DNA from: Chthoniobacteraceae bacterium
Lineage (GTDB): Bacteria; Verrucomicrobiota; Verrucomicrobiia; Chthoniobacterales; Chthoniobacteraceae
Assembly (NCBI GenBank): GCA_028293625.1
Contig: JAQGOL010000030.1
Span: 668,566 to 732,565 of the forward strand
Length of the DNA: 64,000 nt
Reading direction: 5' to 3'
This document shows positions 1 through 64,000 of the stretch, piece after piece. The number at the start of each line of letters is the position of its first letter. Position 1 is the first letter of the stretch. The notes beneath the pieces are model-generated. The model made no database searches, had not been told where the DNA came from, and was given only the letters and a program-made list of their open reading frames with translations. Position numbers and translations under genes: made by a program.

Positions 1-221
1 CCTTACGTTTCTGTTAGGCCGGCGGGTTCGTTAATCTTCAAGTTTCTTCATCCGCGGCCAAACACCGGTCCGGAGCATTTTAAAAAATGGCCGATTAACC
101 GCTTTTAAATCTTAAAAATTAGGTTACGCAGCTGCAGGTAATTCGTGACACACGATTTGTTATCACGTTCGCGTTCAAACGGTAATGACGCTTAATCGGA
201 TTGAAAAATTTCAAACAAGCT

Positions 222-249
222 TTGGTCCTGGCTAATCTGTGGTTATTAA
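222..249 (+). promoter_or_regulatory. possible sigma70-type promoter
   Basis: TTGGTC at 222-227 and TATTAA at 244-249 are separated by 16 bases in an AT-rich leader 31 bases before the first large gene. Both hexamers are imperfect. The rest of 1-279 shows no gene I can support. Confidence 0.2.
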
Positions 250-279
250 TAATAAGCGGTCCTCATTTTCTCCATCCCT

Positions 280-3200
280 GTGCCCATGCGATTCCTCCGA
301 CCATCGTACACTGCGTTCGATTTGAATGCTCTCCACTCCCAAATCCGGAACGGCAAAGGGATAAGAGCTGTTTCGAAAAGTTTGATGTTTGCCGTTCTGC
401 TCGCCGGCTTGATGGCATTGCCAGGCATCCCTGCAAACGCGCAGAGCGCAACGGCGGGAAAAATCGTCTTCTCCTCCACTCGCGCTGATTTAAATACCGA
501 TATCTATCTGATGAACCTGGATGGAACCGGCATCCAGCGGCTCACATACGATACCTCGGAGGACGTTCAGCCTGCTCTGAGCCCCGATGGAACCAAAGTG
601 GCATTTGTCTCAAGCCGCGGTTTGGAAATCCCGGCGGGCACCCCGGGCAGCACCGGCCGGGAAAAATCGGAGATCTATATTGTCAATGTGGACGGGAGCG
701 GTCTGAGAAAACTCACAGATTTCGGCACGGTTACCGGGCACCCGGTCTGGAGCCCGGACGGCACGCAGATTGCCTATGTCGGGCGTGACGCTGCGGAAGC
801 GACCCATGTTTACAAGATCAGTGCAACGGGTGGAGCTCCAACGATGTTGGCGGATGCCAGTTATATTGACATAACATGGAATCACAGGCCCTCCGGAGAT
901 TTCATCCGGTATGCCGGCCGCGAGGTAACTTCGGGAGGCATCTCCAGGAGCTATCCCTATACAATGAAGCCCGATGGAACCGGGCAGCAAATCGAATTCA
1001 CCGCTCCGCCCCTCTACAGTCCGGACGGCAGCAAATATATCAGGTTCGACAGCCTGCAATCGTTGGAGATTCATAATACGGCTGACTCCGCGGTAATTGG
1101 CCACCTGAACTACTGGGCTTTAGGCAGGATTACATTCAGCGCCGATAGCCAAAAGGTTGTGTTTTCCGGCAATTTTCCCGGGAACGATAACAACAATCAC
1201 TATCACATCTATACAGCCAACATTAACGGCACCGGTTTGACACAATTAACCCGCGCCATTGGCTCCGATGACTTCCCTTCGTGTGGACCAGGATTAACGG
1301 TCCCGATTCCGACGGCCGAGACAGGGTTCGGACGGTTGGTTTTGCAAGGTAACGATGGGATTTTTACAATGAACCCAACCGGTTGGGGAATGCAAAGACT
1401 GGAGCCTGTTTCTCCCACGGGTGCCCCGGTCGGCCCTTTCTATCATCCGAAATGGAACAAGGCTGGCACTCGCATTGCCATGGATGACCATCAAAACCTG
1501 TTTACCATGGCAGCCGATGGCACCGACTTGCAGCAGGTAACTCATCTCACAGCTGGATACGCCGTGGAACCGAGCTGGAATTCCGCGGGCACCGCGCTCG
1601 CATTCACCTTCCAGGACGGAAGCCCGTTCTACTACCACGAGCGCATTCATACCATTAAGGTAGATGGGAGCGGCGATACTGAGATACCGGCCGTAACCAA
1701 GAGTTACGGAACCCCGGCCTGGCAACCTGCCTCCGACGGTACGGACGGGGCCATCGCCTTCTTTCAAGGAGCCGCCTACCTGGAAAGCAGCATCGGCATC
1801 AATTACGGGGCGCAATCGAATAGCGCTGTTCTGTTTACTAATCAAATTGAGGGAAACAGCTACGATGCCGAGAATCAGAGCGGAACCGGACTTTACTTCG
1901 GCAGCCCGGCCTGGAATCCCACCGGCACAAGGCTGGCAGTGGTGCGCACGGAACGGCGTCGCCCCCAAAGCGCAAATTATGCTTACATGGTTAGCTCCAA
2001 TATTCTGATGTCCAATCCGGACGGATCAGATGTCGTTCCGGTGACCAATCACATTCTCTCGAGCAGCGTGGGAACTTATGACAGTCTCTCCTTTAGCCCT
2101 GACGGAACAGAGTTCGCTTTTCTGGAAGGTCAGACACTCGGCACGATGAATGTGGATGGCACCGGTTCAAAGCCGCTTTTTGGCAATGGCGTCAATCAAG
2201 TGAATTGGGGGGCCAACTTTATCTCGGGCGCTCCTGAGGTAAAAGCGCCCTCCGTCATCATAGCCGATCCAGCGGCACAGACGACGCGCAAGCTGCTAAA
2301 AATCTCCGGCACGATAGACGACACCGGCGTCTCCTCCACCGGACCTGCTCTTGTCATGCTAAAACTGCAGCGGCTCACCGATAACAAGTATTGGAATCCA
2401 GCGGCTATTGCTGCCGACAAATGGAGTACCACGGAGGGCTTGATTCCGGGCAACGTGGGAACAGCAGATCCGAACAATTCAGTGCTCCGTCCATGGGCGG
2501 CGAGCCAATATGATTTGCCTCCACCGGAACTGATGCCAACGGGCAGCTACCGTATCATCGCTTCCGGCATAGATAATGCCGGAAATATCAGTAACGAAAT
2601 TGCGACAACCTTCTCCATTTCCTCGCCCGGTCAACTGGCCTTCACCTCCCCCGGTTATACTATCAATGAAGCGTCCGGCATATCGATTCCGGGAGCGGTC
2701 ACGGTTTCGCGCCTGGGCGGCAGCGACGGCACGGTTACCGTCGAGTATCGAGCAACCAATTATGGCGTACAGGGAGAGGCTCAATTAGGAGCCGATTTCA
2801 CCCTTCCCGCCGGCACCCTGACTTTCAACCCCGGCGAGACGCTAAAAACCATTCCTTTGCAGGTTCTAAACGACGCGATTCTTGAGAGTTCCGAAACCTT
2901 CGCCATTGAGCTCAGCAACCCGACTGGTGGCGCTGACTTCGGCGAAGCCGCTTATTATTCGATCAGCCCCATCACAAGCTATATTACCATCTCGGATGAC
3001 GAAGCGGCCTTGGCCGGACGGTTTCATTTCACACCCGGAATAAAGTTGGTTCTCGGGAATCAAGGCAGCGTTGAGCTTACGGTCCAGCGCACCGGAGGCA
3101 GTCTCCCGGAGGATGTATCCTTTAGCATGCTTCCCGGGGATACCATCCCAGCACGGTTTACCAATGTGCCGCAAGTGCTGCATTTTGGCGCGACTGAAAT

Positions 3201-5274
3201 GACGAAAACCGTCACCGTTCCCCTCTTGGATAATTCCGATTCATTGCCGGACCAGAACGTCTTTCTCTATCTCCAGACTCCGGTTCAATACCAGGATGGC
3301 CTGTTGATTATCCGGGACAAAAACTACGCACCCCCCGAAGGATTTTTCTCATTTGCCCAACACGAGTTCGCGGCGGTGGATAATGGAAATGGAGTCGACC
3401 TGACTATTCAACGCATCGGCGGAACCACCGGCGACACTTTCGTTTCGGTTGGAGTCGATTTCGATTACAATCCCGGAACCGCGGGCAGTTCGGATTATTC
3501 ATTTGACGAGTCCACCGTGAAATTCGGGGATGGGGATGCGACACCCAAAACGATTCACCTCAATATTGCCACCGGCGCTGCTGGCAATAGCATGAAAACG
3601 TTTAATCTCTTATTATACGCCGGGCGAGGATACCCCACGGATGCCGCTACAGTCACCGTGACGCATGACGACTCTCTGCCGGGAATATTCGAACTGGCGG
3701 AAAGCGCCGTCTCGGCGGTTGAAGGTTCCGCCGTTACACTCACAGTTAATCGCACAGGCGGTTCAGCAGGTGCGGCAAATGTCCCCTTTATTGTCGAGGG
3801 CACGGCCATTAAAAATAAAGACTATACGGTGAACGTCAGTTCCCCGATCCACTTTGCAAGCGGAGAGATAAGCAAACAAATTCAGCTTCAACTGCTTGGC
3901 GATACCGTGGCAGATCCTGCTGAAACCGCGATCATTGTGCTCGGCGATCCATCGCTGGGCGAGCTCGGCGAGAATAGTTCGGAGATAGTTACGATTGATG
4001 ATGGCCCAAGCGGACTGATGGGCCTGACCGTCGCGACCATTGGCTCCGGCAGTGTCACCAAGGGCTTTCTGGGTCAGACTCCGCGCAATACCGGCACGAA
4101 ATACACTGTTACAGCGACTCCGGCGGCTGGATATATTTTCGCCGGCTGGACAGGCGGCATCACTTCAAATAACGCCAAGCTAAGTTTCACGATGTCGCCG
4201 GAACTTTCGCTCACGGCCAATTTCGTGTTGAACCCGTTCCTTGCGGTTTCAGGAAGCTACATTGGCCTCGCTCAAGCAGAAGCCGCCGGCATCGATCCTT
4301 CACTCGTGACTATGGCACTGAGAGAAACCGGTTCATTCACAGGGTCGATCGCCTGTCCCGCCGCCCTGCGGGCCGTTCTCGGAGCTAAGCTCCCTTTTAC
4401 CGGCACTTTCACTGCAAGCGGCCATTACACGCGCAGCAGCAAAGTAGGTGCGCTCGATCTGCTCATTGAGCTTCAGCATAGTGCAGCTGCCGGCGGGACT
4501 ATTACCGGCACAGTTCAGGTCGGCGCAAATGTCTTCACATTGGCGGCCGGGCGCGCTGCCTACAGTGCGAAACATCCCGCTCCCATGGCGGGCCTTTACA
4601 CGATGTCACTTGTGCCAAAGCCGGGTGAGACCACCTCGCCCCGAGGACATGGAGTTGCCACCCTCTCCGTGGCGTCGTCCGGCACCGTGAAAGTCACAGG
4701 AACCCTTGCTGATGGAACAACCTTCTCGGTTGCCGGTCCGATTACCGGCACGAACGGCTTTATCTTGTTTAAGCCGCTTTATGCTCAGGCGCGCGGCCAG
4801 CTGACCGCAAGCATGTTGATTGTTTCAAACAACAATCCCGCTGATACGGATATCCAGGCGAACTTCCTTTGGATCCGCCCGCCTGCCGTCAACGATGGCA
4901 AACCTCATCTTTATGCGTCTGGATTCTCAACCGCGCTTACCAGCCTTGCCTCGGTGTATCATCTGCCTGAAAAAGGAAAGAACGTCTTCGGCACCGCACA
5001 GTCTACGATTGATTTTGGCACCACCAGCGCCGCCGTTGGGAGCCACGCAATCGCGCATGCTTCCACGCTCAATGACAAAAGTCAGCTTAGCTACACGGGC
5101 ACGGATAAAATCTCCGGCGCTTTCGCCGAGAAAACCGGCCTTTTCAAAGGCAGCTTTACAGCAGCTGGAACGACGGCATCGCAGGCTTTTGGCATCGTGT
5201 TGGATAAGCAAAATATCGCGCTCGGCTTCTACTTTGAAAGTGGTCTGAGTTCCGATCTTTCGCTGAAACCGTGA
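280..5274 (+). CDS. secreted TolB-like propeller / Calx-beta protein with verrucomicrobial C-terminal module
   Basis: A 1664-residue exported protein. A hydrophobic stretch near residues 36-50 ending in ANA-Q looks like a signal peptide. The start is uncertain: the ATG used leaves a 35-residue leader, and an inner ATG at 385 gives a short signal lacking basic residues. Residues about 58-650 hold many WD40-like/PD40 repeats (W/F-S-P-D-G-T and D-G-x-G motifs), as in TolB propellers. About 780-1240 follow several Calx-beta-like units with G-x-A-x-x-G-x-D-F/Y strands. About 1247-1310 is an InlB-like unit (GYIFAGWTG). The last 350 residues match in layout the C-terminus of the metallopeptidase-like protein at 33012-35066. 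Likely a surface or extracellular binding protein; the ligand is unknown. Confidence 0.85.
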   Translation: MPMRFLRPSYTAFDLNALHSQIRNGKGIRAVSKSLMFAVLLAGLMALPGIPANAQSATAGKIVFSSTRADLNTDIYLMNLDGTGIQRLTYDTSEDVQPALSPDGTKVAFVSSRGLEIPAGTPGSTGREKSEIYIVNVDGSGLRKLTDFGTVTGHPVWSPDGTQIAYVGRDAAEATHVYKISATGGAPTMLADASYIDITWNHRPSGDFIRYAGREVTSGGISRSYPYTMKPDGTGQQIEFTAPPLYSPDGSKYIRFDSLQSLEIHNTADSAVIGHLNYWALGRITFSADSQKVVFSGNFPGNDNNNHYHIYTANINGTGLTQLTRAIGSDDFPSCGPGLTVPIPTAETGFGRLVLQGNDGIFTMNPTGWGMQRLEPVSPTGAPVGPFYHPKWNKAGTRIAMDDHQNLFTMAADGTDLQQVTHLTAGYAVEPSWNSAGTALAFTFQDGSPFYYHERIHTIKVDGSGDTEIPAVTKSYGTPAWQPASDGTDGAIAFFQGAAYLESSIGINYGAQSNSAVLFTNQIEGNSYDAENQSGTGLYFGSPAWNPTGTRLAVVRTERRRPQSANYAYMVSSNILMSNPDGSDVVPVTNHILSSSVGTYDSLSFSPDGTEFAFLEGQTLGTMNVDGTGSKPLFGNGVNQVNWGANFISGAPEVKAPSVIIADPAAQTTRKLLKISGTIDDTGVSSTGPALVMLKLQRLTDNKYWNPAAIAADKWSTTEGLIPGNVGTADPNNSVLRPWAASQYDLPPPELMPTGSYRIIASGIDNAGNISNEIATTFSISSPGQLAFTSPGYTINEASGISIPGAVTVSRLGGSDGTVTVEYRATNYGVQGEAQLGADFTLPAGTLTFNPGETLKTIPLQVLNDAILESSETFAIELSNPTGGADFGEAAYYSISPITSYITISDDEAALAGRFHFTPGIKLVLGNQGSVELTVQRTGGSLPEDVSFSMLPGDTIPARFTNVPQVLHFGATEMTKTVTVPLLDNSDSLPDQNVFLYLQTPVQYQDGLLIIRDKNYAPPEGFFSFAQHEFAAVDNGNGVDLTIQRIGGTTGDTFVSVGVDFDYNPGTAGSSDYSFDESTVKFGDGDATPKTIHLNIATGAAGNSMKTFNLLLYAGRGYPTDAATVTVTHDDSLPGIFELAESAVSAVEGSAVTLTVNRTGGSAGAANVPFIVEGTAIKNKDYTVNVSSPIHFASGEISKQIQLQLLGDTVADPAETAIIVLGDPSLGELGENSSEIVTIDDGPSGLMGLTVATIGSGSVTKGFLGQTPRNTGTKYTVTATPAAGYIFAGWTGGITSNNAKLSFTMSPELSLTANFVLNPFLAVSGSYIGLAQAEAAGIDPSLVTMALRETGSFTGSIACPAALRAVLGAKLPFTGTFTASGHYTRSSKVGALDLLIELQHSAAAGGTITGTVQVGANVFTLAAGRAAYSAKHPAPMAGLYTMSLVPKPGETTSPRGHGVATLSVASSGTVKVTGTLADGTTFSVAGPITGTNGFILFKPLYAQARGQLTASMLIVSNNNPADTDIQANFLWIRPPAVNDGKPHLYASGFSTALTSLASVYHLPEKGKNVFGTAQSTIDFGTTSAAVGSHAIAHASTLNDKSQLSYTGTDKISGAFAEKTGLFKGSFTAAGTTASQAFGIVLDKQNIALGFYFESGLSSDLSLKP

Positions 5275-5391
5275 CCGCTGCCTGCGTGAAAACGCGTTAG
5301 GAAGTTAAACGGGGCATGAAGCGCGGGGTCGATGCAATGGGTTGCGGCGGCGATTTGTTTGGCCGATAAACAGGTTGATCCCGGCCTTATC

Positions 5392-8373
5392 ATGTCTTCC
5401 GTCCCCCCGTCCTTTATGCGCCTTGCAATGGCGTTCCTCTTCCTGGCCGCCCTCATTTCCGCACCCGGTGTCAAAGCGGCTGCTCCGGGTCAGCCATTTG
5501 CTTCATACTGGCATCCCGCGTCGCTGCTTGCCTGGAGCCCGGCGACCGATCCGGATGCGCCTTTCAACCGATCCAATACACCGCTGGCAGCTACGTTTGT
5601 AAACCCGGCTCTGAACGTCAACTCGCATGCCCGGTTGAACGAAGCCCGCGTTGTCAGCCTCGTTGCGTTTGCCTCCACCTCTGGCAACCCCTCGCAAGGT
5701 GGAGTGACGATGCCTTATTACGCGCCCAATTATTGGCAATACATGCACGAATTGGTTTTTTGGGGAGGATCCGCAAGTGAAGGAATCATCCTGGCCCCAA
5801 ACCCGACGGTCATCGACTCAGCTCATCGCAACGGAGTCTCCGTACTGGGCAACGTTTTTTTCCCGCCAACCGCCTACGGCGGCCAGTTCCAATGGGTAAC
5901 CGACTTTCTTCAGAAGTCAGGGTCAACGTTTCCCGTGGCCGACAAACTTATCCAAGTGGCGCAGTATTACGGGTTTGATGGCTGGTTCCTTAATCAGGAA
6001 ACCGCGGGTGGGAATGCGGCGACTGCCACCGCAATGCGCGATTTTATCAAATATATCCAGGCAAACTCCAGCCTCCGCGTGATGTGGTATGACGCTATGT
6101 CTGAATCCGGAAGTGTCGGCTGGCAAAACGCGCTGACCAGCTCCAACGATCTCTTCCTTCAGGACAACGGAATGGTATCCGATGAGATGTTCCTCAATTT
6201 TTCCTGGTCAGCCAGCGGTCTTGCAAGCTCGAGGACACGCGCGCAAAATCTCGCACGCAGTTCATATGATCTTTTCGCCGGGGTCGATGTGGAGGGGAGT
6301 GGCTATAATAAATCTCTCGATTGGTCCGCTATTTTCCCCGAAACCGGCGCGCACGTGATGTCGCTTGGATTTTATCGGCCCGAGTGGACACGTAACTCTT
6401 CTTCGAGCGTTGTGGACTTTTACGTCCGGGACAATCGTTTCTGGGTCGGTGCCAATCGGGATCCCGGCAATACGGCCACAACCGACGCGTGGAAAGGGGT
6501 CGCCCATTATATCCCTGCCAAATCACCAATCACAAAGCTGCCCTTTGTAACCAATTTCAATACAGGCCATGGCAGCCGCTTTGCCGTCAACGGCCAGACC
6601 TTAAGAACAGGCGAATGGAATAATCTTAGTTTGCAGGATGTGCTTCCAACCTGGCGTTGGATCGTCCAGAGCACGGGGGAGAAGCTCATTCCGGACTTCA
6701 GCTTTAGCGATACCTACTACGGCGGCACATCGCTGAAGGTATCCGGAAATATCACAGCCACGAACGACTTGAAGCTTTTTGAGACAAGCCTCCCGGTTAG
6801 CTTCAATACCAGCCTGCGACTGGCTTATAAAATGGGTGCGAGCGGAGTGGCTACATCCATGCAAGCCGCCTTCTCTTTTGAAGAGAGTCCAACTGACTTT
6901 CATTTCCTGGATTTAGGCGCAACCACCAGTGCGGGCTGGAATACCAAAACTTTCGGCCTTGGTGCGTTTGCCGGAAAGAAGCTGGCAGTCCTTGGTTTGC
7001 GGTTTCAATCGGCAAACGCTGTTAACAACTATACGATCCGTGTAGGTCAAATCGCCGTTTACAACGGACCGATTTCCTCTCCGGCCCCGCCTTCGCTCGT
7101 GACCGTGGATGGGGCGTCTTCCATCGATGCAACAACCGCCACGGCCCGCCTAAAGTGGACGCATTCGCCTGATCCGGTCTACTATTACAACGTCTATCGG
7201 CGCAATCCGGATAACAGCCGGACCTGGCTTGGGGCAACTCCGAACAATGCCTACTTCGTTCCCGAGATTAAGCATACCACAGCGGAAACCTTTGCCCCGA
7301 TTGAAATTGAAACCGTGGGAATGGATTTTGGCACGTCGGCCGTGGCGGCTGCAAAAGTCTTTTTCCCTGTCACATTTGTAAGCACCGGGGCCGTCTGGAA
7401 ATACAACGACAGCGGAGCCAATCTTGGCACCGCATGGCGCGCTCCCTCTTACAACGACGCGGCGTGGCTCACTGGGATCTCGCCCCTCGGTTACGGAGAC
7501 AATGACGAAGCCACCCGTGTCGAAGACAATTCCACACCTGGCTATACTGCTGCCGATACAAATCGTTATATCACCACGTATTTCCGGCGCAGTTTTACGG
7601 TCGCCAACGCGGCAAACGTGACAGCCCTTCGACTTGCCGTGCAACGTGATGACGGCGTTGCGGTCTACCTCAACGGGCAACGCGTCTTCCTCGATAACCT
7701 CGCCGCCGACGCGCTCTCCACGCAAACCGCCGACTCCTCCCTCTCAGGTGCCGACGAGAGCGCCTATCTGAGCGGCACCGTCGATCCGGCATTGCTGATT
7801 GAAGGAAACAACGTCCTCGCGGTCGAAGTTCACCAGTCCAGCGCAGATAGCAGCGATATCAGTTTTGATCTGCTTCTTGACGCTGATCTGGATCTCTCAT
7901 TGCCAACTTTCACCATCTCTCCCGCGAATAAAACTGTCATCGCCGGCTGGCCGATTTCATTGGGTGTCTCTGCGCGCGGCGCGGCGCCGTTGACTTACCG
8001 GTGGCAAAAAAATGGGCAGGATATTCCGGGCGCGCTTGCCTCCACCCTTCAAATTCCGACTGCAACCACTTCGGATGGCGGCAGTTATAGAGCGATCGTG
8101 ACAAACAACTCCGGCAGCGCGACAAGCGCCGGGGCGATCATCAACGTTGTGCCGCTGCCAATCATTAAGCCACCTGCGTTGAGCCCGGATGGTGCCACCG
8201 CCGTTTTCACATTTACCGCGGAGGCTGGCTTGGCCTACGACATTGAGGAATCAATCGATCTGATTAGCTGGAGTGTGGCACAAACAATTACGGGCCAAGC
8301 CGGCACGCAGACCATCTCGCTGCCGGCCGGCCAGGCACGGCATTTTTATCGGTTGAAAATCCGCTCCCTGTAA
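5392..8373 (+). CDS. secreted GH85 endo-beta-N-acetylglucosaminidase, multidomain
   Basis: Predicted to cleave the chitobiose core of N-glycans or related GlcNAc-GlcNAc linkages outside the cell. The motif GFDGWFLNQET, with Asn at 5992-5994 and Glu at 5998-6000, matches the GH85 Asn/Glu catalytic pair; MWYDAMSESG and the later DVEGSG segment also fit the family. A galactose-binding-like module follows (YFRRSFTV and DDGVAVYLNGQRVF around 7590-7690), then an Ig-like unit (TYRWQKNGQDI) and a C-terminal YDIEESIDLISW...FYRL unit common in verrucomicrobial exported proteins. I chose the ATG at 5392; it precedes a hydrophobic signal segment ending ...GVKAAA. An in-frame ATG lies upstream at 5332 and another downstream at 5416. 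It follows the propeller gene by 117 bases. Confidence 0.88.
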   Translation: MSSVPPSFMRLAMAFLFLAALISAPGVKAAAPGQPFASYWHPASLLAWSPATDPDAPFNRSNTPLAATFVNPALNVNSHARLNEARVVSLVAFASTSGNPSQGGVTMPYYAPNYWQYMHELVFWGGSASEGIILAPNPTVIDSAHRNGVSVLGNVFFPPTAYGGQFQWVTDFLQKSGSTFPVADKLIQVAQYYGFDGWFLNQETAGGNAATATAMRDFIKYIQANSSLRVMWYDAMSESGSVGWQNALTSSNDLFLQDNGMVSDEMFLNFSWSASGLASSRTRAQNLARSSYDLFAGVDVEGSGYNKSLDWSAIFPETGAHVMSLGFYRPEWTRNSSSSVVDFYVRDNRFWVGANRDPGNTATTDAWKGVAHYIPAKSPITKLPFVTNFNTGHGSRFAVNGQTLRTGEWNNLSLQDVLPTWRWIVQSTGEKLIPDFSFSDTYYGGTSLKVSGNITATNDLKLFETSLPVSFNTSLRLAYKMGASGVATSMQAAFSFEESPTDFHFLDLGATTSAGWNTKTFGLGAFAGKKLAVLGLRFQSANAVNNYTIRVGQIAVYNGPISSPAPPSLVTVDGASSIDATTATARLKWTHSPDPVYYYNVYRRNPDNSRTWLGATPNNAYFVPEIKHTTAETFAPIEIETVGMDFGTSAVAAAKVFFPVTFVSTGAVWKYNDSGANLGTAWRAPSYNDAAWLTGISPLGYGDNDEATRVEDNSTPGYTAADTNRYITTYFRRSFTVANAANVTALRLAVQRDDGVAVYLNGQRVFLDNLAADALSTQTADSSLSGADESAYLSGTVDPALLIEGNNVLAVEVHQSSADSSDISFDLLLDADLDLSLPTFTISPANKTVIAGWPISLGVSARGAAPLTYRWQKNGQDIPGALASTLQIPTATTSDGGSYRAIVTNNSGSATSAGAIINVVPLPIIKPPALSPDGATAVFTFTAEAGLAYDIEESIDLISWSVAQTITGQAGTQTISLPAGQARHFYRLKIRSL

Positions 8374-8374
8374 A

Positions 8375-8803
8375 GTGGATGCGCCTCATTCCGGAACCAG
8401 AGATCGGCGATTTTCTGACAAAATCGACGGCTCTTGTTTGGTAATTTTGGAGTTCGTGAAACCCGCCAACTTCGCTGTCCGCCGGTCAATCGCCATAGTG
8501 CTCACCTTGTCTGTTGTAAGTGCCATCCATGAAAGCCGTGGCGCGGATCGGCCCCAACCAACTGACAGGGAAGGCTATATTCACGAGTCAGGAGATCTGA
8601 ACGCCTTTCTCGAAAGGCGCGTGGTGAAACCTGGCAGCCGTCAACAGCACACTTTTAATCTGCCGAAAATCAAGGCGGATTGGTATTGCAAAGAAGAGAA
8701 GGTCAGTCTCTCGGGAGACTACGCCAAGCCTCTTACAGCTGGCGCTGTATGGTCGGAAACGCAGCATACTGCGTTTGCCGATGGAAACGCGGTTTGTACG
8801 TGA
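8375..8803 (+). CDS. doubtful short ORF, possible gene remnant
   Basis: A 142-codon frame directly after the GH85 gene. From a TTG near residue 26 it resembles a signal peptide (RRSIAIVLTLSVVSA), but what follows has no recognisable domain. A second open frame ends at the TAA before 8880 and contains METRFVRELVVVAKRHGKIP from an ATG at 8781, also unrecognised. Several short frames in about 530 bases, none with family support, suggest decayed coding sequence or non-coding DNA. I cannot assign a function. Confidence 0.25.
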   Translation: MDAPHSGTRDRRFSDKIDGSCLVILEFVKPANFAVRRSIAIVLTLSVVSAIHESRGADRPQPTDREGYIHESGDLNAFLERRVVKPGSRQQHTFNLPKIKADWYCKEEKVSLSGDYAKPLTAGAVWSETQHTAFADGNAVCT

Positions 8804-8907
8804 ACTTGTGGTCGTCGCCAAGCGGCACGGGAAGATTCCCGAGCACCTCACCAAATTCATTTCCAATGTGCTCTTCTAAAGAAGAGTGCTTCGTCCGGAA
8901 CGATTAC

Positions 8908-10374
8908 TCATGCCAATATGCCCTTTACCACAGCAGCGGGTTCGACTCCCGTAAGTCGCTGGTCGAGCCCTTGGAATTTATAGGTAAACCGCGAATGATC
9001 AACTCCGAGGCAATGGAGGATGGTTGCGTTGATATCGTTAAGATGCACCGGATCCTGTATCGCGTTGTAGGAGAAATCATCGGTCTCGCCAAAACTGATT
9101 CCCGGTTTGATTCCCGCGCCGGCCATCCACATACAGAAGTTCCGGGGATGATGATCGCGGCCATAGTTATCCCTGGTGAGCGTTCCCTGGCTATAAACGG
9201 TGCGGCCGAATTCGCCGCCCCAGACTACAAGCGTATCTTCAAGCAAACCGCGTTGTTTGAGATCCTTGACCAATGCCGCGCAGCCGCGATCGGTATCGGC
9301 GCATTGATTGCCAAGGTCGCGCGGCAGGTTTGAATGCGAATCCCAGCCGCGATGCATGAGCTGCACGCAACGGACACCACGTTCCGCCAGCCGCCGCGCC
9401 AGCAGACAACTTTGCGCAAATGAACCAGGCTTATGCACGTCCGGCCCGTAGAGTTCGAGCGTGGCGGCGTCTTCATTTTTAAAGTCAGCCAGGTCAGGCA
9501 CGCTCGTTTGCATGCGAAACGCCATTTCATACTGCGCGATGCGCGTGACGGTTTCGGGATCGCCCAGTCGCTCGTGCTGGCGCTGGTTAAGTTCACCCAA
9601 CACATCGAGCAAGGCACGCCGATCGTTGCGTCCCACTCCGTTTGGATTCTGCAGGTAAAGCACTGGATCGCCACCGCTGCGGAAAGCGACTCCGCTATGT
9701 TTGCCCGGCAAAAATCCACTCCCCCACATGCGCGAAAAAAGCGCCTGTCCATCGGAGGTTTCAGGCCATTTTGGAGTAAGCACCACAAAAGCCGGCAGAT
9801 TGTCCGACTCACTGCCCAGCCCGTAAGCCAGCCATGATCCAAGGCTCGCTTTGCCGGGAATCTCGGAGCCGGTAAAAAGAAAAGTACAAGCCGGATCATG
9901 ATTGATCGCATTCGTATGGACGGTCTTGATCAGCGCAATGTCATCAACGATGCCGGCAGTATGCGGAAGAAGCTCACTTACCCAGCGTCCGCAATTACCA
10001 TGCTGTGCGAACTTGAATTTTGATGGCGCAACAGGCAGCCGCTTTTGGCCTGAGGTCATCGTCGTGATACGCTGGTTGCCGCGTACAGACTCGGGAAGCT
10101 CTTTGTCAAAGTAATCGGCAAGTCCCGGCTTATAATCCCACAGGTCAATCTGTGAAGGCGCACCATTCATGTGCAGATAGATGAGACGCTTTGCCTTTGG
10201 CGCAAAATGAGGCAGGCCTGGCAAGGCTGTGTGCACACGCTGCACAGCATTGGTATCGGCCATTGCATGCTGACCCAGTAAATGAGCAAGGGCAACGCCG
10301 CCAAACCGCAGACCGGCATCACCAAAGAATTGCCGCCGGGTTAGGTTGATTTCGTTTTGAATAAACGGGTGCAT
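8908..10374 (-). CDS. DUF1501 family protein with Tat-type signal
   Basis: A 488-residue member of DUF1501, an alkaline-phosphatase/sulfatase-superfamily-like group frequent in Planctomycetota and Verrucomicrobiota, with no settled reaction. The N-terminus has TRRQFF (residues 12-17) followed by a hydrophobic stretch, a Tat-type export signal implying export in folded form. Superfamily-like features include [16 protein letters not shown] near residue 75 and GRDHHP at about 405-410, a likely metal-site segment. It begins 5 bases after the stop of the DUF1549/DUF1553 cytochrome gene, so the two are probably cotranslated; this pairing is standard for the families. Often annotated as sulfatase, but I see no typical C/S-x-P-x-R sulfatase motif. 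Confidence 0.9.
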
Positions 10375-10379
10375 GGCAA

Positions 10380-13300
10380 TTAATTAATGGCGACGTTTTC
10401 GTCGAGGTTGAGTAATAGATTTCCGATCTGGGTCCATGCCGCCAGCTCAGCAGGGTCGAGCGAGGCGGGCGCTTTGGAATCGCCATTGGCAATTACCGCT
10501 TTTGCCGCGTCCGGCTCCGCCTGGTATCTGGCGGTAAACTCGTTTAGCAACTTCAGCAGCCTTTCTGTTTCGCGCGGCTCAGGCAAACGTCCAAGGACAA
10601 TTTTAAACCCTTCAGTCACCTTCGATTCAGCGGTTGTTCCAGCCCCGGCAAGCAGCCGCTGGGCGAATACGCGCGCGGCTTCGAAAAACTGGACATCGTT
10701 CAGCAGCTGAAGCGCTTGAAGAGGCGTATCGCTCCGTTCGCGGCGGGTGCAAAATCCTTCCCTTGAAGGCGCGTCGAAGTTGGCTAAAAAGGGCGCCGGC
10801 GCAGTCCTTTTCAGGAATGTATAGATACTTCGGCGATATAAGGCATCCCCTGTGTCCTGCTTGTAAGTATGCGTTGTACTGTTCTTGTAAGCCACAGGTT
10901 CCCAGATATTTGGCGGCTGATAGGTTCTGACTCCGCGTCCTCCGCTCTTTTCCACCAGCAATCCGGATACAAAAAGCGCTTCGTCGCGAATCGCTTCCGC
11001 GTTCATCCGCACGCGCGGCCCCCTGGCAAGGAGACGGTTTTCCGGGTCGCGCGCGAGCAGTTCAGGGGTGACCCGCGACGTTTGCCGCCACGTGGACGAG
11101 GTTAGCATCGTCTTGATCAGGAGCTTCATATCCCAGCCGGTCTCGCGGAAGTTGACTGCCAGCCAGTCCAACAGCTCCGGGTTGCTTGGAGCCTCGCCTT
11201 GCGACCCAAAGTCGGCGGACGTTTTTACAAGCCCCTGTCCGAAGAACTGCTGCCAGAAACGATTGACTGTCACCCTGGCAGTCAACGGATTTTCACCGCT
11301 CACAAGCCAGCGCGCCAGGTCGAGCCGTCTTGGATTGGGCGCTTTCAGTTCAGGCAGGATCGCCGGTGTGCCCGGCTGCACCTTTTCGCCTGGCTTATCG
11401 TATTGACCGCGCTCCATCACAAACGAATCACGAGGAGTCTCTGTGTCGCCCATGACAAATGTAGAAGGAAGCGCTGACTCCAGATCGGCGCGTTCTTTTT
11501 CAATCGCCGCGATCTCCTTTTCCACCGGTTCAAACAACCCGCGGGTCGTGACACACACTTTCTGCAGGAAATAATCGCGGAGTTTTGAGAGATCTTCCGG
11601 GATGCGCTGGCCTGCACTTTTTTTAAGCAACAGATTGAGGTTCGGAGGCACTCCGGGCGTATCCCGGCCTTCTCCCGATTTTAGCCAGGCCGCAAGCGAG
11701 CGTGCAGGATCGTTGGCCGGATCATCGACGCCGTTCATGGTCAGGCGATCCCAGTAAACCGTGCCGTCAAATTGCGCGAAGCTGTATCCGTCGATCTTGT
11801 CTCCGGCTTTCAGGCCAAGCTTTTCGGCCGGCACCTTCAGTGCCGTCCATTGTCCGGCCGCCGGCAAGTCTCCTGCAAGAAAATGGGTTGGCGTACCGGG
11901 AGTGCCATAACTGATGACCCCTTGCTCGCCCCAGACCGCGCGATGCTCCCAATCGTTGACATGAAACTGCAGCATGACGGCCCGGGCTCCATCAATGCGC
12001 GCCATCACTGAAATAATCCCGTCCCTGGGCACGCGGAAACTCACTCCACCGCCATTGAAAAAATCCTGCCCGATCCCTTTGGCTGTGCGTTTGATCGCCA
12101 GCTTGCCGCTTGCAGCCGGCGTCTCCGCACCACCTGCTAGAGTAAGAGGCGCGGTGCCGGCATTGACCTGCGGAGTCGCGCCAGACGGAAAACCATCCTC
12201 CATCCAAATCTCTTCAATCAGGCGCGGCGTTGCAATCTCAGGCGCCTCGACGGGATCACGATAGCTAAGAGACGCCAAAATATCGCTCGCTTTCGTTCCA
12301 GCTGCCGCGATCCGCCCGGCCAGGCTGGCAAGCTGTTTCTGCTGCTCCTCAGTTGGTTTTGGCACGATCGGCTCGACGTTGAGTTTATTACCATCGAGCG
12401 CAGGATCCGCGGCGCTGTTGAAGAAAGCGTAAAGTTGATAGACTTCCTTTTGTGTAATCGGATCAAACTTATGATCGTGGCAAGTCGCGCATTGCGCAGT
12501 CAGCCCCAGCCAGGTTTGAACCGTGGTGGTCATGCGATCCAATGAATAGCGGAACCGAAGTTCCTCCGGGATTGCGCCGCCTTCACTACTGCTTGCGTTG
12601 CAACGGTTAAAACCCGTCGCGATTTTTTGCTCAACAGTCGGATTGGGAAGTTGATCACCGGCCAGCTGCTCAATGGTGAACTGATCAAATGAAAGATTGC
12701 GGTTAAACGCGTCGATCACCCAATCGCGATAAAGCCACATTTGCCGTTCGTTATCGAGATGCAGACCATGCGTATCCCCGTAACGGGCAAGATCCAGCCA
12801 CCAATGCGCCATATGTTCGCCAAAACGCGGTGATGCCAGCAGCCGGTCGATCAAATTTTCATACGCGTTCGTCGCCGCATCGGCCATGAACATATCGAAC
12901 TCGCGCGGAGTCGGAGGCAGCCCGGTGATAGCCAGAGTTGCGCGACGCAGAAGCGTCGGCTTGTCGGCATCCTGCGATGGAGAGAGACCTTCGGCTTCCA
13001 ACCTGGCAATCAGGAAGGCATCGATAGGATTCCGCACCCGTTCAGCTGCTTTAACAGGTGGATTATCTGCTTTGACCGGCTGTTCAAACGCCCAATGTTT
13101 TTCGTAAGAGGCCCCTTGCACAATCCAACGCCGGATCAGTTCCTTTTCCTCTTTCGAAAGGAGCTTGTGTGACTTCGGTGGAGGCATCACTTCGTCTTTA
13201 TCGTCACTGATAATCCGCGCCCAAGCGTCGCTTTTTTCCAGATCGCCGGGCTTGATCGGGATAATTCCTTCGTTCTCGCGGTAAGCGCCTTCCGCCAGAT

Positions 13301-13496
13301 CGAGCCGCAGCTTGGCTTCCCGGTGTTTCGCGTCGGTCCCATGGCAGGCGAAACATTTATCGGACAGGATCGGACGAATATCGCGGTTAAAAGTAAGTTT
13401 GCCCTCGGAAGGCGCGGCGTGCACCAAAGCGGATCCCAGCAACCACAGCGCCGTGGCACCTCGAAACGGCGAAATTAATCTGGCGATGTTCTTCAT
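10380..13496 (-). CDS. planctomycete cytochrome c + DUF1549 + DUF1553 protein
   Basis: A large exported multidomain protein. The start at 13496 gives a signal peptide ([11 protein letters not shown]... to LVHAAPS); an in-frame ATG exists at 13568. Order: PSCyt1 cytochrome module with CFACH (residues 48-52 of this start) and the usual MPPP segment, DUF1549/PSCyt2 including a second CxxCH (CATCH, 336-340), a jelly-roll-like insert (about 450-615; [27 protein letters not shown]), then DUF1553/PSD1 ([23 protein letters not shown]). Two haem sites predict c-type cytochrome function in the periplasm. It is 5 bases upstream of the DUF1501 gene, its usual partner. The substrate is unknown; a link to polysaccharide processing is inferred from neighbours. 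Confidence 0.9.
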
Positions 13497-13613
13497 GAAA
13501 AATCGAGGGGGAGAGAAATGAGGTGTTCCGGATACACTCGGAAGTGAGCGGCATTGTAGCGTCAACATTCTCCAGCAAAACCTTAAAGAATCCAGCTGCG
13601 GATCAGCTACCCC

Positions 13614-13648
13614 AAAAAAAGGAGCGCCGCTTGCGCAACGCTCCTTTT
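13614..13648 (-). terminator. rho-independent terminator of the small cytochrome gene
   Basis: Read on the - strand, AAAAGGAGCG and CGCTCCTTTT form a 10-bp stem around a 12-base loop, followed by a run of seven Ts. It lies 28 bases beyond the cytochrome stop and separates that gene from the downstream DUF1549/DUF1553-DUF1501 pair. Confidence 0.85.
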
Positions 13649-13675
13649 GAATAAATCGGAATCTGAGCTCGGCGA

Positions 13676-14056
13676 TTAGTCAGCCTTATGCTCGCTGTGG
13701 CAGGCTTTGCAATTGATAGCTTCCTTGTAGGCGGCGGTTGCGCCGTCTTTTTTCGCGACGACGTTTTCGGTAACGTCAATTAGCTTTGCCACCCTATCCT
13801 TGAACGCTCCGGCATCGCCTTTTGGAGGTTTGGTATCTGCCATGGCCTTGTATAGGACGAGCGTTTTTTGCAACTCCTCTTCACTTGCGGTGCCATCGAT
13901 AATGCGATCCGACACCTTCTTCTCTCCTTTAGGCGCCTTATGCGCGAACTTCATCGCCTTCTCGATTGGTTCAAACTCTTTATCGGCAGCCAGAGTGGAC
14001 CACGAGGCGGAAACAGCGAGAGCGGCAATGGAAAGGGTGAGGAAAAAACGGTTCAT
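13676..14056 (-). CDS. small secreted c-type cytochrome (cytochrome c'-like)
   Basis: A 126-residue protein with a clear signal peptide (MNRFFLTLSIAALAVSASWS to LAA) and one haem site, CKACH, at residues 116-120, near the C-terminus. The body looks all-helical. Size and terminal CxxCH suit a four-helix cytochrome c'-type fold, so electron transfer is the natural role. It sits between the two large PSCyt gene pairs, 85 bases after the DUF1552 gene, and has its own terminator. It could be the mobile electron carrier for either pair; that is inference from position. Confidence 0.8.
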   Translation of the reverse strand: MNRFFLTLSIAALAVSASWSTLAADKEFEPIEKAMKFAHKAPKGEKKVSDRIIDGTASEEELQKTLVLYKAMADTKPPKGDAGAFKDRVAKLIDVTENVVAKKDGATAAYKEAINCKACHSEHKAD

Positions 14057-14141
14057 GATTGGTGGCGGCTTTTGAAGCAGAGGCTTTTCAAAAAAACGAG
14101 CCGATAATCGATTTTATCGAATCGAAAAATTCGAGTAAGCA

Positions 14142-15485
14142 TTACAAACCGGCCAAACGGGTATCCGCGTCTCCGAAGCGATCAAGCTTCACATCCATGC
14201 GATCCATGATTGAGAGATACATGCTGCATAGCTTCCGATTTTCGTCGCCCTTGTCCAAATAGTCGAGAACGCGGCCTGTTTCGAGCGAGCCTCCAAGGCC
14301 GCCTACGAGCACAAGAGGGACCTTCGATGAATCGTGCTTGCTGCCCGACCACATGTTGGAGATCAACATCAGGCAGGAATTATCAAGCACCGTCCCCTCA
14401 CCTTCCGGCATGGAGTCAAGCTTCGCGGCAAGGTAAGCCATCTGGCTGCAATAATAGCGGGTAATCCGCTCAAACGCATCCGATAGATCATCGTGGGAAG
14501 CGGAATGATGCGCCGCACGCACGTCGAGAAACGGATAACAAAGCCCGGAAAGATCCCGGCACAAAAGCAGCGTGGCGACGCGGGTCTTGTCGGTTTGAAA
14601 ACCGAGCGCGAGGATATCGCACATCAGGCGCATATGCTCTCGAAGATCCTCGGGAAGTCCGTTATCGGGACGTTTCATGGTGAAGATGGACGGCCCGCTC
14701 TCTTTGGCTTTCTCATCGGCGACATCTTTGGCGGCGCGAGCGGATTCGACGCGTTTTTCAACTTCGCGCACGCTGGTCAGATATTCATCGAGCTTCGCTT
14801 TATCAGCATTGCTCACCTTGCGATTGAGACCGGCGGCTTCTTCTTTGACGCGATCGAGAATACTTTTTTGGCGTTTATCGCCGCGGTTATCAAACAGGCT
14901 GTCAAATGCGAGGGATGGATATTGTTCCATCGGCACCGGCGAGGTCGGATTTTGCCACGAGATATGCGAGCTATACGCCATCGAGAAATTGGTCTCGTGA
15001 TAGCCCGTGGTAGGCTGTTCGCATCCAAGCACCATTGAGGGCTGCACCGTCTGCTCACCTATCCGGTTTGCAAGGACTTGATCGAGACTAATCCCTCCTT
15101 TTAACTCCGCGCCCTTTTGCAAAGCAGCGCCTGAAAGCATGTTTCCGGTCTGTCCTGGATGAATTCCCACGCCTGTCGCCGATTTATTAAAGAGCCCGGT
15201 AATAAAGTTGAGCTTCGCCTTGAATGGAGCGAGCGGCTCAAGGCTTTTACCCAGTTCCATTTGCGCGCCGCTCCCTTTTGCCCACCAATGATTCGCGTTA
15301 ACTCCGTTGCCCCAGAAGAGTGTCGCGAACCGCTTGGGATACTGCCTTGGCACCTCGCCTTTCACAAGAGTGGAACCCCAGACCGGGATCGACTCCAACC
15401 AAGGCAATGCCATCACAACGCCTGCTCCACGGAGAAAAGTGCGCCGCGAAATCTGGGAGATATTTCGGTTATTGGGATTTGTCAT
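14142..15485 (-). CDS. DUF1552 family protein with Tat signal
   Basis: A 447-residue DUF1552 protein. SRRTFLRG at residues 13-20 followed by a hydrophobic segment is a textbook Tat signal, so the protein is probably exported folded. Family features include PKRFATLFWGNGVN, the long charged helix around residues 200-250, and LAYLAAKLDSMPEGEGTVLDNS-type sequence near the C-terminus. DUF1552 proteins have no proven activity. It starts 3 bases after the DUF1592-group gene, the usual partner, so a two-gene transcriptional unit is likely. This parallels the DUF1501 pair nearby. Confidence 0.9.
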   Translation of the reverse strand: MTNPNNRNISQISRRTFLRGAGVVMALPWLESIPVWGSTLVKGEVPRQYPKRFATLFWGNGVNANHWWAKGSGAQMELGKSLEPLAPFKAKLNFITGLFNKSATGVGIHPGQTGNMLSGAALQKGAELKGGISLDQVLANRIGEQTVQPSMVLGCEQPTTGYHETNFSMAYSSHISWQNPTSPVPMEQYPSLAFDSLFDNRGDKRQKSILDRVKEEAAGLNRKVSNADKAKLDEYLTSVREVEKRVESARAAKDVADEKAKESGPSIFTMKRPDNGLPEDLREHMRLMCDILALGFQTDKTRVATLLLCRDLSGLCYPFLDVRAAHHSASHDDLSDAFERITRYYCSQMAYLAAKLDSMPEGEGTVLDNSCLMLISNMWSGSKHDSSKVPLVLVGGLGGSLETGRVLDYLDKGDENRKLCSMYLSIMDRMDVKLDRFGDADTRLAGL

Positions 15486-15488
15486 GGT

Positions 15489-18437
15489 TTAATTGGAGGT
15501 GAAGCTCTCCTGGCCTCGTTTGTTTAAGAACTGCCGGCTTGTCACGATGCTTTCGATTAAACTCGAAAATCGATAACCATTTAATTCCAGTTTTGCGCGC
15601 ATGGCAGCGATGGCTGGATCATCGGTCAGCTTCAAACTGCGTCCAAGTCCGTAGCTGAGTAATTTGCGGCAAAGGTTTTCCACATAATCGGCTTTTCGGT
15701 GCGCACCGATATATTCCCGTAACCCCGCAATACCGCTTCCTTCGCTTCCTCCCGGAAAGATGGCATGCGCATCGACGGGACGTCCCCCGAGATCCACCTC
15801 ACGGAGTTCGCCAACCGGGCCGTAACCTTCAAATACAAGGCCCATGGCATCGAACCGTGCATGGCAGCCGGCGCAACTTTTATCCTGACGATGGCGTTCC
15901 AATGTTTCACGGAGCGTGAGGCTGCCGAGTTGTTCTTCATTCGCGGGCAACTCGGGCACTTTAGCGGGCGGCGGCGGAATCTGTTCTCCGAGGATTCGGC
16001 GCACGACCCAGTTGCCGCGTTTGACCGGACTGGTCCGAAGTCCGGGCGCGTTCTTTGTAAGAAATACAGCCATTGGCATCAAACCGCCGCGTCCATAGCG
16101 AACCGCGTCATCGACGCGGACCCAATCATTGGGACCCGCCGTTGATTCAGGCATGCCGTAGTGGCGGGCAAGCAGCGGGTTGACGAAGGTATAGGTTCCA
16201 AAAATCAGATCGAGGATGGAACGATCATTTGAAACCACATCAGTAATGAAGCGGAGTGGTTCCTCGAACATTGCCTGGCGCAGTTCATTGGTGAATGAAC
16301 TGAAACGTTCGCGGTCAACCGCGTTATGCTCCTCAAAACGCCTGAAATCGAGCCAGTTGCCCGCAAATTCCGTTGCAAAGCCGCGAACCCGTTCGTCTTT
16401 GAGCATGCGGCGAGCCTGCGCCACGAGCACCTCGGGTTGGTGCAGATCGCCGGAGGCCGCATGGTTTAGCAACTCCGCATCAGGCATGCTTGACCAGAGA
16501 AAATAACTAAGCCGGCTTGCCAGCGCGTAATCGTTCAGCGGCTGTTCACCCGCGCCATCCGCTGCCAGGTCGATACGATAAGCGAAGTTTGGCGACATGA
16601 AGATGCTAACCACCGTGTCGCGCACGGCGTCCTCATGAGGCAACCCGTCTTCCTTTCGCAATTGCCAATAGAATCTGATTAAACCTTCTTCTTCCTCCTT
16701 TGCAAGCGGCCGGCGGTAGGCGCGTTCCGCAAGAGATTGAAGCGCCTTGAGGTGGCTCGGTTCCGCGGCTTCCCGCGTCCGGTCGACCCAGCGAATGCTC
16801 GCATTAACCCGCTCGAAGTGTTCGATGACAGCGTTGATGGTTGTGGTATCCGAAGTCGAGTTCCGGATTTTGTTCGTGTAGACTTCCGCGAGTTGCTTGA
16901 TCTTGGCTTCTGCAGCCATCTCTTTGTTTTCCGGCCGCGCAAAATCAAACTCCGGCCCGCGTAAAAAAGCGGAGTCTGTGCGTTCAAACCAAAGGAAACC
17001 GACAAGTTGGCGAATAGGTGCGAGAGTAATAAAATCGAGTTCCTGCCAGAGCCGATCAAGCTCCTCCCTTTCATTATCAGTGAGGATCAAGTCACAAAGC
17101 GGCGCATCATCGCGAAAGTATCCCATTTGACTATGAAAGCCGGCGCTTAAGAGACGGCCGGCGTTGCCTTTCTCGCTTTCCTCCGTAAGCCATACACGGG
17201 CACGTTCCGAAACGTAAAATGCATCGGGAAAGATTTCACAGAAGCTCTTAAAAGCCTGCTCATAGCGTTCTTGTGAGATTGCATCCCCGGGAACGGTCAG
17301 TGGTTCCACAGCTTCAGTCGCCAGCCCTTCCATTTTCAGCTGAAGCGCGCCGCCGCCGTAGGTCCGGCGGTTTGCGGCCATCTGGCGATCTTTCCACAAA
17401 ACCAGCGCTTGCGCCCCGGGATTGACGCCCCGGACCGTAAGGTTAGGCACGTTCACCTTCACCTTTTGCCGCAGCTTCAGCATCAGATCGCGCATGCTTT
17501 CGCAACCTTGCCGCACCACTTTTGCCTCATCAGAGGCCGGCAAGTTTCGCCAGATCGCCTGGAGTGCCGCGATTGGTCCGATTGACTCCGCACGCTCAGA
17601 AAGTGCCGGCCAGATGCGCGCCAGGTATTTCGGACTGATCCTGAACTCGGCCGCAATGGAATCAAGAGTGGCGCCGGGCTTTCCCAGTAAATCGCGGTTC
17701 TTATAAGTCCACGCCGCCTGGAAGTAATCGGCGCAGTCAGTTGGCTGACGCCGGTAAAATTCGACGATTCGTTTGACGCAATATTTGTCCCGGTCAGTAT
17801 CGGCAATGATCGGATGCGGCGCGAATGCCAAACCGTCAGGTTTCAGCACCAGATGCTCTGAAACAAATCGGGCGGCCTCCATGTATTTCTTAAAGAGACC
17901 CGGCGACATCGTGAGCGATTCACCGGAGTTATCGAATCCTTCCTGATTGGCAGGATCGACGGGAAACTCGCGAGTGGGCTGGATATTGACTCCGGCAAGA
18001 TCGCGGATGGTGTAATCGTATTCAGCGTTACTGAGGCGATGTGCCAGAACTGCGCCGGGATCGCCTGCATTGCGCAACGCTTCTTCCTTTCGGAATTGTT
18101 CTATCCATGCAACCACTCCGGCACGGTCCTCATTGGAAGGCTGCCGCTTGGCATCCTCGGGCGGCATATCGCCGGAGCCAAGTTGATCGAGAAGCATTTT
18201 CCATCGGCGCTCGTCTTCAATCACTGATCGGATCGTCACAAAGGGCCGCAGATCAAAGTCACCCTTTGGCTTTTCATTGCCGTGACACTTAAAGCAGTAG
18301 GTCTCAAGAAACGGATGCACGGTTTGATTGAACCGCTGTTCCAGGTCAGCCAGGGAATCCGCGCCGTTTGCTCTCAGGCCCATGCCGCACAGGAGCAACG
18401 GCAGCAACCTCATCGGCAATTTCACTGCCCTGCTCAC
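15489..18437 (-). CDS. planctomycete cytochrome c + DUF1587/1595/1592/1588/1585 protein
   Basis: A 982-residue exported protein with the usual domain string: signal peptide (to residue 26), PSCyt1 with CFKCH at 48-52, DUF1587 (LAHRLSNAEYDYTIRDLAGV), DUF1595, DUF1592 (LASRLSYFLWSSMPDAELL), DUF1588 with a second CxxCH (CAGCH, 855-859; HARFDAMGLVFEGYGPVGE), and C-terminal DUF1585 (LCRKLLSYGLGRSLKLTD). Two haem sites predict periplasmic redox function. The gene leads a pair with DUF1552. Compared with typical members the segment around residues 200-480 is long and carries a helical insert of unknown role. The electron donor and substrate are unknown. Confidence 0.9.
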   Translation of the reverse strand: MSRAVKLPMRLLPLLLCGMGLRANGADSLADLEQRFNQTVHPFLETYCFKCHGNEKPKGDFDLRPFVTIRSVIEDERRWKMLLDQLGSGDMPPEDAKRQPSNEDRAGVVAWIEQFRKEEALRNAGDPGAVLAHRLSNAEYDYTIRDLAGVNIQPTREFPVDPANQEGFDNSGESLTMSPGLFKKYMEAARFVSEHLVLKPDGLAFAPHPIIADTDRDKYCVKRIVEFYRRQPTDCADYFQAAWTYKNRDLLGKPGATLDSIAAEFRISPKYLARIWPALSERAESIGPIAALQAIWRNLPASDEAKVVRQGCESMRDLMLKLRQKVKVNVPNLTVRGVNPGAQALVLWKDRQMAANRRTYGGGALQLKMEGLATEAVEPLTVPGDAISQERYEQAFKSFCEIFPDAFYVSERARVWLTEESEKGNAGRLLSAGFHSQMGYFRDDAPLCDLILTDNEREELDRLWQELDFITLAPIRQLVGFLWFERTDSAFLRGPEFDFARPENKEMAAEAKIKQLAEVYTNKIRNSTSDTTTINAVIEHFERVNASIRWVDRTREAAEPSHLKALQSLAERAYRRPLAKEEEEGLIRFYWQLRKEDGLPHEDAVRDTVVSIFMSPNFAYRIDLAADGAGEQPLNDYALASRLSYFLWSSMPDAELLNHAASGDLHQPEVLVAQARRMLKDERVRGFATEFAGNWLDFRRFEEHNAVDRERFSSFTNELRQAMFEEPLRFITDVVSNDRSILDLIFGTYTFVNPLLARHYGMPESTAGPNDWVRVDDAVRYGRGGLMPMAVFLTKNAPGLRTSPVKRGNWVVRRILGEQIPPPPAKVPELPANEEQLGSLTLRETLERHRQDKSCAGCHARFDAMGLVFEGYGPVGELREVDLGGRPVDAHAIFPGGSEGSGIAGLREYIGAHRKADYVENLCRKLLSYGLGRSLKLTDDPAIAAMRAKLELNGYRFSSLIESIVTSRQFLNKRGQESFTSN

Positions 18438-18532
18438 GCGATTACAGGTTGATTATATCGGCACCGGCTTTTTCCATGAAAGGAAAGCGTCGGGCCTTCG
18501 GGTCGCCACGCATTGAAATAGCTCATCATCGA

Positions 18533-20926
18533 TTAAAGGCTCGCGGGCCGGTAAAGGAAAGGACGCCGAAACATGCCTCCAAAATGATGCGGATTAAAAC
18601 CGCGCAGCGTAATGAGGTTGCGGCCGGCCTTGAGTTTGCCGGTGAGATCGACGTCCCACTCAAACTTGTAGTCGTTGCGCCACCACGGCTCCGAATATCC
18701 GCGGTGGCCGATCAATTCTCCATTTAAGTAAAGCCAGCAATCATTGAAGAGTCCCGGAAACATGGCATGCACGGAACCGCGGCATTGGGATTCGGAAGTA
18801 TCCACTTCAGTTTGATACCAAAAATGACCCGTGTAACTCTGGCTGTCCGCGTGCCGGATACCCTGGCCTTGAATATACAGATCGCTGCGGAGCATCTCCC
18901 ATTGGTCAGGCCAATCCTTGCGCAGATCGGCCGTGAGCGATTTTCCCTGTGCGTTCCATGCCGAAAGATCGGCCGGCTTGTAAGCCCAACCGCGCGCCAG
19001 GCCGGTATCGTGTGGGTCACGCCGGAAAGCCCATTCCAAAGGGAGCTTCGTTAACAACGTCCCGCGCGAACCGTCCGTTAACGCCATCAGCGTCCGATAT
19101 TGCTGTACTTCGCCCGGCCACCAGGCCGCCCCTTGTTCACCAATATTTTTGTAGGTGGTAAAAGCCGGACTCATGGTAGTGAGCAATTCTCGCGCGGCAA
19201 GTCCGCGCTCGCCCTGGGAAACAGCCGCCTTGAAATCAAGGCTGCTCACCGCACGCTGCATGGCCATATAACTATCGATCACTTCAAAGCTCAGTTCCGT
19301 GAAGTGAAGCCGATCAACATAGAGCTTCTGCTCGCGCGCCGCGCTGCTTTTAATCGGCGCAATGGCGCTGCGGGCATCTTCCAGCTTCGCCTTGAGGAAA
19401 TTCACCAGCTCCGGAGTATAGATCATCGGCGCGACAAAATACTCGTGCTCGGTTGCAAGCGTCTGCTGCCACGCGTCAAAGATCGCGCGCCAGTATGCCG
19501 ACATCGGCACAGCGGCCGGGCCGTAGAACTTTGGAAAAAACTCGTCCAGCAATGCCGCAACATCCACTTCCGGATTCCACATCAACTGGCCGCGGAAAAA
19601 GAGATTCAAAAATGTCGTTGCGGTTGCGCCGCGGCTTTCAGTGCCAATGCCGAGGATGCCCGCCTTCGCATAATTCCTTACGTCCTGGGCGAAAACAAAA
19701 TGAGAGGGGTTTGGCAGATCACGCCAGACGAGCTGTCCCTGATCATAGTCGTAAATGGCCAGGCGGCCATGCGTGAGTTGCGCCCAGCGGAAAAGCATTT
19801 CCTTGTATTCCTGGCGAGGCGGCGAAATCGGATCGTCCATGCCGTGATTAGGATCGATGTCAATGGGCGCAAGCCACATGACCACATTGGATTCCAAAGC
19901 AGTGATTTTTTGCGGCGGCAATGTCACATTGGCATAAGCCATGCCACCCAGCCGCGTCCTGCTCGCTGGATACTTCAAACGGAGCAGCTTCCCCACCTTA
20001 TTATAGAGGGCAATCATCGCGTCGGTATTGGAAGGTTGAAGCGCGTATTTGTCGTTGAGTCCCGCCTGCAACTCACGATCGCTCGCCGATTCGCTCACGT
20101 AGTTGCCGTCTTCGATGGCAAGCGAGATGCCCTCAACGCCTTTAGCGTATTCCGGTTCGATCCGCCTTGCGACTTCCTCTGCTGTGGCATCATCGGAGAG
20201 CGCCACGTTGAACATCGACTTGCCCGGGGGAATTAGCTTGGCGGTATATTGTCCAAGCGCATGCCCCATTCCGGCAAGCTTCACGCTGCTCATAAAGTTA
20301 CGCCGCTGAAACTCCTCCGCGCCGGTGGAGTCCGCATTCCAGCTTAGCCAGTAATGACGGACTTCAAAAGGTGGCGCGTAGGCAAAATCGAGCGTTCCGA
20401 TACTCAAGGCCGGCTGTGATGGAATGCATTCGCCAAACTCCCCCGCAAAATACCAGCGGCAGCCCCACTGCTGCAGAAGCCATGATGCGGCAAAATAATG
20501 CGATTCATCATTGGTTCCCGCAAGGAACAGCCGGTTTCCCACGCGTTTGATCGCCACGGCGTCGCCGCGCAATACAGGCTCTTTCTTAACCACCGCCTCA
20601 AGGGCGGATTGCAAGGCAGGCTGCGCTTGGATCGCCATCCTTCCGACAACGATCGCCGGCTTATCAGACTTCAATAGCGCCGCAATGACTTCGGGCTGAT
20701 CGACCAACTCGAGCCTGACTCCGCTCATTTGAGCGATATACTTCTGCAGATCCGCCGCGGCTTGTTTCTCCCAGCGTCCCGCATCCGAGCCGACCACGAT
20801 GGTTGCAAGCGGGGTGCCACCCTTGGTTATTAGGAGATCGTCCGGACCGTGTTTGCCCGCGACTTGTGCGGAGGCAACGCAATGAAACGAAAGAAACGCG
20901 GCGATGAATAAGGCAAATCGGTGCAT
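18533..20926 (-). CDS. DUF4838 family secreted glycoside hydrolase-like protein
   Basis: A 797-residue protein with signal peptide (MHRFALFIAAFLSFHCVASA). The N-terminal 150 residues (TIVVGSDAGRWEKQAAADLQKYIAQMSG, PAIVVGRMA) resemble the alpha-glucuronidase N-terminal domain that normally precedes DUF4838. DUF4838 follows (WYFAGEFGECIP, LGIGTESRGATATTFLNLFFRGQLMWNP). The last 100 residues form a jelly-roll-like module (FPGLFNDCWLYLNGELIGHRGY). The family is thought to act on polysaccharides; the specific substrate cannot be read from sequence. It starts 2 bases after the propeller-SIS gene, indicating an operon. Confidence 0.85.
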   Translation of the reverse strand: MHRFALFIAAFLSFHCVASAQVAGKHGPDDLLITKGGTPLATIVVGSDAGRWEKQAAADLQKYIAQMSGVRLELVDQPEVIAALLKSDKPAIVVGRMAIQAQPALQSALEAVVKKEPVLRGDAVAIKRVGNRLFLAGTNDESHYFAASWLLQQWGCRWYFAGEFGECIPSQPALSIGTLDFAYAPPFEVRHYWLSWNADSTGAEEFQRRNFMSSVKLAGMGHALGQYTAKLIPPGKSMFNVALSDDATAEEVARRIEPEYAKGVEGISLAIEDGNYVSESASDRELQAGLNDKYALQPSNTDAMIALYNKVGKLLRLKYPASRTRLGGMAYANVTLPPQKITALESNVVMWLAPIDIDPNHGMDDPISPPRQEYKEMLFRWAQLTHGRLAIYDYDQGQLVWRDLPNPSHFVFAQDVRNYAKAGILGIGTESRGATATTFLNLFFRGQLMWNPEVDVAALLDEFFPKFYGPAAVPMSAYWRAIFDAWQQTLATEHEYFVAPMIYTPELVNFLKAKLEDARSAIAPIKSSAAREQKLYVDRLHFTELSFEVIDSYMAMQRAVSSLDFKAAVSQGERGLAARELLTTMSPAFTTYKNIGEQGAAWWPGEVQQYRTLMALTDGSRGTLLTKLPLEWAFRRDPHDTGLARGWAYKPADLSAWNAQGKSLTADLRKDWPDQWEMLRSDLYIQGQGIRHADSQSYTGHFWYQTEVDTSESQCRGSVHAMFPGLFNDCWLYLNGELIGHRGYSEPWWRNDYKFEWDVDLTGKLKAGRNLITLRGFNPHHFGGMFRRPFLYRPASL

Positions 20927-20928
20927 GT

Positions 20929-23382
20929 TCAGGGAAGCTGGCGGCGTTGCACTTCAACATTGATGCTTTCAAAGGCGGCAATTTGCATCACCCCGCTTGG
21001 AGGCAGAATAGGCATCGGATAGCCCTCCAGCCAGACGCAGGCATCGCCGAAACTCGCGCCGTAAGTGGCCTGCAAACTGTAACCGGAGGGAACCGCGAAT
21101 TCGGGACGCGGGTTCTCGCCGGTGACAATCATCACGCGCTGATGCTTTTTTTGAAAGAGATCGTGAAGGGAACGATCGAGCCCCCATTCGCCAAGCCGCA
21201 GAACGAGTGCGTTCTCGGGTGTCTTTTCGTAATCCTGCATCTGCGCCTCGGCGCTGCCGTGGACCTCTTTATTGACTGCCCAGATTGCATCATCAAAGCG
21301 GCCGATATAGTTCATCGCCATATGGCCTGAGGAAGCGACAATGGTCTTGCGGCCCTCGCGCAATTCGGCGTCGATTTGCTCCGCCATTTTTTGAAGAGAA
21401 GGAAGATCAACCCGTTCCATTCGGGCAATCAGATAACGGATCCGCGAGAGATAACGTTTGCCCAATTCCCCCGGCGCGACGGGCACCACGGTGAAATCGT
21501 CGTGAAACTGCATCTTCCCTGAGTAACGATCCGACCAGGCGTGGCCATCAATCGTTGACCAGCTTTTCCACATGGTCGGCATCCTGCCATGGCGGGTCAG
21601 GGCGCCGACGAATTCACCCATGAGGAGCCAGCCATTCACCGCATTGGTAAAATGATTCGTTTTACCTGCAAGCCGGGAACCGGACAATGGAACCACGCGG
21701 TCTTCGCCGTCCGCGCCGGAATCAATCCACGCATCGCACGCGGCAACATGCTCGGTTAATAAAGGCGATTTGCGGGCGCCGAACCCGATGATGAACAAAC
21801 CCTTGCCCTTCTCTTCCTGAAGTCTTTTCAGATCGCCAGGCTTCGGCGCGTCGTCCCAGGCGAAGATCATCATATCGTTCGCTTTTTCCTCCGCTGTGCG
21901 CTCCTTCTTCCAGGACCGATCGAAACTGACATTCATCAATCCGCCGCTGCGTCCAACCAGCTCCTGTTCCAGGGTTGAACCAATCCAGGGAAAACCAATC
22001 ATGCCGCCGTGCAAATGCCGCTCCGCAAGTCGCTCGGCAAGTTGCGAGATTTCCGGGATACGAGTAGCGGCGGCATCGAGTTTTTTCCCGAGCGCATCGA
22101 GATAAAGGGAAGCGGCGCCTGGCGCCGGAGCAGGAAGCTTGTAAGAGTCGATCTTCAGCAAAGTAAACGGATAGAGCACCGTGGCATAGAGGGTGCCATC
22201 GCGCGCCGCCAGCAAGGCCAGGTGCGCATGCAGCGGGGTCAACGTGCCATCCGGCAACCGATGAAAGCCATGTGTCCACGGCTTTGCCTTTCCGTCCGGA
22301 CCTGGCGTCCAGTCAAAATAATCCGGATTCCGCACTTTGAGAACACCAAGATCCTCGTGTTTGCGGGCCACCGGATCGTAGCGAACCAAATGGTGCAGGT
22401 AACCCGTGCCGAATCCCGTGGTATTATCGATCCGCACCAGCGCGTAGATCCGGCCATCGGGATGAATAGTCAGGGCGCTGCGGCAATCCGGATTTTTGCC
22501 TTCTATAAATCGGCCGCAATTTTCAGCATTGGCATGTTCTCCGGCGCTTTGAAGATCAATGCAAAGGAGCGTTGGATCATTCATTAAGGTCAGCCAGGCG
22601 TGCCTTCCATCGGGATCGAGTTGCCAGATGGGAATCGCATTGTTGTCAGCCCGCGTCCATCGCTGACCACCCACCATGATAGGACGCGAAGTAATTCGCT
22701 CTGTTGCCGGATCATACTGTGCAAGTTCGAACTCCTTGGTAATGGAAGAGGCCACTCCGCGTGAGTCGACCAGGGTGGTTGCAAAAGGGGTAAGCAGCGG
22801 ACCAAGTTCCTTCCAAGACGTGCCAGCAAGCTTGCCTATCATCCAGTGCTGCTCTTCACAGGTAACCGCATAGATCCGATCCCGCGACTCATCGGCAACC
22901 ACATCGATGATCCCCTGCCCTGGAAGTGGCATTCCAAGATTTTCCGAATGGCCGGAACGCGGGTCGTAAACCATCACGTAGCCGCCCGGATAATCCGAGG
23001 TGTCATCCTTGGCACGATACCCCTGTTTTGAGCCGACATAAACGCGGCCGCTCGGCCCGACAAAATTACGGGTATGCAACTTGGCTTGCGCCGCGTAACC
23101 GCTCGCGCTCAGACCGCACGTTTTGTTTGTATCGAGGACAATCTGTTGCTTGCCGGTCTTCGGATCGAACTCCACGAGAAAGGCGTTGTGATTATACTTG
23201 GCTGTCCCGATATGAATGGCGCCATCAAGGGATTCAGAAAGCGAGAAATAGCCTGATTCCTCACTCGTTGTCTCCGGCATGATGTAAAACGCCGTAGCCG
23301 GGACGTAGACCGGTGCTTCTGCAAACACTACGCCATGAGTGAGCAGGAAAATAAGTGCGAATAAATGACACAGTAGGTTCAT
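20929..23382 (-). CDS. secreted propeller protein fused to a SIS-like C-terminal region
   Basis: The start at 23382 gives a signal peptide (MNLLCHLFALIFLLTHGVVFA); an in-frame ATG lies 33 bases upstream. The N-terminal 420 residues look like a beta-propeller (FDPKTGKQQIVLD, VYVGSKQGYRAK, VYDPRSGHSENLGMP, IYALVRIDN). The C-terminal half resembles sugar-isomerase/phosphosugar-binding proteins: GLFIIGFGARKSPL, MMIFAWDDAPKPGDL, TIVASSGHMAMNYIGRFDD and EGYPMPILPPSGVMQIAAFE. Fusion of a propeller to a SIS-like unit behind a signal peptide is unusual. It is upstream of and almost joined to the DUF4838 gene. Function unknown; sugar sensing or processing is an inference. Confidence 0.7.
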   Translation of the reverse strand: MNLLCHLFALIFLLTHGVVFAEAPVYVPATAFYIMPETTSEESGYFSLSESLDGAIHIGTAKYNHNAFLVEFDPKTGKQQIVLDTNKTCGLSASGYAAQAKLHTRNFVGPSGRVYVGSKQGYRAKDDTSDYPGGYVMVYDPRSGHSENLGMPLPGQGIIDVVADESRDRIYAVTCEEQHWMIGKLAGTSWKELGPLLTPFATTLVDSRGVASSITKEFELAQYDPATERITSRPIMVGGQRWTRADNNAIPIWQLDPDGRHAWLTLMNDPTLLCIDLQSAGEHANAENCGRFIEGKNPDCRSALTIHPDGRIYALVRIDNTTGFGTGYLHHLVRYDPVARKHEDLGVLKVRNPDYFDWTPGPDGKAKPWTHGFHRLPDGTLTPLHAHLALLAARDGTLYATVLYPFTLLKIDSYKLPAPAPGAASLYLDALGKKLDAAATRIPEISQLAERLAERHLHGGMIGFPWIGSTLEQELVGRSGGLMNVSFDRSWKKERTAEEKANDMMIFAWDDAPKPGDLKRLQEEKGKGLFIIGFGARKSPLLTEHVAACDAWIDSGADGEDRVVPLSGSRLAGKTNHFTNAVNGWLLMGEFVGALTRHGRMPTMWKSWSTIDGHAWSDRYSGKMQFHDDFTVVPVAPGELGKRYLSRIRYLIARMERVDLPSLQKMAEQIDAELREGRKTIVASSGHMAMNYIGRFDDAIWAVNKEVHGSAEAQMQDYEKTPENALVLRLGEWGLDRSLHDLFQKKHQRVMIVTGENPRPEFAVPSGYSLQATYGASFGDACVWLEGYPMPILPPSGVMQIAAFESINVEVQRRQLP

Positions 23383-23586
23383 GGAAGGGGAAGCCGTGCG
23401 CGGCATGAAGACCAACCCGTAACCAGCGTTTTTCTTCGGTTATTCCCACCCGATCCGACGAATTACCGCCGTTTTCATCAGGCAACAGCTGTCAGATGGC
23501 ACAAATAGCTTTCTTGTCGTCTAGCTCATCGGGCACTGCGGGCTGGATTGGCCAACTTGTTTAAGCAGCTGCGGTGATGAAGGCGC

Positions 23587-26436
23587 TCATTTTGGCAATG
23601 ATTCAATCCATTCCACAAGCAACCGGACGCCGTCCGGGTCGCCAGCGCGGGTGCCAAGCGGCGGCATCTGACCGGGACCGCGCGTACTGACTCGCGAAAT
23701 CATGACGCTCCTGGCGGCGGATCCGGGAGCGATCACGCGGGGATCGGGCAGGCCGAAACCGCCATGCTGCGGGAGTTGATTCAACGCGTGCATCGCTTTA
23801 GGCGCCACGAGCCAGTCAAAATCCATGACACTGTTGCCGCCGCCATAAAGCGTATGACAGTGGGCGCAATTGACGCCGAGATAACTGCGGGCCCGTTTCT
23901 CCAGGCTGGCGTGCGGATCGTTCACCGCGTTAAAACGCGCCAGATGCGACGGGTCGCAGGGAAGCAGCGGCGAAAGGGCGGATCCGCGCTGATTGGGTTC
24001 CACGCCAACCGGCCGTGCGTCTTCAAGCGGGCGCTCATGTCCGAAGCCGACCGGGTCGACACGGAGCAACCCGAGGCGCTCCCATTTTGTGAGCTGATCG
24101 GCGCGATTAAGCTGCGCGTCATGGAGGGTCAAAGCGAAGTTGGCCTGCCTTGAATGGCACATCATGCATTCAGCGCGGCTCGGGATTCGCCACGGCTGAC
24201 CGTCAGGCAACTCGATATCGGCGCCGGCTTTTTGCGCCAGCACCGCATCGGTCTGTTCGCGATTCCAGATATAGCTATATCCCGCCCAGTCGTTTTGTTG
24301 TTTGAGTAAAATCCGCGTCTCCACTCGGCGGCCCGCGTTTGTTAGCGTTTGGGCAAGCACGGTCTGATCGGGAGCCTGCCAGCTTTTTGAAGGGCGCATT
24401 TCAATGGTGCCGTCGCCGGGCATGGCAAGATGATACTCGGCGGATGCGCCATCGTGCCAGGCGGGCGCATTGATCTGATAGCTCAAGACACCGGCTGCCG
24501 GAGTTAGGCTGGAGGCTTCGGAAAAAAGACCCGTCTCGCTCAGTTTATCAGGAAATATTGGGCTGGGATCGACCGCCTTTGCCGCGGCCAGCTTGTAGAT
24601 GCCGCCCCCGTTGCCGGTGCCGTAATCCGCGAGAATGACTTCGCCTTGCGCATCGGCGGCGACATGAGTGATCGCAAGCGGAGTATCGCAAAGCTCGCGA
24701 TCCCACTCAAGCCGGGTCCCGTCATGTTTGGCAGCCCATAGACGGCCTGTATTAAAGTCCCCGTAAATATAGGCACCGGCAAGTTCCGGGAACTGTTTGC
24801 CTCTATAAACCACACCGCCTGTCAGCGATCGGAACTCGCTATGGGAATGTTCAATTGTCGGAAATGTCACCGGATGCGGCCCCGGCGCCAGCTCCGGCCG
24901 AAATGGATAACTTCCTTCAAAGCGGCTCCACCCATAGTTCTCACCGGGCCGCACAAGACGCGCGTATTCCCACAAATCCTGGCCATTCTCGCCCTCCCAA
25001 AGCTGTCCGCTGATGGCATCAAACGTCAGATGCCACGGGTTTCGCAGGCCGTATGCCCAGGTTTCCGGTGGAAACCGGTTATCGTTAAAGAACGGATTAT
25101 CGCGAGGAATGGAGTAAAGCTTTCCGTTTGCCGGGTGATCCACGTCGATGCGCAGGATTTTGGAGCGAAGGCCGGCTGCCTGCTGGCCCACCTGATCCGC
25201 ATCACTATCCACCGAGCCATCCCCGCTCGTGACAAAAAGAAGTCCGTTGGAATCAAAAGCGATTCCGCCGCCGTTATGCCCGTTGCTTGACCATTCAATG
25301 ATCACAGTGCGGGAGGCCGGATCAGGACGTCCATCGCGGACCCGATAACGGAGCACCCGGGTCGCCCGCGAAGACTTCGATTCGGGCCCGTTTGCTCCAA
25401 AAAACAGATACCCATTCTCGCTGAAATTCGGATGGAACAGGATGTTGTAAGTCCAATCGCCGAGTTCCAACAACGTCTCGGCGTCGCTTCCATCGCCAGC
25501 CGTGCGGAACCTGCGCAGCTTCATTGGCCCGTCCCAATTGGTTTCCTGCTCGATAAACCAAGTCCATTCGCCGCCGGGCGCGGACGCCAGCGCAACCAGC
25601 GAGCGCGCCGCCAGCTGAGGCCAGGCCCGTTGCACGCTGTATTTTGGCGGCCCATCCGGAGTGCCAACAAGCCGCTCATTTTCCCAGCGAATCCGCGTCA
25701 ATGGTTCCGGGCCAACAAATCGGATCGGCGTGAATTCATCGGTGCGATGGAAGCTCGGCTCCTTGAGCATTGCCGTGCTTGAAAGCTCGCTATTGGGAGC
25801 GGCGCCATTGACCCGCGCAAGATTCATCTGCCAGATCTCCCCCGGCACGGGCCGCCCGCCAGCCGGATTAAAATCCGACCACGGGATACGGCCTTCGACC
25901 GTCCAGCCGATATCGGTGTCTCCGTGCCGATTTAAAGTCCCGTTGATGGCGACCTTTGCTTCCACATGAAATTCGCCGCGCCCAACCTGTTCCGGATCGC
26001 GCCAGCTCCCTGCTTTGGGGAAAAACGCATCGAAGACCGCGCCGGCCGGATTGACTTCGAACTCAAAATAACCGGCATGCTTTTTGGAAGGCCGGAAGAA
26101 GAGTTCAACGACATCGTTTTCCCAGAGACGTCCGTTATGGGTGAAGACATCCGCACAGACGTCGGCATCCTTCATTTCGGCGTAAAAATAGAGCCATTCC
26201 CGATCCCAAAGCAGCTTAACGCGGGTCCCTTCCTTGATAGCCGGCGCCTCCTTGAGCCAGGGCTGGCTGAAATTCTCCACGAATGAAGCCTGCTGCCAGA
26301 CTGCGTCGCCACCCTCACCATCGATCTGCGGAGGAGTTGCTGCCCAACGGCATTCAAGCGGCGCGGCTTGGGCAGCGGAAAGCCAGAAAGTCGCGGCAAG
26401 CGCAAAGGACAAAAGGATGAAAGGGAGTTTAACCAC
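23587..26436 (-). CDS. CBM9-like / PQQ-type sugar dehydrogenase / diheme cytochrome fusion
   Basis: A 949-residue exported protein; the signal peptide ends near SAAQAA. Residues about 28-230 match the CBM9/DOMON-like carbohydrate-binding fold (PQIDGEGGDAVWQQA, LYFYAEMKDADV, ENDVVELFFRPS). Residues about 270-640 match soluble aldose/sorbosone dehydrogenases that use PQQ (HNGGGIAFDSNGLLFVTSGDG, WAYGLRNPWHLTFD, YGWSRFEGSYPF). The C-terminal part has two haem sites, CMMCH at 757-761 and CAHCH at 857-861. One chain could therefore bind a glycan, oxidise a sugar and pass electrons to haem. It is divergent from ridA and 204 bases upstream of the propeller-SIS gene. Confidence 0.85.
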   Translation of the reverse strand: MVKLPFILLSFALAATFWLSAAQAAPLECRWAATPPQIDGEGGDAVWQQASFVENFSQPWLKEAPAIKEGTRVKLLWDREWLYFYAEMKDADVCADVFTHNGRLWENDVVELFFRPSKKHAGYFEFEVNPAGAVFDAFFPKAGSWRDPEQVGRGEFHVEAKVAINGTLNRHGDTDIGWTVEGRIPWSDFNPAGGRPVPGEIWQMNLARVNGAAPNSELSSTAMLKEPSFHRTDEFTPIRFVGPEPLTRIRWENERLVGTPDGPPKYSVQRAWPQLAARSLVALASAPGGEWTWFIEQETNWDGPMKLRRFRTAGDGSDAETLLELGDWTYNILFHPNFSENGYLFFGANGPESKSSRATRVLRYRVRDGRPDPASRTVIIEWSSNGHNGGGIAFDSNGLLFVTSGDGSVDSDADQVGQQAAGLRSKILRIDVDHPANGKLYSIPRDNPFFNDNRFPPETWAYGLRNPWHLTFDAISGQLWEGENGQDLWEYARLVRPGENYGWSRFEGSYPFRPELAPGPHPVTFPTIEHSHSEFRSLTGGVVYRGKQFPELAGAYIYGDFNTGRLWAAKHDGTRLEWDRELCDTPLAITHVAADAQGEVILADYGTGNGGGIYKLAAAKAVDPSPIFPDKLSETGLFSEASSLTPAAGVLSYQINAPAWHDGASAEYHLAMPGDGTIEMRPSKSWQAPDQTVLAQTLTNAGRRVETRILLKQQNDWAGYSYIWNREQTDAVLAQKAGADIELPDGQPWRIPSRAECMMCHSRQANFALTLHDAQLNRADQLTKWERLGLLRVDPVGFGHERPLEDARPVGVEPNQRGSALSPLLPCDPSHLARFNAVNDPHASLEKRARSYLGVNCAHCHTLYGGGNSVMDFDWLVAPKAMHALNQLPQHGGFGLPDPRVIAPGSAARSVMISRVSTRGPGQMPPLGTRAGDPDGVRLLVEWIESLPK

Positions 26437-26579
26437 GGCGATTGGAGGGAATGAGTTGGCCGGCCTGCGTTGTCGGGATCAGAGAGACACGGGCACGACC
26501 CGGAAGAAAAGAAGGAAAAGGTGGCTCCCGCTTTTATCAAAGACTTGCCAATGGACCGATGCAAAAGCGTGAATGTTGA

Positions 26580-26595
26580 TTGCAGCAAACTGCAA
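26580..26595. promoter_or_regulatory. short inverted repeat before ridA
   Basis: TTGCAG and CTGCAA form a perfect 6-bp stem around a CAAA loop, 13 bases before the ridA start. It could be an operator half-site pair or an RNA hairpin affecting translation; nothing here decides between these or chance. Confidence 0.3.
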
Positions 26596-26608
26596 CTGCC
26601 TAAATCCA

Positions 26609-27073
26609 ATGAATACTTTTGAACAACGCCTTACCCAACTTGGTGTGATCCTGCCACCGGCCCCGGAACCCGTCGCGGTCTACAAGCCGCTCGTGATCCA
26701 GGGAAATCTGGCTTACGTCTCCGGTCACGGTCCTGTGCAGACCGATGGCACCCTCATTAAAGGCGTCGTGGGACGTGATCTCGATCTTGCCGCCGGACAC
26801 GCCGCTGCCCGGCAGGTGGGACTCGCCATTCTTGCCACCCTGCGGGCACGGCTCGGCTCGCTAAACAGCGTTAAACGGGTCATCAAAGTACTCGGCATGG
26901 TCAACAGCGCCCCGGATTTCTATGACCATCCGCAAGTCATCAACGGATGCAGCGAACTTTTCGCGGAAGTCTTCGGGGCCGATGCCGGGATCGGCGCACG
27001 CAGCGCGGTCGGCATGGGACCGCTTCCCGGCAATATCGCCGTGGAAATTGAAGCCATTTTCGAACTCGTATGA
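26609..27073 (+). CDS. ridA: RidA family reactive-imine deaminase
   Basis: RidA/YjgF/UK114 proteins hydrolyse reactive enamine/imine products such as 2-aminoacrylate released by PLP enzymes. The protein has 154 residues from this start; an in-frame ATG at 26573 adds 12 non-conserved residues. Core features are YKPLVIQGNLAYVSGHGPV, a helix with LAILATLRARLGSLNSVKRVIKV, and GIGARSAVGMGPLPGNIAVEIEAIFE, which carries the usual arginine and terminal glutamate region. It is slightly longer than classical 130-residue members, matching the YjgH-like subgroup. Its stop overlaps the next start (ATGA), so it is translationally coupled to a PLP enzyme able to produce its substrate. Confidence 0.9.
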   Translation: MNTFEQRLTQLGVILPPAPEPVAVYKPLVIQGNLAYVSGHGPVQTDGTLIKGVVGRDLDLAAGHAAARQVGLAILATLRARLGSLNSVKRVIKVLGMVNSAPDFYDHPQVINGCSELFAEVFGADAGIGARSAVGMGPLPGNIAVEIEAIFELV

Positions 27074-28170
27074 GCGAGTGGTGCCAGGTGGCCGGCGAGT
27101 CTGCCATTTCCACTCCCGCGCTCCTTCTCCATAGCGAGCGCGTGGACGAAAATGTGCGGCGCATGGTGGCACTTGCCGGCGGTCCCGAAAAGCTGCGGCC
27201 TCATATAAAGACGCACAAGCTCGGACCGCTGATCCAACGGCAAATGGCGATTGGCATTACAAAATTCAAATGCGCCACGATCGCGGAAGCCGAATTATGT
27301 GCCCGCTCCGGTGCGCACGACATCCTGCTGGCGCAACAATTGGTTGGACCCCACGTCGCCCGTTTCGCCGCTCTTGCCCGCGCCTTTCCACAGGCCCGCT
27401 TCTCCACCATGGTCGATAATGAGGAGGCCGCGCGGCAGATCGCCGGTGCGGCATCCGGGACGAATATCGCGTTGCTCGTTGATCTGGATATCGGGCAGCA
27501 TCGCACCGGGATCGCGCCTAATGAGGATGCGGCAACCTTTTACGCGTTTATTGCCGGTTTGCCGAATGTGCAACCCGGCGGTCTTCATGCATACGATGGT
27601 CATCTTCATCAGCGCGACCCGGTGATCCGCCGCACGGCGTGCGAGGAAGCTTTTAAGCCGGTGCGCGCCCTGGCGGCAACGTTGCGCCAGCACGGCTTTG
27701 ATGTTCCTCGCATCGTTGCGGGCGGCACCCCGACCTTCCCGTTTCACGCTCAGGCCGGCGACGTAGAATGCAGTCCGGGCACCTGTGTGCTCTGGGATGC
27801 CGGGTACGGATCAAATCTGCCGGATCTCGACTTTCTTCCCGCCGTGACCTTGCTGACACGCGTGGTCAGCAAGCCGGGGCCAAGGTATCTCACCCTTGAT
27901 CTTGGGCACAAATCCGTGGCGAGCGAAATGCCGCAGCCGCGTGCGCTCTTCCCCGCGCTTCCGGATGCGGTGGCGGTGATGCATAATGAGGAGCATCTGG
28001 TGATTCAAACCGCGCAGGCGGAGCGGTTTAAAATCGGCGACACCCTTCATGCGATTCCGTGGCACATTTGTCCCACGGTAGCGCTGCACGCCGAAGCCCA
28101 GGTTGTCAGCAATGGCCAGGTCACTGACTGCTGGCCGATCGTTGCCCGTGCCCGCAGGCTGCATTTCTAG
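27070..28170 (+). CDS. PLP-dependent D-serine dehydratase / D-threonine aldolase-like protein
   Basis: A fold-type III (alanine-racemase-like) PLP enzyme with the C-terminal zinc-binding domain of the DSD1/D-threonine aldolase family. PHIKTHK places the PLP lysine at residue 47; GGTPTFPF and SPGTCVLWDAGY are family segments. The C-terminal metal motif is H332-I-C334. D-serine dehydratases use His-x-Cys, D-threonine aldolases His-x-Asp, so I favour D-serine (or related D-3-hydroxy amino acid) dehydration. The product enamine is a RidA substrate, and the gene overlaps ridA by 4 bases. Convergent with the lipoprotein gene. D-3-hydroxyaspartate aldolase-like activity remains possible. Confidence 0.87.
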   Translation: MSEWCQVAGESAISTPALLLHSERVDENVRRMVALAGGPEKLRPHIKTHKLGPLIQRQMAIGITKFKCATIAEAELCARSGAHDILLAQQLVGPHVARFAALARAFPQARFSTMVDNEEAARQIAGAASGTNIALLVDLDIGQHRTGIAPNEDAATFYAFIAGLPNVQPGGLHAYDGHLHQRDPVIRRTACEEAFKPVRALAATLRQHGFDVPRIVAGGTPTFPFHAQAGDVECSPGTCVLWDAGYGSNLPDLDFLPAVTLLTRVVSKPGPRYLTLDLGHKSVASEMPQPRALFPALPDAVAVMHNEEHLVIQTAQAERFKIGDTLHAIPWHICPTVALHAEAQVVSNGQVTDCWPIVARARRLHF

Positions 28171-28200
28171 AAAGCACCTCAAACAAGGAGGCCACTCCGA

Positions 28201-30108
28201 CTATTTCACCGCCCCTTCGCCTAACTTGCGAAGTGAGGCGGCGCCGGTGATTTCCACGACGCTGAATCCATTTTCTCTTCCAATATAGAAGGCGCGTCCA
28301 TCGTTGAACCGGACCAATGTGGAACGATCGCGTTCCGGCAGAGTCATGGCAAGCAACCGGCTTTCGGAACTGGTCTGAGCGCGGTCAAACGGCTGTGCCC
28401 AATTGAAGAGAGGGGCACCGCAAGCGGTCCAACCCTTGATTGGATAGCCTGCAAGTCCAAGCTCTGAAACGCCTCCTTTTAGCATCACCAACACCTCGAT
28501 TTCAGAAGGATCCTCAAGGCCGTCTCCATTGATGTCAGCCCAATAAATCGGCGTGCTTTCCTCCAGGCCGCGAATCCGGGAAAGCAGACGCCAATTCCCC
28601 GGGGTGGCCCGCTCGTAAATCGTGATGGCGGGAGAGGTGCCCACCACCAGCAGATGACGTCCTTCGACGTTGATAAAACCAGCCTCCTGCATCCCGTCCC
28701 CGGTGATGACTCCCAGGCATGCAGCCTGTCCGGTCTTGGCGTTGATCTTCCACTCGCACCCCGCGGCGACAAGCACGTCGGGCTCTTCGGGAAACAACGC
28801 GGCTCCCTGATTGAGCGTTTCAACCGGCGGAAAAAATTCGCGCTCCAGCTTTGCCAGACTTCCCTTGCTTTTCCAGACACTGAAGCGCTTTGGACAGGCG
28901 TCCCCCTCCGCTATCCAGAGGTTTCCTCCGGCATCGATGCCTATGCCTTTAATCGAGCGAAGCGCATCGGGATCCCAGGGGCCGAGCGCACTGGCGCGTC
29001 CTCCGGTTTTGCCGGCGCTGAGACTAAATCCACGAACCTCATCCACCCGCTTTCGCTGCACCTGAAAGTAAGGCGGGCCAAGCGCCACATAGAGATCGAC
29101 TTCACTGCTTTTCATCGTGTCGGCGGCCATCGTAAAAGCCGTGATTTTTTCATCCTCGGCGAGCAGATGTGTCGTGTTGAAAGCGACCCAGGGGGGATCA
29201 TGCGGCATCACAAAATAAGTCAGTGCCGATTCACCGAGCACCGCGACTCCAAAATCGGCAACGGTTTGCTGGCCATCCTCGGAGCGCATCGGCGTTGCCG
29301 AAACCGACATGTATTTTGGTTCCGGACCAGTAATCGTGGTGACATAATGGCCGTCGCCAGAATCGAGCACCGCAATAAATCCGGGATCCGTGAAACTCAG
29401 ATAGATCCGGCCATTGCCGGCGGTCATCGCGTCCGCCGTGTAAGGCTGAACGTCCGAAGTGGCGGGCCACAGGCTTGCGATAGGCAGGTCAAACTCCTTC
29501 GCGGCACCCCACGGTAGCGGGACGCCGGTTTTGGCATCGAGTTTATAAAGCACAACGCCACCGGAAGCCCCCTGGCTATCGGCAAGCAGAATGACCGCTT
29601 CGTGATCACAACCGAGCGCATGCACTCCCAAGCCTTTACGCTGATGGGTCCAACGCACATTGCCCTCCGGGTCGAGCGCGACCAAAGAGCCGCTGCCCTG
29701 CCCCGCGTTGCTTCCCAAATAGACAGACATCGCATCGCAAGCCACCGCGCTTGGCACCCCATCCGCCGCGCGCCATTGACTACTCCCTTGCGCAGCAATG
29801 CCGGCCGGCTGGCAAGCCTGGCCGCGTATCACGGGTTTGAATTCGGTATGCGAGAAGGCGCGCCACTCCCAATTTCCAGCCGGCACGTCCCCGCGCATCT
29901 CACCATCGAGGGAAAATCTGCCGTTTTGAATTTCAATATGATGCGCGCCACTCTTAAGCGGTTCATTTTCCAGCAGCTCCCTTCGGTCCGGTCCGCTGAG
30001 TTCGAAAGAAACGAGGGCCGGGGCTTTAAGCTCGAAGCGCAGTATCGGTTCCGCGCGGCGCGAACAGCCAGCCAAAGCTAGTAGAAAAACAACATTCAAA
30101 AAGCGCAT
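28201..30108 (-). CDS. beta-propeller lipoprotein
   Basis: A 635-residue protein with a lipobox (LALAGC, Cys at 15), so probably anchored in a membrane facing the periplasm or surface. Repeats of PQQ/quinoprotein-like strands (ALDPEGNVRWTHQRKGLGVHA, YKLDAKTGVPLPWGA, IGIDAGGNLWIAEGD, GDGLEDPSEIEVLV) indicate a beta-propeller. An N-terminal segment (residues 20-80) may be a small beta-sandwich. No catalytic signature is visible. A structural or ligand-binding role is likely; the substrate cannot be inferred. It converges on the DSD-like gene. Confidence 0.75.
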   Translation of the reverse strand: MRFLNVVFLLALAGCSRRAEPILRFELKAPALVSFELSGPDRRELLENEPLKSGAHHIEIQNGRFSLDGEMRGDVPAGNWEWRAFSHTEFKPVIRGQACQPAGIAAQGSSQWRAADGVPSAVACDAMSVYLGSNAGQGSGSLVALDPEGNVRWTHQRKGLGVHALGCDHEAVILLADSQGASGGVVLYKLDAKTGVPLPWGAAKEFDLPIASLWPATSDVQPYTADAMTAGNGRIYLSFTDPGFIAVLDSGDGHYVTTITGPEPKYMSVSATPMRSEDGQQTVADFGVAVLGESALTYFVMPHDPPWVAFNTTHLLAEDEKITAFTMAADTMKSSEVDLYVALGPPYFQVQRKRVDEVRGFSLSAGKTGGRASALGPWDPDALRSIKGIGIDAGGNLWIAEGDACPKRFSVWKSKGSLAKLEREFFPPVETLNQGAALFPEEPDVLVAAGCEWKINAKTGQAACLGVITGDGMQEAGFINVEGRHLLVVGTSPAITIYERATPGNWRLLSRIRGLEESTPIYWADINGDGLEDPSEIEVLVMLKGGVSELGLAGYPIKGWTACGAPLFNWAQPFDRAQTSSESRLLAMTLPERDRSTLVRFNDGRAFYIGRENGFSVVEITGAASLRKLGEGAVK

Positions 30109-30239
30109 TGAGCCATCACTTAGGCTGCGCCGCGCAAAAAAGGCGAGCCCGGCTATTCGAAGGGAGATGGTGAAGCGCGCTGATGAAAATGCCCTGATCC
30201 AAGCGTAATCCAGTGATCAGAGCCGATTCAGCCGCGGCT

Positions 30240-31091
30240 ATGCGCTTCCTTCTAATCTTTCTTTCCCTTGCAGCGGGCTCAATCCACGCGGAAACCCAAA
30301 GCGCGCTCGACGCTCTGAAGCTTTTGCCCAAAAACGCGGCCAAAAGACTGGCCCGCATTGAAGCGCGGGAAGGAACTCCCGGTCCTGAACAGTGGCATTT
30401 TGTTGTTTACGATCCGGAAACCGCCAACGGACTGCGTGAATACGTGGTGGCGGGCAAACAGATCGTTGCAACACGCGATATTTCCCAATTTGCCGAAACG
30501 CTTCAGCCAGGCGATGTCATCGGGGCGCGCGCGTTGAAAATTGATTCAGGCAAGCTGGCCGGGATGGCGGAAAAGTATGCGCTCGCCAACAATGTAACCA
30601 TCGCCTCGGTCAACTATGAAATGCATAAGGAAGGCCAGGCGGCAGCTCCGTTTTGGGCGGTAACCTGCCTTGATGCCAATGGAGATGAACTCGGAGCGCT
30701 CCTTGTTTCAGCCGATGCCGGCAAGATCATATCACGCACCGGCTTTCCCGTTGAGCCCCAGAACAACGTCGTCTCAAAGCGTGGACGGAAAACCGAGGAA
30801 CAGATCAGGCGAAGCGACGCAGCCGCCTTGGATGAAGAGGTGCCTGGTCCGGAACAGGTTGAGACGACCAGACCGGAAGGAATCGCAGTAACGCGTCAGG
30901 AGCGGGTTGAAGTGACTCGCGAAGAAGAGCTCCCTCGTGAGCGGCCCCCTGAACGGGAACGCTCGACCGTTGTGATACGCCATCGATCCACCACTTCAAA
31001 CGAACGCGCGGTGGTTCCGAGCGTTCCAACGGTTGTCAGGAAAGTGACCAAACCCGTGCGCCGCATCGTGCGCAGCTTACTCCCATTTTAA
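30240..31091 (+). CDS. secreted hypothetical protein with basic-acidic C-terminal tail
   Basis: A 283-residue protein. The ATG at 30240 precedes a good signal peptide (MRFLLIFLSLAAGSIHA); an ATG at 30213 is in frame. The folded part (about 20-180) has strands and helices with DPETANGLREYVV and TCLDANGDELGALLVSADAGKI, reminiscent of PepSY-like units but too weak to call. Residues about 190-283 are low-complexity and rich in E, R, P and T, probably disordered and possibly binding cell wall or nucleic acid. I do not recognise a family. Confidence 0.6.
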   Translation: MRFLLIFLSLAAGSIHAETQSALDALKLLPKNAAKRLARIEAREGTPGPEQWHFVVYDPETANGLREYVVAGKQIVATRDISQFAETLQPGDVIGARALKIDSGKLAGMAEKYALANNVTIASVNYEMHKEGQAAAPFWAVTCLDANGDELGALLVSADAGKIISRTGFPVEPQNNVVSKRGRKTEEQIRRSDAAALDEEVPGPEQVETTRPEGIAVTRQERVEVTREEELPRERPPERERSTVVIRHRSTTSNERAVVPSVPTVVRKVTKPVRRIVRSLLPF

Positions 31092-31190
31092 GTATCCGGA
31101 ACGGATTTGGCTCTTTTTCGAAAAGGCGGAACTATCCCCGGATTTAAAGGGAGCGGCGGCGGCTCCAATCACGATCTGTAGGAAACCCCT

Positions 31191-31397
31191 ATGAGACTCC
31201 TCGCTTACATTATCGGCTTCCTAATTCTAATCGCTGGTCTTGCCTGGGGCGCCATCGAACTCGGCGCTCCCGTCCTTTATGTGGAGATTGGATCAGTCAT
31301 CCTGCTTGGCCTTGGGATCATTCTCGGGGCAAGCCGCACGCGAAATTATCATAATCAAGGCGACGTCACTGTGATTCGTGATGACGACCGTGTGTAG
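31191..31397 (+). CDS. small membrane protein, two hydrophobic segments
   Basis: A 68-residue protein with two hydrophobic stretches (LLAYIIGFLILIAGLAWGAI; VLYVEIGSVILLGLGIILGA) and a polar tail with HNQGDVTVIRDDD. A weak AGGAAA lies 9 bases before the ATG. Probably a small inner-membrane protein, function unknown. It stands alone between the secreted hypothetical gene and an SDR gene on the same strand. Confidence 0.55.
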   Translation: MRLLAYIIGFLILIAGLAWGAIELGAPVLYVEIGSVILLGLGIILGASRTRNYHNQGDVTVIRDDDRV

Positions 31398-31453
31398 AGC
31401 ATCCCTTTTTCAGGGTTAGCAGCCAGCCTTGAAGCGTTTCACGATTTAAAATT

Positions 31454-32290
31454 ATGAATTCTGAAACCACCCTTATTACTGGAGCTTCAAGCGGCATCGG
31501 TTTGCATCTCGCCCACGAGTTCGCAAAGAACGGCCATCCTTTGGTGCTCGTTGCCCCGGTGGAAAGCGAGCTGCGTGCGGTGGCGGATGAAATCACTTCC
31601 AAATTCGGCGTCACCGTCCTGGTAATTGCCAAAGACCTTGAACTGCCAAACTCCGCGGCTGAAATATTTGATCGCCTGCAAGGTGAAAACGTTGCGGTTG
31701 AAATTCTGGTTAATAATGCCGGACACGGCTTCCGCGGCAAATCATGGCAGATCCCCATTGAGGACGATTTGTCAGTCATCCGGCTGAACATCGAGGCAGT
31801 GCTCAGGCTGACCAAGTTGTTCATTGAACCGATGCTGCGCCGTGGCCGGGGACGTATTTTGAATACCGCATCAGTGGCTGGATTTGAGCCTGGTCCATTG
31901 CTCGCTGTCTACCATGCCAGCAAAGCATTCGTTCTCTCCTGGAGTGAGGCGCTCGCGGTCGAATTGGAAGGAACCGGCCTGACGGTCACCGCACTTTGCC
32001 CGGGCCCGACGGATACCGATTTTTTCCCAAAGGCAGGCATGATGGAAACGCGTGCCTTTCAAAGCGCAAGCGTGTCGGCGCCACAGGATGTGGCAAAAGC
32101 CGGATATGAAGGGTTAATGAAAAAAGAGCTCTTCATTGTTCCAGGCGGAATGAACAAGGCATTGGTCGCCGCCCGCCGGCTCCTCTCCGAGGGCGCCCAG
32201 GCAAGGCTCAACCAGAAGTTTTACGAGGAGGTTCCCGCCGGGGAGGCAACACGGGAACGCGGTGAGTTCGAGAACACGGTCAAGGAATAG
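31454..32290 (+). CDS. SDR family oxidoreductase
   Basis: A classical short-chain dehydrogenase/reductase of 278 residues. TGASSGIG at 9-16 is the nucleotide-binding loop, LVNNAG the central motif, and TASVAG...YHASK gives the Ser-Tyr-Lys catalytic residues; CPGPTDTDF follows as usual. Resembles the DltE/YdfG-type group acting on unknown carbonyl or hydroxyl substrates. The normal aspartate or arginine after beta-2 is replaced around VAPVESEL, leaving NAD/NADP preference unclear. The C-terminal 40 residues are charged and may be flexible. Confidence 0.85.
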   Translation: MNSETTLITGASSGIGLHLAHEFAKNGHPLVLVAPVESELRAVADEITSKFGVTVLVIAKDLELPNSAAEIFDRLQGENVAVEILVNNAGHGFRGKSWQIPIEDDLSVIRLNIEAVLRLTKLFIEPMLRRGRGRILNTASVAGFEPGPLLAVYHASKAFVLSWSEALAVELEGTGLTVTALCPGPTDTDFFPKAGMMETRAFQSASVSAPQDVAKAGYEGLMKKELFIVPGGMNKALVAARRLLSEGAQARLNQKFYEEVPAGEATRERGEFENTVKE

Positions 32291-32420
32291 ACACGATGAC
32301 GCGTGGCGGGCCGGATGCTGGAAAGAGGCAGCGTGGATAAAACTTTGCCAAGCTGAAGGGTAAGCAGCCGAAAAGAAGATCGACCTTCAGGAAAGCTGAT
32401 GCCATTTCTGCTCACCCTTT

Positions 32421-32849
32421 ATGAGTTCAGATAGCATCCTTAACCGCCGGTTCGTGACGGAGTCGGAGAAAATCGACATTCAATCGCCGTGGACCTTGGA
32501 GGAATGGCTTTGCCGCTCCGACATCGTCAACAACGAGCATTTAATGCTTGTGCGGGCAAATATGGAGCCTGGCAAAGATCATCCTTTCCATAAACATCCC
32601 ACGCGCGAAGAGATCATCTACGTGGTGAGCGGCCGCGCTGAACAGTGGGTGGGAGAGACCAAGCGCATCCTTAGTGCCGGGGAGATGGCATTTATCCCGA
32701 TGGGCGAAGTCCATGGCACATACAATCCATTCCCGGAAAAACTCGTCTTCCTCGCTATTCTCTCTCCGGCCAACGCGGAAGAACCCGGTATTGTCGATGT
32801 TTCCGCGGAAGAACCGTGGTTTTCCCTAAAACCGGCGACGGTGGCCTAA
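32421..32849 (+). CDS. cupin domain protein
   Basis: A 142-residue single-domain cupin. The first motif is visible in H-P-F-H-K-H-P-T-R-E-E-I-I-Y-V-V-S-G-R (metal ligands His, His, Glu) and the second in MAFIPMGEVHGTYNP. Likely binds a divalent metal in the cytoplasm; no signal peptide. The reaction cannot be inferred. It is 130 bases after the SDR gene on the same strand and convergent with the metallopeptidase-like gene. Confidence 0.8.
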   Translation: MSSDSILNRRFVTESEKIDIQSPWTLEEWLCRSDIVNNEHLMLVRANMEPGKDHPFHKHPTREEIIYVVSGRAEQWVGETKRILSAGEMAFIPMGEVHGTYNPFPEKLVFLAILSPANAEEPGIVDVSAEEPWFSLKPATVA

Positions 32850-33011
32850 AGCCTCGCACTCAGCCGTTGCTTGCTTTTGCCCATCCTTCCTTCGGCGTGA
32901 CACCCGCTATTGGGAAGCGGAATCGGGTTACCAGAGCGGCGCATCTCCTCAAGAGGCGTCTGGATCGTTCCGATTCTGAGCTCAACCGTGTCGCCTATCC
33001 TCGATGGCAAA

Positions 33012-35066
33012 CTACGGAATGGGCGTTAGGGCTACCGGGAAGCTCAGTGTTGATGAGTCAAGATAGAATCCATTCGCGCGCTTTTGCTTTTGTAAAAAGA
33101 CGCCGGCAAACTTTCGGCGAGCTCCGGCGTTATCGCGGAAGCTGCCTGTAAAGAGACCTGTCTTCGGAGTAATAAGGAGGCTCAGCGTGCTTTGACTTAC
33201 AGGGGTTTCCTGAACGCGATTCCTCTCACTGACGATTGCCGTCGCGCGGATCAACCCGAGAGTGACATCCATCCCGCCCGCATTTGCCTCCAACGCACTT
33301 AACACACGGGCACCAGTGGCCGGCTTTATCCACCGGCTTCCAACAGTCGTCAGCCGAGTGATGAAGCCGCTATTCCAAGGAACATTTTTGATTGAGCCGG
33401 CTCGTGACCAAAGCAGATCGCCTTCTACTTCAGCATCGGGAAATGCCAGGGTTCCCGACAAGGAAGCTTTCCCCGCGAGGAGCGGCTCACTGAGGGTGAG
33501 TTGGTTTTCATCATTCAGCGGCACGGTAAATAGCAGTGGCGTCCCATCGGCCAGCTTGCCGGCGATGCGCGCCGCGCCTTGAAGATCGACGCTCATAAGG
33601 GCATATCCACTTCCCTGGGGAGGCAAGGGGAATAAAGCGGGGACTTCGGCCGGAAAAGCTATGGTATAGGCGCCGGTCAGCGGAGTAGGAGTTAGCTTGT
33701 TATAGACGGGCAGTTTTCGGCCGCCGAAAGTAAGGCTCGCGTTATTGGTTGTCAGACTCCCGCTCAGCGCGCCGGTCTGCAGGTCTTCACGCAGGCTTAT
33801 CTGCGCCGTATTTTGAGGAGCAGGCAGACCTGTCTTTACCGTCGCGGAGTAATATCCATGAAGATCGAACTTTCCCTTGAGTGCGATCTTTCGCCCGTTC
33901 AGGAGAAGCGAGCCACTGAAGGCGCCAAACTCATTGGCACTCAGGCGCCATGTCCCGTTTGGCTGCCAATTCATTCCGTTGGTGAAGACGCCATAGAAGG
34001 AACCAACCCCGTTCAGGAACGGAGAAACAATGAAGTTCGCCTGAATAGTCAGGCCATCGCGCATTACCACGGAAAGCGGATTGGCGGTGGACGCGACGTC
34101 ACCTGTCCATGAAGAAAAGACGTAGCCCGGCTTCGGCGTTGCCTGAATAAGAAGCTTGCTGCCGACTACCTGGGTTGTGCTCCCTCGATAAGCGACTGCA
34201 ACGGTCCCGCGCGAAGAGTCGCCGGTTGCGACCGACAATGTTCCAAATTCTTCCGTGGACGGAAGGAGTGGAGTGCCATATCCGATGTCCTGCAGGATCG
34301 CGAATTCCAGGTTCGAAAAGCGGGTCCGGGTTTGATAATGCAAAGCAGGATCCATGGTTAAGAAGGACGCTTCAAACTGAAGATCAGCTTCCAGGTGGGA
34401 ATCATCGTCGCTGAGCGGGACCGGTCCTCCATAAACGCTGAGCGCGTGACTGCCTATAAATAGCCCGGCGGCCGAAGTGTGGGCGGCAAAAGCGTTGACG
34501 CTCGCGTTAAATCCAAGCAGGTGGGCGATTTCGTGCTGGGCGCAGCTGAAGAAATCGGAGCTTTGGCTAAACGGTTCGACTGTCCGGGGATCGGGATCAA
34601 AATACCAGTCGTTGGTGGAATCAAAAGTGATACTGCCGCCGAGCGGCTCATAATGAGTGACCGAATCCTTCGAGTCGAACAGACTGAGCCATGCGGCACT
34701 GCCCGAAGCGGAGTAGCCGATGCCCTGCGCCTCGCCGGCCGTGATCCCTGGTAAATCGCGCGCCCCGACATAGATCGTCAGGATATTGGCGGCAATCGTT
34801 GGATTTGATAGGTTGACCGTCGCACCGGTCGCCGGATTGCTAAAAGCCACATCCCACAAATCCGATCCGCTTGGCGTGACCGGCAAAAGGGTGGTGGTGG
34901 TGAGCCGGCTGGTGAAAACGTTGGCCGCAGCTGTCAGGAGCGCCCTGCGCCCGACGTTGGGGCCGGAAAAAAATCCTGTGTCATACGAATAATCGAACTG
35001 AATGGTAAACGCGCCATGAGCAGTGATCGAGCATGCGGTCAATATCAGGAGGGTGCGTTTGATCAT
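33012..35066 (-). CDS. secreted metallopeptidase-like protein with verrucomicrobial C-terminal module
   Basis: The start at 35066 gives a signal peptide (MIKRTLLILTACSITAHGA) and 684 residues; an ATG at 35120 is in frame. HEIAHLLGF carries the HExxHxxG zinc-peptidase signature, preceded by FSQSSDFFSCAQ. In HExxHxxGxxH the third His position holds Ala, so zinc coordination may differ, as in the NF038122-type group, or be lost. Then an InlB-like unit (GYVFSSWTG) and a 350-residue C-terminal region shared in layout with the protein at 280-5274 (…TPKTGLFTGSF, FYLDSSTLS). A hairpin repeat lies about 70 bases upstream. Confidence 0.8.
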   Translation of the reverse strand: MIKRTLLILTACSITAHGAFTIQFDYSYDTGFFSGPNVGRRALLTAAANVFTSRLTTTTLLPVTPSGSDLWDVAFSNPATGATVNLSNPTIAANILTIYVGARDLPGITAGEAQGIGYSASGSAAWLSLFDSKDSVTHYEPLGGSITFDSTNDWYFDPDPRTVEPFSQSSDFFSCAQHEIAHLLGFNASVNAFAAHTSAAGLFIGSHALSVYGGPVPLSDDDSHLEADLQFEASFLTMDPALHYQTRTRFSNLEFAILQDIGYGTPLLPSTEEFGTLSVATGDSSRGTVAVAYRGSTTQVVGSKLLIQATPKPGYVFSSWTGDVASTANPLSVVMRDGLTIQANFIVSPFLNGVGSFYGVFTNGMNWQPNGTWRLSANEFGAFSGSLLLNGRKIALKGKFDLHGYYSATVKTGLPAPQNTAQISLREDLQTGALSGSLTTNNASLTFGGRKLPVYNKLTPTPLTGAYTIAFPAEVPALFPLPPQGSGYALMSVDLQGAARIAGKLADGTPLLFTVPLNDENQLTLSEPLLAGKASLSGTLAFPDAEVEGDLLWSRAGSIKNVPWNSGFITRLTTVGSRWIKPATGARVLSALEANAGGMDVTLGLIRATAIVSERNRVQETPVSQSTLSLLITPKTGLFTGSFRDNAGARRKFAGVFLQKQKRANGFYLDSSTLSFPVALTPIP

Positions 35067-35135
35067 GGAACTAACTTGAGCAAAGCAGAGCGTATACCAG
35101 ATAGTCTGTCGCCACTCCAATCCCCTGCCGATCCC

Positions 35136-35192
35136 CTCTTAATCGAAATCGTAATCTCCCTGTGTCCGGAGGATTAAGATTAAGATTAAGAG
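35136..35192. repeat. TTAATC/GATTAA hairpin element, copy A
   Basis: CTCTTAATC (35136-35144) pairs with GATTAAGAG (35184-35192); inner arms repeat TAATC and GATTAA imperfectly around a short CTGTGTCCGG centre. The same vocabulary and outer arms recur at 59691-59789. It lies between the GH75-like gene and the metallopeptidase-like gene. Confidence 0.75.
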
Positions 35193-35252
35193 AGTGGGCT
35201 TCTTCCGGAAGAGAGATCCAATGGGCGGCCGGCCCCATTTTGGAAGTAAGCG

Positions 35253-36596
35253 CTAAGGAACGGGTAGCGGGGTGGCCGCCGGCGGCACGGGGACCGGCGT
35301 TGCGGGCGCCGCGGGGATGGGCGCAGCGGGTACGGGGGGCGTGGGGGCGGGTGGCGCCGGCGGCGGAGGGGGAAGCTTCGGTTTAATCAGGTCGGCCCAG
35401 GTAAAAAGGTCGCCGGTATAACCGCCTATCTCAGCCAGGAGCTGCGCGCAGCGGTCATGCCATTTGAGAAGATCGGGCGCATCGAAGGGCTTATCGGCGG
35501 AGCCGGGGAAGATTAGGTAGCTTACCTTAAGGTCGCTTACGGCCCGATTATTGGAATTCGAACGCGCATTCAGCTGCTGGCAGATGCGGGTAGAGCCTTC
35601 GCCCGATTTATACGCCGGACCAACATCGCCCACGATCGCCGGGTACAGCGTGCCGCCAAAGATCACCACGCAGTAGTCGCCCACTGATGGAGCGAAAGGT
35701 CCCTTGTTTTTCCCGAACATCGAGCCGGGCAGGACAATATAAGGATCAGTGGAAGCGACCAGATAACTGTATTTCCTAAGATCCGAAACCTCGGAGCGAA
35801 GCCGGTTTAGGGTTTCCTTTAACTCGCGGCTGCGTCCCGGCGTGGCGAGGGCAAGTTCCTGTTCGTATTGTTTGATCCGCACCTCGCGCGGAGTAGTGAA
35901 CGAGTTGGGCAGCTCGCTTTTTTTGCTCCATTTATAACTGGTGAACGGCTGGAAAGTAACTGAGGAGCCGTCTACTTCGGGGACGCGGTCGCTGTCAGAG
36001 CCGTCCTCGTCGACATCCATGTCGGACTGAATAAAGAGCGTGCGCCGCTTGGTAAGCGGGTCCTGAAGTTCAAGCACAGTCTCCGTGTCGAAGAAATTGT
36101 GCCGGGTAAGCAGGTTATCGAGCCGATTCAGGCTGGCTTGCAGATTGGCGACTTTGAGCCGGTAAAGATCGTCGTAAAAAGGCGAGATTTTGGCTGAGTC
36201 AAGCAACGCAGGCAGCCCTGGCAAAAGCGTGGGAAGCTGGGCGTTAAGGCTGACGATCTGGGTGAGATCCTTGTGCGGCTTTGGCACCTTTACCTTCACA
36301 CGCAATTCCGCGGCATAACTCGAAGGATCATTCCGGTCGGCAGTGGCGCTGGTGCCGACTTCAGTCTCCAAAAAGACTTTGTATTGCATGCCGTTGAAGA
36401 TCTTGCCCGTTTCGAGCCGCTTGTTTGGAACATAGGGCGGCGGGGGCGGAGTCGGAGCCGGTTCAGGCACAGGAACCGGCGTTGCCGGCACCAATAGCTT
36501 CTCCGGGGAAGGAAGTATCGGCACGGAGCGTGGACAGCTCTTGAGAATAAACGCCAGCGCCGCCGCCAGAACCATGAGGATAAAAAAACGCTTCAT
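35253..36596 (-). CDS. GH75-like chitosanase with proline-rich flanks
   Basis: A 447-residue exported protein (hydrophobic N-terminus, residues 4-18). Matches the fungal/bacterial GH75 chitosanase fold: SDMDVDEDG (191-199), YIVLPG (286-291), then GDYCVVIFGG and GDVGPAYKSGEGS, where D324 and E333 fit the family's catalytic Asp and Glu. Predicted to hydrolyse chitosan or related glucosamine polymers. Proline-rich tracts flank the domain (38-57 and about 405-447) and could span an envelope layer. A charged helical insert (about 238-275) splits the catalytic domain. KSC near residue 21 is a poor lipobox. Confidence 0.7.
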   Translation of the reverse strand: MKRFFILMVLAAALAFILKSCPRSVPILPSPEKLLVPATPVPVPEPAPTPPPPPYVPNKRLETGKIFNGMQYKVFLETEVGTSATADRNDPSSYAAELRVKVKVPKPHKDLTQIVSLNAQLPTLLPGLPALLDSAKISPFYDDLYRLKVANLQASLNRLDNLLTRHNFFDTETVLELQDPLTKRRTLFIQSDMDVDEDGSDSDRVPEVDGSSVTFQPFTSYKWSKKSELPNSFTTPREVRIKQYEQELALATPGRSRELKETLNRLRSEVSDLRKYSYLVASTDPYIVLPGSMFGKNKGPFAPSVGDYCVVIFGGTLYPAIVGDVGPAYKSGEGSTRICQQLNARSNSNNRAVSDLKVSYLIFPGSADKPFDAPDLLKWHDRCAQLLAEIGGYTGDLFTWADLIKPKLPPPPPAPPAPTPPVPAAPIPAAPATPVPVPPAATPLPVP

Positions 36597-36632
36597 CTCG
36601 CAAAAGAGCCGCTTGCCCGGATCAAAAACCTT

Positions 36633-36941
36633 CTACTTCTGAACAAACCCAACGATCGCCACGATGATACCGATCACGCTCAGGAGCGCCAAAATGCCAG
36701 CCGGCCAGATCGCGCGCCCTTTCTTCAGATAAGTGGGCACGAATTTACCCGCGATCCCGATCGAACCGACCAGTGCCAGAATAAGTGCCGTGGTCGGTTG
36801 GGTGGGCAGCAGGTAACCGCCAGCCAGCACCAGTGCGCCAAGGATGCCGCCGGCAATCAACGAAATGATGCTTCCGGCCACCGCACCCTGCACTGCGGCC
36901 GCGATGGTAACGGCCCCGAACACGTAAAAGAAAATTTGCAT
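36633..36941 (-). CDS. TMEM14-like small membrane protein
   Basis: A 102-residue protein with four hydrophobic segments, rich in glycine and alanine (GSIISLIAGGILGALVLAGGYLL). Spacing and GS-x-x-SL-x-AG sequence match the TMEM14/UPF0136 family, known in eukaryotic organelles and various bacteria. The bacterial role is unknown. It follows no obvious operon partner; the GH75-like gene begins 36 bases farther along the same strand, so cotranscription is possible. Confidence 0.7.
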   Translation of the reverse strand: MQIFFYVFGAVTIAAAVQGAVAGSIISLIAGGILGALVLAGGYLLPTQPTTALILALVGSIGIAGKFVPTYLKKGRAIWPAGILALLSVIGIIVAIVGFVQK

Positions 36942-37071
36942 CCGCGTCTGATAGGGCGCGCAAGGTAAGAAGACAAGGGGATGGAGCGAGCCAGGAGACA
37001 GTTCAAGGGAGGAAATTTTTCTCGTGGAAATCGTCCGGGCCAGGACGCGCGCCTGCTTGCCACCAATGCCA

Positions 37072-37875
37072 TCACCTTTTTACTCCGGAGCGCATCCGCC
37101 GCAGGAGCGAGGCCGGCACCGAGGAAGCAAGCGTCATGATACCGTTGAGTTTCCAGCCGGGAATGACTCGGGCCCGATCACGTGCCACGGCGTCGAGTGC
37201 TTCCCGGACGACTTGTTCAAGCGGCACTTTCAGGAGGCCGGTTTTGCCGGAAGAACCGGAACCGACCGGCGGCGCGTCGGCGCGGTTGGCCACTTGGGAG
37301 AACTCCGTGTCAACAGGGCCGGGGCATACGGCCGTCACGGTGACTCCAGCGTCTTGAAGCTCGACCCTGAGCGCTTCAGAAAAACTGGTGACATACGCCT
37401 TGGTGGCGCCGTAGACGGCCATTTTTGGCATCGGCATCAAGCTTGCGATTGAACTGACGTTGAGAATGGCCCCCTGCCTGGCCGCGACAAGCTGTGGGAC
37501 AAACGCGTAGGTAAGCCGTGTCAAAGCCGTGATGTTCACGTCGATCATCGCCTTCACCTTTGCCCAATTGCTCTGGTCAAAAAGGCCGTGATCGCCGAGG
37601 CCGGCATTGTTGATAAGGAACGTCACACGCTCGCCGGTCGCCTCGATTCGTACCAGAAGTTCGCCGGTCGCCTCGTCATCGGCAAGGTCGGTTGTAAAAC
37701 AGTGGATTGCGAGACCGGGTCGCCCGAGCTCGACGCGGAGTTCCTCCAACCGATCGGTGCGGCGCGCCACCAGCAACAGACACTTGGCCTGGGGCGCAAG
37801 CTGGCGGGCGAGTTCCGTGCCAATGCCTGAGGAGGCGCCAGTGATAAGTGCGGTGCAATCTTTGAAGTTGATCAT
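37072..37875 (-). CDS. SDR family oxidoreductase, tandem copy 1
   Basis: A short-chain dehydrogenase of 267 residues from the ATG at 37875; an upstream in-frame ATG adds 36 non-conserved residues. TGASSGIG, FLINNAGLGDHG, SSIASLMP...YGATK and CPGPVDTEF are the NAD(P)-binding and catalytic motifs. The arginine after beta-2 (VARRTDRL) suggests NADPH. It aligns along its length with the next gene at 37934-38725, including the tail RARVIPGWKLNGIMTLASSVP, so the two arose by tandem duplication. Substrate unknown. Confidence 0.88.
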   Translation of the reverse strand: MINFKDCTALITGASSGIGTELARQLAPQAKCLLLVARRTDRLEELRVELGRPGLAIHCFTTDLADDEATGELLVRIEATGERVTFLINNAGLGDHGLFDQSNWAKVKAMIDVNITALTRLTYAFVPQLVAARQGAILNVSSIASLMPMPKMAVYGATKAYVTSFSEALRVELQDAGVTVTAVCPGPVDTEFSQVANRADAPPVGSGSSGKTGLLKVPLEQVVREALDAVARDRARVIPGWKLNGIMTLASSVPASLLRRMRSGVKR

Positions 37876-37933
37876 GCCCGCCAATCGCAGCAAACCGCAT
37901 CGGCGCGGGAGTAGCGTGCCCTGATTTATTGTA

Positions 37934-38725
37934 TCAGCGGTCTCTGCCGGGCAGGAAACGGCGCAGCACAAAAAGCGGCACAAGCGTCGCCAGCGTCATT
38001 ACCACAGCCACCAGCCAGCCGGGGATGATGCGCGCCCGGTCGCGTTGTACGGCCTGCAGAGCTTCCCGGGCGACCTGACCAACGGGCACCTTGAAGAACT
38101 CGGGGGTGTGGATCGTTTCATCCGGGTCGCCCCGCTCAGCAATGGCAAAAAACTCGGTATCGACCGGGCCGGGGCAAAGAGTGGTCACTGAGACACCGGT
38201 GCCACGGAGCTCGGCGCGGAGTCCTTCGGAAAAGCCGGTCACATACGCCTTTGTGGCGGCGTAGACCGAGAGTTTCGGGACCGGCATCAGGCTGGCGATC
38301 GAGCTGACATTTAAGATCGCGCCGTTTCCTCGGCGGATAAGGCCCGGCAGGAGCGCGTGGGTAAGCCGGGTCAACGCCGTGATATTGACATCGAGCATCG
38401 CCTTGATCCGCGACCAATCGCTCGCCTCGAACAAGCCATGGTCGCCGAGCCCGGCATTGTTGATCAGAAAATTGATCGTCTCACCAGTCGCCGCGATCTT
38501 TTTCAGCAGTTCGCTGATCGACGCTTCGTCGGCGAGATCGGCGCTGAGGCAATGAATGGCAAGTCCGGGCCGGTCGATGCGATTTTTAAATTCCTCAAGC
38601 CGCTCAATCCTGCGCGCCACCAGGATCAGGCTTTTCGCGTGCGGAGCGAGCTGGACGGCAAGTTCGGCGCCGATGCCCGAGGAAGCGCCTGTTATCAGAA
38701 CCGTGCAGCCCGTAAAATTGATCAT
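37934..38725 (-). CDS. SDR family oxidoreductase, tandem copy 2
   Basis: Paralog of the adjacent SDR: MINFTGCTVLITGASSGIG versus MINFKDCTALITGASSGIG at the N-terminus, the same FLINNAGLGDHGLF segment, SSIASLMPVPKLSVYAATK active site and CPGPVDTEF. VARRIERL suggests NADPH use. The C-terminal hydrophobic segment (VAVVMTLATLVPLFVL) may tether the enzyme to the membrane. The copies are separated by 58 bases and read the same way. Divergent from the cupin gene. Confidence 0.88.
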   Translation of the reverse strand: MINFTGCTVLITGASSGIGAELAVQLAPHAKSLILVARRIERLEEFKNRIDRPGLAIHCLSADLADEASISELLKKIAATGETINFLINNAGLGDHGLFEASDWSRIKAMLDVNITALTRLTHALLPGLIRRGNGAILNVSSIASLMPVPKLSVYAATKAYVTGFSEGLRAELRGTGVSVTTLCPGPVDTEFFAIAERGDPDETIHTPEFFKVPVGQVAREALQAVQRDRARIIPGWLVAVVMTLATLVPLFVLRRFLPGRDR

Positions 38726-38818
38726 GAATGGGACGTGTAAACGGGAGCGGCGCCAAAGTGGATGCAATTCCAGCGCCGGTTGCGATCGCGATAAGACGAT
38801 CAAAGGAAGCCGGCCTGA

Positions 38819-39232
38819 GTGCGGCAGGCGCAAATTGGCCTTGTCAGCCCCCTCCCCCTTTCCCTTGTGATCGCGTCCGTGACCATTTTAAACATTGCCG
38901 GGCAAACGCCGTTTACCACCAAGGACGGCTCGACTATTCGCAGCATCCTCGATCGCACCAACGCGCCTGTCGCCAACCAGAGCCTGGCCGAAGCGACCGT
39001 GCCCGAAGGGTGCGCCACACAGCGGCACTTTCATCAAGCCGCGGAGGAATTTTACTTCATCCTTAAAGGCTCCGGTTTGATGGAGATTGACGGGGAGGTA
39101 CGCCAGGTCGGGCCCGGCGATGCCATTCTGATTCCAGCCGGCGCCTGGCACACGATCACCGCCGCCAGCGCGCTGCGATTTCTCTGCTGCTGCGCCCCGC
39201 CTTATTCCCACGAAGACACGTATTTCGATTAA
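38819..39232 (+). CDS. cupin domain protein
   Basis: A small cupin. The core motif RHFHQAAEEFYFILKGSG supplies His-His-Glu ligands, and GDAILIPAGAWHTI the second motif with another His. The start is uncertain: the first ATG (38819) adds an unconserved hydrophobic leader, while GTG at 38879 gives a 117-residue cupin beginning VTILNIAGQTPF, which I prefer on family length. The stop is 4 bases from that of the convergent mlaD. The reaction is unknown. Confidence 0.78.
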   Translation: MRQAQIGLVSPLPLSLVIASVTILNIAGQTPFTTKDGSTIRSILDRTNAPVANQSLAEATVPEGCATQRHFHQAAEEFYFILKGSGLMEIDGEVRQVGPGDAILIPAGAWHTITAASALRFLCCCAPPYSHEDTYFD

Positions 39233-39236
39233 GCCA

Positions 39237-40196
39237 TCAACGCCGCTCTCGTGGCACTGGCTTTGGCGCGCGCAGAATCGCCTCATCGTCGGGCAACGGC
39301 TGTTTGCTACTGAACAGGACGCGGGACGGTTTTTCAGCGATCGCTCTCGTGAACGTCTTCATCTGGGCGGTGGCCACTTCGAGGTTCCGCAGGACGCTGC
39401 TCAGTTCCTGCATCCGGCCCGCAACCTGTTTGTCGGTATTGCCGACAAATCCGTCGAACCGCTTGAGTGAAAGCTGGAGCTGGGTGAGTGCCATTTTGAC
39501 CGCCTCCAAGTCGGTCTTAACACTTCCCTCATTGTCGGCAATGAGCTTGTCGGCCCGTTTGAGCACCGCTTCGGCAGCCGCGGCCGCGCTTTTGGCTGAA
39601 TCGGCAACCGTATTGATTCGCGGGAAAAGATCGGTGAACCCGGTTTTCAAGGTTTCAACTGCAACAGTCGTGGAAGCAACAAGCGGTTGAATCGAGGCCA
39701 GCGCCGTATCGACGCTTTGCAAGATGGGCCCGATTGAATTGACCAGGTTATCGATCGAACCGCTGCCACTTCCCTGAAGAATGGCATCGTCGCCCAGCTT
39801 TTCGGCATCGGCTGTTCCGGCGGAAAGGGCGATAAATTTCTCGCTCAACAAGGTATCCGAGCCGAGGGACGCCTTTACGTCGGCAGGCAGGAGAGGGACG
39901 CCTTCAAAAAGCCGCAGCGAGACGCGGACCGCATTTCCCTTGCGATCGGCCGGCGCGGCGAGACGCTCCTGGGCAGTCAGCAGACGGACACCGGTCACCG
40001 CCCCGGCAGGCGCCCCGGCATATCGCAGTTCCGAGTGGACACGAATCCCGGTAATGTCGGGATAATCGACCTGCAGGGTGCGGCCATTCTCTTTGTGCCG
40101 CCAACCGGTAAGCGCATAGGTCAGCGCGCCGAGCAGGACGACACTGCATATCAACACTCCGAATGCGACGAGGTAATCAGAAAGGTTTTTCTTCAT
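39237..40196 (-). CDS. mlaD: MCE-domain lipid transport protein (MlaD-like)
   Basis: Periplasm-facing substrate-binding component of a Mla-type lipid ABC transporter. The ATG at 40196 gives an N-terminal transmembrane helix (YLVAFGVLICSVVLLGALTYAL) followed by the MCE domain (VDYPDITGIRVHSELRYAGAPAGAVTGVRL ... GSDTLLSEKFIALSAG). The C-terminal 180 residues are helical/coiled-coil, longer than E. coli MlaD and more like YrbD/TGD2-like forms. Last gene of mlaB-E-F-D, 16 bases after mlaF. Confidence 0.87.
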   Translation of the reverse strand: MKKNLSDYLVAFGVLICSVVLLGALTYALTGWRHKENGRTLQVDYPDITGIRVHSELRYAGAPAGAVTGVRLLTAQERLAAPADRKGNAVRVSLRLFEGVPLLPADVKASLGSDTLLSEKFIALSAGTADAEKLGDDAILQGSGSGSIDNLVNSIGPILQSVDTALASIQPLVASTTVAVETLKTGFTDLFPRINTVADSAKSAAAAAEAVLKRADKLIADNEGSVKTDLEAVKMALTQLQLSLKRFDGFVGNTDKQVAGRMQELSSVLRNLEVATAQMKTFTRAIAEKPSRVLFSSKQPLPDDEAILRAPKPVPRERR

Positions 40197-40212
40197 GATG
40201 CGATTGGAGAGC

Positions 40213-41067
40213 TCATTCCCTTCGCCGGAAGCTTGGATGCCCCAGCAACCGAGTGACGTAGTCGTCTTTTGAAAGTTTGAGAGGAACCGGACCGTCCGGT
40301 TCGCCATTGATGAACTGGCGCACTTCCGGATTTTCATGCGCGCGAATCTCCGCCGGGGTGCCGCTCGCCACGATCTTCCCCTGGTTTGGGCCGGTGCCGA
40401 GCATGATCATCTTGGAGCCGATGCGGAAGGCGCTTGTCATGTCGTGGGTCACGACCACGGCGGTCATGCCGAGTTTTAAAGTCAGGTCGCGAGTCAGCGT
40501 ATCGACGACTGAAACCATGATCGGGTCGAGCCCGGCGGTCGGTTCATCGCTGAAAAGCAGCTCGGGATCGAGCGCCAGGGCCCGGGCAAGGCCGACCCTC
40601 TTTTTCATGCCACCGCTGATCTCGGCCGGTTTGAGATCCTCAAACCCTGTCAGCCCGACGAGCTCGAGCTTCATCTTCACAATAAGATCGACGATGTCCG
40701 CCGTGAGCTTGCCGTGTTCGAGAAGCGGCAGCGCGACGTTCTCGCCGACGGTCATCGATTGCATGAGTGCGCCGCTTTGAAACAACATGCCAAACCGGCT
40801 CCTGACCCGGGCCAGCTCGGCCTCTTTCATCGTGGAGATTTCCTCGCCGAAAAGTTTGACCGAACCCGAGGTCGGCTTCATAGCGCCGATGATGTGACGC
40901 AGGAGCGTCGACTTGCCGCATCCCGAAGCGCCCATGATGATCATCGTATCGCCCTTGAAGACCTTGAATGAAATGCCATCGAGCACCTTGCGGCTGCCAA
41001 ATTCGCGCACCAGATCGGTGACTTCGATAATGGGCCCGTCGTTGGAATCAGGGGTGGCTGTCTCCAT
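40213..41067 (-). CDS. mlaF: Mla-type ABC transporter ATP-binding protein
   Basis: Energises phospholipid movement between membranes with MlaE. Walker A GASGCGKST (residues about 39-47), the signature ISGGMKKR, Walker B LLFSDEPTAGLDP and the switch histidine in VVTHDM are all intact. The spacing and EISTMKEAELARVRSRFGMLFQSGAL segment match MlaF/Ttg2A rather than other ABC classes. 6 bases after mlaE in the same unit. Confidence 0.93.
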   Translation of the reverse strand: METATPDSNDGPIIEVTDLVREFGSRKVLDGISFKVFKGDTMIIMGASGCGKSTLLRHIIGAMKPTSGSVKLFGEEISTMKEAELARVRSRFGMLFQSGALMQSMTVGENVALPLLEHGKLTADIVDLIVKMKLELVGLTGFEDLKPAEISGGMKKRVGLARALALDPELLFSDEPTAGLDPIMVSVVDTLTRDLTLKLGMTAVVVTHDMTSAFRIGSKMIMLGTGPNQGKIVASGTPAEIRAHENPEVRQFINGEPDGPVPLKLSKDDYVTRLLGHPSFRRRE

Positions 41068-41073
41068 GCGGCG

Positions 41074-41814
41074 TTAACCGGCGAAAAAGAAAAGCCCGGT
41101 AAGAAGGGCATTGGCTACGAGCATAATCAGAAGCGACCAAACGACGGAACCGGTGGTGGCCTGGCCCACCCCCTCGGCACCGCCTTCAACCCGCAACCCC
41201 ATGTGACAGGCGATCGTGGCTGAGAGCCATGCAAAGACGACGCTTTTGATCAGGCCCGAATAAAGATCCCAGGCGGTCACGTGCTCGAGGGAACGGACAA
41301 CATAATTCGCCATGCCGAAATTGAATGTCAGCGCGCAGATGGCCCAGCCGCCGACCATCCCGATGCAGTCGCCAAACAACGTGAGCACCGGGAGCATGAT
41401 GAGCATCGCCAAAAACCGCGGCACGATCAGGAATCGGATGGGATTGATCCCCATCACCTCAAGCGCCTCAATTTCCTCGGAAACCTTCATCGTGCCCAGT
41501 TCAGCAGTCACGGCCGAACCGCTGCGTCCAATGACGATCACCGCCATGAGCAACGGGCCGAGTTCGCGCAGCAGCGAGATGGCCACCAGATCGGGCACAA
41601 AACTCGTCGCGCCCATTTTCTGAAGCTGATGAGCAGATTGCATCGCAAGCGTGAGCCCGATGCTGAATGCGGTCAGAGAGGCCATCGGCAGGGCGCGGAC
41701 GCCGATAAGCACCATCTGGTGGAAAACTTCCCCAAGCTTAAAAGGGGAACCTCGCAGGGGGCCGATCAACGCCCAGTAAAGGATCCTGGCGTTGAGGGCG
41801 AAATAATCGCTCAC
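41074..41814 (-). CDS. mlaE: Mla-type ABC transporter permease
   Basis: A 246-residue membrane protein with about six helices, the MlaE/YrbE permease fold. RELGPLLMAVIVIGRSGSAVTAELGTMKVSEEIEALEVMGINP is the family's ATPase-coupling region. Starts inside the end of mlaB (4-base overlap), so they are translationally coupled. Resides in the inner membrane. Confidence 0.93.
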   Translation of the reverse strand: MSDYFALNARILYWALIGPLRGSPFKLGEVFHQMVLIGVRALPMASLTAFSIGLTLAMQSAHQLQKMGATSFVPDLVAISLLRELGPLLMAVIVIGRSGSAVTAELGTMKVSEEIEALEVMGINPIRFLIVPRFLAMLIMLPVLTLFGDCIGMVGGWAICALTFNFGMANYVVRSLEHVTAWDLYSGLIKSVVFAWLSATIACHMGLRVEGGAEGVGQATTGSVVWSLLIMLVANALLTGLFFFAG

Positions 41815-42167
41815 GCAGTCGGCGGCGACGCCCCGGCAAAGGACGCCGCGGCATCAGCCACCGTGTGATGGATCGGGAGAAATTCGTCCAGCCGCACGAG
41901 TTCAAAAACCGTCCGGACGCGTTCGCTCAGATTGGCGAGCGCAAGCTTGCCTTGAAAGGGCTGGGCGTTGCGGACGTATTCAATAAGGGTAGCCAGACCT
42001 GAGGAATCGACATAATTCACCTCGGAAAAGTCGAGCACGAGTGCGCGTCGTTGAGCTTCGGTATGCCCGGCCAGCAGCAGGCGTAGATCCGGAGAAACCT
42101 CCATATCGATGTCGCCACCAAGAGCGACTACGTGGACTCCATCAACAATTAGTTCTCGCGTTTCCAT
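41811..42167 (-). CDS. mlaB: STAS-domain protein (MlaB-like)
   Basis: A 118-residue single STAS domain with ALVLDFSEVNYVDSSGLATLIEYVRNA; the SSG loop is the usual phospho-acceptor or contact site. In Mla systems a STAS protein binds and activates MlaF; the 4-base overlap with mlaE supports that over an anti-sigma factor antagonist role. It leads the operon, 116 bases after the GloVer gene's stop, and this gap probably holds the promoter. Confidence 0.82.
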   Translation of the reverse strand: METRELIVDGVHVVALGGDIDMEVSPDLRLLLAGHTEAQRRALVLDFSEVNYVDSSGLATLIEYVRNAQPFQGKLALANLSERVRTVFELVRLDEFLPIHHTVADAAASFAGASPPTA

Positions 42168-42283
42168 TCAGGAGCATGCCTACCACCGCACTTCCATCCG
42201 CGAAAGGTGAAAAAACCAGAGATTGCGCGCTTAATACGAATAAATGAAATAGCGCGGTCAAATCAGCCTTGGTTCCACGGCTC

Positions 42284-45200
42284 TCATGGGACTCGCGCCC
42301 GCAGGATGGCTTGGGTGTGGTCTGTGAAGGTGGCGCGGAAAACGAGTTCATGAGCATCGTTGTAACTGCGTCCCTGCCCGGGCGATCCGGACACAGGTCC
42401 AAGAAAGGTTAGCAGACTGATTTTCCTCAATTTGCCACCAGCCTGCACACGGTCGCCGGTGCGCAGAACCAACTCGAGCGCTCCAGCACTGTTAAGCGCC
42501 CAAACTCCAATATTATTCGAAGCATTAACGCGGCCCGCAAAACGCGTGGCCCCGGGCTCCAACTTGGCGACAAAAACCGGGCCGCTCTTATCCGGCAACG
42601 CCAGCGACGTAAACGCACTCCATCTGGCACCGGCTATGCCCGCCGCTTCGCCGCCCGTGCGCGCCAAAAGATTCAGCCCAGCTGAAGACTTCCACCAAAT
42701 GCCCGAATTATTTTTGCCGGTGACGCCTGTTCCGATCAGCCTGGCAAGAAAGGCGCTTCCGGATTGCGCGCTGTAAACAGGATCGCTCAAAGCGGCGAAT
42801 CTGGCGCCATCGGCTGCGGGAGCCGGATCACCTTCTCTTGCCACCTGAACGCAAATTCCGGATTTCATGTCAGCGACGATTACCTGATCGTTCAAGGAGG
42901 TCGCGTCTCCGGCGCCAGGGACAAACCTGGCAAGATAAGCGGCCTTGCCTTCGCTGCTCAGGGAAGGGATTCCAAAGCCGCCGATCGTATTTTCCTGAAC
43001 AAGTCCTTCAGGAGGCTGGCCAGTGGCATTGATGAGATCAAATACAGATTCCGCGCGAAACGCTGCTATGAGCTCGGTATTTTCTGTGAAAATAATGCGG
43101 GCAATGACCGCGTCGTCGTAAAAACTCCGTCCTTGTCCTAAAGATCCGGGCACGGCACTGAGCGTGGCGAATGACCCAACCTTGTAACCTTCAAAAGGAT
43201 CGCCATCACGAAGCAAAAGGAAATTGCCCGCTGGATTGGCCACCCAAAGGCTCATGTCGTTTACGGCAGTAATGCCGACACCATTAAGAATCGCCGTGTA
43301 AAAGAGCTGGCCCGACTCGCTAATGGCAAACGAGTTGATCGATTTGAAATACGCGCCGGCAATTCCGGGCACCTCACCGCCAATCAATGCAATTTCGCCA
43401 AGAACGCCTGAAGCGTCACTCCAGAGGCCGGTTCGGATACGCTTGCCGTCCAGGACCTTTGCGACAAAAGCCACATGCCCGAATGCATCGCAGACCGGAT
43501 CACTGAAGCCGATGAAGACTCGACTCTCGCTGAGCGATCCGTTCGGGTCGGGTGCCGGCTGCCCTTGCCGGATCACGATTCTTGGCGGGGTGCCACCAAT
43601 GATCGCCCCTTTAATCCCAGCCTTCGTGGAGAGTGTGGCTTTCACCAGGATCACGCCATCGGAACTGATGGAGGGCACGCCGAAGCTTCTGATCAGAGTG
43701 GTTTCCGGTTCCCCGACAAGCGCCGTATGAGTTGCCAGGAGCGCCGTAACAAACGGCGCCCCAACCGTCACGGTGACCGTGCCCTGCGCTGAACCATATC
43801 CATCCGTGGCGCTATAGGTGAAGCTATCAGCACCGGAGAACCCGGCGGCCGGCGTGTAGATAATCGACTGTTTATCGCCTGAAATCGCCACGGTCCCTTG
43901 GTGTCCGTTGGTGGCACCAAGCAGCATCACCGGATCGCCATCGGCATCCGTATCGTTTGCCAGGACCTCGGCTGTGACTGGCATTCCGGCGCAAAAAATC
44001 GTATCATTGGATATAACAGGCAAATTGTTGGCCACGGTGAAGCTATGAGTTTCGCCAATGGTCGAGATGCCGCCGCTCAAAGTGACTAATCGATAGTACC
44101 GGAGCGCGTGCGGTTTTAATCCATTCAGGGTCGCAGTAACCTCAACACCAGTGAGGCCGCTTCCAAGCGATTGAACCGGTGTCTGACTCCCAAGATCGGC
44201 AGTGGCACCGTATTCGAAAAATGCGCTGGTCTCCTGGCCGTGCGGATTAACGGAAGCACTCAATATCACGCTGCCAGCCTGCGGCAGCGCCACTGGCCCC
44301 AGCCGGATCCGGTAAATTGTGCCGAGCCCGCCGCGACCGCCATTTAAAGTGGTGCCATATAGATTGCCATCCAAACCGGTTATGAGCGCGCTGGCGGGCA
44401 ATGCACCAGGGTGATCGCCCGTGTTCCCGGCAAAATCGACCAAACTTTTGAAAGCGCCACCGGCTGTGACTTGAAAGAGCGTGCCCTCGCGGCCGCCTCC
44501 CGTGGTTGTCCCATAAAAGCGCCCATCATTTGCCTCCACAAGTTCTCCCTGCGGAGCCACTCCTTCAATCGGCGCGCCGCCGGTAAATTTCGCCAATACC
44601 GACACCTGGCCAGCCGGAGTCATTTTGAAAAGAGTGCCTCGGCCCAGCGCCCCACCTCCGAGGGTTGACCCATAAAAACTGCCATCTCCGGTAAGAATCA
44701 ACCCGGCATACGGACTTCTGGCGGCCGTATCGGAAAAATCGACCAGCGTGGTCAGAACGCCTTCCTGCGTAATTTTAAATACGGTTCCATTTCCAATGGA
44801 ATAAGAGGCGGTTGAACCGCCGGCTGATGTTGTGCCATAAAAACTGCCGTCAGTTCCCCGAACAAGACGGCCGATTGGATACGCGCCTTTGTTTTCAGGC
44901 GCATTACTCGTGAATTCCGCCAGGGTGGTCAATGCGCCCGTGGGACTCATTTTAAAGACTGTGCCGAGATTTCTTTCTCCGCCGGCATACGTTGTCCCGT
45001 AAAAACTCCCATCGCTCCCTTCAACGAGCGCTGCTTTGGGTTCCCCTCCCCTGTTGGTAAAACCGTTCCCCGTGAATTCGACGAGCGTGGTCAATATTCC
45101 CTCGGACGACATTTTGAAAATCGTGCCGCGATCGCTCGCGCCGCCGGCGGAAGTCGTTCCATAAAAACTGCCATCGCTCCCATAAATCAGCTCCGCGGAG

Positions 45201-46678
45201 GGGCTTTTCCCTTTGCTGTTACCGCCGTTGCCAGTGAATGAAACCAGCGTCACCAGTGGAGCGCCTGGAATGATCCTAAAGATCGTTCCCAACTTATCGG
45301 TTCCGCCAGATTGCGTCGTTCCGTAATAGTTTCCGTCATTTCCGGAAAGCAGCGCGCTTTGAGGATGCTCGCCTTGGTTGCCGCCGAATTCGCTTAGTGT
45401 GCCGAGCAGACCCGTCGGAGTGACTTTGAATACCGTCCCGGAGTCTTCCACGCCGCCATTGCGTGTCGTTCCATACAGATTCCCATCGCTTCCCTTGATA
45501 ACGCTGGAAGGCGCGCTGCCTCGATTCTCCACGCCTTTACCTGTAAAATGAGTCAGCGTGGTGAGCACGCCGGCCGAGGTCATTTTAAAGAGCGTACCCT
45601 TTCCATTGGCCCCACCCAGGTTTGTCGTGCCGTAAAAACTGCCATCATTCCCGGCAACCAGCGTGGAATAAGGATGGGACCCCTTATTAACCGGGCCATT
45701 GCCACTAAACTCAACCAGCGTGGTCAGGACTCCTGCGGGAGTCATCTTGAAAACCGTGCCATCAAGTAACACGCCCACCTCGGCCGTTTTGTTGCACGAA
45801 GTGGTTCCGTAGAAATTACCGTCGCTCCCCTCTACAAGCGCGCCAAGCGGGTTGCCGCCTTTGTTTATCGCCCCATTTGCGCTGAACTCCACCAGCGTGG
45901 TAAGCACGCCCTTCGGCGTTACCTTGAACACCGTCCCGCACTTCTTCGCTCCGCCAAAAAATGTCGTGCCGTAGATATTCCCGTCGCTTCCTTGGGTAAG
46001 CGCTGAGAAAGGAGACCCGCTTCCTGTAAAAGAGACCAGGGTGGTGAACGCGCCACCAGGCGTCAGTTTGAATACCGTCCCGGCGTTGGAATTTGCTCCC
46101 CCGGAATTCGTCGTTCCATAAAAATTGCCGTCAGTTCCCTCGATCAGCCCGCCATAAGGGCTCCTGCCCAGCGCGCTCCCTTCGATGCCCGAGAACTCCA
46201 CCAAGGTCGTAAGCAGACCGGCTGGAGTCACTTTGAAGATCGTTCCGAAGTTTTTTGCGCCGCCGTTGGCGGTCACGCCATAAAAATTCCCGTCTTTACC
46301 AAGGAGCAGCCTGCCGCTGGCCTGCGCCCCTTTTGCTCCGCCTTCAGTGCCGGTAAACTCCAGCAGCGTTGTCCGCACCGTGCCCGTGAGCTTGAACAAC
46401 GTTCCAAAGCCTTGGAGTCCGCCGCTGCTTGTGGTTCCATAAAAACTTCCGTCAACGCCCTCGACGACTTCCGAAGTGGGAAAGGAGGGCGGCGGCATGA
46501 AGTTCCAAACGACCTCGTGGACCGGGGCATCGCTCTGGCTGAGAGCGGATTGAAACACCATCAGCATCGTTAAGGCGACCGCTTGAAAAAGATTTTTTGC
46601 CCGCGCGCCCCCCGGAATCCCCGCACCACGCAGAGCAACCTGTCCGCGTAGAATCTCTCCCAACCTTGATGTTCCCAT
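42284..46678 (-). CDS. secreted GloVer-repeat protein with Fn3-like, cadherin-like and C-terminal propeller regions
   Basis: A 1464-residue exported protein (signal segment LFQAVALTMLMVFQSALSQS). I count 14 GloVer repeats (consensus DGxFYGTTxxGGxxxxGTVFKMTPxG) over residues about 55-870, probably forming one or two propellers. Then an Fn3-like unit, a Big_9/cadherin-like unit (ANDTDADGDPVML, YTPAAGFSGADSFTYSATDGYGSAQGTVTVTV), and a terminal region of repeated GDPAP/GIAGARW/GQGRSYND segments typical of choice-of-anchor verrucomicrobial proteins. Likely surface-exposed with a binding role. No catalytic motif is seen. Confidence 0.88.
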   Translation of the reverse strand: MGTSRLGEILRGQVALRGAGIPGGARAKNLFQAVALTMLMVFQSALSQSDAPVHEVVWNFMPPPSFPTSEVVEGVDGSFYGTTSSGGLQGFGTLFKLTGTVRTTLLEFTGTEGGAKGAQASGRLLLGKDGNFYGVTANGGAKNFGTIFKVTPAGLLTTLVEFSGIEGSALGRSPYGGLIEGTDGNFYGTTNSGGANSNAGTVFKLTPGGAFTTLVSFTGSGSPFSALTQGSDGNIYGTTFFGGAKKCGTVFKVTPKGVLTTLVEFSANGAINKGGNPLGALVEGSDGNFYGTTSCNKTAEVGVLLDGTVFKMTPAGVLTTLVEFSGNGPVNKGSHPYSTLVAGNDGSFYGTTNLGGANGKGTLFKMTSAGVLTTLTHFTGKGVENRGSAPSSVIKGSDGNLYGTTRNGGVEDSGTVFKVTPTGLLGTLSEFGGNQGEHPQSALLSGNDGNYYGTTQSGGTDKLGTIFRIIPGAPLVTLVSFTGNGGNSKGKSPSAELIYGSDGSFYGTTSAGGASDRGTIFKMSSEGILTTLVEFTGNGFTNRGGEPKAALVEGSDGSFYGTTYAGGERNLGTVFKMSPTGALTTLAEFTSNAPENKGAYPIGRLVRGTDGSFYGTTSAGGSTASYSIGNGTVFKITQEGVLTTLVDFSDTAARSPYAGLILTGDGSFYGSTLGGGALGRGTLFKMTPAGQVSVLAKFTGGAPIEGVAPQGELVEANDGRFYGTTTGGGREGTLFQVTAGGAFKSLVDFAGNTGDHPGALPASALITGLDGNLYGTTLNGGRGGLGTIYRIRLGPVALPQAGSVILSASVNPHGQETSAFFEYGATADLGSQTPVQSLGSGLTGVEVTATLNGLKPHALRYYRLVTLSGGISTIGETHSFTVANNLPVISNDTIFCAGMPVTAEVLANDTDADGDPVMLLGATNGHQGTVAISGDKQSIIYTPAAGFSGADSFTYSATDGYGSAQGTVTVTVGAPFVTALLATHTALVGEPETTLIRSFGVPSISSDGVILVKATLSTKAGIKGAIIGGTPPRIVIRQGQPAPDPNGSLSESRVFIGFSDPVCDAFGHVAFVAKVLDGKRIRTGLWSDASGVLGEIALIGGEVPGIAGAYFKSINSFAISESGQLFYTAILNGVGITAVNDMSLWVANPAGNFLLLRDGDPFEGYKVGSFATLSAVPGSLGQGRSFYDDAVIARIIFTENTELIAAFRAESVFDLINATGQPPEGLVQENTIGGFGIPSLSSEGKAAYLARFVPGAGDATSLNDQVIVADMKSGICVQVAREGDPAPAADGARFAALSDPVYSAQSGSAFLARLIGTGVTGKNNSGIWWKSSAGLNLLARTGGEAAGIAGARWSAFTSLALPDKSGPVFVAKLEPGATRFAGRVNASNNIGVWALNSAGALELVLRTGDRVQAGGKLRKISLLTFLGPVSGSPGQGRSYNDAHELVFRATFTDHTQAILRARVP

Positions 46679-46804
46679 AATATAAAAAAATTCTTATCAC
46701 CGTTCCGATCAGCGTCAATTCTGTTCCAAGCGGCATAAAAGACCGTTTTGGAACCAGCCGGGCATCCGGGTTTTTCGCCCACGCCGGGTGGCATGCAAGA
46801 TTTA

Positions 46805-47017
46805 GCAACGAGCGGGATCAACCGGGGCCGCGGCACTGCGGATGACACTGAAAACGACGCGTGATTCCCCTTTCCCATGAGCGCGGCAGTCAATGGCGGC
46901 AGAACCGTCTATGTCGCCGATTCCGCCAACAGCGTGATCCCCAAGATCACCAGTATCCACCCGAAGCGGCACCGTCTTGCTGGAGCCGTAATAAAATCCG
47001 ATCGCAGGACGATGTGA
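46805..47017 (+). pseudogene. decayed NHL-repeat remnant
   Basis: On the + strand the frame reads ATSGINRGRGTADD, a TGA at 46862, then FPFPMSAAVNGGRTVYVADSANSVIPKIT before losing similarity. This matches the NHL pattern (…GTGTAARFNFPxGVAVDxxGNVYVADxxNxxIRKIT), interrupted by a stop. It is most of the 352-base gap between the GloVer and ispG genes; the only open frame is 46 codons from ATG 46877. Probably a scrap of a larger propeller gene. Confidence 0.5.
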
Positions 47018-47030
47018 TTCCCGACACCGC

Positions 47031-48818
47031 TTAAACCGCGGCCACTGCCAGCTCCGGCATCGGCTCAACCCATTTGCCATGCTCGCGGATAAGCTCTTTC
47101 AGCAGATCCACCGCCTGCGCTTCGGGGATGTTGAATTTCACCGGGGTTTTGCCCACGTAAAGATTCACTTTGCCCGGCGCGCCGCCCACGTAGCCGAAAT
47201 CCGCGTCCGCCATTTCACCCGGGCCGTTCACGATACAGCCCATGATCGCGATCTTGACGCCCTTGAGATGCACGGTGGCCGCCTTGATGCGGGCGGTCGT
47301 CGTCTGGAGATTAAAGAGCGTCCGCCCACAACTTGGGCACGCCACGTAATCGGTTTTGAAAATACGCGAACCAGCCGCCTGCAGGATATTGTAACTGAGC
47401 CGCAACGCCTGGCCGGGCGCTTCCTCGCCCTGAACCAGGATCGCATCGCCAATCCCATCGCAAAGGAGTGAACCGATATGCGTCGCCGCCGTCAGCAGGG
47501 TCCGAAGGAAATCGCCGGATTCGGCAACGGGCGCAAAGGTGTCTTTTAAAAGAATCGGATGGCGGGGATCGAGCTTCGCAGCCAGGAGCCGGAACGCCGC
47601 GATCACCGAGAGACCGGTCTTATCGGTGGAAAGATCGGCCACGGTGACAAACTGCGGATCGAGCAGCGCGTTGAGCCGGCCAATCGCCTCGTCATCGCGC
47701 GGATCAATCTCGTTAACGGCCGCCTGCTCAAAAACAATCTCCGGCTTGTAATCGCCCATCTGAGCAATCTTATGCGCGATCTTTTCGTAACCGGCCTGAC
47801 GCACCAGGACCCGCACCAACTGTTCGCCTCCCAGTTTGATCCCGCCGCGCACGATCTCCGCCGAGGCGCGCCGTTCATACGAAAACGGATTATACGAAAG
47901 CGCCGTTTCCTCCCCGGAGTTCGGTTGCGCGGATCGCGCATTAAAAGGGGCCACCAAAGCCTGCGCCACAGGGATTTCATGCACGCTGTCTTCGGTTAAA
48001 GAGACCCGCACGGTATCGCCGATTCCGTCCGCAAGCAGGCTGCCGATGCCGATCGCGCTTTTGATCCGTGCATCTTCGCCGTCGCCCGCCTCGGTGACTC
48101 CAAGATGAATCGGGTAATTCCAATCGGGCCCCTCTTCATTGAGCCGCGCCACGAGCAGGCGGTAAGCCTCGATCATCACCTTCGGGTTGGACGATTTCAT
48201 CGAGAAAACGAACTCGTGATAATCGAGATCGCGCGCGATCCGGGCAAACTCCAGCGCGCTCTCAACCATGCCAAGCGGTGAATCGCCAAATCGGTTCATG
48301 ATCCGGTCGGAAAGCGAGCCGTGGTTGGTCCCGATCCGCATCGCCACACCGCGCGCCTTGCACAGCTCAACGAGCGGCGTGAACCGTTCCCGGATCCGTT
48401 CCAGCTCCGCCGCATACTGGGCGTCGGTATATTCGATGACCTTGAACTTTTTTGAATCCGCGTAGTTACCGGGATTCACACGGACCTTCTCCACCCAGCG
48501 CGCCGCTTCCATCGCGGCTTCAGGTTTAAAATGGATGTCGGCCACGATTGGCACTTGGCAGCCGCGAGCGCGTAATCCGGCGACGATCTGCTCAAGATTG
48601 GCCGCGTCTTTGACCGTTGGCGCCGTGATCCGGACGATCTCGCACCCGGCCTCGGCCAGTTCAAGCGTCTGCTGGATACTGGCGGCCGTATCCATCGTGT
48701 CGCAGGTGATCATCGACTGCACCCGGATCGGATGCTCTCCGCCGATGCAAACCTGACCCACCCGGACGACCCGCGTCAGGCGGCGCTGATAATGAAATGG
48801 CGAGGCGCAGTAGTTCAT
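47031..48818 (-). CDS. ispG: 4-hydroxy-3-methylbut-2-enyl diphosphate synthase, long form
   Basis: MEP-pathway step converting MEcPP to HMBPP with a [4Fe-4S] cluster. The TIM barrel is at 20-290 (VGGEHPIRVQSMITCDTMDTAAS; VADIHFKPEAAMEAARWVEKVRVNPGNYAD); cluster ligands are C494, C497 (CPSCG) and C528 with E534 (GCIVNGPGE). At 595 residues it is the long, plant/chlamydia/bacteroidete type with a large extra domain between barrel and Fe-S domain. 18 bases downstream of rseP. Confidence 0.96.
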   Translation of the reverse strand: MNYCASPFHYQRRLTRVVRVGQVCIGGEHPIRVQSMITCDTMDTAASIQQTLELAEAGCEIVRITAPTVKDAANLEQIVAGLRARGCQVPIVADIHFKPEAAMEAARWVEKVRVNPGNYADSKKFKVIEYTDAQYAAELERIRERFTPLVELCKARGVAMRIGTNHGSLSDRIMNRFGDSPLGMVESALEFARIARDLDYHEFVFSMKSSNPKVMIEAYRLLVARLNEEGPDWNYPIHLGVTEAGDGEDARIKSAIGIGSLLADGIGDTVRVSLTEDSVHEIPVAQALVAPFNARSAQPNSGEETALSYNPFSYERRASAEIVRGGIKLGGEQLVRVLVRQAGYEKIAHKIAQMGDYKPEIVFEQAAVNEIDPRDDEAIGRLNALLDPQFVTVADLSTDKTGLSVIAAFRLLAAKLDPRHPILLKDTFAPVAESGDFLRTLLTAATHIGSLLCDGIGDAILVQGEEAPGQALRLSYNILQAAGSRIFKTDYVACPSCGRTLFNLQTTTARIKAATVHLKGVKIAIMGCIVNGPGEMADADFGYVGGAPGKVNLYVGKTPVKFNIPEAQAVDLLKELIREHGKWVEPMPELAVAAV

Positions 48819-48836
48819 GGGAGGAAACAGCCGGAT

Positions 48837-50510
48837 TTACGCCGCGCTTTGCTCTGCCGCGGGACGCGGTTTGAAACGCATCGACGGTTTTTTCCCGCCG
48901 CCAAAAAGGTCCTGCACATCAAAGAGCGTCACAAAAAGCATGAACCCGATGACGAGCACGGTTCCCGCGGTCTGAATGTATTCAACAATGCGTTGGGTGC
49001 GCGGCCCGGGCGGACGGCCCCGAAGCATTTCGACGATTCCCAGTGTGATATGGCTTCCATCCAGAGGCGGGATCGGCAGCATGTTCATCAACGCGAGGTT
49101 CACATTGATCACGACGCTGAACCAAAGCACGAGCCGCCAGCCTTGCGGGCTTTCAAAGAGCAAATAGTAGATGCGCATCATCATTACCGGCCCGCCCATG
49201 TGCTGGACGCTGATGCTGCTGTTGGAAGTCGGACTCAGCTTTTTGAAGGTCTGATAGATGGTGCCCGTCGCCTCGCTGATCTGTTCACCAGGCGTCGGAT
49301 AGATGGGCCACATCCTGCCGCGCGGATCAAATTCAAAGCCGTCCCCACGGTCGAGTCCAATGCCGATGCTCGGCTTGGTCGGCCCTTCAACCGGCACTTC
49401 CGGGGTGACTGTAACGGTCTTTTTTTCGGTGCCGCGTTCCACGGCGAGCTCGACCGGTTTGCCTTCATTGGCCCAGATCTGTTTGACGAATTGCTCCGGG
49501 AATTGCATCGGGTTGCCGTTGACGGAAAGAATCCGATCGCCCTTTTGCAACCCTCCCTGCTGAGCGGGACTGCCCGGAAAGACTTCCCCGGCCACAAAGC
49601 CGCGCGGCTCAAACGTCAGATCCACCGTCGGCAACTTGCCATCCACGCTCTTTTCGCCGCGCTCCACAGTGATGACGATGGGTTGGCCTGGATGAGCCGC
49701 CACCCACATCGATATGCTGCTGTCATCATAGATTGGCTCGCCGCCTACACGGGTAAGAATGTCTTTTGGAAGGAAGCCGGCTTTTTCAGCAGGACTGCCA
49801 GGTACGGTTTTAAAAACCATCGGGCGGCTCATTGGCCCAAGGCCAAGCTGACGCAGGCCGCGGCGTTGATACCATTTGGTCGGCTCAACCTTGGGCGTCG
49901 ACTCAATCGATTTCAGTTCCCCATCGCGCTTGATATCAAGATGGATGGTCGGCTCTTCGCTGCCGGCAATGCGCCACATCACACTATCCTCGCTCTGCCC
50001 GCCCCAGCGTGTGACTTTATGTCCGTCGATTGCCACGATTTCATCACCGGCTTTAAACCCGGCGGTCTCCGCGGGCGATCCCGGCGCAACAAACCCGACA
50101 ATCGTGGTGCGTTCGGATTCCGTCACCGGACGGCCGACCTGCCAGACCAGGAACGCGAACACGCACGCCAGCCCGAAGCTGAATACCGGGCCGGCAATGG
50201 CGACGATGATCTTGTCGAGCGGCTTGAGTTTAGGCAGTTCTTTGCCGGCATATTCGCTGTCGCCTTCGATGGACGATTCCATCAACTGCGGCAGTTTGAC
50301 AAAGCCGCCGGCCGGGATGCTCCCGAGGCTGTAAGTGACGCCATTGATTTTTTTCTCCCAGATCGGTTTTCCAAACCAGATCCCGAAGCCTTCAATGACC
50401 AGCCCGCGCCATTTGGCGGCCAGAAAGTGGCCCAGCTCATGCACAACGATGAGCAAGTTAAAGAGAAGCACCACTTCAAGGAGGATGCCGATGATTTTCA
50501 GGATGGCCAT
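48837..50510 (-). CDS. rseP: RseP-type site-2 protease with three PDZ domains
   Basis: Intramembrane zinc protease (M50). HELGH at residues 24-28 and NMLPIPPLDGSH near 500 are the metal ligands. It cleaves signal-transducing or remnant peptides within the membrane. Three PDZ-like units are visible: FVAPGSPAETAGFKAGDEIV, KTVPGSPAEKAGFLPKDIL and VFPGSPAQQGGLQKGDRIL; classical E. coli RseP has two. The start at 50510 fits the first membrane helix; an ATG at 50624 adds an unconserved leader. 34 bases after dxr. Confidence 0.93.
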   Translation of the reverse strand: MAILKIIGILLEVVLLFNLLIVVHELGHFLAAKWRGLVIEGFGIWFGKPIWEKKINGVTYSLGSIPAGGFVKLPQLMESSIEGDSEYAGKELPKLKPLDKIIVAIAGPVFSFGLACVFAFLVWQVGRPVTESERTTIVGFVAPGSPAETAGFKAGDEIVAIDGHKVTRWGGQSEDSVMWRIAGSEEPTIHLDIKRDGELKSIESTPKVEPTKWYQRRGLRQLGLGPMSRPMVFKTVPGSPAEKAGFLPKDILTRVGGEPIYDDSSISMWVAAHPGQPIVITVERGEKSVDGKLPTVDLTFEPRGFVAGEVFPGSPAQQGGLQKGDRILSVNGNPMQFPEQFVKQIWANEGKPVELAVERGTEKKTVTVTPEVPVEGPTKPSIGIGLDRGDGFEFDPRGRMWPIYPTPGEQISEATGTIYQTFKKLSPTSNSSISVQHMGGPVMMMRIYYLLFESPQGWRLVLWFSVVINVNLALMNMLPIPPLDGSHITLGIVEMLRGRPPGPRTQRIVEYIQTAGTVLVIGFMLFVTLFDVQDLFGGGKKPSMRFKPRPAAEQSAA

Positions 50511-50544
50511 GTGGGTTAGGTAGACTCTGGGGAGCGAAGAAGGT

Positions 50545-51648
50545 TCAAACGCCGAGCAGTTCCCCGGCTCGCGTGCGCGCCCAGGAATCGGCGCACAAAA
50601 TAGCATCGAGTTCCGGCGCGGCAATGAGAGTATGTTCGCGCATCACGCGTTCAACGGTGCGCCAGATTGCGGGAAACGCGCAGCGGCTTTCCAAAAACGC
50701 GGCGACGGCGATTTCATTGGCGGCATTGAGCACCGCTGGCAGCGTGCCGCTCGCTTCCCCTGCCCAGCGTGCCAGCGAAAGCGCGGGGAAATCGGCCCAG
50801 CGCGGCGCTTCAAATTCCAGCTTCGCCAGCGCGGCAAAATCAATGGAAGGGAGCCGGTTTGGGACGCGCTCAGGCCAGGTCACGGCATACTGGATCGGAA
50901 AACACATGTCGGTGACCGAAAGCTGCGCAAGCACCGAGCTGTCGATGAATTCGACCATTGAATGCACGATGCTCTGCGGGTGCACAATCACGTCGACACG
51001 CGCCATTTCCACATCAAAAAGCCAGCGCGCCTCGATCATTTCGAGCCCCTTATTAAAGAGAGTCGCCGAGTCGATCGTGATCTTGCGGCCCATTTCCCAG
51101 GTCGGATGCTTGAGCGCCTGCGCCAGCGTGACGTTCTCAAGCTCCGCCGCCGGCAGCTTGCGAAATGGCCCGCCGCTTGCCGTTAAGATCAGCCGTTTTA
51201 CGTCCGCCGGATCGCGTCCTTCCAGACACTGGTAGATGGCGTTGTGCTCGCTGTCGACAGGCAGCACTTTCACCCCTTTTCGCCGGGCCGCTTCCATGAC
51301 GGCTTCGCCCGCCATCACCAGGATCTCTTTTGAGGCGACCGCGATATCTTTGCCGGCATTGATCGCAGCCAGCGCGGGCTTTAATCCGCCGGTGCCAACA
51401 ATGGCGATGAGCACCAGGTCGGCTTCCGGCAGCGTGGCCAGTTCAAGGAGTCCCTCCTCGTTTCCGTTACCCGAGATGCGGATCTGGGCATCGGGAAAGT
51501 CCTTGGCTGCGGCCTGCAGCTTTTCAACACTGGAATGGGCCGACATCCCGACGATCTCCATCCGTTCGGGAATATCGCGGGCAACCTTTTGCGCACTTTG
51601 ACCAATGGAACCCGTCGCCCCGAGGACGACCACGCGGCGGCGTCTCAT
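50545..51648 (-). CDS. dxr: 1-deoxy-D-xylulose 5-phosphate reductoisomerase
   Basis: Second MEP-pathway enzyme (DXP to MEP, NADPH). VLGATGSIGQSAQ begins the Rossmann fold; LPVDSEHNAIYQCLEG, LTASGGPFR and SIVHSMVEFIDSSVLAQLS are conserved catalytic regions. 367 residues, near the family size. Starts at an ATGA overlap with cdsA, and ispG lies two genes downstream, so two isoprenoid steps share the transcription unit. Confidence 0.97.
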   Translation of the reverse strand: MRRRRVVVLGATGSIGQSAQKVARDIPERMEIVGMSAHSSVEKLQAAAKDFPDAQIRISGNGNEEGLLELATLPEADLVLIAIVGTGGLKPALAAINAGKDIAVASKEILVMAGEAVMEAARRKGVKVLPVDSEHNAIYQCLEGRDPADVKRLILTASGGPFRKLPAAELENVTLAQALKHPTWEMGRKITIDSATLFNKGLEMIEARWLFDVEMARVDVIVHPQSIVHSMVEFIDSSVLAQLSVTDMCFPIQYAVTWPERVPNRLPSIDFAALAKLEFEAPRWADFPALSLARWAGEASGTLPAVLNAANEIAVAAFLESRCAFPAIWRTVERVMREHTLIAAPELDAILCADSWARTRAGELLGV

Positions 51649-52526
51649 GAATTAAAAACAAAAAAGCGCAGGTAGAAAAAGAGCAGCGGCGCGGTGAAGA
51701 GAATGGAATCAATCAGATCAAGGGCGCCACCGATGCCGGGGAGGAAACTGCCGGAGTCCTTGACCCCGGCGCTTCGTTTGACAATCGACTCAGCCAGATC
51801 GCCGATGATGGCCGCAAACCCCAATACCAGCCCCAGGATGAGCGCATCGCGTTGAGTCAGATACGAGAGCCGCTGCGGGATCAACGCCAGCAGCCCGCAG
51901 GCGCCTCCGGTTGAAAAGACCAGCGCGCCGAAGAACCCTTCCCAGGTCTTTTTCGGCGAAATATGCGGGACGAGCGGATGTTTGCCGATAAGGGAACCGG
52001 TGATGTAAGCGCCCATGTCGCTGAACTTGGTGACAAGCACGAGCCAGAGCACATAAATGTGACCGGTCACGTGGCCCGCGGCATCGCGCGGCATCAGGTA
52101 AACGATCTTGGTTACGAAGGAGAAAAGCCAGACAACATAAAGCAACCCAAAGACGGTATAGGCCATCGTCTCAAGGGGCGAAATGTCCCGGGTCCGCTGG
52201 AACATCTGCCGCGAGAAGACCACGAGAAGAAAGAGGAGCAGCGTGGCGATCTCAAAATCGTACGAATGCTCGGGTCCCACCCGGCTGAAATAATAAAAGC
52301 TGCCTGTGGTAAATACCGCCCCGCAAACCATCCCGATGATCTTGAAGTTGGGCAGCTTCTTGACATCGAGCATCGAGTAAAACTCCCAGAGCCCAAGCAG
52401 CCCGAGACCGCCGATCAAAAACATAAAGCCGAGCTCGAATCCGGTCAGGATAATGGAAAGCGCCACAGTCCAAAGCGCCACCGAGCTGCCAAGCCGGCGA
52501 AGAAATACAATTTGGGTGGGTGTCAT
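51645..52526 (-). CDS. cdsA: phosphatidate cytidylyltransferase
   Basis: Makes CDP-diacylglycerol at the membrane. Multiple hydrophobic helices, then KHPLVPHISPKKTWEG and the C-terminal signature SIVKRSAGVKDSGSFLPGIGGALD. The usual PGHGGxxDRxDS is altered here: His is Ile and the DR pair is DL; Asp remains in ALDLIDS. The start at 52526 fits the first helix. First gene of cdsA-dxr-rseP-ispG; uppS, often adjacent, is absent here. The 264 bases to thiD probably hold the promoter. Confidence 0.9.
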   Translation of the reverse strand: MTPTQIVFLRRLGSSVALWTVALSIILTGFELGFMFLIGGLGLLGLWEFYSMLDVKKLPNFKIIGMVCGAVFTTGSFYYFSRVGPEHSYDFEIATLLLFLLVVFSRQMFQRTRDISPLETMAYTVFGLLYVVWLFSFVTKIVYLMPRDAAGHVTGHIYVLWLVLVTKFSDMGAYITGSLIGKHPLVPHISPKKTWEGFFGALVFSTGGACGLLALIPQRLSYLTQRDALILGLVLGFAAIIGDLAESIVKRSAGVKDSGSFLPGIGGALDLIDSILFTAPLLFFYLRFFVFNS

Positions 52527-52790
52527 GCAGGGCGGCCGGGGAGAATCGGCGAGTCTCCGGGCGTTGGCAAGCCTTTGGATGCCGGGGAAACCAACAACAA
52601 CTCTTTCCACACTTGCGCGTTCCTAAGCCCAATGTTGTTACGGAAGTTACGGCAAACGGCCACCTTGAAGTTCAAGGCTTCGCTCCATCCCGCAGGGATA
52701 ATAAACCGTTCGGATTGGCAGGAGCGCTGCGTGGACTTCTTCTTATCCACCCAAGAGAAATTCCTGAACGGCATTGCTCCCACGCCTCCC

Positions 52791-53606
52791 TTAGCGCGCA
52801 AAGTGATTAAGGGCGTCTGTCTGCAGGCCGTTGCGTTCCCAGCGAAGAAAACCGCGGATTGAGCGGGTGACAAACTCCTTGGCTTCGCCCACGGCCTCGC
52901 GCAATGGGAGACCGCGGCCCAGGCCGGCGGCAATGGCGGCGGAATAGGTGCATCCGGTGCCGTGCGTGGAGACATCGGGGACAAATGGCGCGCTGTACGG
53001 AGTCACTTCGCCGTCGGCAAACAGGAGATCGGTGGCAATCGGCTCACGCAGATGCCCCCCCTTGAGAAGAAACGCCGTCTTAAAACGAGCCGCCAATTCC
53101 GCGCCGGCAATCCGCATCTCATCGAGGCTCTCCACCGGACGGCCCACCAGGACACGGACTTCATCGAGATTTGGAGTAACGATGGTGGCAAGCGGAAAAA
53201 GGCGCTCCATATAAAGAGCGATCGCATCGCCAACCAGGAGGGATGCGCCACTGGAGGCGACCATCACCGGATCAACGACGATAAACGGACGCGGTCCGTT
53301 CGCCTGAGCCAATTCAGATTCCAATCGCCCGCAAACCGTCTCGATGATCGCCCGCGAGTAAAGCATCCCGGTTTTGAGCGCCACGATCGGGAACGCCTCA
53401 AAGAGCAGCCGGATCTGTTCGGAGACAATATGCGTCTCGATAGGCTGAATGGCGCTCACTTTGCCGGGCACTTCGGCAACCACGCACGTGACGGCGGTCA
53501 CGCCATAAACCCCCATGGCGCTCATCGCCTTAAGATCGGCCTGGATGCCCGCTCCCGCGCTGTTATCGGAACCGGCGATTGAAAGGACTACGGGAAGCGA
53601 AGACAT
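52791..53606 (-). CDS. thiD: hydroxymethylpyrimidine / phosphomethylpyrimidine kinase
   Basis: Thiamine biosynthesis: phosphorylates HMP and HMP-P. IAGSDNSAGAGIQADLKAM is the N-terminal substrate loop; VVDPVMVASSGASLL, TPNLDEVRVLVGRPV and DVSTHGTGCTYSAAIAAGL supply family and nucleotide-site motifs. The start at 53606 fits; ATGs at 53612 and 53795 are in frame. No other thiamine gene is adjacent and I found no TPP riboswitch in the short gap to apaG, which is divergent. Confidence 0.95.
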   Translation of the reverse strand: MSSLPVVLSIAGSDNSAGAGIQADLKAMSAMGVYGVTAVTCVVAEVPGKVSAIQPIETHIVSEQIRLLFEAFPIVALKTGMLYSRAIIETVCGRLESELAQANGPRPFIVVDPVMVASSGASLLVGDAIALYMERLFPLATIVTPNLDEVRVLVGRPVESLDEMRIAGAELAARFKTAFLLKGGHLREPIATDLLFADGEVTPYSAPFVPDVSTHGTGCTYSAAIAAGLGRGLPLREAVGEAKEFVTRSIRGFLRWERNGLQTDALNHFAR

Positions 53607-53706
53607 TTGCATTTCAGATTTTGAATTTTGGTAGAAGCTGCATTCGAATCGTGAGGCGGTTTGGTCGCAAGTCTCACGAAAGGCAAAATTTACCAATCCA
53701 AAAATC

Positions 53707-54090
53707 ATGTCCGCCGTATTCACCGAACTTGAAGGCCTCCGCGCTACCGTGGATCGGGTGGTGTACATGCCGCACCTGGACGCTCCCGATGACAAGCCGC
53801 ATCCATACGGCTATTTCATCACCATTCATAACGACTCCATGGAAACGGTCACCATCAAGGGCCGCAAATGGGTGGTTACTGATGAGGAAGCGCATTGCGT
53901 GGTGGTGGAAGGCGACGGCGTGGTTGGAAAATGTCCGCGGCTTGAAAGCGGCGAATCGTTTTCGTACAACAGTTACCACGTCATCAGCAGCGATTCGGTG
54001 GCCAAGGGCGCCTTCTTCGGACTCACAGACGGCGGCCTCCCTGTTTTTACGCGCATCCCGACCTTCACCATGCGCACCCCGAGGCTCTGA
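53707..54090 (+). CDS. apaG: ApaG domain protein
   Basis: A 127-residue ApaG/Fn3-like protein: YFITIHNDSMETVTIKGRKWVVTDEE, VVVEGDGVVGKCPRLESGESFSYNSY. The family (also FBxo3 domain) binds unknown ligands and in enterobacteria is linked to ApaH. No apaH is nearby. Intact size. Overlaps a palindrome with the convergent cyclo-ligase gene. Confidence 0.9.
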   Translation: MSAVFTELEGLRATVDRVVYMPHLDAPDDKPHPYGYFITIHNDSMETVTIKGRKWVVTDEEAHCVVVEGDGVVGKCPRLESGESFSYNSYHVISSDSVAKGAFFGLTDGGLPVFTRIPTFTMRTPRL

Positions 54091-54119
54091 ACAGGCTTTT
54101 TAAAAAAGCCCGGCCTCGG
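54079..54119. terminator. nested palindrome between convergent genes
   Basis: Outer arms CCGAGGC/GCCTCGG (54079-54085, 54113-54119) enclose GGCTTTTT/AAAAAGCC (54094-54110, 1-base centre). It spans the stops of both apaG and the cyclo-ligase gene. The A/T arms could act as a bidirectional terminator, though the inner loop is tight. Confidence 0.5.
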
Positions 54120-54648
54120 TCAATACGCGGTCCACTCCCATGTCGTGCGGCTCGCCTGGCAAGGTCTCGACAATCTGCACTTCAAAACAAACCCCGATCC
54201 TGAGGGCGCGCATGGCCGGATTGCCAAGCAACCGATCGTAATAGCCGCCGCCGCGTCCCAGCCGTGCGCCGCTTCGGGTAAACGCCACGCCCGGGACCAG
54301 GATCAGGTCGATTTCATCCAGGGCCACGGCATGGGCGGAGTCAAAAAGCGGTTCCCGCAATTTCCAGCGCGACACCACCAGCTTGGCCGGATCGGTTACG
54401 CGAAAAAAATCGAGTTCATTCCCTCTTACCCGCGGATAGCAGATTTTTTTTAAAAGCGCATGCGGAGCGAGCCGTTCAATATCGGGTTCGCCTGTGTGCG
54501 GTGCGAATACGGCCACGGTACAGGCCTTTGACCAGGCGGGATCCTCCACCAAAGCCGCGCAAAGCAGCCCTGATTTGGCGGCCGCCATTTCCGGAGGAAA
54601 CCTGAGTGCCTCCCGGATCCGCTGCCGGACTTGAACTTTGCTCTCCAT
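54100..54648 (-). CDS. 5-formyltetrahydrofolate cyclo-ligase
   Basis: Converts 5-formyl-THF to methenyl-THF with ATP. LGRGGGYYDRLL is the family signature; FAPHTGEPDIERL, ILVPGVAFTRSGARL and DMGVDRVLTE also fit. The start at 54648 gives 182 residues, the family size; an ATG at 54684 is in frame. Cytoplasmic. Convergent with apaG. Confidence 0.92.
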   Translation of the reverse strand: MESKVQVRQRIREALRFPPEMAAAKSGLLCAALVEDPAWSKACTVAVFAPHTGEPDIERLAPHALLKKICYPRVRGNELDFFRVTDPAKLVVSRWKLREPLFDSAHAVALDEIDLILVPGVAFTRSGARLGRGGGYYDRLLGNPAMRALRIGVCFEVQIVETLPGEPHDMGVDRVLTEAGLF

Positions 54649-54733
54649 CAACCCATTACACGGCTTTGAGCCAATGCATGGCAAGCGCGAGAAAGCTTTG
54701 CGCCGGGCACGCTGACGGCTGTAGAATTAACGC

Positions 54734-55711
54734 GTGGCCAACCCCTTCCACCGTATCCTCAAGCCGAATGCGGAGATTAAAAAATCCGCCGGCACCAACG
54801 GAACCACTCCTTTGACGCCTTCCCCGCCTGCCACTCGCAAAGTCGGGCTTAAACCCAAGGCGGACTGGCATAAACGAAATTTCCTCACCAGCGTGCTCAT
54901 TCCTTCGCTCTTTGCCAAACGCGCGGGCGAACACGCTTCCCCGATTTTTCCCGAACTGAGCGGCGATCAGATCGGGATCACCTGGATTGGGCACGCCTCC
55001 TTTTTGATCCAGGCGGGCGGCCACAGTGTTCTGATCGACCCCAACTGGGCGAAGTGGCTCAAAGTCATCAAGCGGATACGGCATCCCGGCATGCACATCC
55101 ACGATCTGCCCGCCATCGACATCGTGCTTGTGACCCATGCGCACTTTGATCATCTCGACCGCACCTCGCTGCGCGAAGTGGCTGCCGATCAGCCCATCGT
55201 GGTTCCCTTTGAAGTCGGCAACCTGGTACATGACCTCGGTTTCCGCAGCGTGCATGAATTGCATTATTGGGAAAGCTACGAACATGGTCCCCTCAAAATC
55301 ACGCTGACTCCGTGCCATCATTGGGGAGCGCGCATGCTGCACGATTCCCACCGGGGTTTTGGCGGATTTATCATTGAAGTCAACGGACGCTCAATCTTCC
55401 ACTGCGGCGATACGGCATACTTTGACGGGTTTAAAGAGATTGGAAAACGGCATCCCATCGACATCGCGCTGCTTCCCATCGGGGCGTATGACCCTCCAAG
55501 CGGCCGCGAGGTGCATATGAATCCCGAGGAAGCGATCCAGGCGTTCATGGAACTGGGCGCCAAACGCCTTATCCCGATGCATTACGGCACGTTCCGGCTC
55601 AGTTATGAACCGATGCACGAGCCGCCCGAACGCCTGCTTACCTGCGCGCGCATCCACGCGATTGAACATCAGATCTCGGTCATGACCGAAGGCGTCCCCC
55701 TGGTGTTTTAA
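54734..55711 (+). CDS. MBL-fold metallo-hydrolase (NAPE-PLD/UlaG-like)
   Basis: A 325-residue metallo-beta-lactamase-fold protein starting at GTG. THAHFDHLD gives the HxHxDH metal motif (H135, H137, D139, H140). ITWIGHASFLIQ, TPCHHWGARMLHD, IEVNGRSIFHCGDTAY and IPMHYGTFRLSYEP supply the remaining ligands. Closest to the L-ascorbate-6-P lactonase/NAPE-PLD-like group; the substrate is uncertain. No signal peptide. Confidence 0.88.
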   Translation: MANPFHRILKPNAEIKKSAGTNGTTPLTPSPPATRKVGLKPKADWHKRNFLTSVLIPSLFAKRAGEHASPIFPELSGDQIGITWIGHASFLIQAGGHSVLIDPNWAKWLKVIKRIRHPGMHIHDLPAIDIVLVTHAHFDHLDRTSLREVAADQPIVVPFEVGNLVHDLGFRSVHELHYWESYEHGPLKITLTPCHHWGARMLHDSHRGFGGFIIEVNGRSIFHCGDTAYFDGFKEIGKRHPIDIALLPIGAYDPPSGREVHMNPEEAIQAFMELGAKRLIPMHYGTFRLSYEPMHEPPERLLTCARIHAIEHQISVMTEGVPLVF

Positions 55712-56092
55712 AGGGCATTTAAGGAGAGATGATTTTCGAATCATCCGCCTCAACTGCGATGGCTGCGGCTGTCCGAAAACGGCCGCTCACTGGTTATCCA
55801 GGGAAAAAGCGGCTCCTGAGCGCGTAGGGACTCGCATCGGGCGCGAAGGTGGCCATCCTGAGGGCGCGGCGGGCCGATCAACAGGAGACGGAGCCAGGGG
55901 AAGCGCGAAGGTGTGCCGATCAAGTGCGTCAGCGTGAAGGATGAGTTTGTGGGTGGCATGGACAAGTGCATGGCGGGGCGCTTGAACCCGTAGGCGGACC
56001 TTTCTGGTTAAAATTGATCAATCCAATCGTGGGCAGGAAGCGATCGTCTGTCGTAACCCCGAAACGAAACCGTAATCGCCCATAAATCCCCC
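55712..56092. other. 381-base gap without a supported gene
   Basis: No frame has family support. A 73-codon - strand ORF (55750-55971) and a + strand tract containing GKREGVPIKCVSVKDEFVGG look coding-like but match nothing I recognise and are interrupted. It may hold the promoter of the next gene. Confidence 0.5.
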
Positions 56093-56860
56093 ATGTCACT
56101 CGACATCAATACCAGCATCGCTTTTCTAAAGGAACGCGTCGACAAAACCTTGAGCGTACAGACCGAGATCGCTCCCATCTGGATCTGGCCGCTGAAATCG
56201 CTGAAGGAATGGCAGAACGACAGTATCCAGCTCGATAAATCGCAGGAGGAAACCGTGGCCGCCAAAGCCATCTCCGCCTCCACGCGGATGTCGTCCTCGC
56301 GCGGATTGCTCGATGCGCGCCTGGAGCTGATTCACAGCCAAACCAAATTGGTTGTCGGCGTGATGCGTGTCCGGGCCGAGCGCGATCCGGGCCTGCGCGA
56401 TGTGGTCGATGCCTTAAGCGCGCGGGGCGATTCACGCCGGAGCATTGAGGATGAAGCTTCCGCCTTGATCTCCGCCTGGAAAGAGGAATTCGCCGGGCCG
56501 GCATTCGTCCCTGCCCCAAAGATCACCCATGACGCGTTTCGCGAGCTCATTTACGGAGTCGCGGCCAATGGAAAAAAGCAAGGAATTCCCTCGCTGCGCG
56601 CCCTTAAACAGGATCACTCGGACAAATTGACCGTGGAACGTCGCGAAGTGGGCCGGGTGAGCGCACTGCTAAACCGGGTTGAACGCGACGCGGTCGATTG
56701 GTATGCGGAGGCGACCAGCGTTTTTGAAGAAGGAACCGAGATCGGGGAACTGCTCAGGGCGCTTATTCCGACCACGGGCCGCCCGGCAGCGGAACCGCGT
56801 TCCAACGGCCAGACGCCCATCCCGGCCAGGGCGGCACAAGTCGCGCCGCACGAGGAGTAA
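56093..56860 (+). CDS. hypothetical helical protein
   Basis: A 255-residue protein, mostly predicted helical and charged, without signal peptide or membrane segment. A proline/alanine tail ends it. I see no catalytic or binding motif; ELIYGVAANGKKQGIPSLRALK is the most distinctive segment. It precedes the cyclophilin gene by 103 bases. A coiled-coil or scaffold role is possible, but I do not assign one. Confidence 0.6.
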   Translation: MSLDINTSIAFLKERVDKTLSVQTEIAPIWIWPLKSLKEWQNDSIQLDKSQEETVAAKAISASTRMSSSRGLLDARLELIHSQTKLVVGVMRVRAERDPGLRDVVDALSARGDSRRSIEDEASALISAWKEEFAGPAFVPAPKITHDAFRELIYGVAANGKKQGIPSLRALKQDHSDKLTVERREVGRVSALLNRVERDAVDWYAEATSVFEEGTEIGELLRALIPTTGRPAAEPRSNGQTPIPARAAQVAPHEE

Positions 56861-56963
56861 GAGCGAAAGCCGCCAGGGAGCGGTTGCGGCGATGCCCGCG
56901 CTCTGCCTTCGTCCATTTCTCCGCGTGACAGAGCCGCGAACGCATGGCAAATGTGCCGCCCCT

Positions 56964-57542
56964 ATGAAAAAGCTCGTTTCCTCTCTCCTGCTCACGTGCG
57001 CTCTGGGCGTTTTGATTGTCCCCTCCTCACGGGGCGAAGATGCCAAAGAAGTCGCGGTTATTAAGACGAACAAAGGCGAAATGGTGGCCGAATTCTGGCC
57101 CGATGTGGCGCCCAAGACTGTCGAGAACTTCAAGAAGCTCGCGTCAAAAGGCTTTTATGACGGCACGGCATTTCACCGCGTCATCAAAGGATTTATGATC
57201 CAGGGCGGCGACCCGCTTACCAAGGACGACAGCAAGCAGGCGCGCTGGGGCACCGGCGATCCGGGCTACAAGATCGACGCGGAATTTAATGCCAAATCCC
57301 ACGTGCGCGGCGTCCTCTCGATGGCCCGCTCGCAGGACGTCAATTCGGCCGGCTCGCAGTTTTTTGTCTGCCACGACAAAGCGACTTTCCTGGATGGCAA
57401 ATACACTGGGTTCGGCAAGCTGATCAAGGGCGACGATGTCCTTGAAAAAATCAATTCGACGGCCACCGACGGAAACGATCGGCCGTTGGAAAAAGTGGTG
57501 GTGGAGAGCATCAAGATTGTGCCTGCCGCTTCGGTTAAATAA
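56964..57542 (+). CDS. secreted cyclophilin-type peptidylprolyl isomerase
   Basis: Catalyses proline cis-trans isomerisation of exported proteins. The start at 56964 gives a signal peptide (MKKLVSSLLLTCALGVLIV) and 192 residues. The core FYDGTAFHRVIKGFMIQGGDP is the cyclophilin active-site segment; AGSQFFVC and FGKLIKGDDVLEKI complete the fold. The FHR arginine and QFF motif are intact, so it is likely active in the periplasm. Followed by a terminator-like hairpin. Confidence 0.93.
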   Translation: MKKLVSSLLLTCALGVLIVPSSRGEDAKEVAVIKTNKGEMVAEFWPDVAPKTVENFKKLASKGFYDGTAFHRVIKGFMIQGGDPLTKDDSKQARWGTGDPGYKIDAEFNAKSHVRGVLSMARSQDVNSAGSQFFVCHDKATFLDGKYTGFGKLIKGDDVLEKINSTATDGNDRPLEKVVVESIKIVPAASVK

Positions 57543-57614
57543 GGGGCGTCTTTCGCCTTAAGGGAACCGCTTTTCGCAACGAGTCCGTTGTTGTAAGAGC
57601 GGAATCTGTCGCCA

Positions 57615-57641
57615 AAGCCGGGGGAGATTACCCCCCGGCTT
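57615..57641 (+). terminator. hairpin after the cyclophilin gene
   Basis: AAGCCGGGGG and CCCCCCGGCTT form about a 10-bp GC-rich stem with a 6-base loop, 73 bases past the stop. TTCTTCAATTTTT follows at a short distance. A plausible rho-independent terminator, though the T-run is offset. Confidence 0.5.
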
Positions 57642-57707
57642 CGGCTTCTTCAATTTTTCGCTGGCGCCTCGCGCCAAATTCGCCACCCTCACGCCCCTTT
57701 TTCCAAA

Positions 57708-58595
57708 ATGGCTCAACCTCACAAAGTCAATCTCGCCCTGGTGCAAATGCGCTGCTCGGCCGACCCGAAGGAGAATCTTCAAAAAGCCGTGCAGAAGTGC
57801 GTGGAAGCAGCCGGGCGCGGCGCGCAGATCATCTGCCTGCAGGAACTCTTTGGCTCGCAGTATTTCTGCCAGATCGAAGATCATAAATACTTCCAGCTGG
57901 CCGAGGAAATTCCCGGGCCAAGCACGGAGACGCTTTCCCAGGTCGCGCGCGAGCATGGGGTGGTGATCGTTGCCTCGCTTTTTGAAAAACGGAGCGCCGG
58001 TCTTTATCATAACACGGCCGCCATCATCGATGCTGACGGGACTTATCTGGGCAAATACCGGAAAATGCATATCCCGGATGACCCGGCCTTCTACGAGAAA
58101 TTCTATTTCACACCGGGCGACCTTGGGTTTCGTACCTGGACGACAAAGTTCGGCAAGATCGGCGTCTGCATTTGCTGGGATCAATGGTATCCCGAGGCGG
58201 CGCGGCTGACGGCATTAAGCGGTGCGCAGATTCTTTTTTATCCGACCGCGATCGGGTGGCATCCCGGGGAAAAAGCCGAGTATGGCAAACGGCAGCACGA
58301 CTCGTGGGAGACCATTCAGCGCAGCCACGCGATTGCAAACGGCTGCTATGTGGCGGTCCCAAACCGGGTCGGACACGAAGCGCCCGATGGCGGTCCCGGC
58401 ATCGAGTTCTGGGGACAGAGCTTTGTGGCTGATCCCTCCGGTCAAATTATTTCCAAGGCCTCTTCGAATGAAGAGGAAATTCTCGTGGTGGAAGTCGATC
58501 TCGACGCCCTCGATACCCAGCGCACGCATTGGCCGTTTTTCCGCGACCGCCGCATCGACGCATACTCAGACATTCAGAAGCGGTTTATTGATTAA
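57708..58595 (+). CDS. aguB: N-carbamoylputrescine amidase
   Basis: Nitrilase-superfamily enzyme converting N-carbamoylputrescine to putrescine, CO2 and ammonia. The catalytic triad is E46 (LQELFG), K119 (KYRKMHIPDDP) and C156 (GVCICWDQWYPE). YRKMHIPDDPAFYEKFYFTP and SDIQKRFID match AguB closely, and the next gene encodes agmatine deiminase 2 bases away. Cytoplasmic, 295 residues. Confidence 0.95.
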   Translation: MAQPHKVNLALVQMRCSADPKENLQKAVQKCVEAAGRGAQIICLQELFGSQYFCQIEDHKYFQLAEEIPGPSTETLSQVAREHGVVIVASLFEKRSAGLYHNTAAIIDADGTYLGKYRKMHIPDDPAFYEKFYFTPGDLGFRTWTTKFGKIGVCICWDQWYPEAARLTALSGAQILFYPTAIGWHPGEKAEYGKRQHDSWETIQRSHAIANGCYVAVPNRVGHEAPDGGPGIEFWGQSFVADPSGQIISKASSNEEEILVVEVDLDALDTQRTHWPFFRDRRIDAYSDIQKRFID

Positions 58596-58597
58596 AG

Positions 58598-59671
58598 ATG
58601 GAAGCTCCAACGACTACCACCCCAGGAATGACGCCAGCCCAACTCGGTTACCGGATGCCCGCCGAATGGGAACCGCATACCGCCACCTGGCTTTCCTGGC
58701 CACGCCGGGCCGGAATCAGCTTTCCAGGCGCCTACGACAAGGTGACACCGACGCTGGCCAAAATGGTCCACGCGCTGGCCGGCTCGGAGCTGGTGAACAT
58801 CAACGTTTGCGACGCGGCACATGAGGCCGACGTGCGCAAACAGCTCTCCAAGGCGCGGGCAAAAATGGATCACGTCACGTTTTTCCATATCCCGACCAAT
58901 GAACCGTGGTGCCGTGATCACGGCCCCATTTTCCTGACCCGGGATGAGACTCCAAAGCTTGCCATCCTTGACTGGGATTACAACGCCTGGGGCTGGAAAT
59001 ACCCGCCGTTCGACGACGATGACGTGGTGCCGACGATGATCGGCAACAAGCTCGATCTCCCGATTTATTCCCCCCAGATGGTTCTTGAAGGCGGCTCCAT
59101 TGATGTCAATGGCAGCGGGACACTTCTGACCACCCGTTCCTGCCTGCTCAATCCCAACCGGAATCCCGATCTAAACGAGAAGGAGATCGAACAACGGTTG
59201 CGCGATTTCCTGGGAGTCAAAAATATCCTCTGGCTCGGCGACGGCATCGAGGGCGATGACACCGATGGACACATCGATGACATCACGCGCTTTGTCGATC
59301 GCACCACGATCGTGACGGTTGTTGAAGAAGATTCCAACGACGCCAATTACGAGCCGCTTCGGGCCAATCTGGAGCTCTTAAAGACCATGGATGCCGAAGA
59401 CGGCGATCCGCTCCAGGTGCTCACTTTGCCGATGCCATCGAAAATCATGCGCGATGGCCAGCGGTTGCCCGCCAGCTACGCGAATTTTTATATCGGCAAC
59501 AAGGTGGTGCTCCTGCCGGTGTTCGCCGATTCGAATGATCGCTGGGCCATTGCGGTTTTGGAAAAGGTCTTCCCGACTCGGAAGGTGATCCCCATTGATT
59601 GCCGCGAACTGATCTGGGGCCTCGGCGCATTCCATTGCCTGACCCAGCAGCAACCAGCCATCCCGGTCTAG
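58598..59671 (+). CDS. aguA: agmatine deiminase
   Basis: Converts agmatine to N-carbamoylputrescine and ammonia. N-terminal RMPAEWEPHTATWLSWP, EPWCRDHGPIF, EGGSIDVNGSGTLL, DTDGHIDDITRF (catalytic His) and C-terminal GAFHCLTQQQPA (catalytic Cys347) are all intact. The gene overlaps nothing but follows aguB by 2 bases. No arginine decarboxylase lies in the window, so agmatine is supplied from elsewhere. Confidence 0.96.
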   Translation: MEAPTTTTPGMTPAQLGYRMPAEWEPHTATWLSWPRRAGISFPGAYDKVTPTLAKMVHALAGSELVNINVCDAAHEADVRKQLSKARAKMDHVTFFHIPTNEPWCRDHGPIFLTRDETPKLAILDWDYNAWGWKYPPFDDDDVVPTMIGNKLDLPIYSPQMVLEGGSIDVNGSGTLLTTRSCLLNPNRNPDLNEKEIEQRLRDFLGVKNILWLGDGIEGDDTDGHIDDITRFVDRTTIVTVVEEDSNDANYEPLRANLELLKTMDAEDGDPLQVLTLPMPSKIMRDGQRLPASYANFYIGNKVVLLPVFADSNDRWAIAVLEKVFPTRKVIPIDCRELIWGLGAFHCLTQQQPAIPV

Positions 59672-59690
59672 AGCGCCCGGCGGGCCGGTC

Positions 59691-59789
59691 TCTTAATCTT
59701 AATCGTAATCTTAATCCCTCCGCCCTTCTGAGGTGCGACTTACCGCAACGGAAGGGAGATTAAGATTATGATTACGATTAAGATTAAGA
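59691..59789. repeat. TTAATC/GATTAA hairpin element, copy B
   Basis: A perfect 20-bp inverted pair, TCTTAATCTTAATCGTAATC (59691-59710) and its complement at 59770-59789, encloses a further pairing TTAATC/GATTAA (59711-59716, 59758-59763) and CCCTTC/GAAGGG (59723-59728, 59751-59756). Same vocabulary as copy A. Lies 19 bases after aguA and 94 before the C39-like gene. Confidence 0.85.
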
Positions 59790-59882
59790 AGAAGAGCAGG
59801 AGAGAGAAGTTTCCGAAATCTCTGTTTCCTCTCTGCAAATCCAGGGTTAAAGGTTGAGTCGCCTGCCTCACTTTTCCCTCCG

Positions 59883-61163
59883 ATGTTTCCCCGTTTATTT
59901 ACGTTGTTGTGCGCTGTTGCGTTTTCATGCTCGGCGTTTGCTGAAGCTCTCGACCCGATCCTTGCCGTCGACAAACTTTGGAGCCTGAAACAGGACGGGT
60001 TTCAGGCGGCCACCAAAGGACTCCCATTCCGATGGACTTCCAGTGCCCAGGATTCGGCACGGGCGGCTTCCACCGGGATGACCCTTTTTGAATTGCCCGT
60101 GTATGAAGTCATCGCGCGTTTTGATGCCGGACAGCTTAAGCTTATCACGGCGACATTTTATGCCCGGGGCGATGCGGGCGGCATTCCAAAGGAAAAATTC
60201 GACGCCCTGGTGGTAAGCGCCAGCGAGGCGATCACGAAATTTACCGGCACCAAATTTACGCCTCGCGGGAAGGACGCCACCAATGCGGTCCGGGCCGACG
60301 GGGTGACGTGGCAAAACACCATCGCGCATTACCTCTTGGAATACAGTTTTACCAGGGAAGTCAAAACGCGCGGCATTCCATTCCGGGCGGAGTTTGTACG
60401 GCTCGAAATCGGACCTCCGGAAGCTAAATTGAATCTTTTGGCAAGCGTCGCGGCCAAACCGAAGTTCACCGGCCCGACTCATCTTAAACGTGACACGGCA
60501 ACGGGCGACGTCTGGCTCTTTGATGTGCCGATGGTCGACCAAGGCCAGAAAGGGTACTGCGTGGTGGCATCAACGGAACGGGTGATGCGGTATTTCGGCA
60601 ACCCGGTGGATGCCAACGAACTTGCGCAGATTGCCAACAGCGACGCGGCGGCGGGCACCAGCCTGGATAGCATGAACAGCGCGCTAAAGAAGATCTCGTC
60701 CCGGTTTAAAGTCCGGGTGCGCACCCTTGAACAGCAGGACACCAAAGGCGTGCTTGGCATGATCAAAGACTACAATCGCGCGGCAAAACGGTTGCATGAA
60801 ACCGAGATCCCCGATCTTGGCATGCGCATGGATCTTGGTTCCATCTTCCATTCCATGAATTACGACGTGCTGAAGGAAGCGCGTACAAAAAACCCAGGCG
60901 ACCTGACCCGCTTCCAGCGTTCGGTGCAAACCCACATCGATCTCGGTATTCCCCTGCTCTGGTCTGTGCAGCTGGGCATGGCGCCCGAAGCCGGCATCCC
61001 GCAAAGCGCCGGCGGCCACATGCGCCTGATCATCGGCTACAACACCACCAAGAAAGAGATCCTTTACTCGGATTCCTGGGGCGCAGGCCACGAACTCAAA
61101 CGGATGCCCGCCGCCGACGCCTGGACGATTACGACGGGGCTGACTTCCGTTGAGCCGACCTGA
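59883..61163 (+). CDS. secreted C39-like peptidase
   Basis: A 426-residue exported protein (signal peptide MFPRLFTLLCAVAFSCSAFA). The C-terminal half matches peptidase family C39-like/papain-like folds: DQGQKGYCVVASTERVMRYFG with C226, GGHMRLIIGYN with H379, SDSWG with D397. Residues 21-210 form an unfamiliar domain (TLFELPVYEVIARFDAGQLKLITATFY). The catalytic Cys-His-Asp set looks intact, so a protease of unknown target. The TTAATC hairpin precedes it. Confidence 0.8.
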   Translation: MFPRLFTLLCAVAFSCSAFAEALDPILAVDKLWSLKQDGFQAATKGLPFRWTSSAQDSARAASTGMTLFELPVYEVIARFDAGQLKLITATFYARGDAGGIPKEKFDALVVSASEAITKFTGTKFTPRGKDATNAVRADGVTWQNTIAHYLLEYSFTREVKTRGIPFRAEFVRLEIGPPEAKLNLLASVAAKPKFTGPTHLKRDTATGDVWLFDVPMVDQGQKGYCVVASTERVMRYFGNPVDANELAQIANSDAAAGTSLDSMNSALKKISSRFKVRVRTLEQQDTKGVLGMIKDYNRAAKRLHETEIPDLGMRMDLGSIFHSMNYDVLKEARTKNPGDLTRFQRSVQTHIDLGIPLLWSVQLGMAPEAGIPQSAGGHMRLIIGYNTTKKEILYSDSWGAGHELKRMPAADAWTITTGLTSVEPT

Positions 61164-61172
61164 GCTCAACGG
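61147..61172. terminator. hairpin between convergent genes
   Basis: CCGTTGAGC and GCTCAACGG form a perfect 9-bp stem with an 8-base loop across the C39-like stop. No T-run follows on either strand, so termination is only possible. Confidence 0.35.
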
Positions 61173-61193
61173 CAAAACGAGCGCGAATCGATT

Positions 61194-61973
61194 CTACTTC
61201 GCGAAGATTTCGGCGAAGAAATCTTTCATCGCCTGCCAGGAACGGCGGGCGGCGGGCTCGTTGTAAGCGGCGCCTTTGCTTTTGTCGGTGCCGGCTTTCT
61301 TCTGCGTAAACGCATGGACTGCATCGCCGTAATAGTTCATCTGCCAATCGACGTTTGCATTGCGCAGTTCGTCCTGGAAGGCGGTGATATCGGCTGGTTT
61401 GACAAAAGGATCATCGGCGCCGTGAAGGACGAGCACCTTGGCCTTGATGTTCTTTCCATCGGCTGGAGTTGGTGAATCGAGGCCGCCGTGGAATGTCACC
61501 ACCCCGGCGATCGGCGCGCCGCTGCGGGCCAGTTCAAGCACGGTGGTTCCGCCAAAACAGAATCCGATCGCCGCGATTTTTCCGCTGTCGGCGAACTGCT
61601 GCTTTTTGAGTTCCTCCAGACCGAGATTGGCGCGTTTGCGAAGAAGGGCGCGGTCAGCCTTGAATTTGCCGGCTTCAGCACCGGCGGCTTTTGCATCGGC
61701 TGGCCGAACCCCTTTTCCATAAATGTCGGCAGCAAAAGCAATATAACCGAGCTTGGCGAGATCCTCGGAGATGGTGCGGGTATGATCGGTGACCCCCATC
61801 CAATCGTGAACAACGAGTACCGCGGGGCGCTTTTCTTTGATGGCGTCGTCAAAGGAGACAAGTCCTTCCAGGACGGTGGCGCCATCCTTGTATTCGACGA
61901 CCTGCGTCTTGATTTCGGCAAAAAGAAGCTGAGGCAGGAGAACCAGGGAGGAGAAAACCAGTTTTGGATTCAT
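61194..61973 (-). CDS. secreted dienelactone hydrolase family protein
   Basis: An alpha/beta hydrolase of the dienelactone hydrolase family with a signal peptide (MNPKLVFSSLVLLPQLLFA). GFCFGG holds the nucleophile C139; D188 (HGADDPFV) and H220 (DAVHAFT) complete the Cys-Asp-His triad. RPAVLVVHDWMGVTDHTR and ADIYGKGVRP are family segments. Export is common for these paralogs; substrate unknown. Confidence 0.88.
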   Translation of the reverse strand: MNPKLVFSSLVLLPQLLFAEIKTQVVEYKDGATVLEGLVSFDDAIKEKRPAVLVVHDWMGVTDHTRTISEDLAKLGYIAFAADIYGKGVRPADAKAAGAEAGKFKADRALLRKRANLGLEELKKQQFADSGKIAAIGFCFGGTTVLELARSGAPIAGVVTFHGGLDSPTPADGKNIKAKVLVLHGADDPFVKPADITAFQDELRNANVDWQMNYYGDAVHAFTQKKAGTDKSKGAAYNEPAARRSWQAMKDFFAEIFAK

Positions 61974-62018
61974 GAAAGAGAAGGTGCCTTTCCTGATTTA
62001 AACGGCAAGCCTGAGAAT

Positions 62019-63296
62019 TCAGTCTTGCGGCAACGTGATGGTGATGCTTTTTAAAATGGCGTCTACGGCGGACTGCAGCTCCGCGTCGGTGATGCAATAC
62101 GGCGGCATCAAAACGATCACGTCGCGAATAGCCCGGGTAAGCAATCCAAACTGGCGCGCCGCCAGGCAAACCCGGGCGCCCGTCAGCGATTCCGGCGGAA
62201 ACGGCGTGATGCCATCGCGCCTGAGCTCAATCCCGACAATAAATCCGCATTGCCGCACATCAGCGACATGCCGCAACGCGCGGACCGGAGCGAGCATCTC
62301 GGAAAGGCGTGCGATTTTGTGCTGCAAACCTGCCAGAACGTTTTCCTCGCGGAAGATCGCCAGGCTGGCGAGGGCAGCGGCGCATCCGAGCTGGTTGGCG
62401 GTATAACTGTGCCCGTAATAGAGGGTCCGCTCGGGCCCGCCAAGGAATGCCGCGAAGATGCGCTCGCTGGTGAGCGTCGCGGCGAGGGGCATATAGCCGC
62501 CGGTGAGTCCTTTGGCCAGGGCGACAAAATCCGGGACGACCCCTTCCTTTTGCGAGGCAAACATGGAGCCGGTGCGTCCGAACCCGGTCATGACTTCATC
62601 GGCAATGAGGAGCACGCCATGCAGGTCGCACCAGTTGCGCAGGGCTGCGAGCATCCCTTCGGGCCAGAGCCGGATCCCGGCGGCGCCCTGCACCAAAGGC
62701 TCGATGACAACGGCAGCGATCTCCTTTGGATTAAGCTGCTGAAGCGCTGGCATGCCATCAACGTGCGTGGCGGGAAATTGCCACGCGGAAAAGCGGCCGT
62801 GAAACGCATTGATCCCGCCGAGGCTCGACGCGCCCATCGTATCGCCATGGTAGGCATTTGAAAAAGCGACAAACCGGCTGCGTTCCGGCTCGCCTGTGAG
62901 CTGGAAGAATTGCGCCGCCATCTTTAAAGCCACCTCGATGGCCGTCGATCCGTTATCGGAGAAAAAAACGCGGTTTAAGGGACCTTCCGGCCAAAGCGCG
63001 ATCAGCTCCGCAGCGAGGCGGGTGGCGGGCGGATTGGAAAAACCGAGGAACGACGTGTGCGCGACCAAATCGAGCTGCGCGCGGAGGGCGGCGTCGATTT
63101 TGGGATGTCGATGGCCGTGGAGATTCGTCCAGATCGAAGAATTGCCGTCGATGTATTCGCGTCCCTCGGTATCCCGCAGAAGCGCCCCCTGTCCGGAGGC
63201 GAGCATCAGCGGTTCGTGTCCCGGCGCGCACCAATCGCCCATCGGAGTAAACGGATGCCAGGAATGCGCTTTATCGGCGGCGCCCCATTCAATCAT
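62019..63296 (-). CDS. bioA: adenosylmethionine-8-amino-7-oxononanoate aminotransferase
   Basis: Biotin pathway: transfers an amino group from SAM to KAPA, giving DAPA, with PLP. HSWHPFTPM, DGNSSIWTNLHGH, SDNGSTAIEVALKMA, NAYHGDTMGASSLGG and ADEVMTGFGRTG are diagnostic; the PLP lysine is K262 (ALAKGLTGGY). The start at 63296 overlaps the stop of the upstream small gene by 8 bases; an ATG at 63320 is in frame. No other bio gene is in the window. Confidence 0.95.
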   Translation of the reverse strand: MIEWGAADKAHSWHPFTPMGDWCAPGHEPLMLASGQGALLRDTEGREYIDGNSSIWTNLHGHRHPKIDAALRAQLDLVAHTSFLGFSNPPATRLAAELIALWPEGPLNRVFFSDNGSTAIEVALKMAAQFFQLTGEPERSRFVAFSNAYHGDTMGASSLGGINAFHGRFSAWQFPATHVDGMPALQQLNPKEIAAVVIEPLVQGAAGIRLWPEGMLAALRNWCDLHGVLLIADEVMTGFGRTGSMFASQKEGVVPDFVALAKGLTGGYMPLAATLTSERIFAAFLGGPERTLYYGHSYTANQLGCAAALASLAIFREENVLAGLQHKIARLSEMLAPVRALRHVADVRQCGFIVGIELRRDGITPFPPESLTGARVCLAARQFGLLTRAIRDVIVLMPPYCITDAELQSAVDAILKSITITLPQD

Positions 63297-63561
63297 AGGT
63301 CGGGATCTCGCCCCCGGCATCCTCGATCAGTTTGCCGACAGCGGCAAAATCCTCATAGGAGAGATGTTTGCGCTGATATTTTTTCCAGAGGATTGAGTGA
63401 AGTTCGAGAAGATCTTCAAGCAGCGGCGTATCGTAGTAAACCCACATCCCTTCGCTGGCCAATTGAGCCTGGATACGCCACTTCTTGCCGAATTTCTCGG
63501 CGCGAACTTCGCGTTTATCTCCATCAGCGGTTTTCGTTTTCCATCGGTGACTGTTGCGCAT
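63289..63561 (-). CDS. small conserved-looking hypothetical protein
   Basis: A 90-residue protein from the ATG at 63561 (115 from the ATG at 63636): basic N-terminus (RWKTKTADGDKREVRAEKFGKKWRIQAQ), then WVYYDTPLLEDLLELHSILWKKYQRKHLSYEDF, predicted mixed sheet-helix. No family recognised. Its stop overlaps the bioA start, so it is probably cotranslated with it. Confidence 0.65.
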   Translation of the reverse strand: MRNSHRWKTKTADGDKREVRAEKFGKKWRIQAQLASEGMWVYYDTPLLEDLLELHSILWKKYQRKHLSYEDFAAVGKLIEDAGGEIPTYD

Positions 63562-63610
63562 GTTATTTAGCTCGTGAGGTGAAAAAGGTTGGCCAGAATA
63601 CCAGCCTTTC

Positions 63611-64000
63611 TTGAAAGACCTCGCCAAAATACTCACCTATTTCATCGCCGTCATTGTGCTGGGGGCTTTGATTGCGCCGCCGCTTTATTGGGGAGGCCAC
63701 GCGGTGGCGGCCCGCGGCGTCCTTTCGTTCCTGGGCGAAACGGAATTTCAGAAGTATTTTAACCGGGCGGTCCTCATTGCCGCGCTGGCTTTGCTCTGGC
63801 CGGCCATCCGTTCCCTAAAAATCCGGGGCGTGCGCGAGCTTGGGCTTGAGCCCGACCCGCGCTGGGTGCGGCACTTTTTGATCGGCTTCCTGATCGCCGC
63901 GGTGGCGGTCGGCGTGATGGCCGCCGGTTATATTCAATTTGAGGTTTACCATTGGAAAAAACCGGCGCTGCCGTGGGGGAGCCTGCCCAAGATCGCGTTT
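63611..64000 (+). CDS. partial membrane protein, cut by window edge
   Basis: An open frame continuing past the window. The only start after the in-frame TGA at 63575 that keeps the first helix is TTG at 63611: LKDLAKILTYFIAVIVLGAL. At least three hydrophobic segments follow, with RSLKIRGVRELGLEPDPRWVRHFLIGFLIAA, a layout seen near the N-terminus of CPBP/CAAX-type intramembrane proteases. The catalytic EExxR region would lie outside, so that identity is tentative. Confidence 0.5.
   Translation, partial: MKDLAKILTYFIAVIVLGALIAPPLYWGGHAVAARGVLSFLGETEFQKYFNRAVLIAALALLWPAIRSLKIRGVRELGLEPDPRWVRHFLIGFLIAAVAVGVMAAGYIQFEVYHWKKPALPWGSLPKIAF

Follow-up and report, generated by a model that had tools for sequence, protein, structure and literature searches.

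Eight co-directional genes on the minus strand of the window (the whole stretch of DNA that was analysed, 64,000 nucleotides from a Chthoniobacteraceae genome) form a run at 8908-26436 and encode mostly exported proteins, some sugar-handling and some haem-binding. This gene set is real and some of its parts are conserved together in relatives. We tentatively interpret the eight genes as a module, probably one transcription unit, that acts on a glycan or on oligosaccharides outside the cytoplasm, and we give this interpretation a little less than an even chance. The proposal that the glycan is oxidised is a fair hypothesis and is partly supported. The conserved partners, which include a recognisable sugar dehydrogenase with linked haems, a glycosidase-like gene and an exported fusion with SIS domains, suggest a testable substrate class for PSCyt/PSD pairs, of which certain Verrucomicrobiota and Planctomycetota carry dozens per genome (He et al., 2017; PMC5615132). 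They also amount to a small group of proteins to assay.

Gene content of the run

The genes are listed in Table 1. None of the intergenic gaps exceeds 171 bp (5, 107, 85, 3, 95, 2 and 171 bp along the run). An uninformative promoter and terminator scan of the DNA returned three promoter-like sites where nine were expected. The first-pass annotation had placed three genes on one strand at 18533-26436, and these correspond exactly to minus-strand open frames, that of the propeller-SIS gene extending over 20929-23415 with the ATG at 23382 as the likelier start. A hydrophobic signal-like segment, read from the sequence, opens each of the three encoded proteins.

Table 1. Genes of the run at 8908-26436
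Feature	Coordinates	Strand	Remarks
CBM9 + GSDH-type dehydrogenase + SO2930-like diheme c cytochrome fusion, signal-like start	23587..26436	-	949 aa, GTG start
Beta-propeller + tandem SIS fusion, signal-like start	20929..23382	-	817 aa from ATG 23382; open frame to 23415
DUF4838 protein, glycosidase-like, signal-like start	18533..20926	-	797 aa; 2 bp after propeller-SIS gene
Planctomycete-type cytochrome (DUF1592/1588/1587/1585/1595)	15489..18437	-	Pfam; two CXXCH
DUF1552 partner protein	14142..15485	-	Pfam; twin-arginine signal
Small exported monohaem protein	13676..14056	-	CKACH near C-terminus
Planctomycete-type cytochrome (PSCyt1, DUF1549, DUF1553)	10380..13568	-	Pfam; two CXXCH
DUF1501 partner protein	8908..10374	-	Pfam; twin-arginine signal

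By their Pfam content the two cytochrome pairs are PSCyt2/PSD1 with DUF1501 and PSCyt3/PSD4 with DUF1552. The small monohaem protein between them gave no family match and no PDB relative at E 0.05. The gene at 18533-20926 had been described as DUF4838 and glycosidase-like, in agreement with its match to PF16126 (E 1.3e-23; 84 bits against a cut-off of 26.6). A structure model of this protein (pLDDT 57) was too poor to use and was set aside; the assignment of glycosidase activity therefore rests on family and context.

It had also been noted that no carbohydrate ABC or SusCD transporter is present. Among the window genes that were tested, the one ABC set (39237-41814) is of the Mla type. Elsewhere in the window there are a GH85 endo-hexosaminidase gene (5332-8373, plus strand) and a GH75 chitosanase-like gene (35253-36596, minus strand), and at 47031-50624 two 595-aa frames overlap on opposite strands (48732-50519, plus; 48837-50624, minus). 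That a GlcNAc/glucosamine theme links GH85, GH75 and the NagS-like SIS half described below is a guess.

The propeller-SIS fusion

A Pfam search with the propeller-SIS protein returned no match. In an AlphaFold2 model (pLDDT 89, pTM 0.88) an N-terminal all-beta domain, residues about 25-417, aligns with solved beta-propellers in fold searches, and it is followed by two predicted alpha/beta/alpha domains whose order of alpha and beta elements resembles that of SIS proteins. Fold searches with the whole model return mostly propellers, so that the SIS half was barely probed in this way. A profile built from the C-terminal half together with stand-alone relatives matched SCO4393 (NagS of Streptomyces) at E 6e-9 and 3cvj at E 7e-6, and 15 of 23 aligned relatives matched PRK02947, a 'sugar isomerase' (best 2e-14). 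On the strength of the confident model, the SIS profile matches and the PRK02947 matches in relatives, the earlier label of a propeller-SIS fusion holds, with the addition that the SIS domains are two in tandem.

The dehydrogenase fusion

The first gene of the set had been called a CBM9-PQQ-diheme fusion. We found a match to CBM9_1 (E 2e-10), a match to GSDH (E 3.5e-32) that lies over the curated Pfam cut-off (112 bits against 25), and a diheme end with two CXXCH motifs, which confirms the architecture, 'PQQ' being a family name. The diheme end aligns with TIGR03806 in two stretches (E 2.4e-54) and scores 184.6 bits against a cut-off of 313.3; judged by sequence it is a relative of the SO2930-type cytochrome of that family and is not filed as a member.

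It can be seen from the GSDH alignment that the motifs GHNGG and GLRNP are kept, which are the places of the catalytic-type His and of the Arg-Asn pair, and that these three positions match His363, Arg430 and Asn431 in CcPDH, a PQQ enzyme from a mushroom. The catalytic His is His144 in sGDH and His363 in CcPDH, and is accompanied by the Arg-Asn pair (PMC6881789).

It is conceivable that this protein is not a working quinoprotein, and that it is instead an apo form which binds or acts as a scaffold in the manner of the Hedgehog-interacting protein (Hhip), with the set as a whole binding or hydrolysing glycan without oxidation. By E-value, Hhip entries do rank first among PDB sequences; however, Hhip has GLHDP (His-Asp) where the window protein has GLRNP, and the retained His and Arg-Asn, like the fusion of two CXXCH motifs to GSDH, argue against this explanation. 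The apo-protein explanation also draws on the cofactor, as no pqqC was found in the source genome. The same model was over cut-off in only 5 of 240 genomes of the phylum, and since it matches these five other genomes the search works. If the enzyme is active, it would need PQQ from outside or another cofactor. Some bacteria, of which E. coli is the known example, do use PQQ supplied externally, which weakens the argument from pqqC. We consider the apo-protein explanation unlikely.

Linkage of the parts in relatives

Scanned with the propeller-SIS protein alone, genome contigs gave no hit; a scan with its relatives returned 34 loci. Among these, fusions occur in Verrucomicrobiota, Kiritimatiellia, Omnitrophota and one Pirellulaceae MAG, and propeller-only forms are found mostly in Planctomycetota. 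Parts of the set are neighbours in relatives, so that the refuting case named by the first-pass annotation, relatives in which the segments never adjoin, does not apply. In two Chthoniobacter MAGs the CBM9-GSDH-diheme gene is followed by propeller-SIS on one strand; their GSDH-diheme and propeller-SIS proteins are respectively 67% and 73% (L118) and 69% and 74% (L147, with a gap of about 53 bp) identical to those of the window, and the two dehydrogenases are 82% alike. DUF4838 lies directly ahead of the propeller in three loci from Planctomycetota and Opitutia (L138, L140 and L141; 51-54% identity to the window protein, L140 and L141 being 95% alike). A DUF4838-CBM9 gene in L120 stops 2 bp short of propeller-SIS, a layout seen again in L122 (a 95% identical copy) and, by similarity, in L149. 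Sulfatases are next upstream of DUF4838 in L120 and L138. A DUF7133-HEAT-cytochrome stands beside the propeller in L120, L124, L125 and L143, and DHOR in L121.

In a further genome (G160) the GSDH-diheme orthologue (54%) is broken by a contig boundary, with its pieces at the ends of C44 and C52, and divergent from it there is an adjoining pair of DUF1501 (69%) and DUF1549/1553 (45%), of which the DUF1501 protein is the closest to that of the window among the 27 in that genome. No second genome with all parts of the set was found among the genomes searched. Relatives in several phyla keep parts together, and sugar oxidation outside the cytoplasm is therefore plausible.

Two other loci were noted in passing. 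One (L078; G211:C1:2166000-2185900), which also speaks for the single module, is a one-strand run with GSDH-diheme, DUF1552/DUF1592 pairs, a weak propeller relative and sulfatase-like proteins, the latter labelled by reading the sequences. In the other (L148:166-4693) an 865-aa propeller frame overlaps a DUF1549 cytochrome frame, which is either a fusion or an annotation overlap.

Cytochrome pairs near the fusions

Of 16 fusion loci, 8 have a cytochrome-pair gene no more than about 3.6 kb from propeller-SIS (L120, L121, L122, L124, L125, L126, L128 and L134). For the highest pair density observed, one per 54 kb, 12.5% would be expected by chance (p 3e-4). Most of the fusions near pairs come from a single clade, in which L120, L121, L124, L125, L128 and L131 are 75-89% identical, and L122 and L126 are closely related to L120 and L125. 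A count by deep lineage leaves a weak association (2 of 6, p 0.05-0.17). The arrangements vary inside the clade, which speaks for the association having been kept, although this is an argument and not a test.

In the source genome there are matches to DUF1501 (43), DUF1553 (44), DUF1592 (16) and DUF1552 (14); with about 57 members, its set of planctomycete-type cytochrome pairs is unusually large. This raises the possibility that two separate modules stand side by side, an exported glycan set (GSDH-diheme, propeller-SIS and DUF4838) and PSD pairs with another function, which adjoin it only as a consequence of a pair-rich genome. The 10 kb flanks of the DUF1501 and DUF1552 genes over cut-off (43 and 14) cover 15% of the genome, and its GSDH genes show no enrichment around pairs, 3 of 14 being within 10 kb (p 0.34). 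On the other hand, both DUF4838 genes of the genome have a pair at a distance of about 5 kb (p about 0.02 at 10 kb, with two genes only), propeller-SIS repeatedly adjoins PSD pairs, the arrangement varying between loci (L120, L121, L124, L125 and L134), and the dehydrogenase is linked to a pair in G160. Consistent with separate modules, neither of the two PSD cytochrome families had matches in G110, which has the nearest DUF4838 of the phylum search, or in G124, which has one propeller-SIS. We regard two separate modules as a serious competitor to the single module, though on balance not a probable one.

Discussion

The proposal of a glycan-oxidation locus is favoured by the linkage of parts in relatives, the catalytic-type residues of GSDH and the signal-like starts; as a single pathway from glycan to haem it fares less well, given that the searches yielded no whole-set genome, no PSD matches in G110 and G124, no GSDH enrichment and no pqqC. 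For the single module that we prefer, the following course can be suggested, in which the substrate, the cofactor and the electron path are all put forward conditionally. The glycan would be attacked by the DUF4838 enzyme, possibly with the propeller taking part, and the CBM9-GSDH part would bind and oxidise a sugar. The two fused c-haems would take up the electrons, for which the small monohaem protein and the PSD cytochromes would be the next carriers, and the SIS half may bind an unphosphorylated, perhaps oxidised, sugar. A wider version is that SIS sugar chemistry is carried outside the cytoplasm by an exported propeller and tandem-SIS family found across Verrucomicrobiota, Planctomycetota and Omnitrophota, and acts there on unphosphorylated oxidised sugars from neighbouring haem-linked dehydrogenases, as a form of redox-coupled glycan breakdown. 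This is speculative and we think it improbable as it stands.

In freshwater Verrucomicrobia, PSCyt genes adjoin two families of unknown genes, and their clusters are often near sulfatases and CBM-bearing proteins. He et al. (2017; PMC5615132), who described them, had suggested a function connected with carbohydrate, so that the broad concept predates this work. Our literature searches, whose coverage was incomplete, found nothing relevant on GSDH in planctomycete clusters or on an exported SIS-propeller fusion, and the exported propeller and tandem-SIS fusion with its conserved partners appears to be the new part. The PSCyt/PSD clusters of He et al. (2017) resemble the loci described here in the PSCyt neighbours, the nearby sulfatases and the CBMs. 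They differ in that PQQ and sorbosone dehydrogenase are absent from the main text of that paper, and an exported propeller-SIS does not seem to be described there.

NagS (SCO4393; PMC12680351), the GlcNAc-6-phosphate dehydratase of Streptomyces, is related to the SIS half at the profile level, and the SIS half retains the RAGG-like Arg together with a G-H and a GDA motif. Unlike NagS, the window protein has tandem SIS domains, is exported and is fused to a propeller, and the fusions lack serines at the phosphate-binding places of NagS (those residues being taken from PMC12680351) in what is a fragmentary alignment to 3cvj and NagS. A serine-poor site of this kind, as far as that alignment goes, would fit an exported protein that meets no phosphosugars.

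The closest parallel to the dehydrogenase is the AA12 quinohaemoprotein pyranose dehydrogenase of Coprinopsis cinerea (PMC6881789, PMC4332668), in which a GSDH-like PQQ propeller, a CBM and a haem domain are joined in a single chain, the same plan as here. The catalytic-type His and the Arg-Asn pair, which are the AA12 PQQ contacts that were compared, are kept in the window protein. The haem parts are different, a c-type diheme C-terminal part in the window protein and a b-type AA8 domain in AA12, as are the binding modules, CBM9 in the former and another CBM in the latter.

Follow-up and report, generated by a model that had tools for sequence, protein, structure and literature searches.

Dispersed hairpins built from a degenerate hexamer in Chthoniobacteraceae and other bacteria: probable mobile DNA with REPIN/MITE-like behaviour

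Two places in the window, by which we mean the whole analysed stretch of 64,000 nucleotides from a Chthoniobacteraceae bacterium, carry TTAATC repeats that face GATTAA repeats across a short centre. The question is what these inverted repeats are and whether they stand alone. The first-pass annotation described them as two related hairpins with common arms and differing centres, and proposed either a dispersed palindromic family of the REP/MITE kind or a regulatory RNA structure. Below we describe the hairpins, follow them through the genome and its relatives, and weigh the explanations for their spread.

Two hairpins and their family

Both hairpins are present as described and are far from chance. 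Element 1 (59691-59789; locus L062) has a core of 41 nt with four hexamers to its left and five to its right. On the forward strand, its left arm (59691-59716) is TC followed by (TTAATC)(TTAATC)(GTAATC)(TTAATC), its core (59717-59757) forms an inner hairpin of its own, and its right arm (59758-59789) is (GATTAA)(GATTAT)(GATTAC)(GATTAA)(GATTAA)GA. Element 2 (35136-35192; locus L061) is smaller, with three hexamers on each side of a 15-nt core. Its left arm (35136-35156, forward strand) is CTC followed by TTAATC GAAATC GTAATC, its core (35157-35171, same strand) is TCCCTGTGTCCGGAG, which has two mismatches to the core class found most often in the genome, and its right arm (35172-35192, same strand) is (GATTAA)(GATTAA)(GATTAA)GAG. 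With up to two mismatches, TCTTAATCTTAATC has 11 matches in the window against 0.14 expected, all within or bordering the two elements. The RNA folding z-scores on the two strands are -7.7 and -8.6 for element 1 and -4.1 and -4.9 for element 2, and for either element none of 200 shuffled sequences folds as well.

The proposal of a dispersed palindromic family is confirmed by the genome of the window (6.83 Mb, 43 contigs). The exact 14-mer TCTTAATCTTAATC occurs 41 times and three GATTAH units with at most two mismatches occur 137 times, in both cases against zero for the reversed control. The hairpin pattern is counted 108 times against zero for its reversed control, where a single hairpin may count several times. 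With a minimum of three units per cluster, the 49 regions taken around listed matches contain 47 clusters; three regions contain none. The 47 clusters are a lower bound; the family is larger, since three further listed hairpins lie outside these regions and the listed matches are a subset of those counted. Thus, a genome-wide search for inverted pairs finds many copies with conserved arms, not only the two of the window. Like REPINs, the hexamer elements are inverted doublets that form hairpins and are spread through extragenic space.

The general anatomy is a left arm of (NTAATC or NTACTC)n, a core and a right arm of (GATTAN or GAGTAN)n, i.e., tandem copies of the degenerate hexamer GA[T/G]TAN in opposite orientation on either side of a variable core. 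Among 44 elements of the window genome there are about three units per arm, and the median core is 21 nt. A broader form of the unit is GA[T/G][T/C/G]AN, and units of the forms GAGCAN and GATCAN are intermixed in other genomes. Within five mismatches, 10 of 42 cores in the window genome belong to the class CTCCGGGCACAGGGAG, where shuffles give 0.45, a control that flatters the class as it was picked by eye after seeing the data. The core of element 2, unlike that of element 1, falls in this class. Common flanks (blastn matches of about 130-190 bp) are seen at several of its loci.

The surroundings of the hairpins differ between genomes. In the window genome, L036, L046, L051, L060, L068 and L034 carry a dispersed repeat of about 130-190 bp with the hexamer hairpin at its centre, in both orientations. 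In MAGs of Desulfobacteraceae and Deltaproteobacteria (L134, L140, L146, L149, L164, L181) exchangeable modules flank the hairpin, either a ACGAAATA..TATTTC palindrome or a ..TTTTTACGGGCG module, in a mosaic like that of BIMEs; by eye, one Desulfobacteraceae genome combines the same hairpin with two flank modules. A copy in genome G026 (L126:1470-1600) extends outward as a long, near-perfect inverted repeat, similar to AGGTGGCAC..GTGCCACCT. In Chthoniobacter flavus a second dispersed repeat seems to be present at L101 and L092, readable by eye in several open reading frames as a PKLYLGTHLGAKL-like peptide.

If the stem itself were maintained, variable positions should covary across it. For 127 elements from 18 genomes, pairing between opposite arms was compared with that between arms drawn from two different elements of one genome; unit positions 1, 2 and 5 pair by construction of the search pattern. 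No positive covariation was found at the variable unit positions, bases 3 and 6. Complementarity at the sixth base is 0.477 in the window genome against 0.435 for mismatched arms (inner anchor, p 0.18), and 0.554 against 0.639 in C. flavus. With all genomes pooled it is 0.446 against 0.495, if anything below chance, and the Desulfobacterota part of this deficit may reflect copies of one founder. As the sixth base pairs no better than chance, it seems to be the unit that is conserved and not the base pairing; the arms seem alike because both are built from one unit, and not through a stem kept paired at each base. Outside the arms, the flanks pair only slightly above chance (permutation, 0.047 in the window genome and 0.023 in the others). 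Comparison of L180 with L195, which are related loci of planctomycetes, shows a difference of four whole units in the left arm and of one in the right. This gain or loss of entire units points to slippage within the arrays.

Distribution and placement between genes

Among 97 relatives, the exact 14-mer is present in 10 and the general hairpin pattern in 13, and both are absent from three congeners. The 14-mer has 174 matches in C. flavus, from the same family. For the general pattern, the 108 counts of the window genome stand beside 305 in C. flavus Ellin428, the highest among the 97, 45 in G026 and 23 in G037. The genome with 305 counts (G018) is assigned to C. flavus from three loci that are identical over 3101, 3101 and 2400 bases. 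In a sample of 387 genomes of the phylum, a two-unit hairpin occurs in 35, with the reversed control in one, and 17 have at least ten counts on one strand. A scan of named genomes gave at least 118 stretches, and among the matches listed are Verrucomicrobia, Lentisphaerae, Kiritimatiellales, Planctomycetota and Brocadiia as well as Desulfobacteraceae and relatives, Ignavibacteria, Bacteroidetes, SAR324 and others; the short matches in Spirabiliibacterium and Neisseriaceae may be chance. The hairpins are thus patchy, occurring in some bacteria of several phyla and absent from close relatives. Viral carriage was considered and set aside: 12 viral contigs matched, and on reading most of the matches look like chance in AT-rich coding DNA.

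Element 1 lies between two forward-strand genes, a PAD_porph or agmatine-deiminase-like gene (58598-59671), whose stop is 19 nt before the element, and a Peptidase_C39_2-like gene (59883-61163; Pfam E 4e-12). Element 2 lies between two genes of the reverse strand. Upstream on that strand is a GH75-like gene (35253-36596), with its stop 60 nt from the element, and downstream is the gene of an InlB B-repeat protein (33012-35066), whose Matrixin match (E 3e-4) is below Pfam's cut-off and whose start at 35066 was picked by eye where the ORF list has 35120. The GH75-like protein combines a domain of the fungal chitosanase type with a proline-rich tail. The first-pass annotation placed both hairpins in gaps before peptidase-like genes. 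Each does precede such a gene, if the sub-threshold Matrixin match is accepted, but each also follows another gene, and copies elsewhere adjoin genes of many kinds.

Gene calls made with a custom script, in which start codons are approximate, place one element of the window genome inside a called gene. The gaps with elements (n=38, with two elements counted twice) are 7 convergent, 24 tandem and 7 divergent, little different from element-free gaps (n=81) with 13, 53 and 15. In 32 of 43 distinct tandem gaps the upstream stop is closer to the element than the downstream start is, 17/22 in the window genome and 15/21 in others (18/24 and 15/21 before removing two window-genome elements that were counted twice). 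Further, 23 of 31 non-divergent entries of the window genome are at most 31 nt from a stop.

Comparison of syntenic gaps shows extra DNA at three sites, in each case with the hairpin directly behind a stop codon. At locus L107 of C. flavus, a gap of about 200 nt contains the element; the corresponding gap is 78 nt in G029 and 87 nt in G026, where both flanking genes are kept (80-85% identity). Here, the element sits behind the stop codon and before a terminator hairpin, which all three genomes retain. At L096 of C. flavus, the gap is 161 nt against 61 nt in G002. At the third site, the stop-to-ATG gap is 4-9 nt in G001-G003, while C. flavus has a short element (L106) and the window genome has about 350 nt, in which two arms stand far apart (L056). 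These two inserts look independent as they differ from each other. At L056 (1271-1562) about 200 nt separate the arms, which may enclose a long core or other DNA. The comparisons are between species and not strains, so that deletion in the relatives could in principle account for the difference, although two of the sites have concordant gaps in several relatives. For element 2 there is no comparable empty site in the congeners, which have about 66-67% identity and a different neighbour gene. No target-site duplication, as expected of MITEs of DDE transposons, was found around 44 elements of the window genome, where the longest flanking direct repeat averages 4.36 against 4.42 for mismatched pairs.

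Some gaps or genes are used repeatedly. L078 and L103 have the same exonuclease-like gene downstream and different upstream genes, L107 and L110 have the same upstream gene and different downstream genes, and L115 and L183 both lie before the same gene. Such shared positions in different genera argue for repeated insertion at preferred places between genes. The recurrence (L056/L106, L107/L110, L078/L103, L115/L183) could also be retention for a function.

Explanations for the spread of the hairpins

We suggest that the hexamer hairpins are short, non-autonomous, mobile DNA hairpins with REPIN/MITE-like behaviour, a reading to which we give a probability of about 0.6. The copies lie scattered between genes, have a patchy distribution among relatives and come with extra DNA at three syntenic sites; what they seem to conserve is the unit, and their arrays slip by whole units. 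Excision or transposition events were not observed. The mechanism could involve a trans-acting enzyme other than the known RAYT that recognises the hexamer units. It would read the hexamer on single-stranded, hairpin or duplex DNA, most likely on a structured or single-stranded form, and the unit would be the conserved thing that is read, because bases 3 and 6 show no covariation between the arms. The enzyme would copy or move the element into gaps at gene ends, with insertion or survival favoured just behind stop codons. The arrays may then gain and lose whole hexamers by slippage, while the core and outer flanks would diverge by lineage.

The main rival, which we consider unlikely but the most serious of the alternatives, is that a global or DNA-bending regulator, such as IHF/HU or some other protein that binds arrays, recognises the arrays as inverted pairs of sites, which would be dispersed because they serve the chromosome or the neighbouring genes. 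Conservation of the unit without covariation at position 6 fits this, as does the filling of the same gap in different genera, and the same architecture, paired sites of tandem 7/8-mers, is described in Geobacter metallireducens, where the function is itself a proposal (PMC2700814). However, zero copies in the congeners and in most of the family are hard to reconcile with a needed site, and so are the different, apparently independent inserts in one gap. A much less probable explanation is that the hairpins act as RNA, as transcription terminators or as 3'-end stabilisers of the mRNA of the preceding gene. The folds are very stable and the upstream stop is the nearer one in the 32 of 43 tandem cases, but by eye no U-tract or T-run follows the arms, divergent gaps are as frequent with elements (7/38) as without (15/81), and no Rfam family matches in the window. 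At L107 the canonical terminator follows the element and is also present in G029 and G026, which have no element. With no T-run, elements in divergent gaps and a native terminator beside the L107 element, an intrinsic terminator is rejected. The regulatory RNA structure of the first-pass annotation is not supported either, in view of the Rfam search of the window, the lack of any preference for gene orientation and the lack of covariation at variable unit positions.

Slightly less probable again is a neutral origin, in which slippage of hexamers and fold-back template switching at gene ends create the hairpins with no dedicated enzyme. The whole-unit indels between L180 and L195 and the weak pairing of the outer flanks would be expected from such a process. 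Yet GA[T/G]TAN is found in many phyla and is absent in sister species, which needs a shared cause, and the cores and flank modules that copies in one genome have in common indicate copying of a founder. The lowest probability goes to a REP/REPIN moved by a RAYT (TnpA-REP), the transposase that the first-pass annotation suggested looking for. RAYT genes are present and the elements behave in a REPIN-like way, but all 15 genomes tested have Y1/RAYT transposases, whether or not they have elements, and none of 12 RAYT loci, each the best match of its genome, has a hexamer array (0/12). On distribution and on the neighbourhood of these best matches, a RAYT is rejected as the partner. The tags known from REPs are not enriched: GTAG lies within 15 nt of the outer edge in 1/44 window-genome and 1/40 other elements, where shuffles give 7.4 and 6.1, and a terminal CGTC is found in 9/44 and 6/40 against 6.9 and 8.5 expected. 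The best RAYT of the window genome (148 aa from ATG; L091:1100-2100, contig C14, around 118494) is by eye flanked by a different palindrome around GGCACCCCTGCCGGGGTGC, which is probably its own REP. The REP/MITE-like character thus stands as far as behaviour is concerned (intergenic, multicopy, hairpin-forming, inserted), while the RAYT partner is not supported.

At the level of protein clusters that join at least four loci, a common neighbour gene is likewise rejected as the enzyme. The 205 element loci contain 3938 open frames, and no shared mobility-like neighbour was found in these clusters; the eight of them are all ordinary families (ABC, GFO/IDH, SDR, DUF1501, PSD1, carbamoyltransferase, 3-keto-disaccharide hydrolase and kinase). 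By eye, no transposase is seen among the genes between clustered copies.

Returning to mobile hairpins as the preferred reading, a wider and more tentative proposal is that they form a superfamily across PVC bacteria, Desulfobacterota, Bacteroidota/Ignavibacteria and SAR324, in which a putative, undescribed enzyme recognises the degenerate GA[T/G]TAN in place of a fixed terminus or a perfectly paired stem and puts new copies immediately after stop codons. If this is right, many genomes of several phyla would have a common mobile hairpin moved by an unnamed enzyme, with a recognition rule, a degenerate word in arrays, unlike that of REPINs and MITEs. Mobility can be tested in the named strain C. 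flavus Ellin428, which has the top count of the 97 genomes.

Comparison with known repeats

In the open-access literature searched, we found nothing on a GA[T/G]TAN repeat. Hairpin arms and intergenic tracts made from short degenerate tandem units are known from cyanobacteria, in the P6b repeats of the trnL intron and in STRRs. In contrast to the hexamer hairpins, these units have seven bases and lie partly inside an intron.

REPINs, or REP doublets, of Pseudomonas, E. coli and Nostoc are short inverted-repeat hairpins that are multicopy and extragenic, with a less conserved central spacer and with compensatory changes in the hairpin (PMC3116915). The hexamer hairpins resemble them in the short inverted repeat, the copy number, the extragenic position and the variable centre. 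They differ in having no RAYT link, no GTAG tag, arms of tandem degenerate hexamers, the same word across phyla and no compensatory changes at variable positions. REPs overall are described as lying mainly downstream of genes, and CGTC REPs, with stems of 8-9 bp and loops of 4-5 nt, as having no known dedicated transposase (PMC3733652). CGTC REPs and the hexamer hairpins are both palindromic; however, the edges of the latter have no enrichment of CGTC. In behaviour REPINs and CGTC REPs come closest to the hexamer hairpins, which are set apart from both because the tag and, for REPINs, the enzyme are lacking.

The closest architecture that we found is that of the predicted binding sites of a global regulator in G. 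metallireducens, compared here through their legends. Classes 1-3 are multicopy, opposite-strand pairs, at variable distance, of tandem 7/8-nt units; the class 1 unit, GTTGCTYN, is degenerate at its last base (PMC2700814). Inverted pairs, tandem units, variable distance and multiple copies are thus common to both systems, while GA[T/G]TAN differs in sequence and length from the Geobacter units GTTGCTYN, TCTCCGTS[Y] and MTYCTGA. The Geobacter sites are reported as unique to that genome and not identified in the sister G. sulfurreducens (PMC2700814). If the reading as mobile hairpins is right, the hexamer hairpins would link these paired tandem-unit sites to mobile palindromes, a link absent from the accessible part of the Geobacter paper. 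In action they are REPIN/MITE-like, and we place them beside REPINs and MITEs and not among them.
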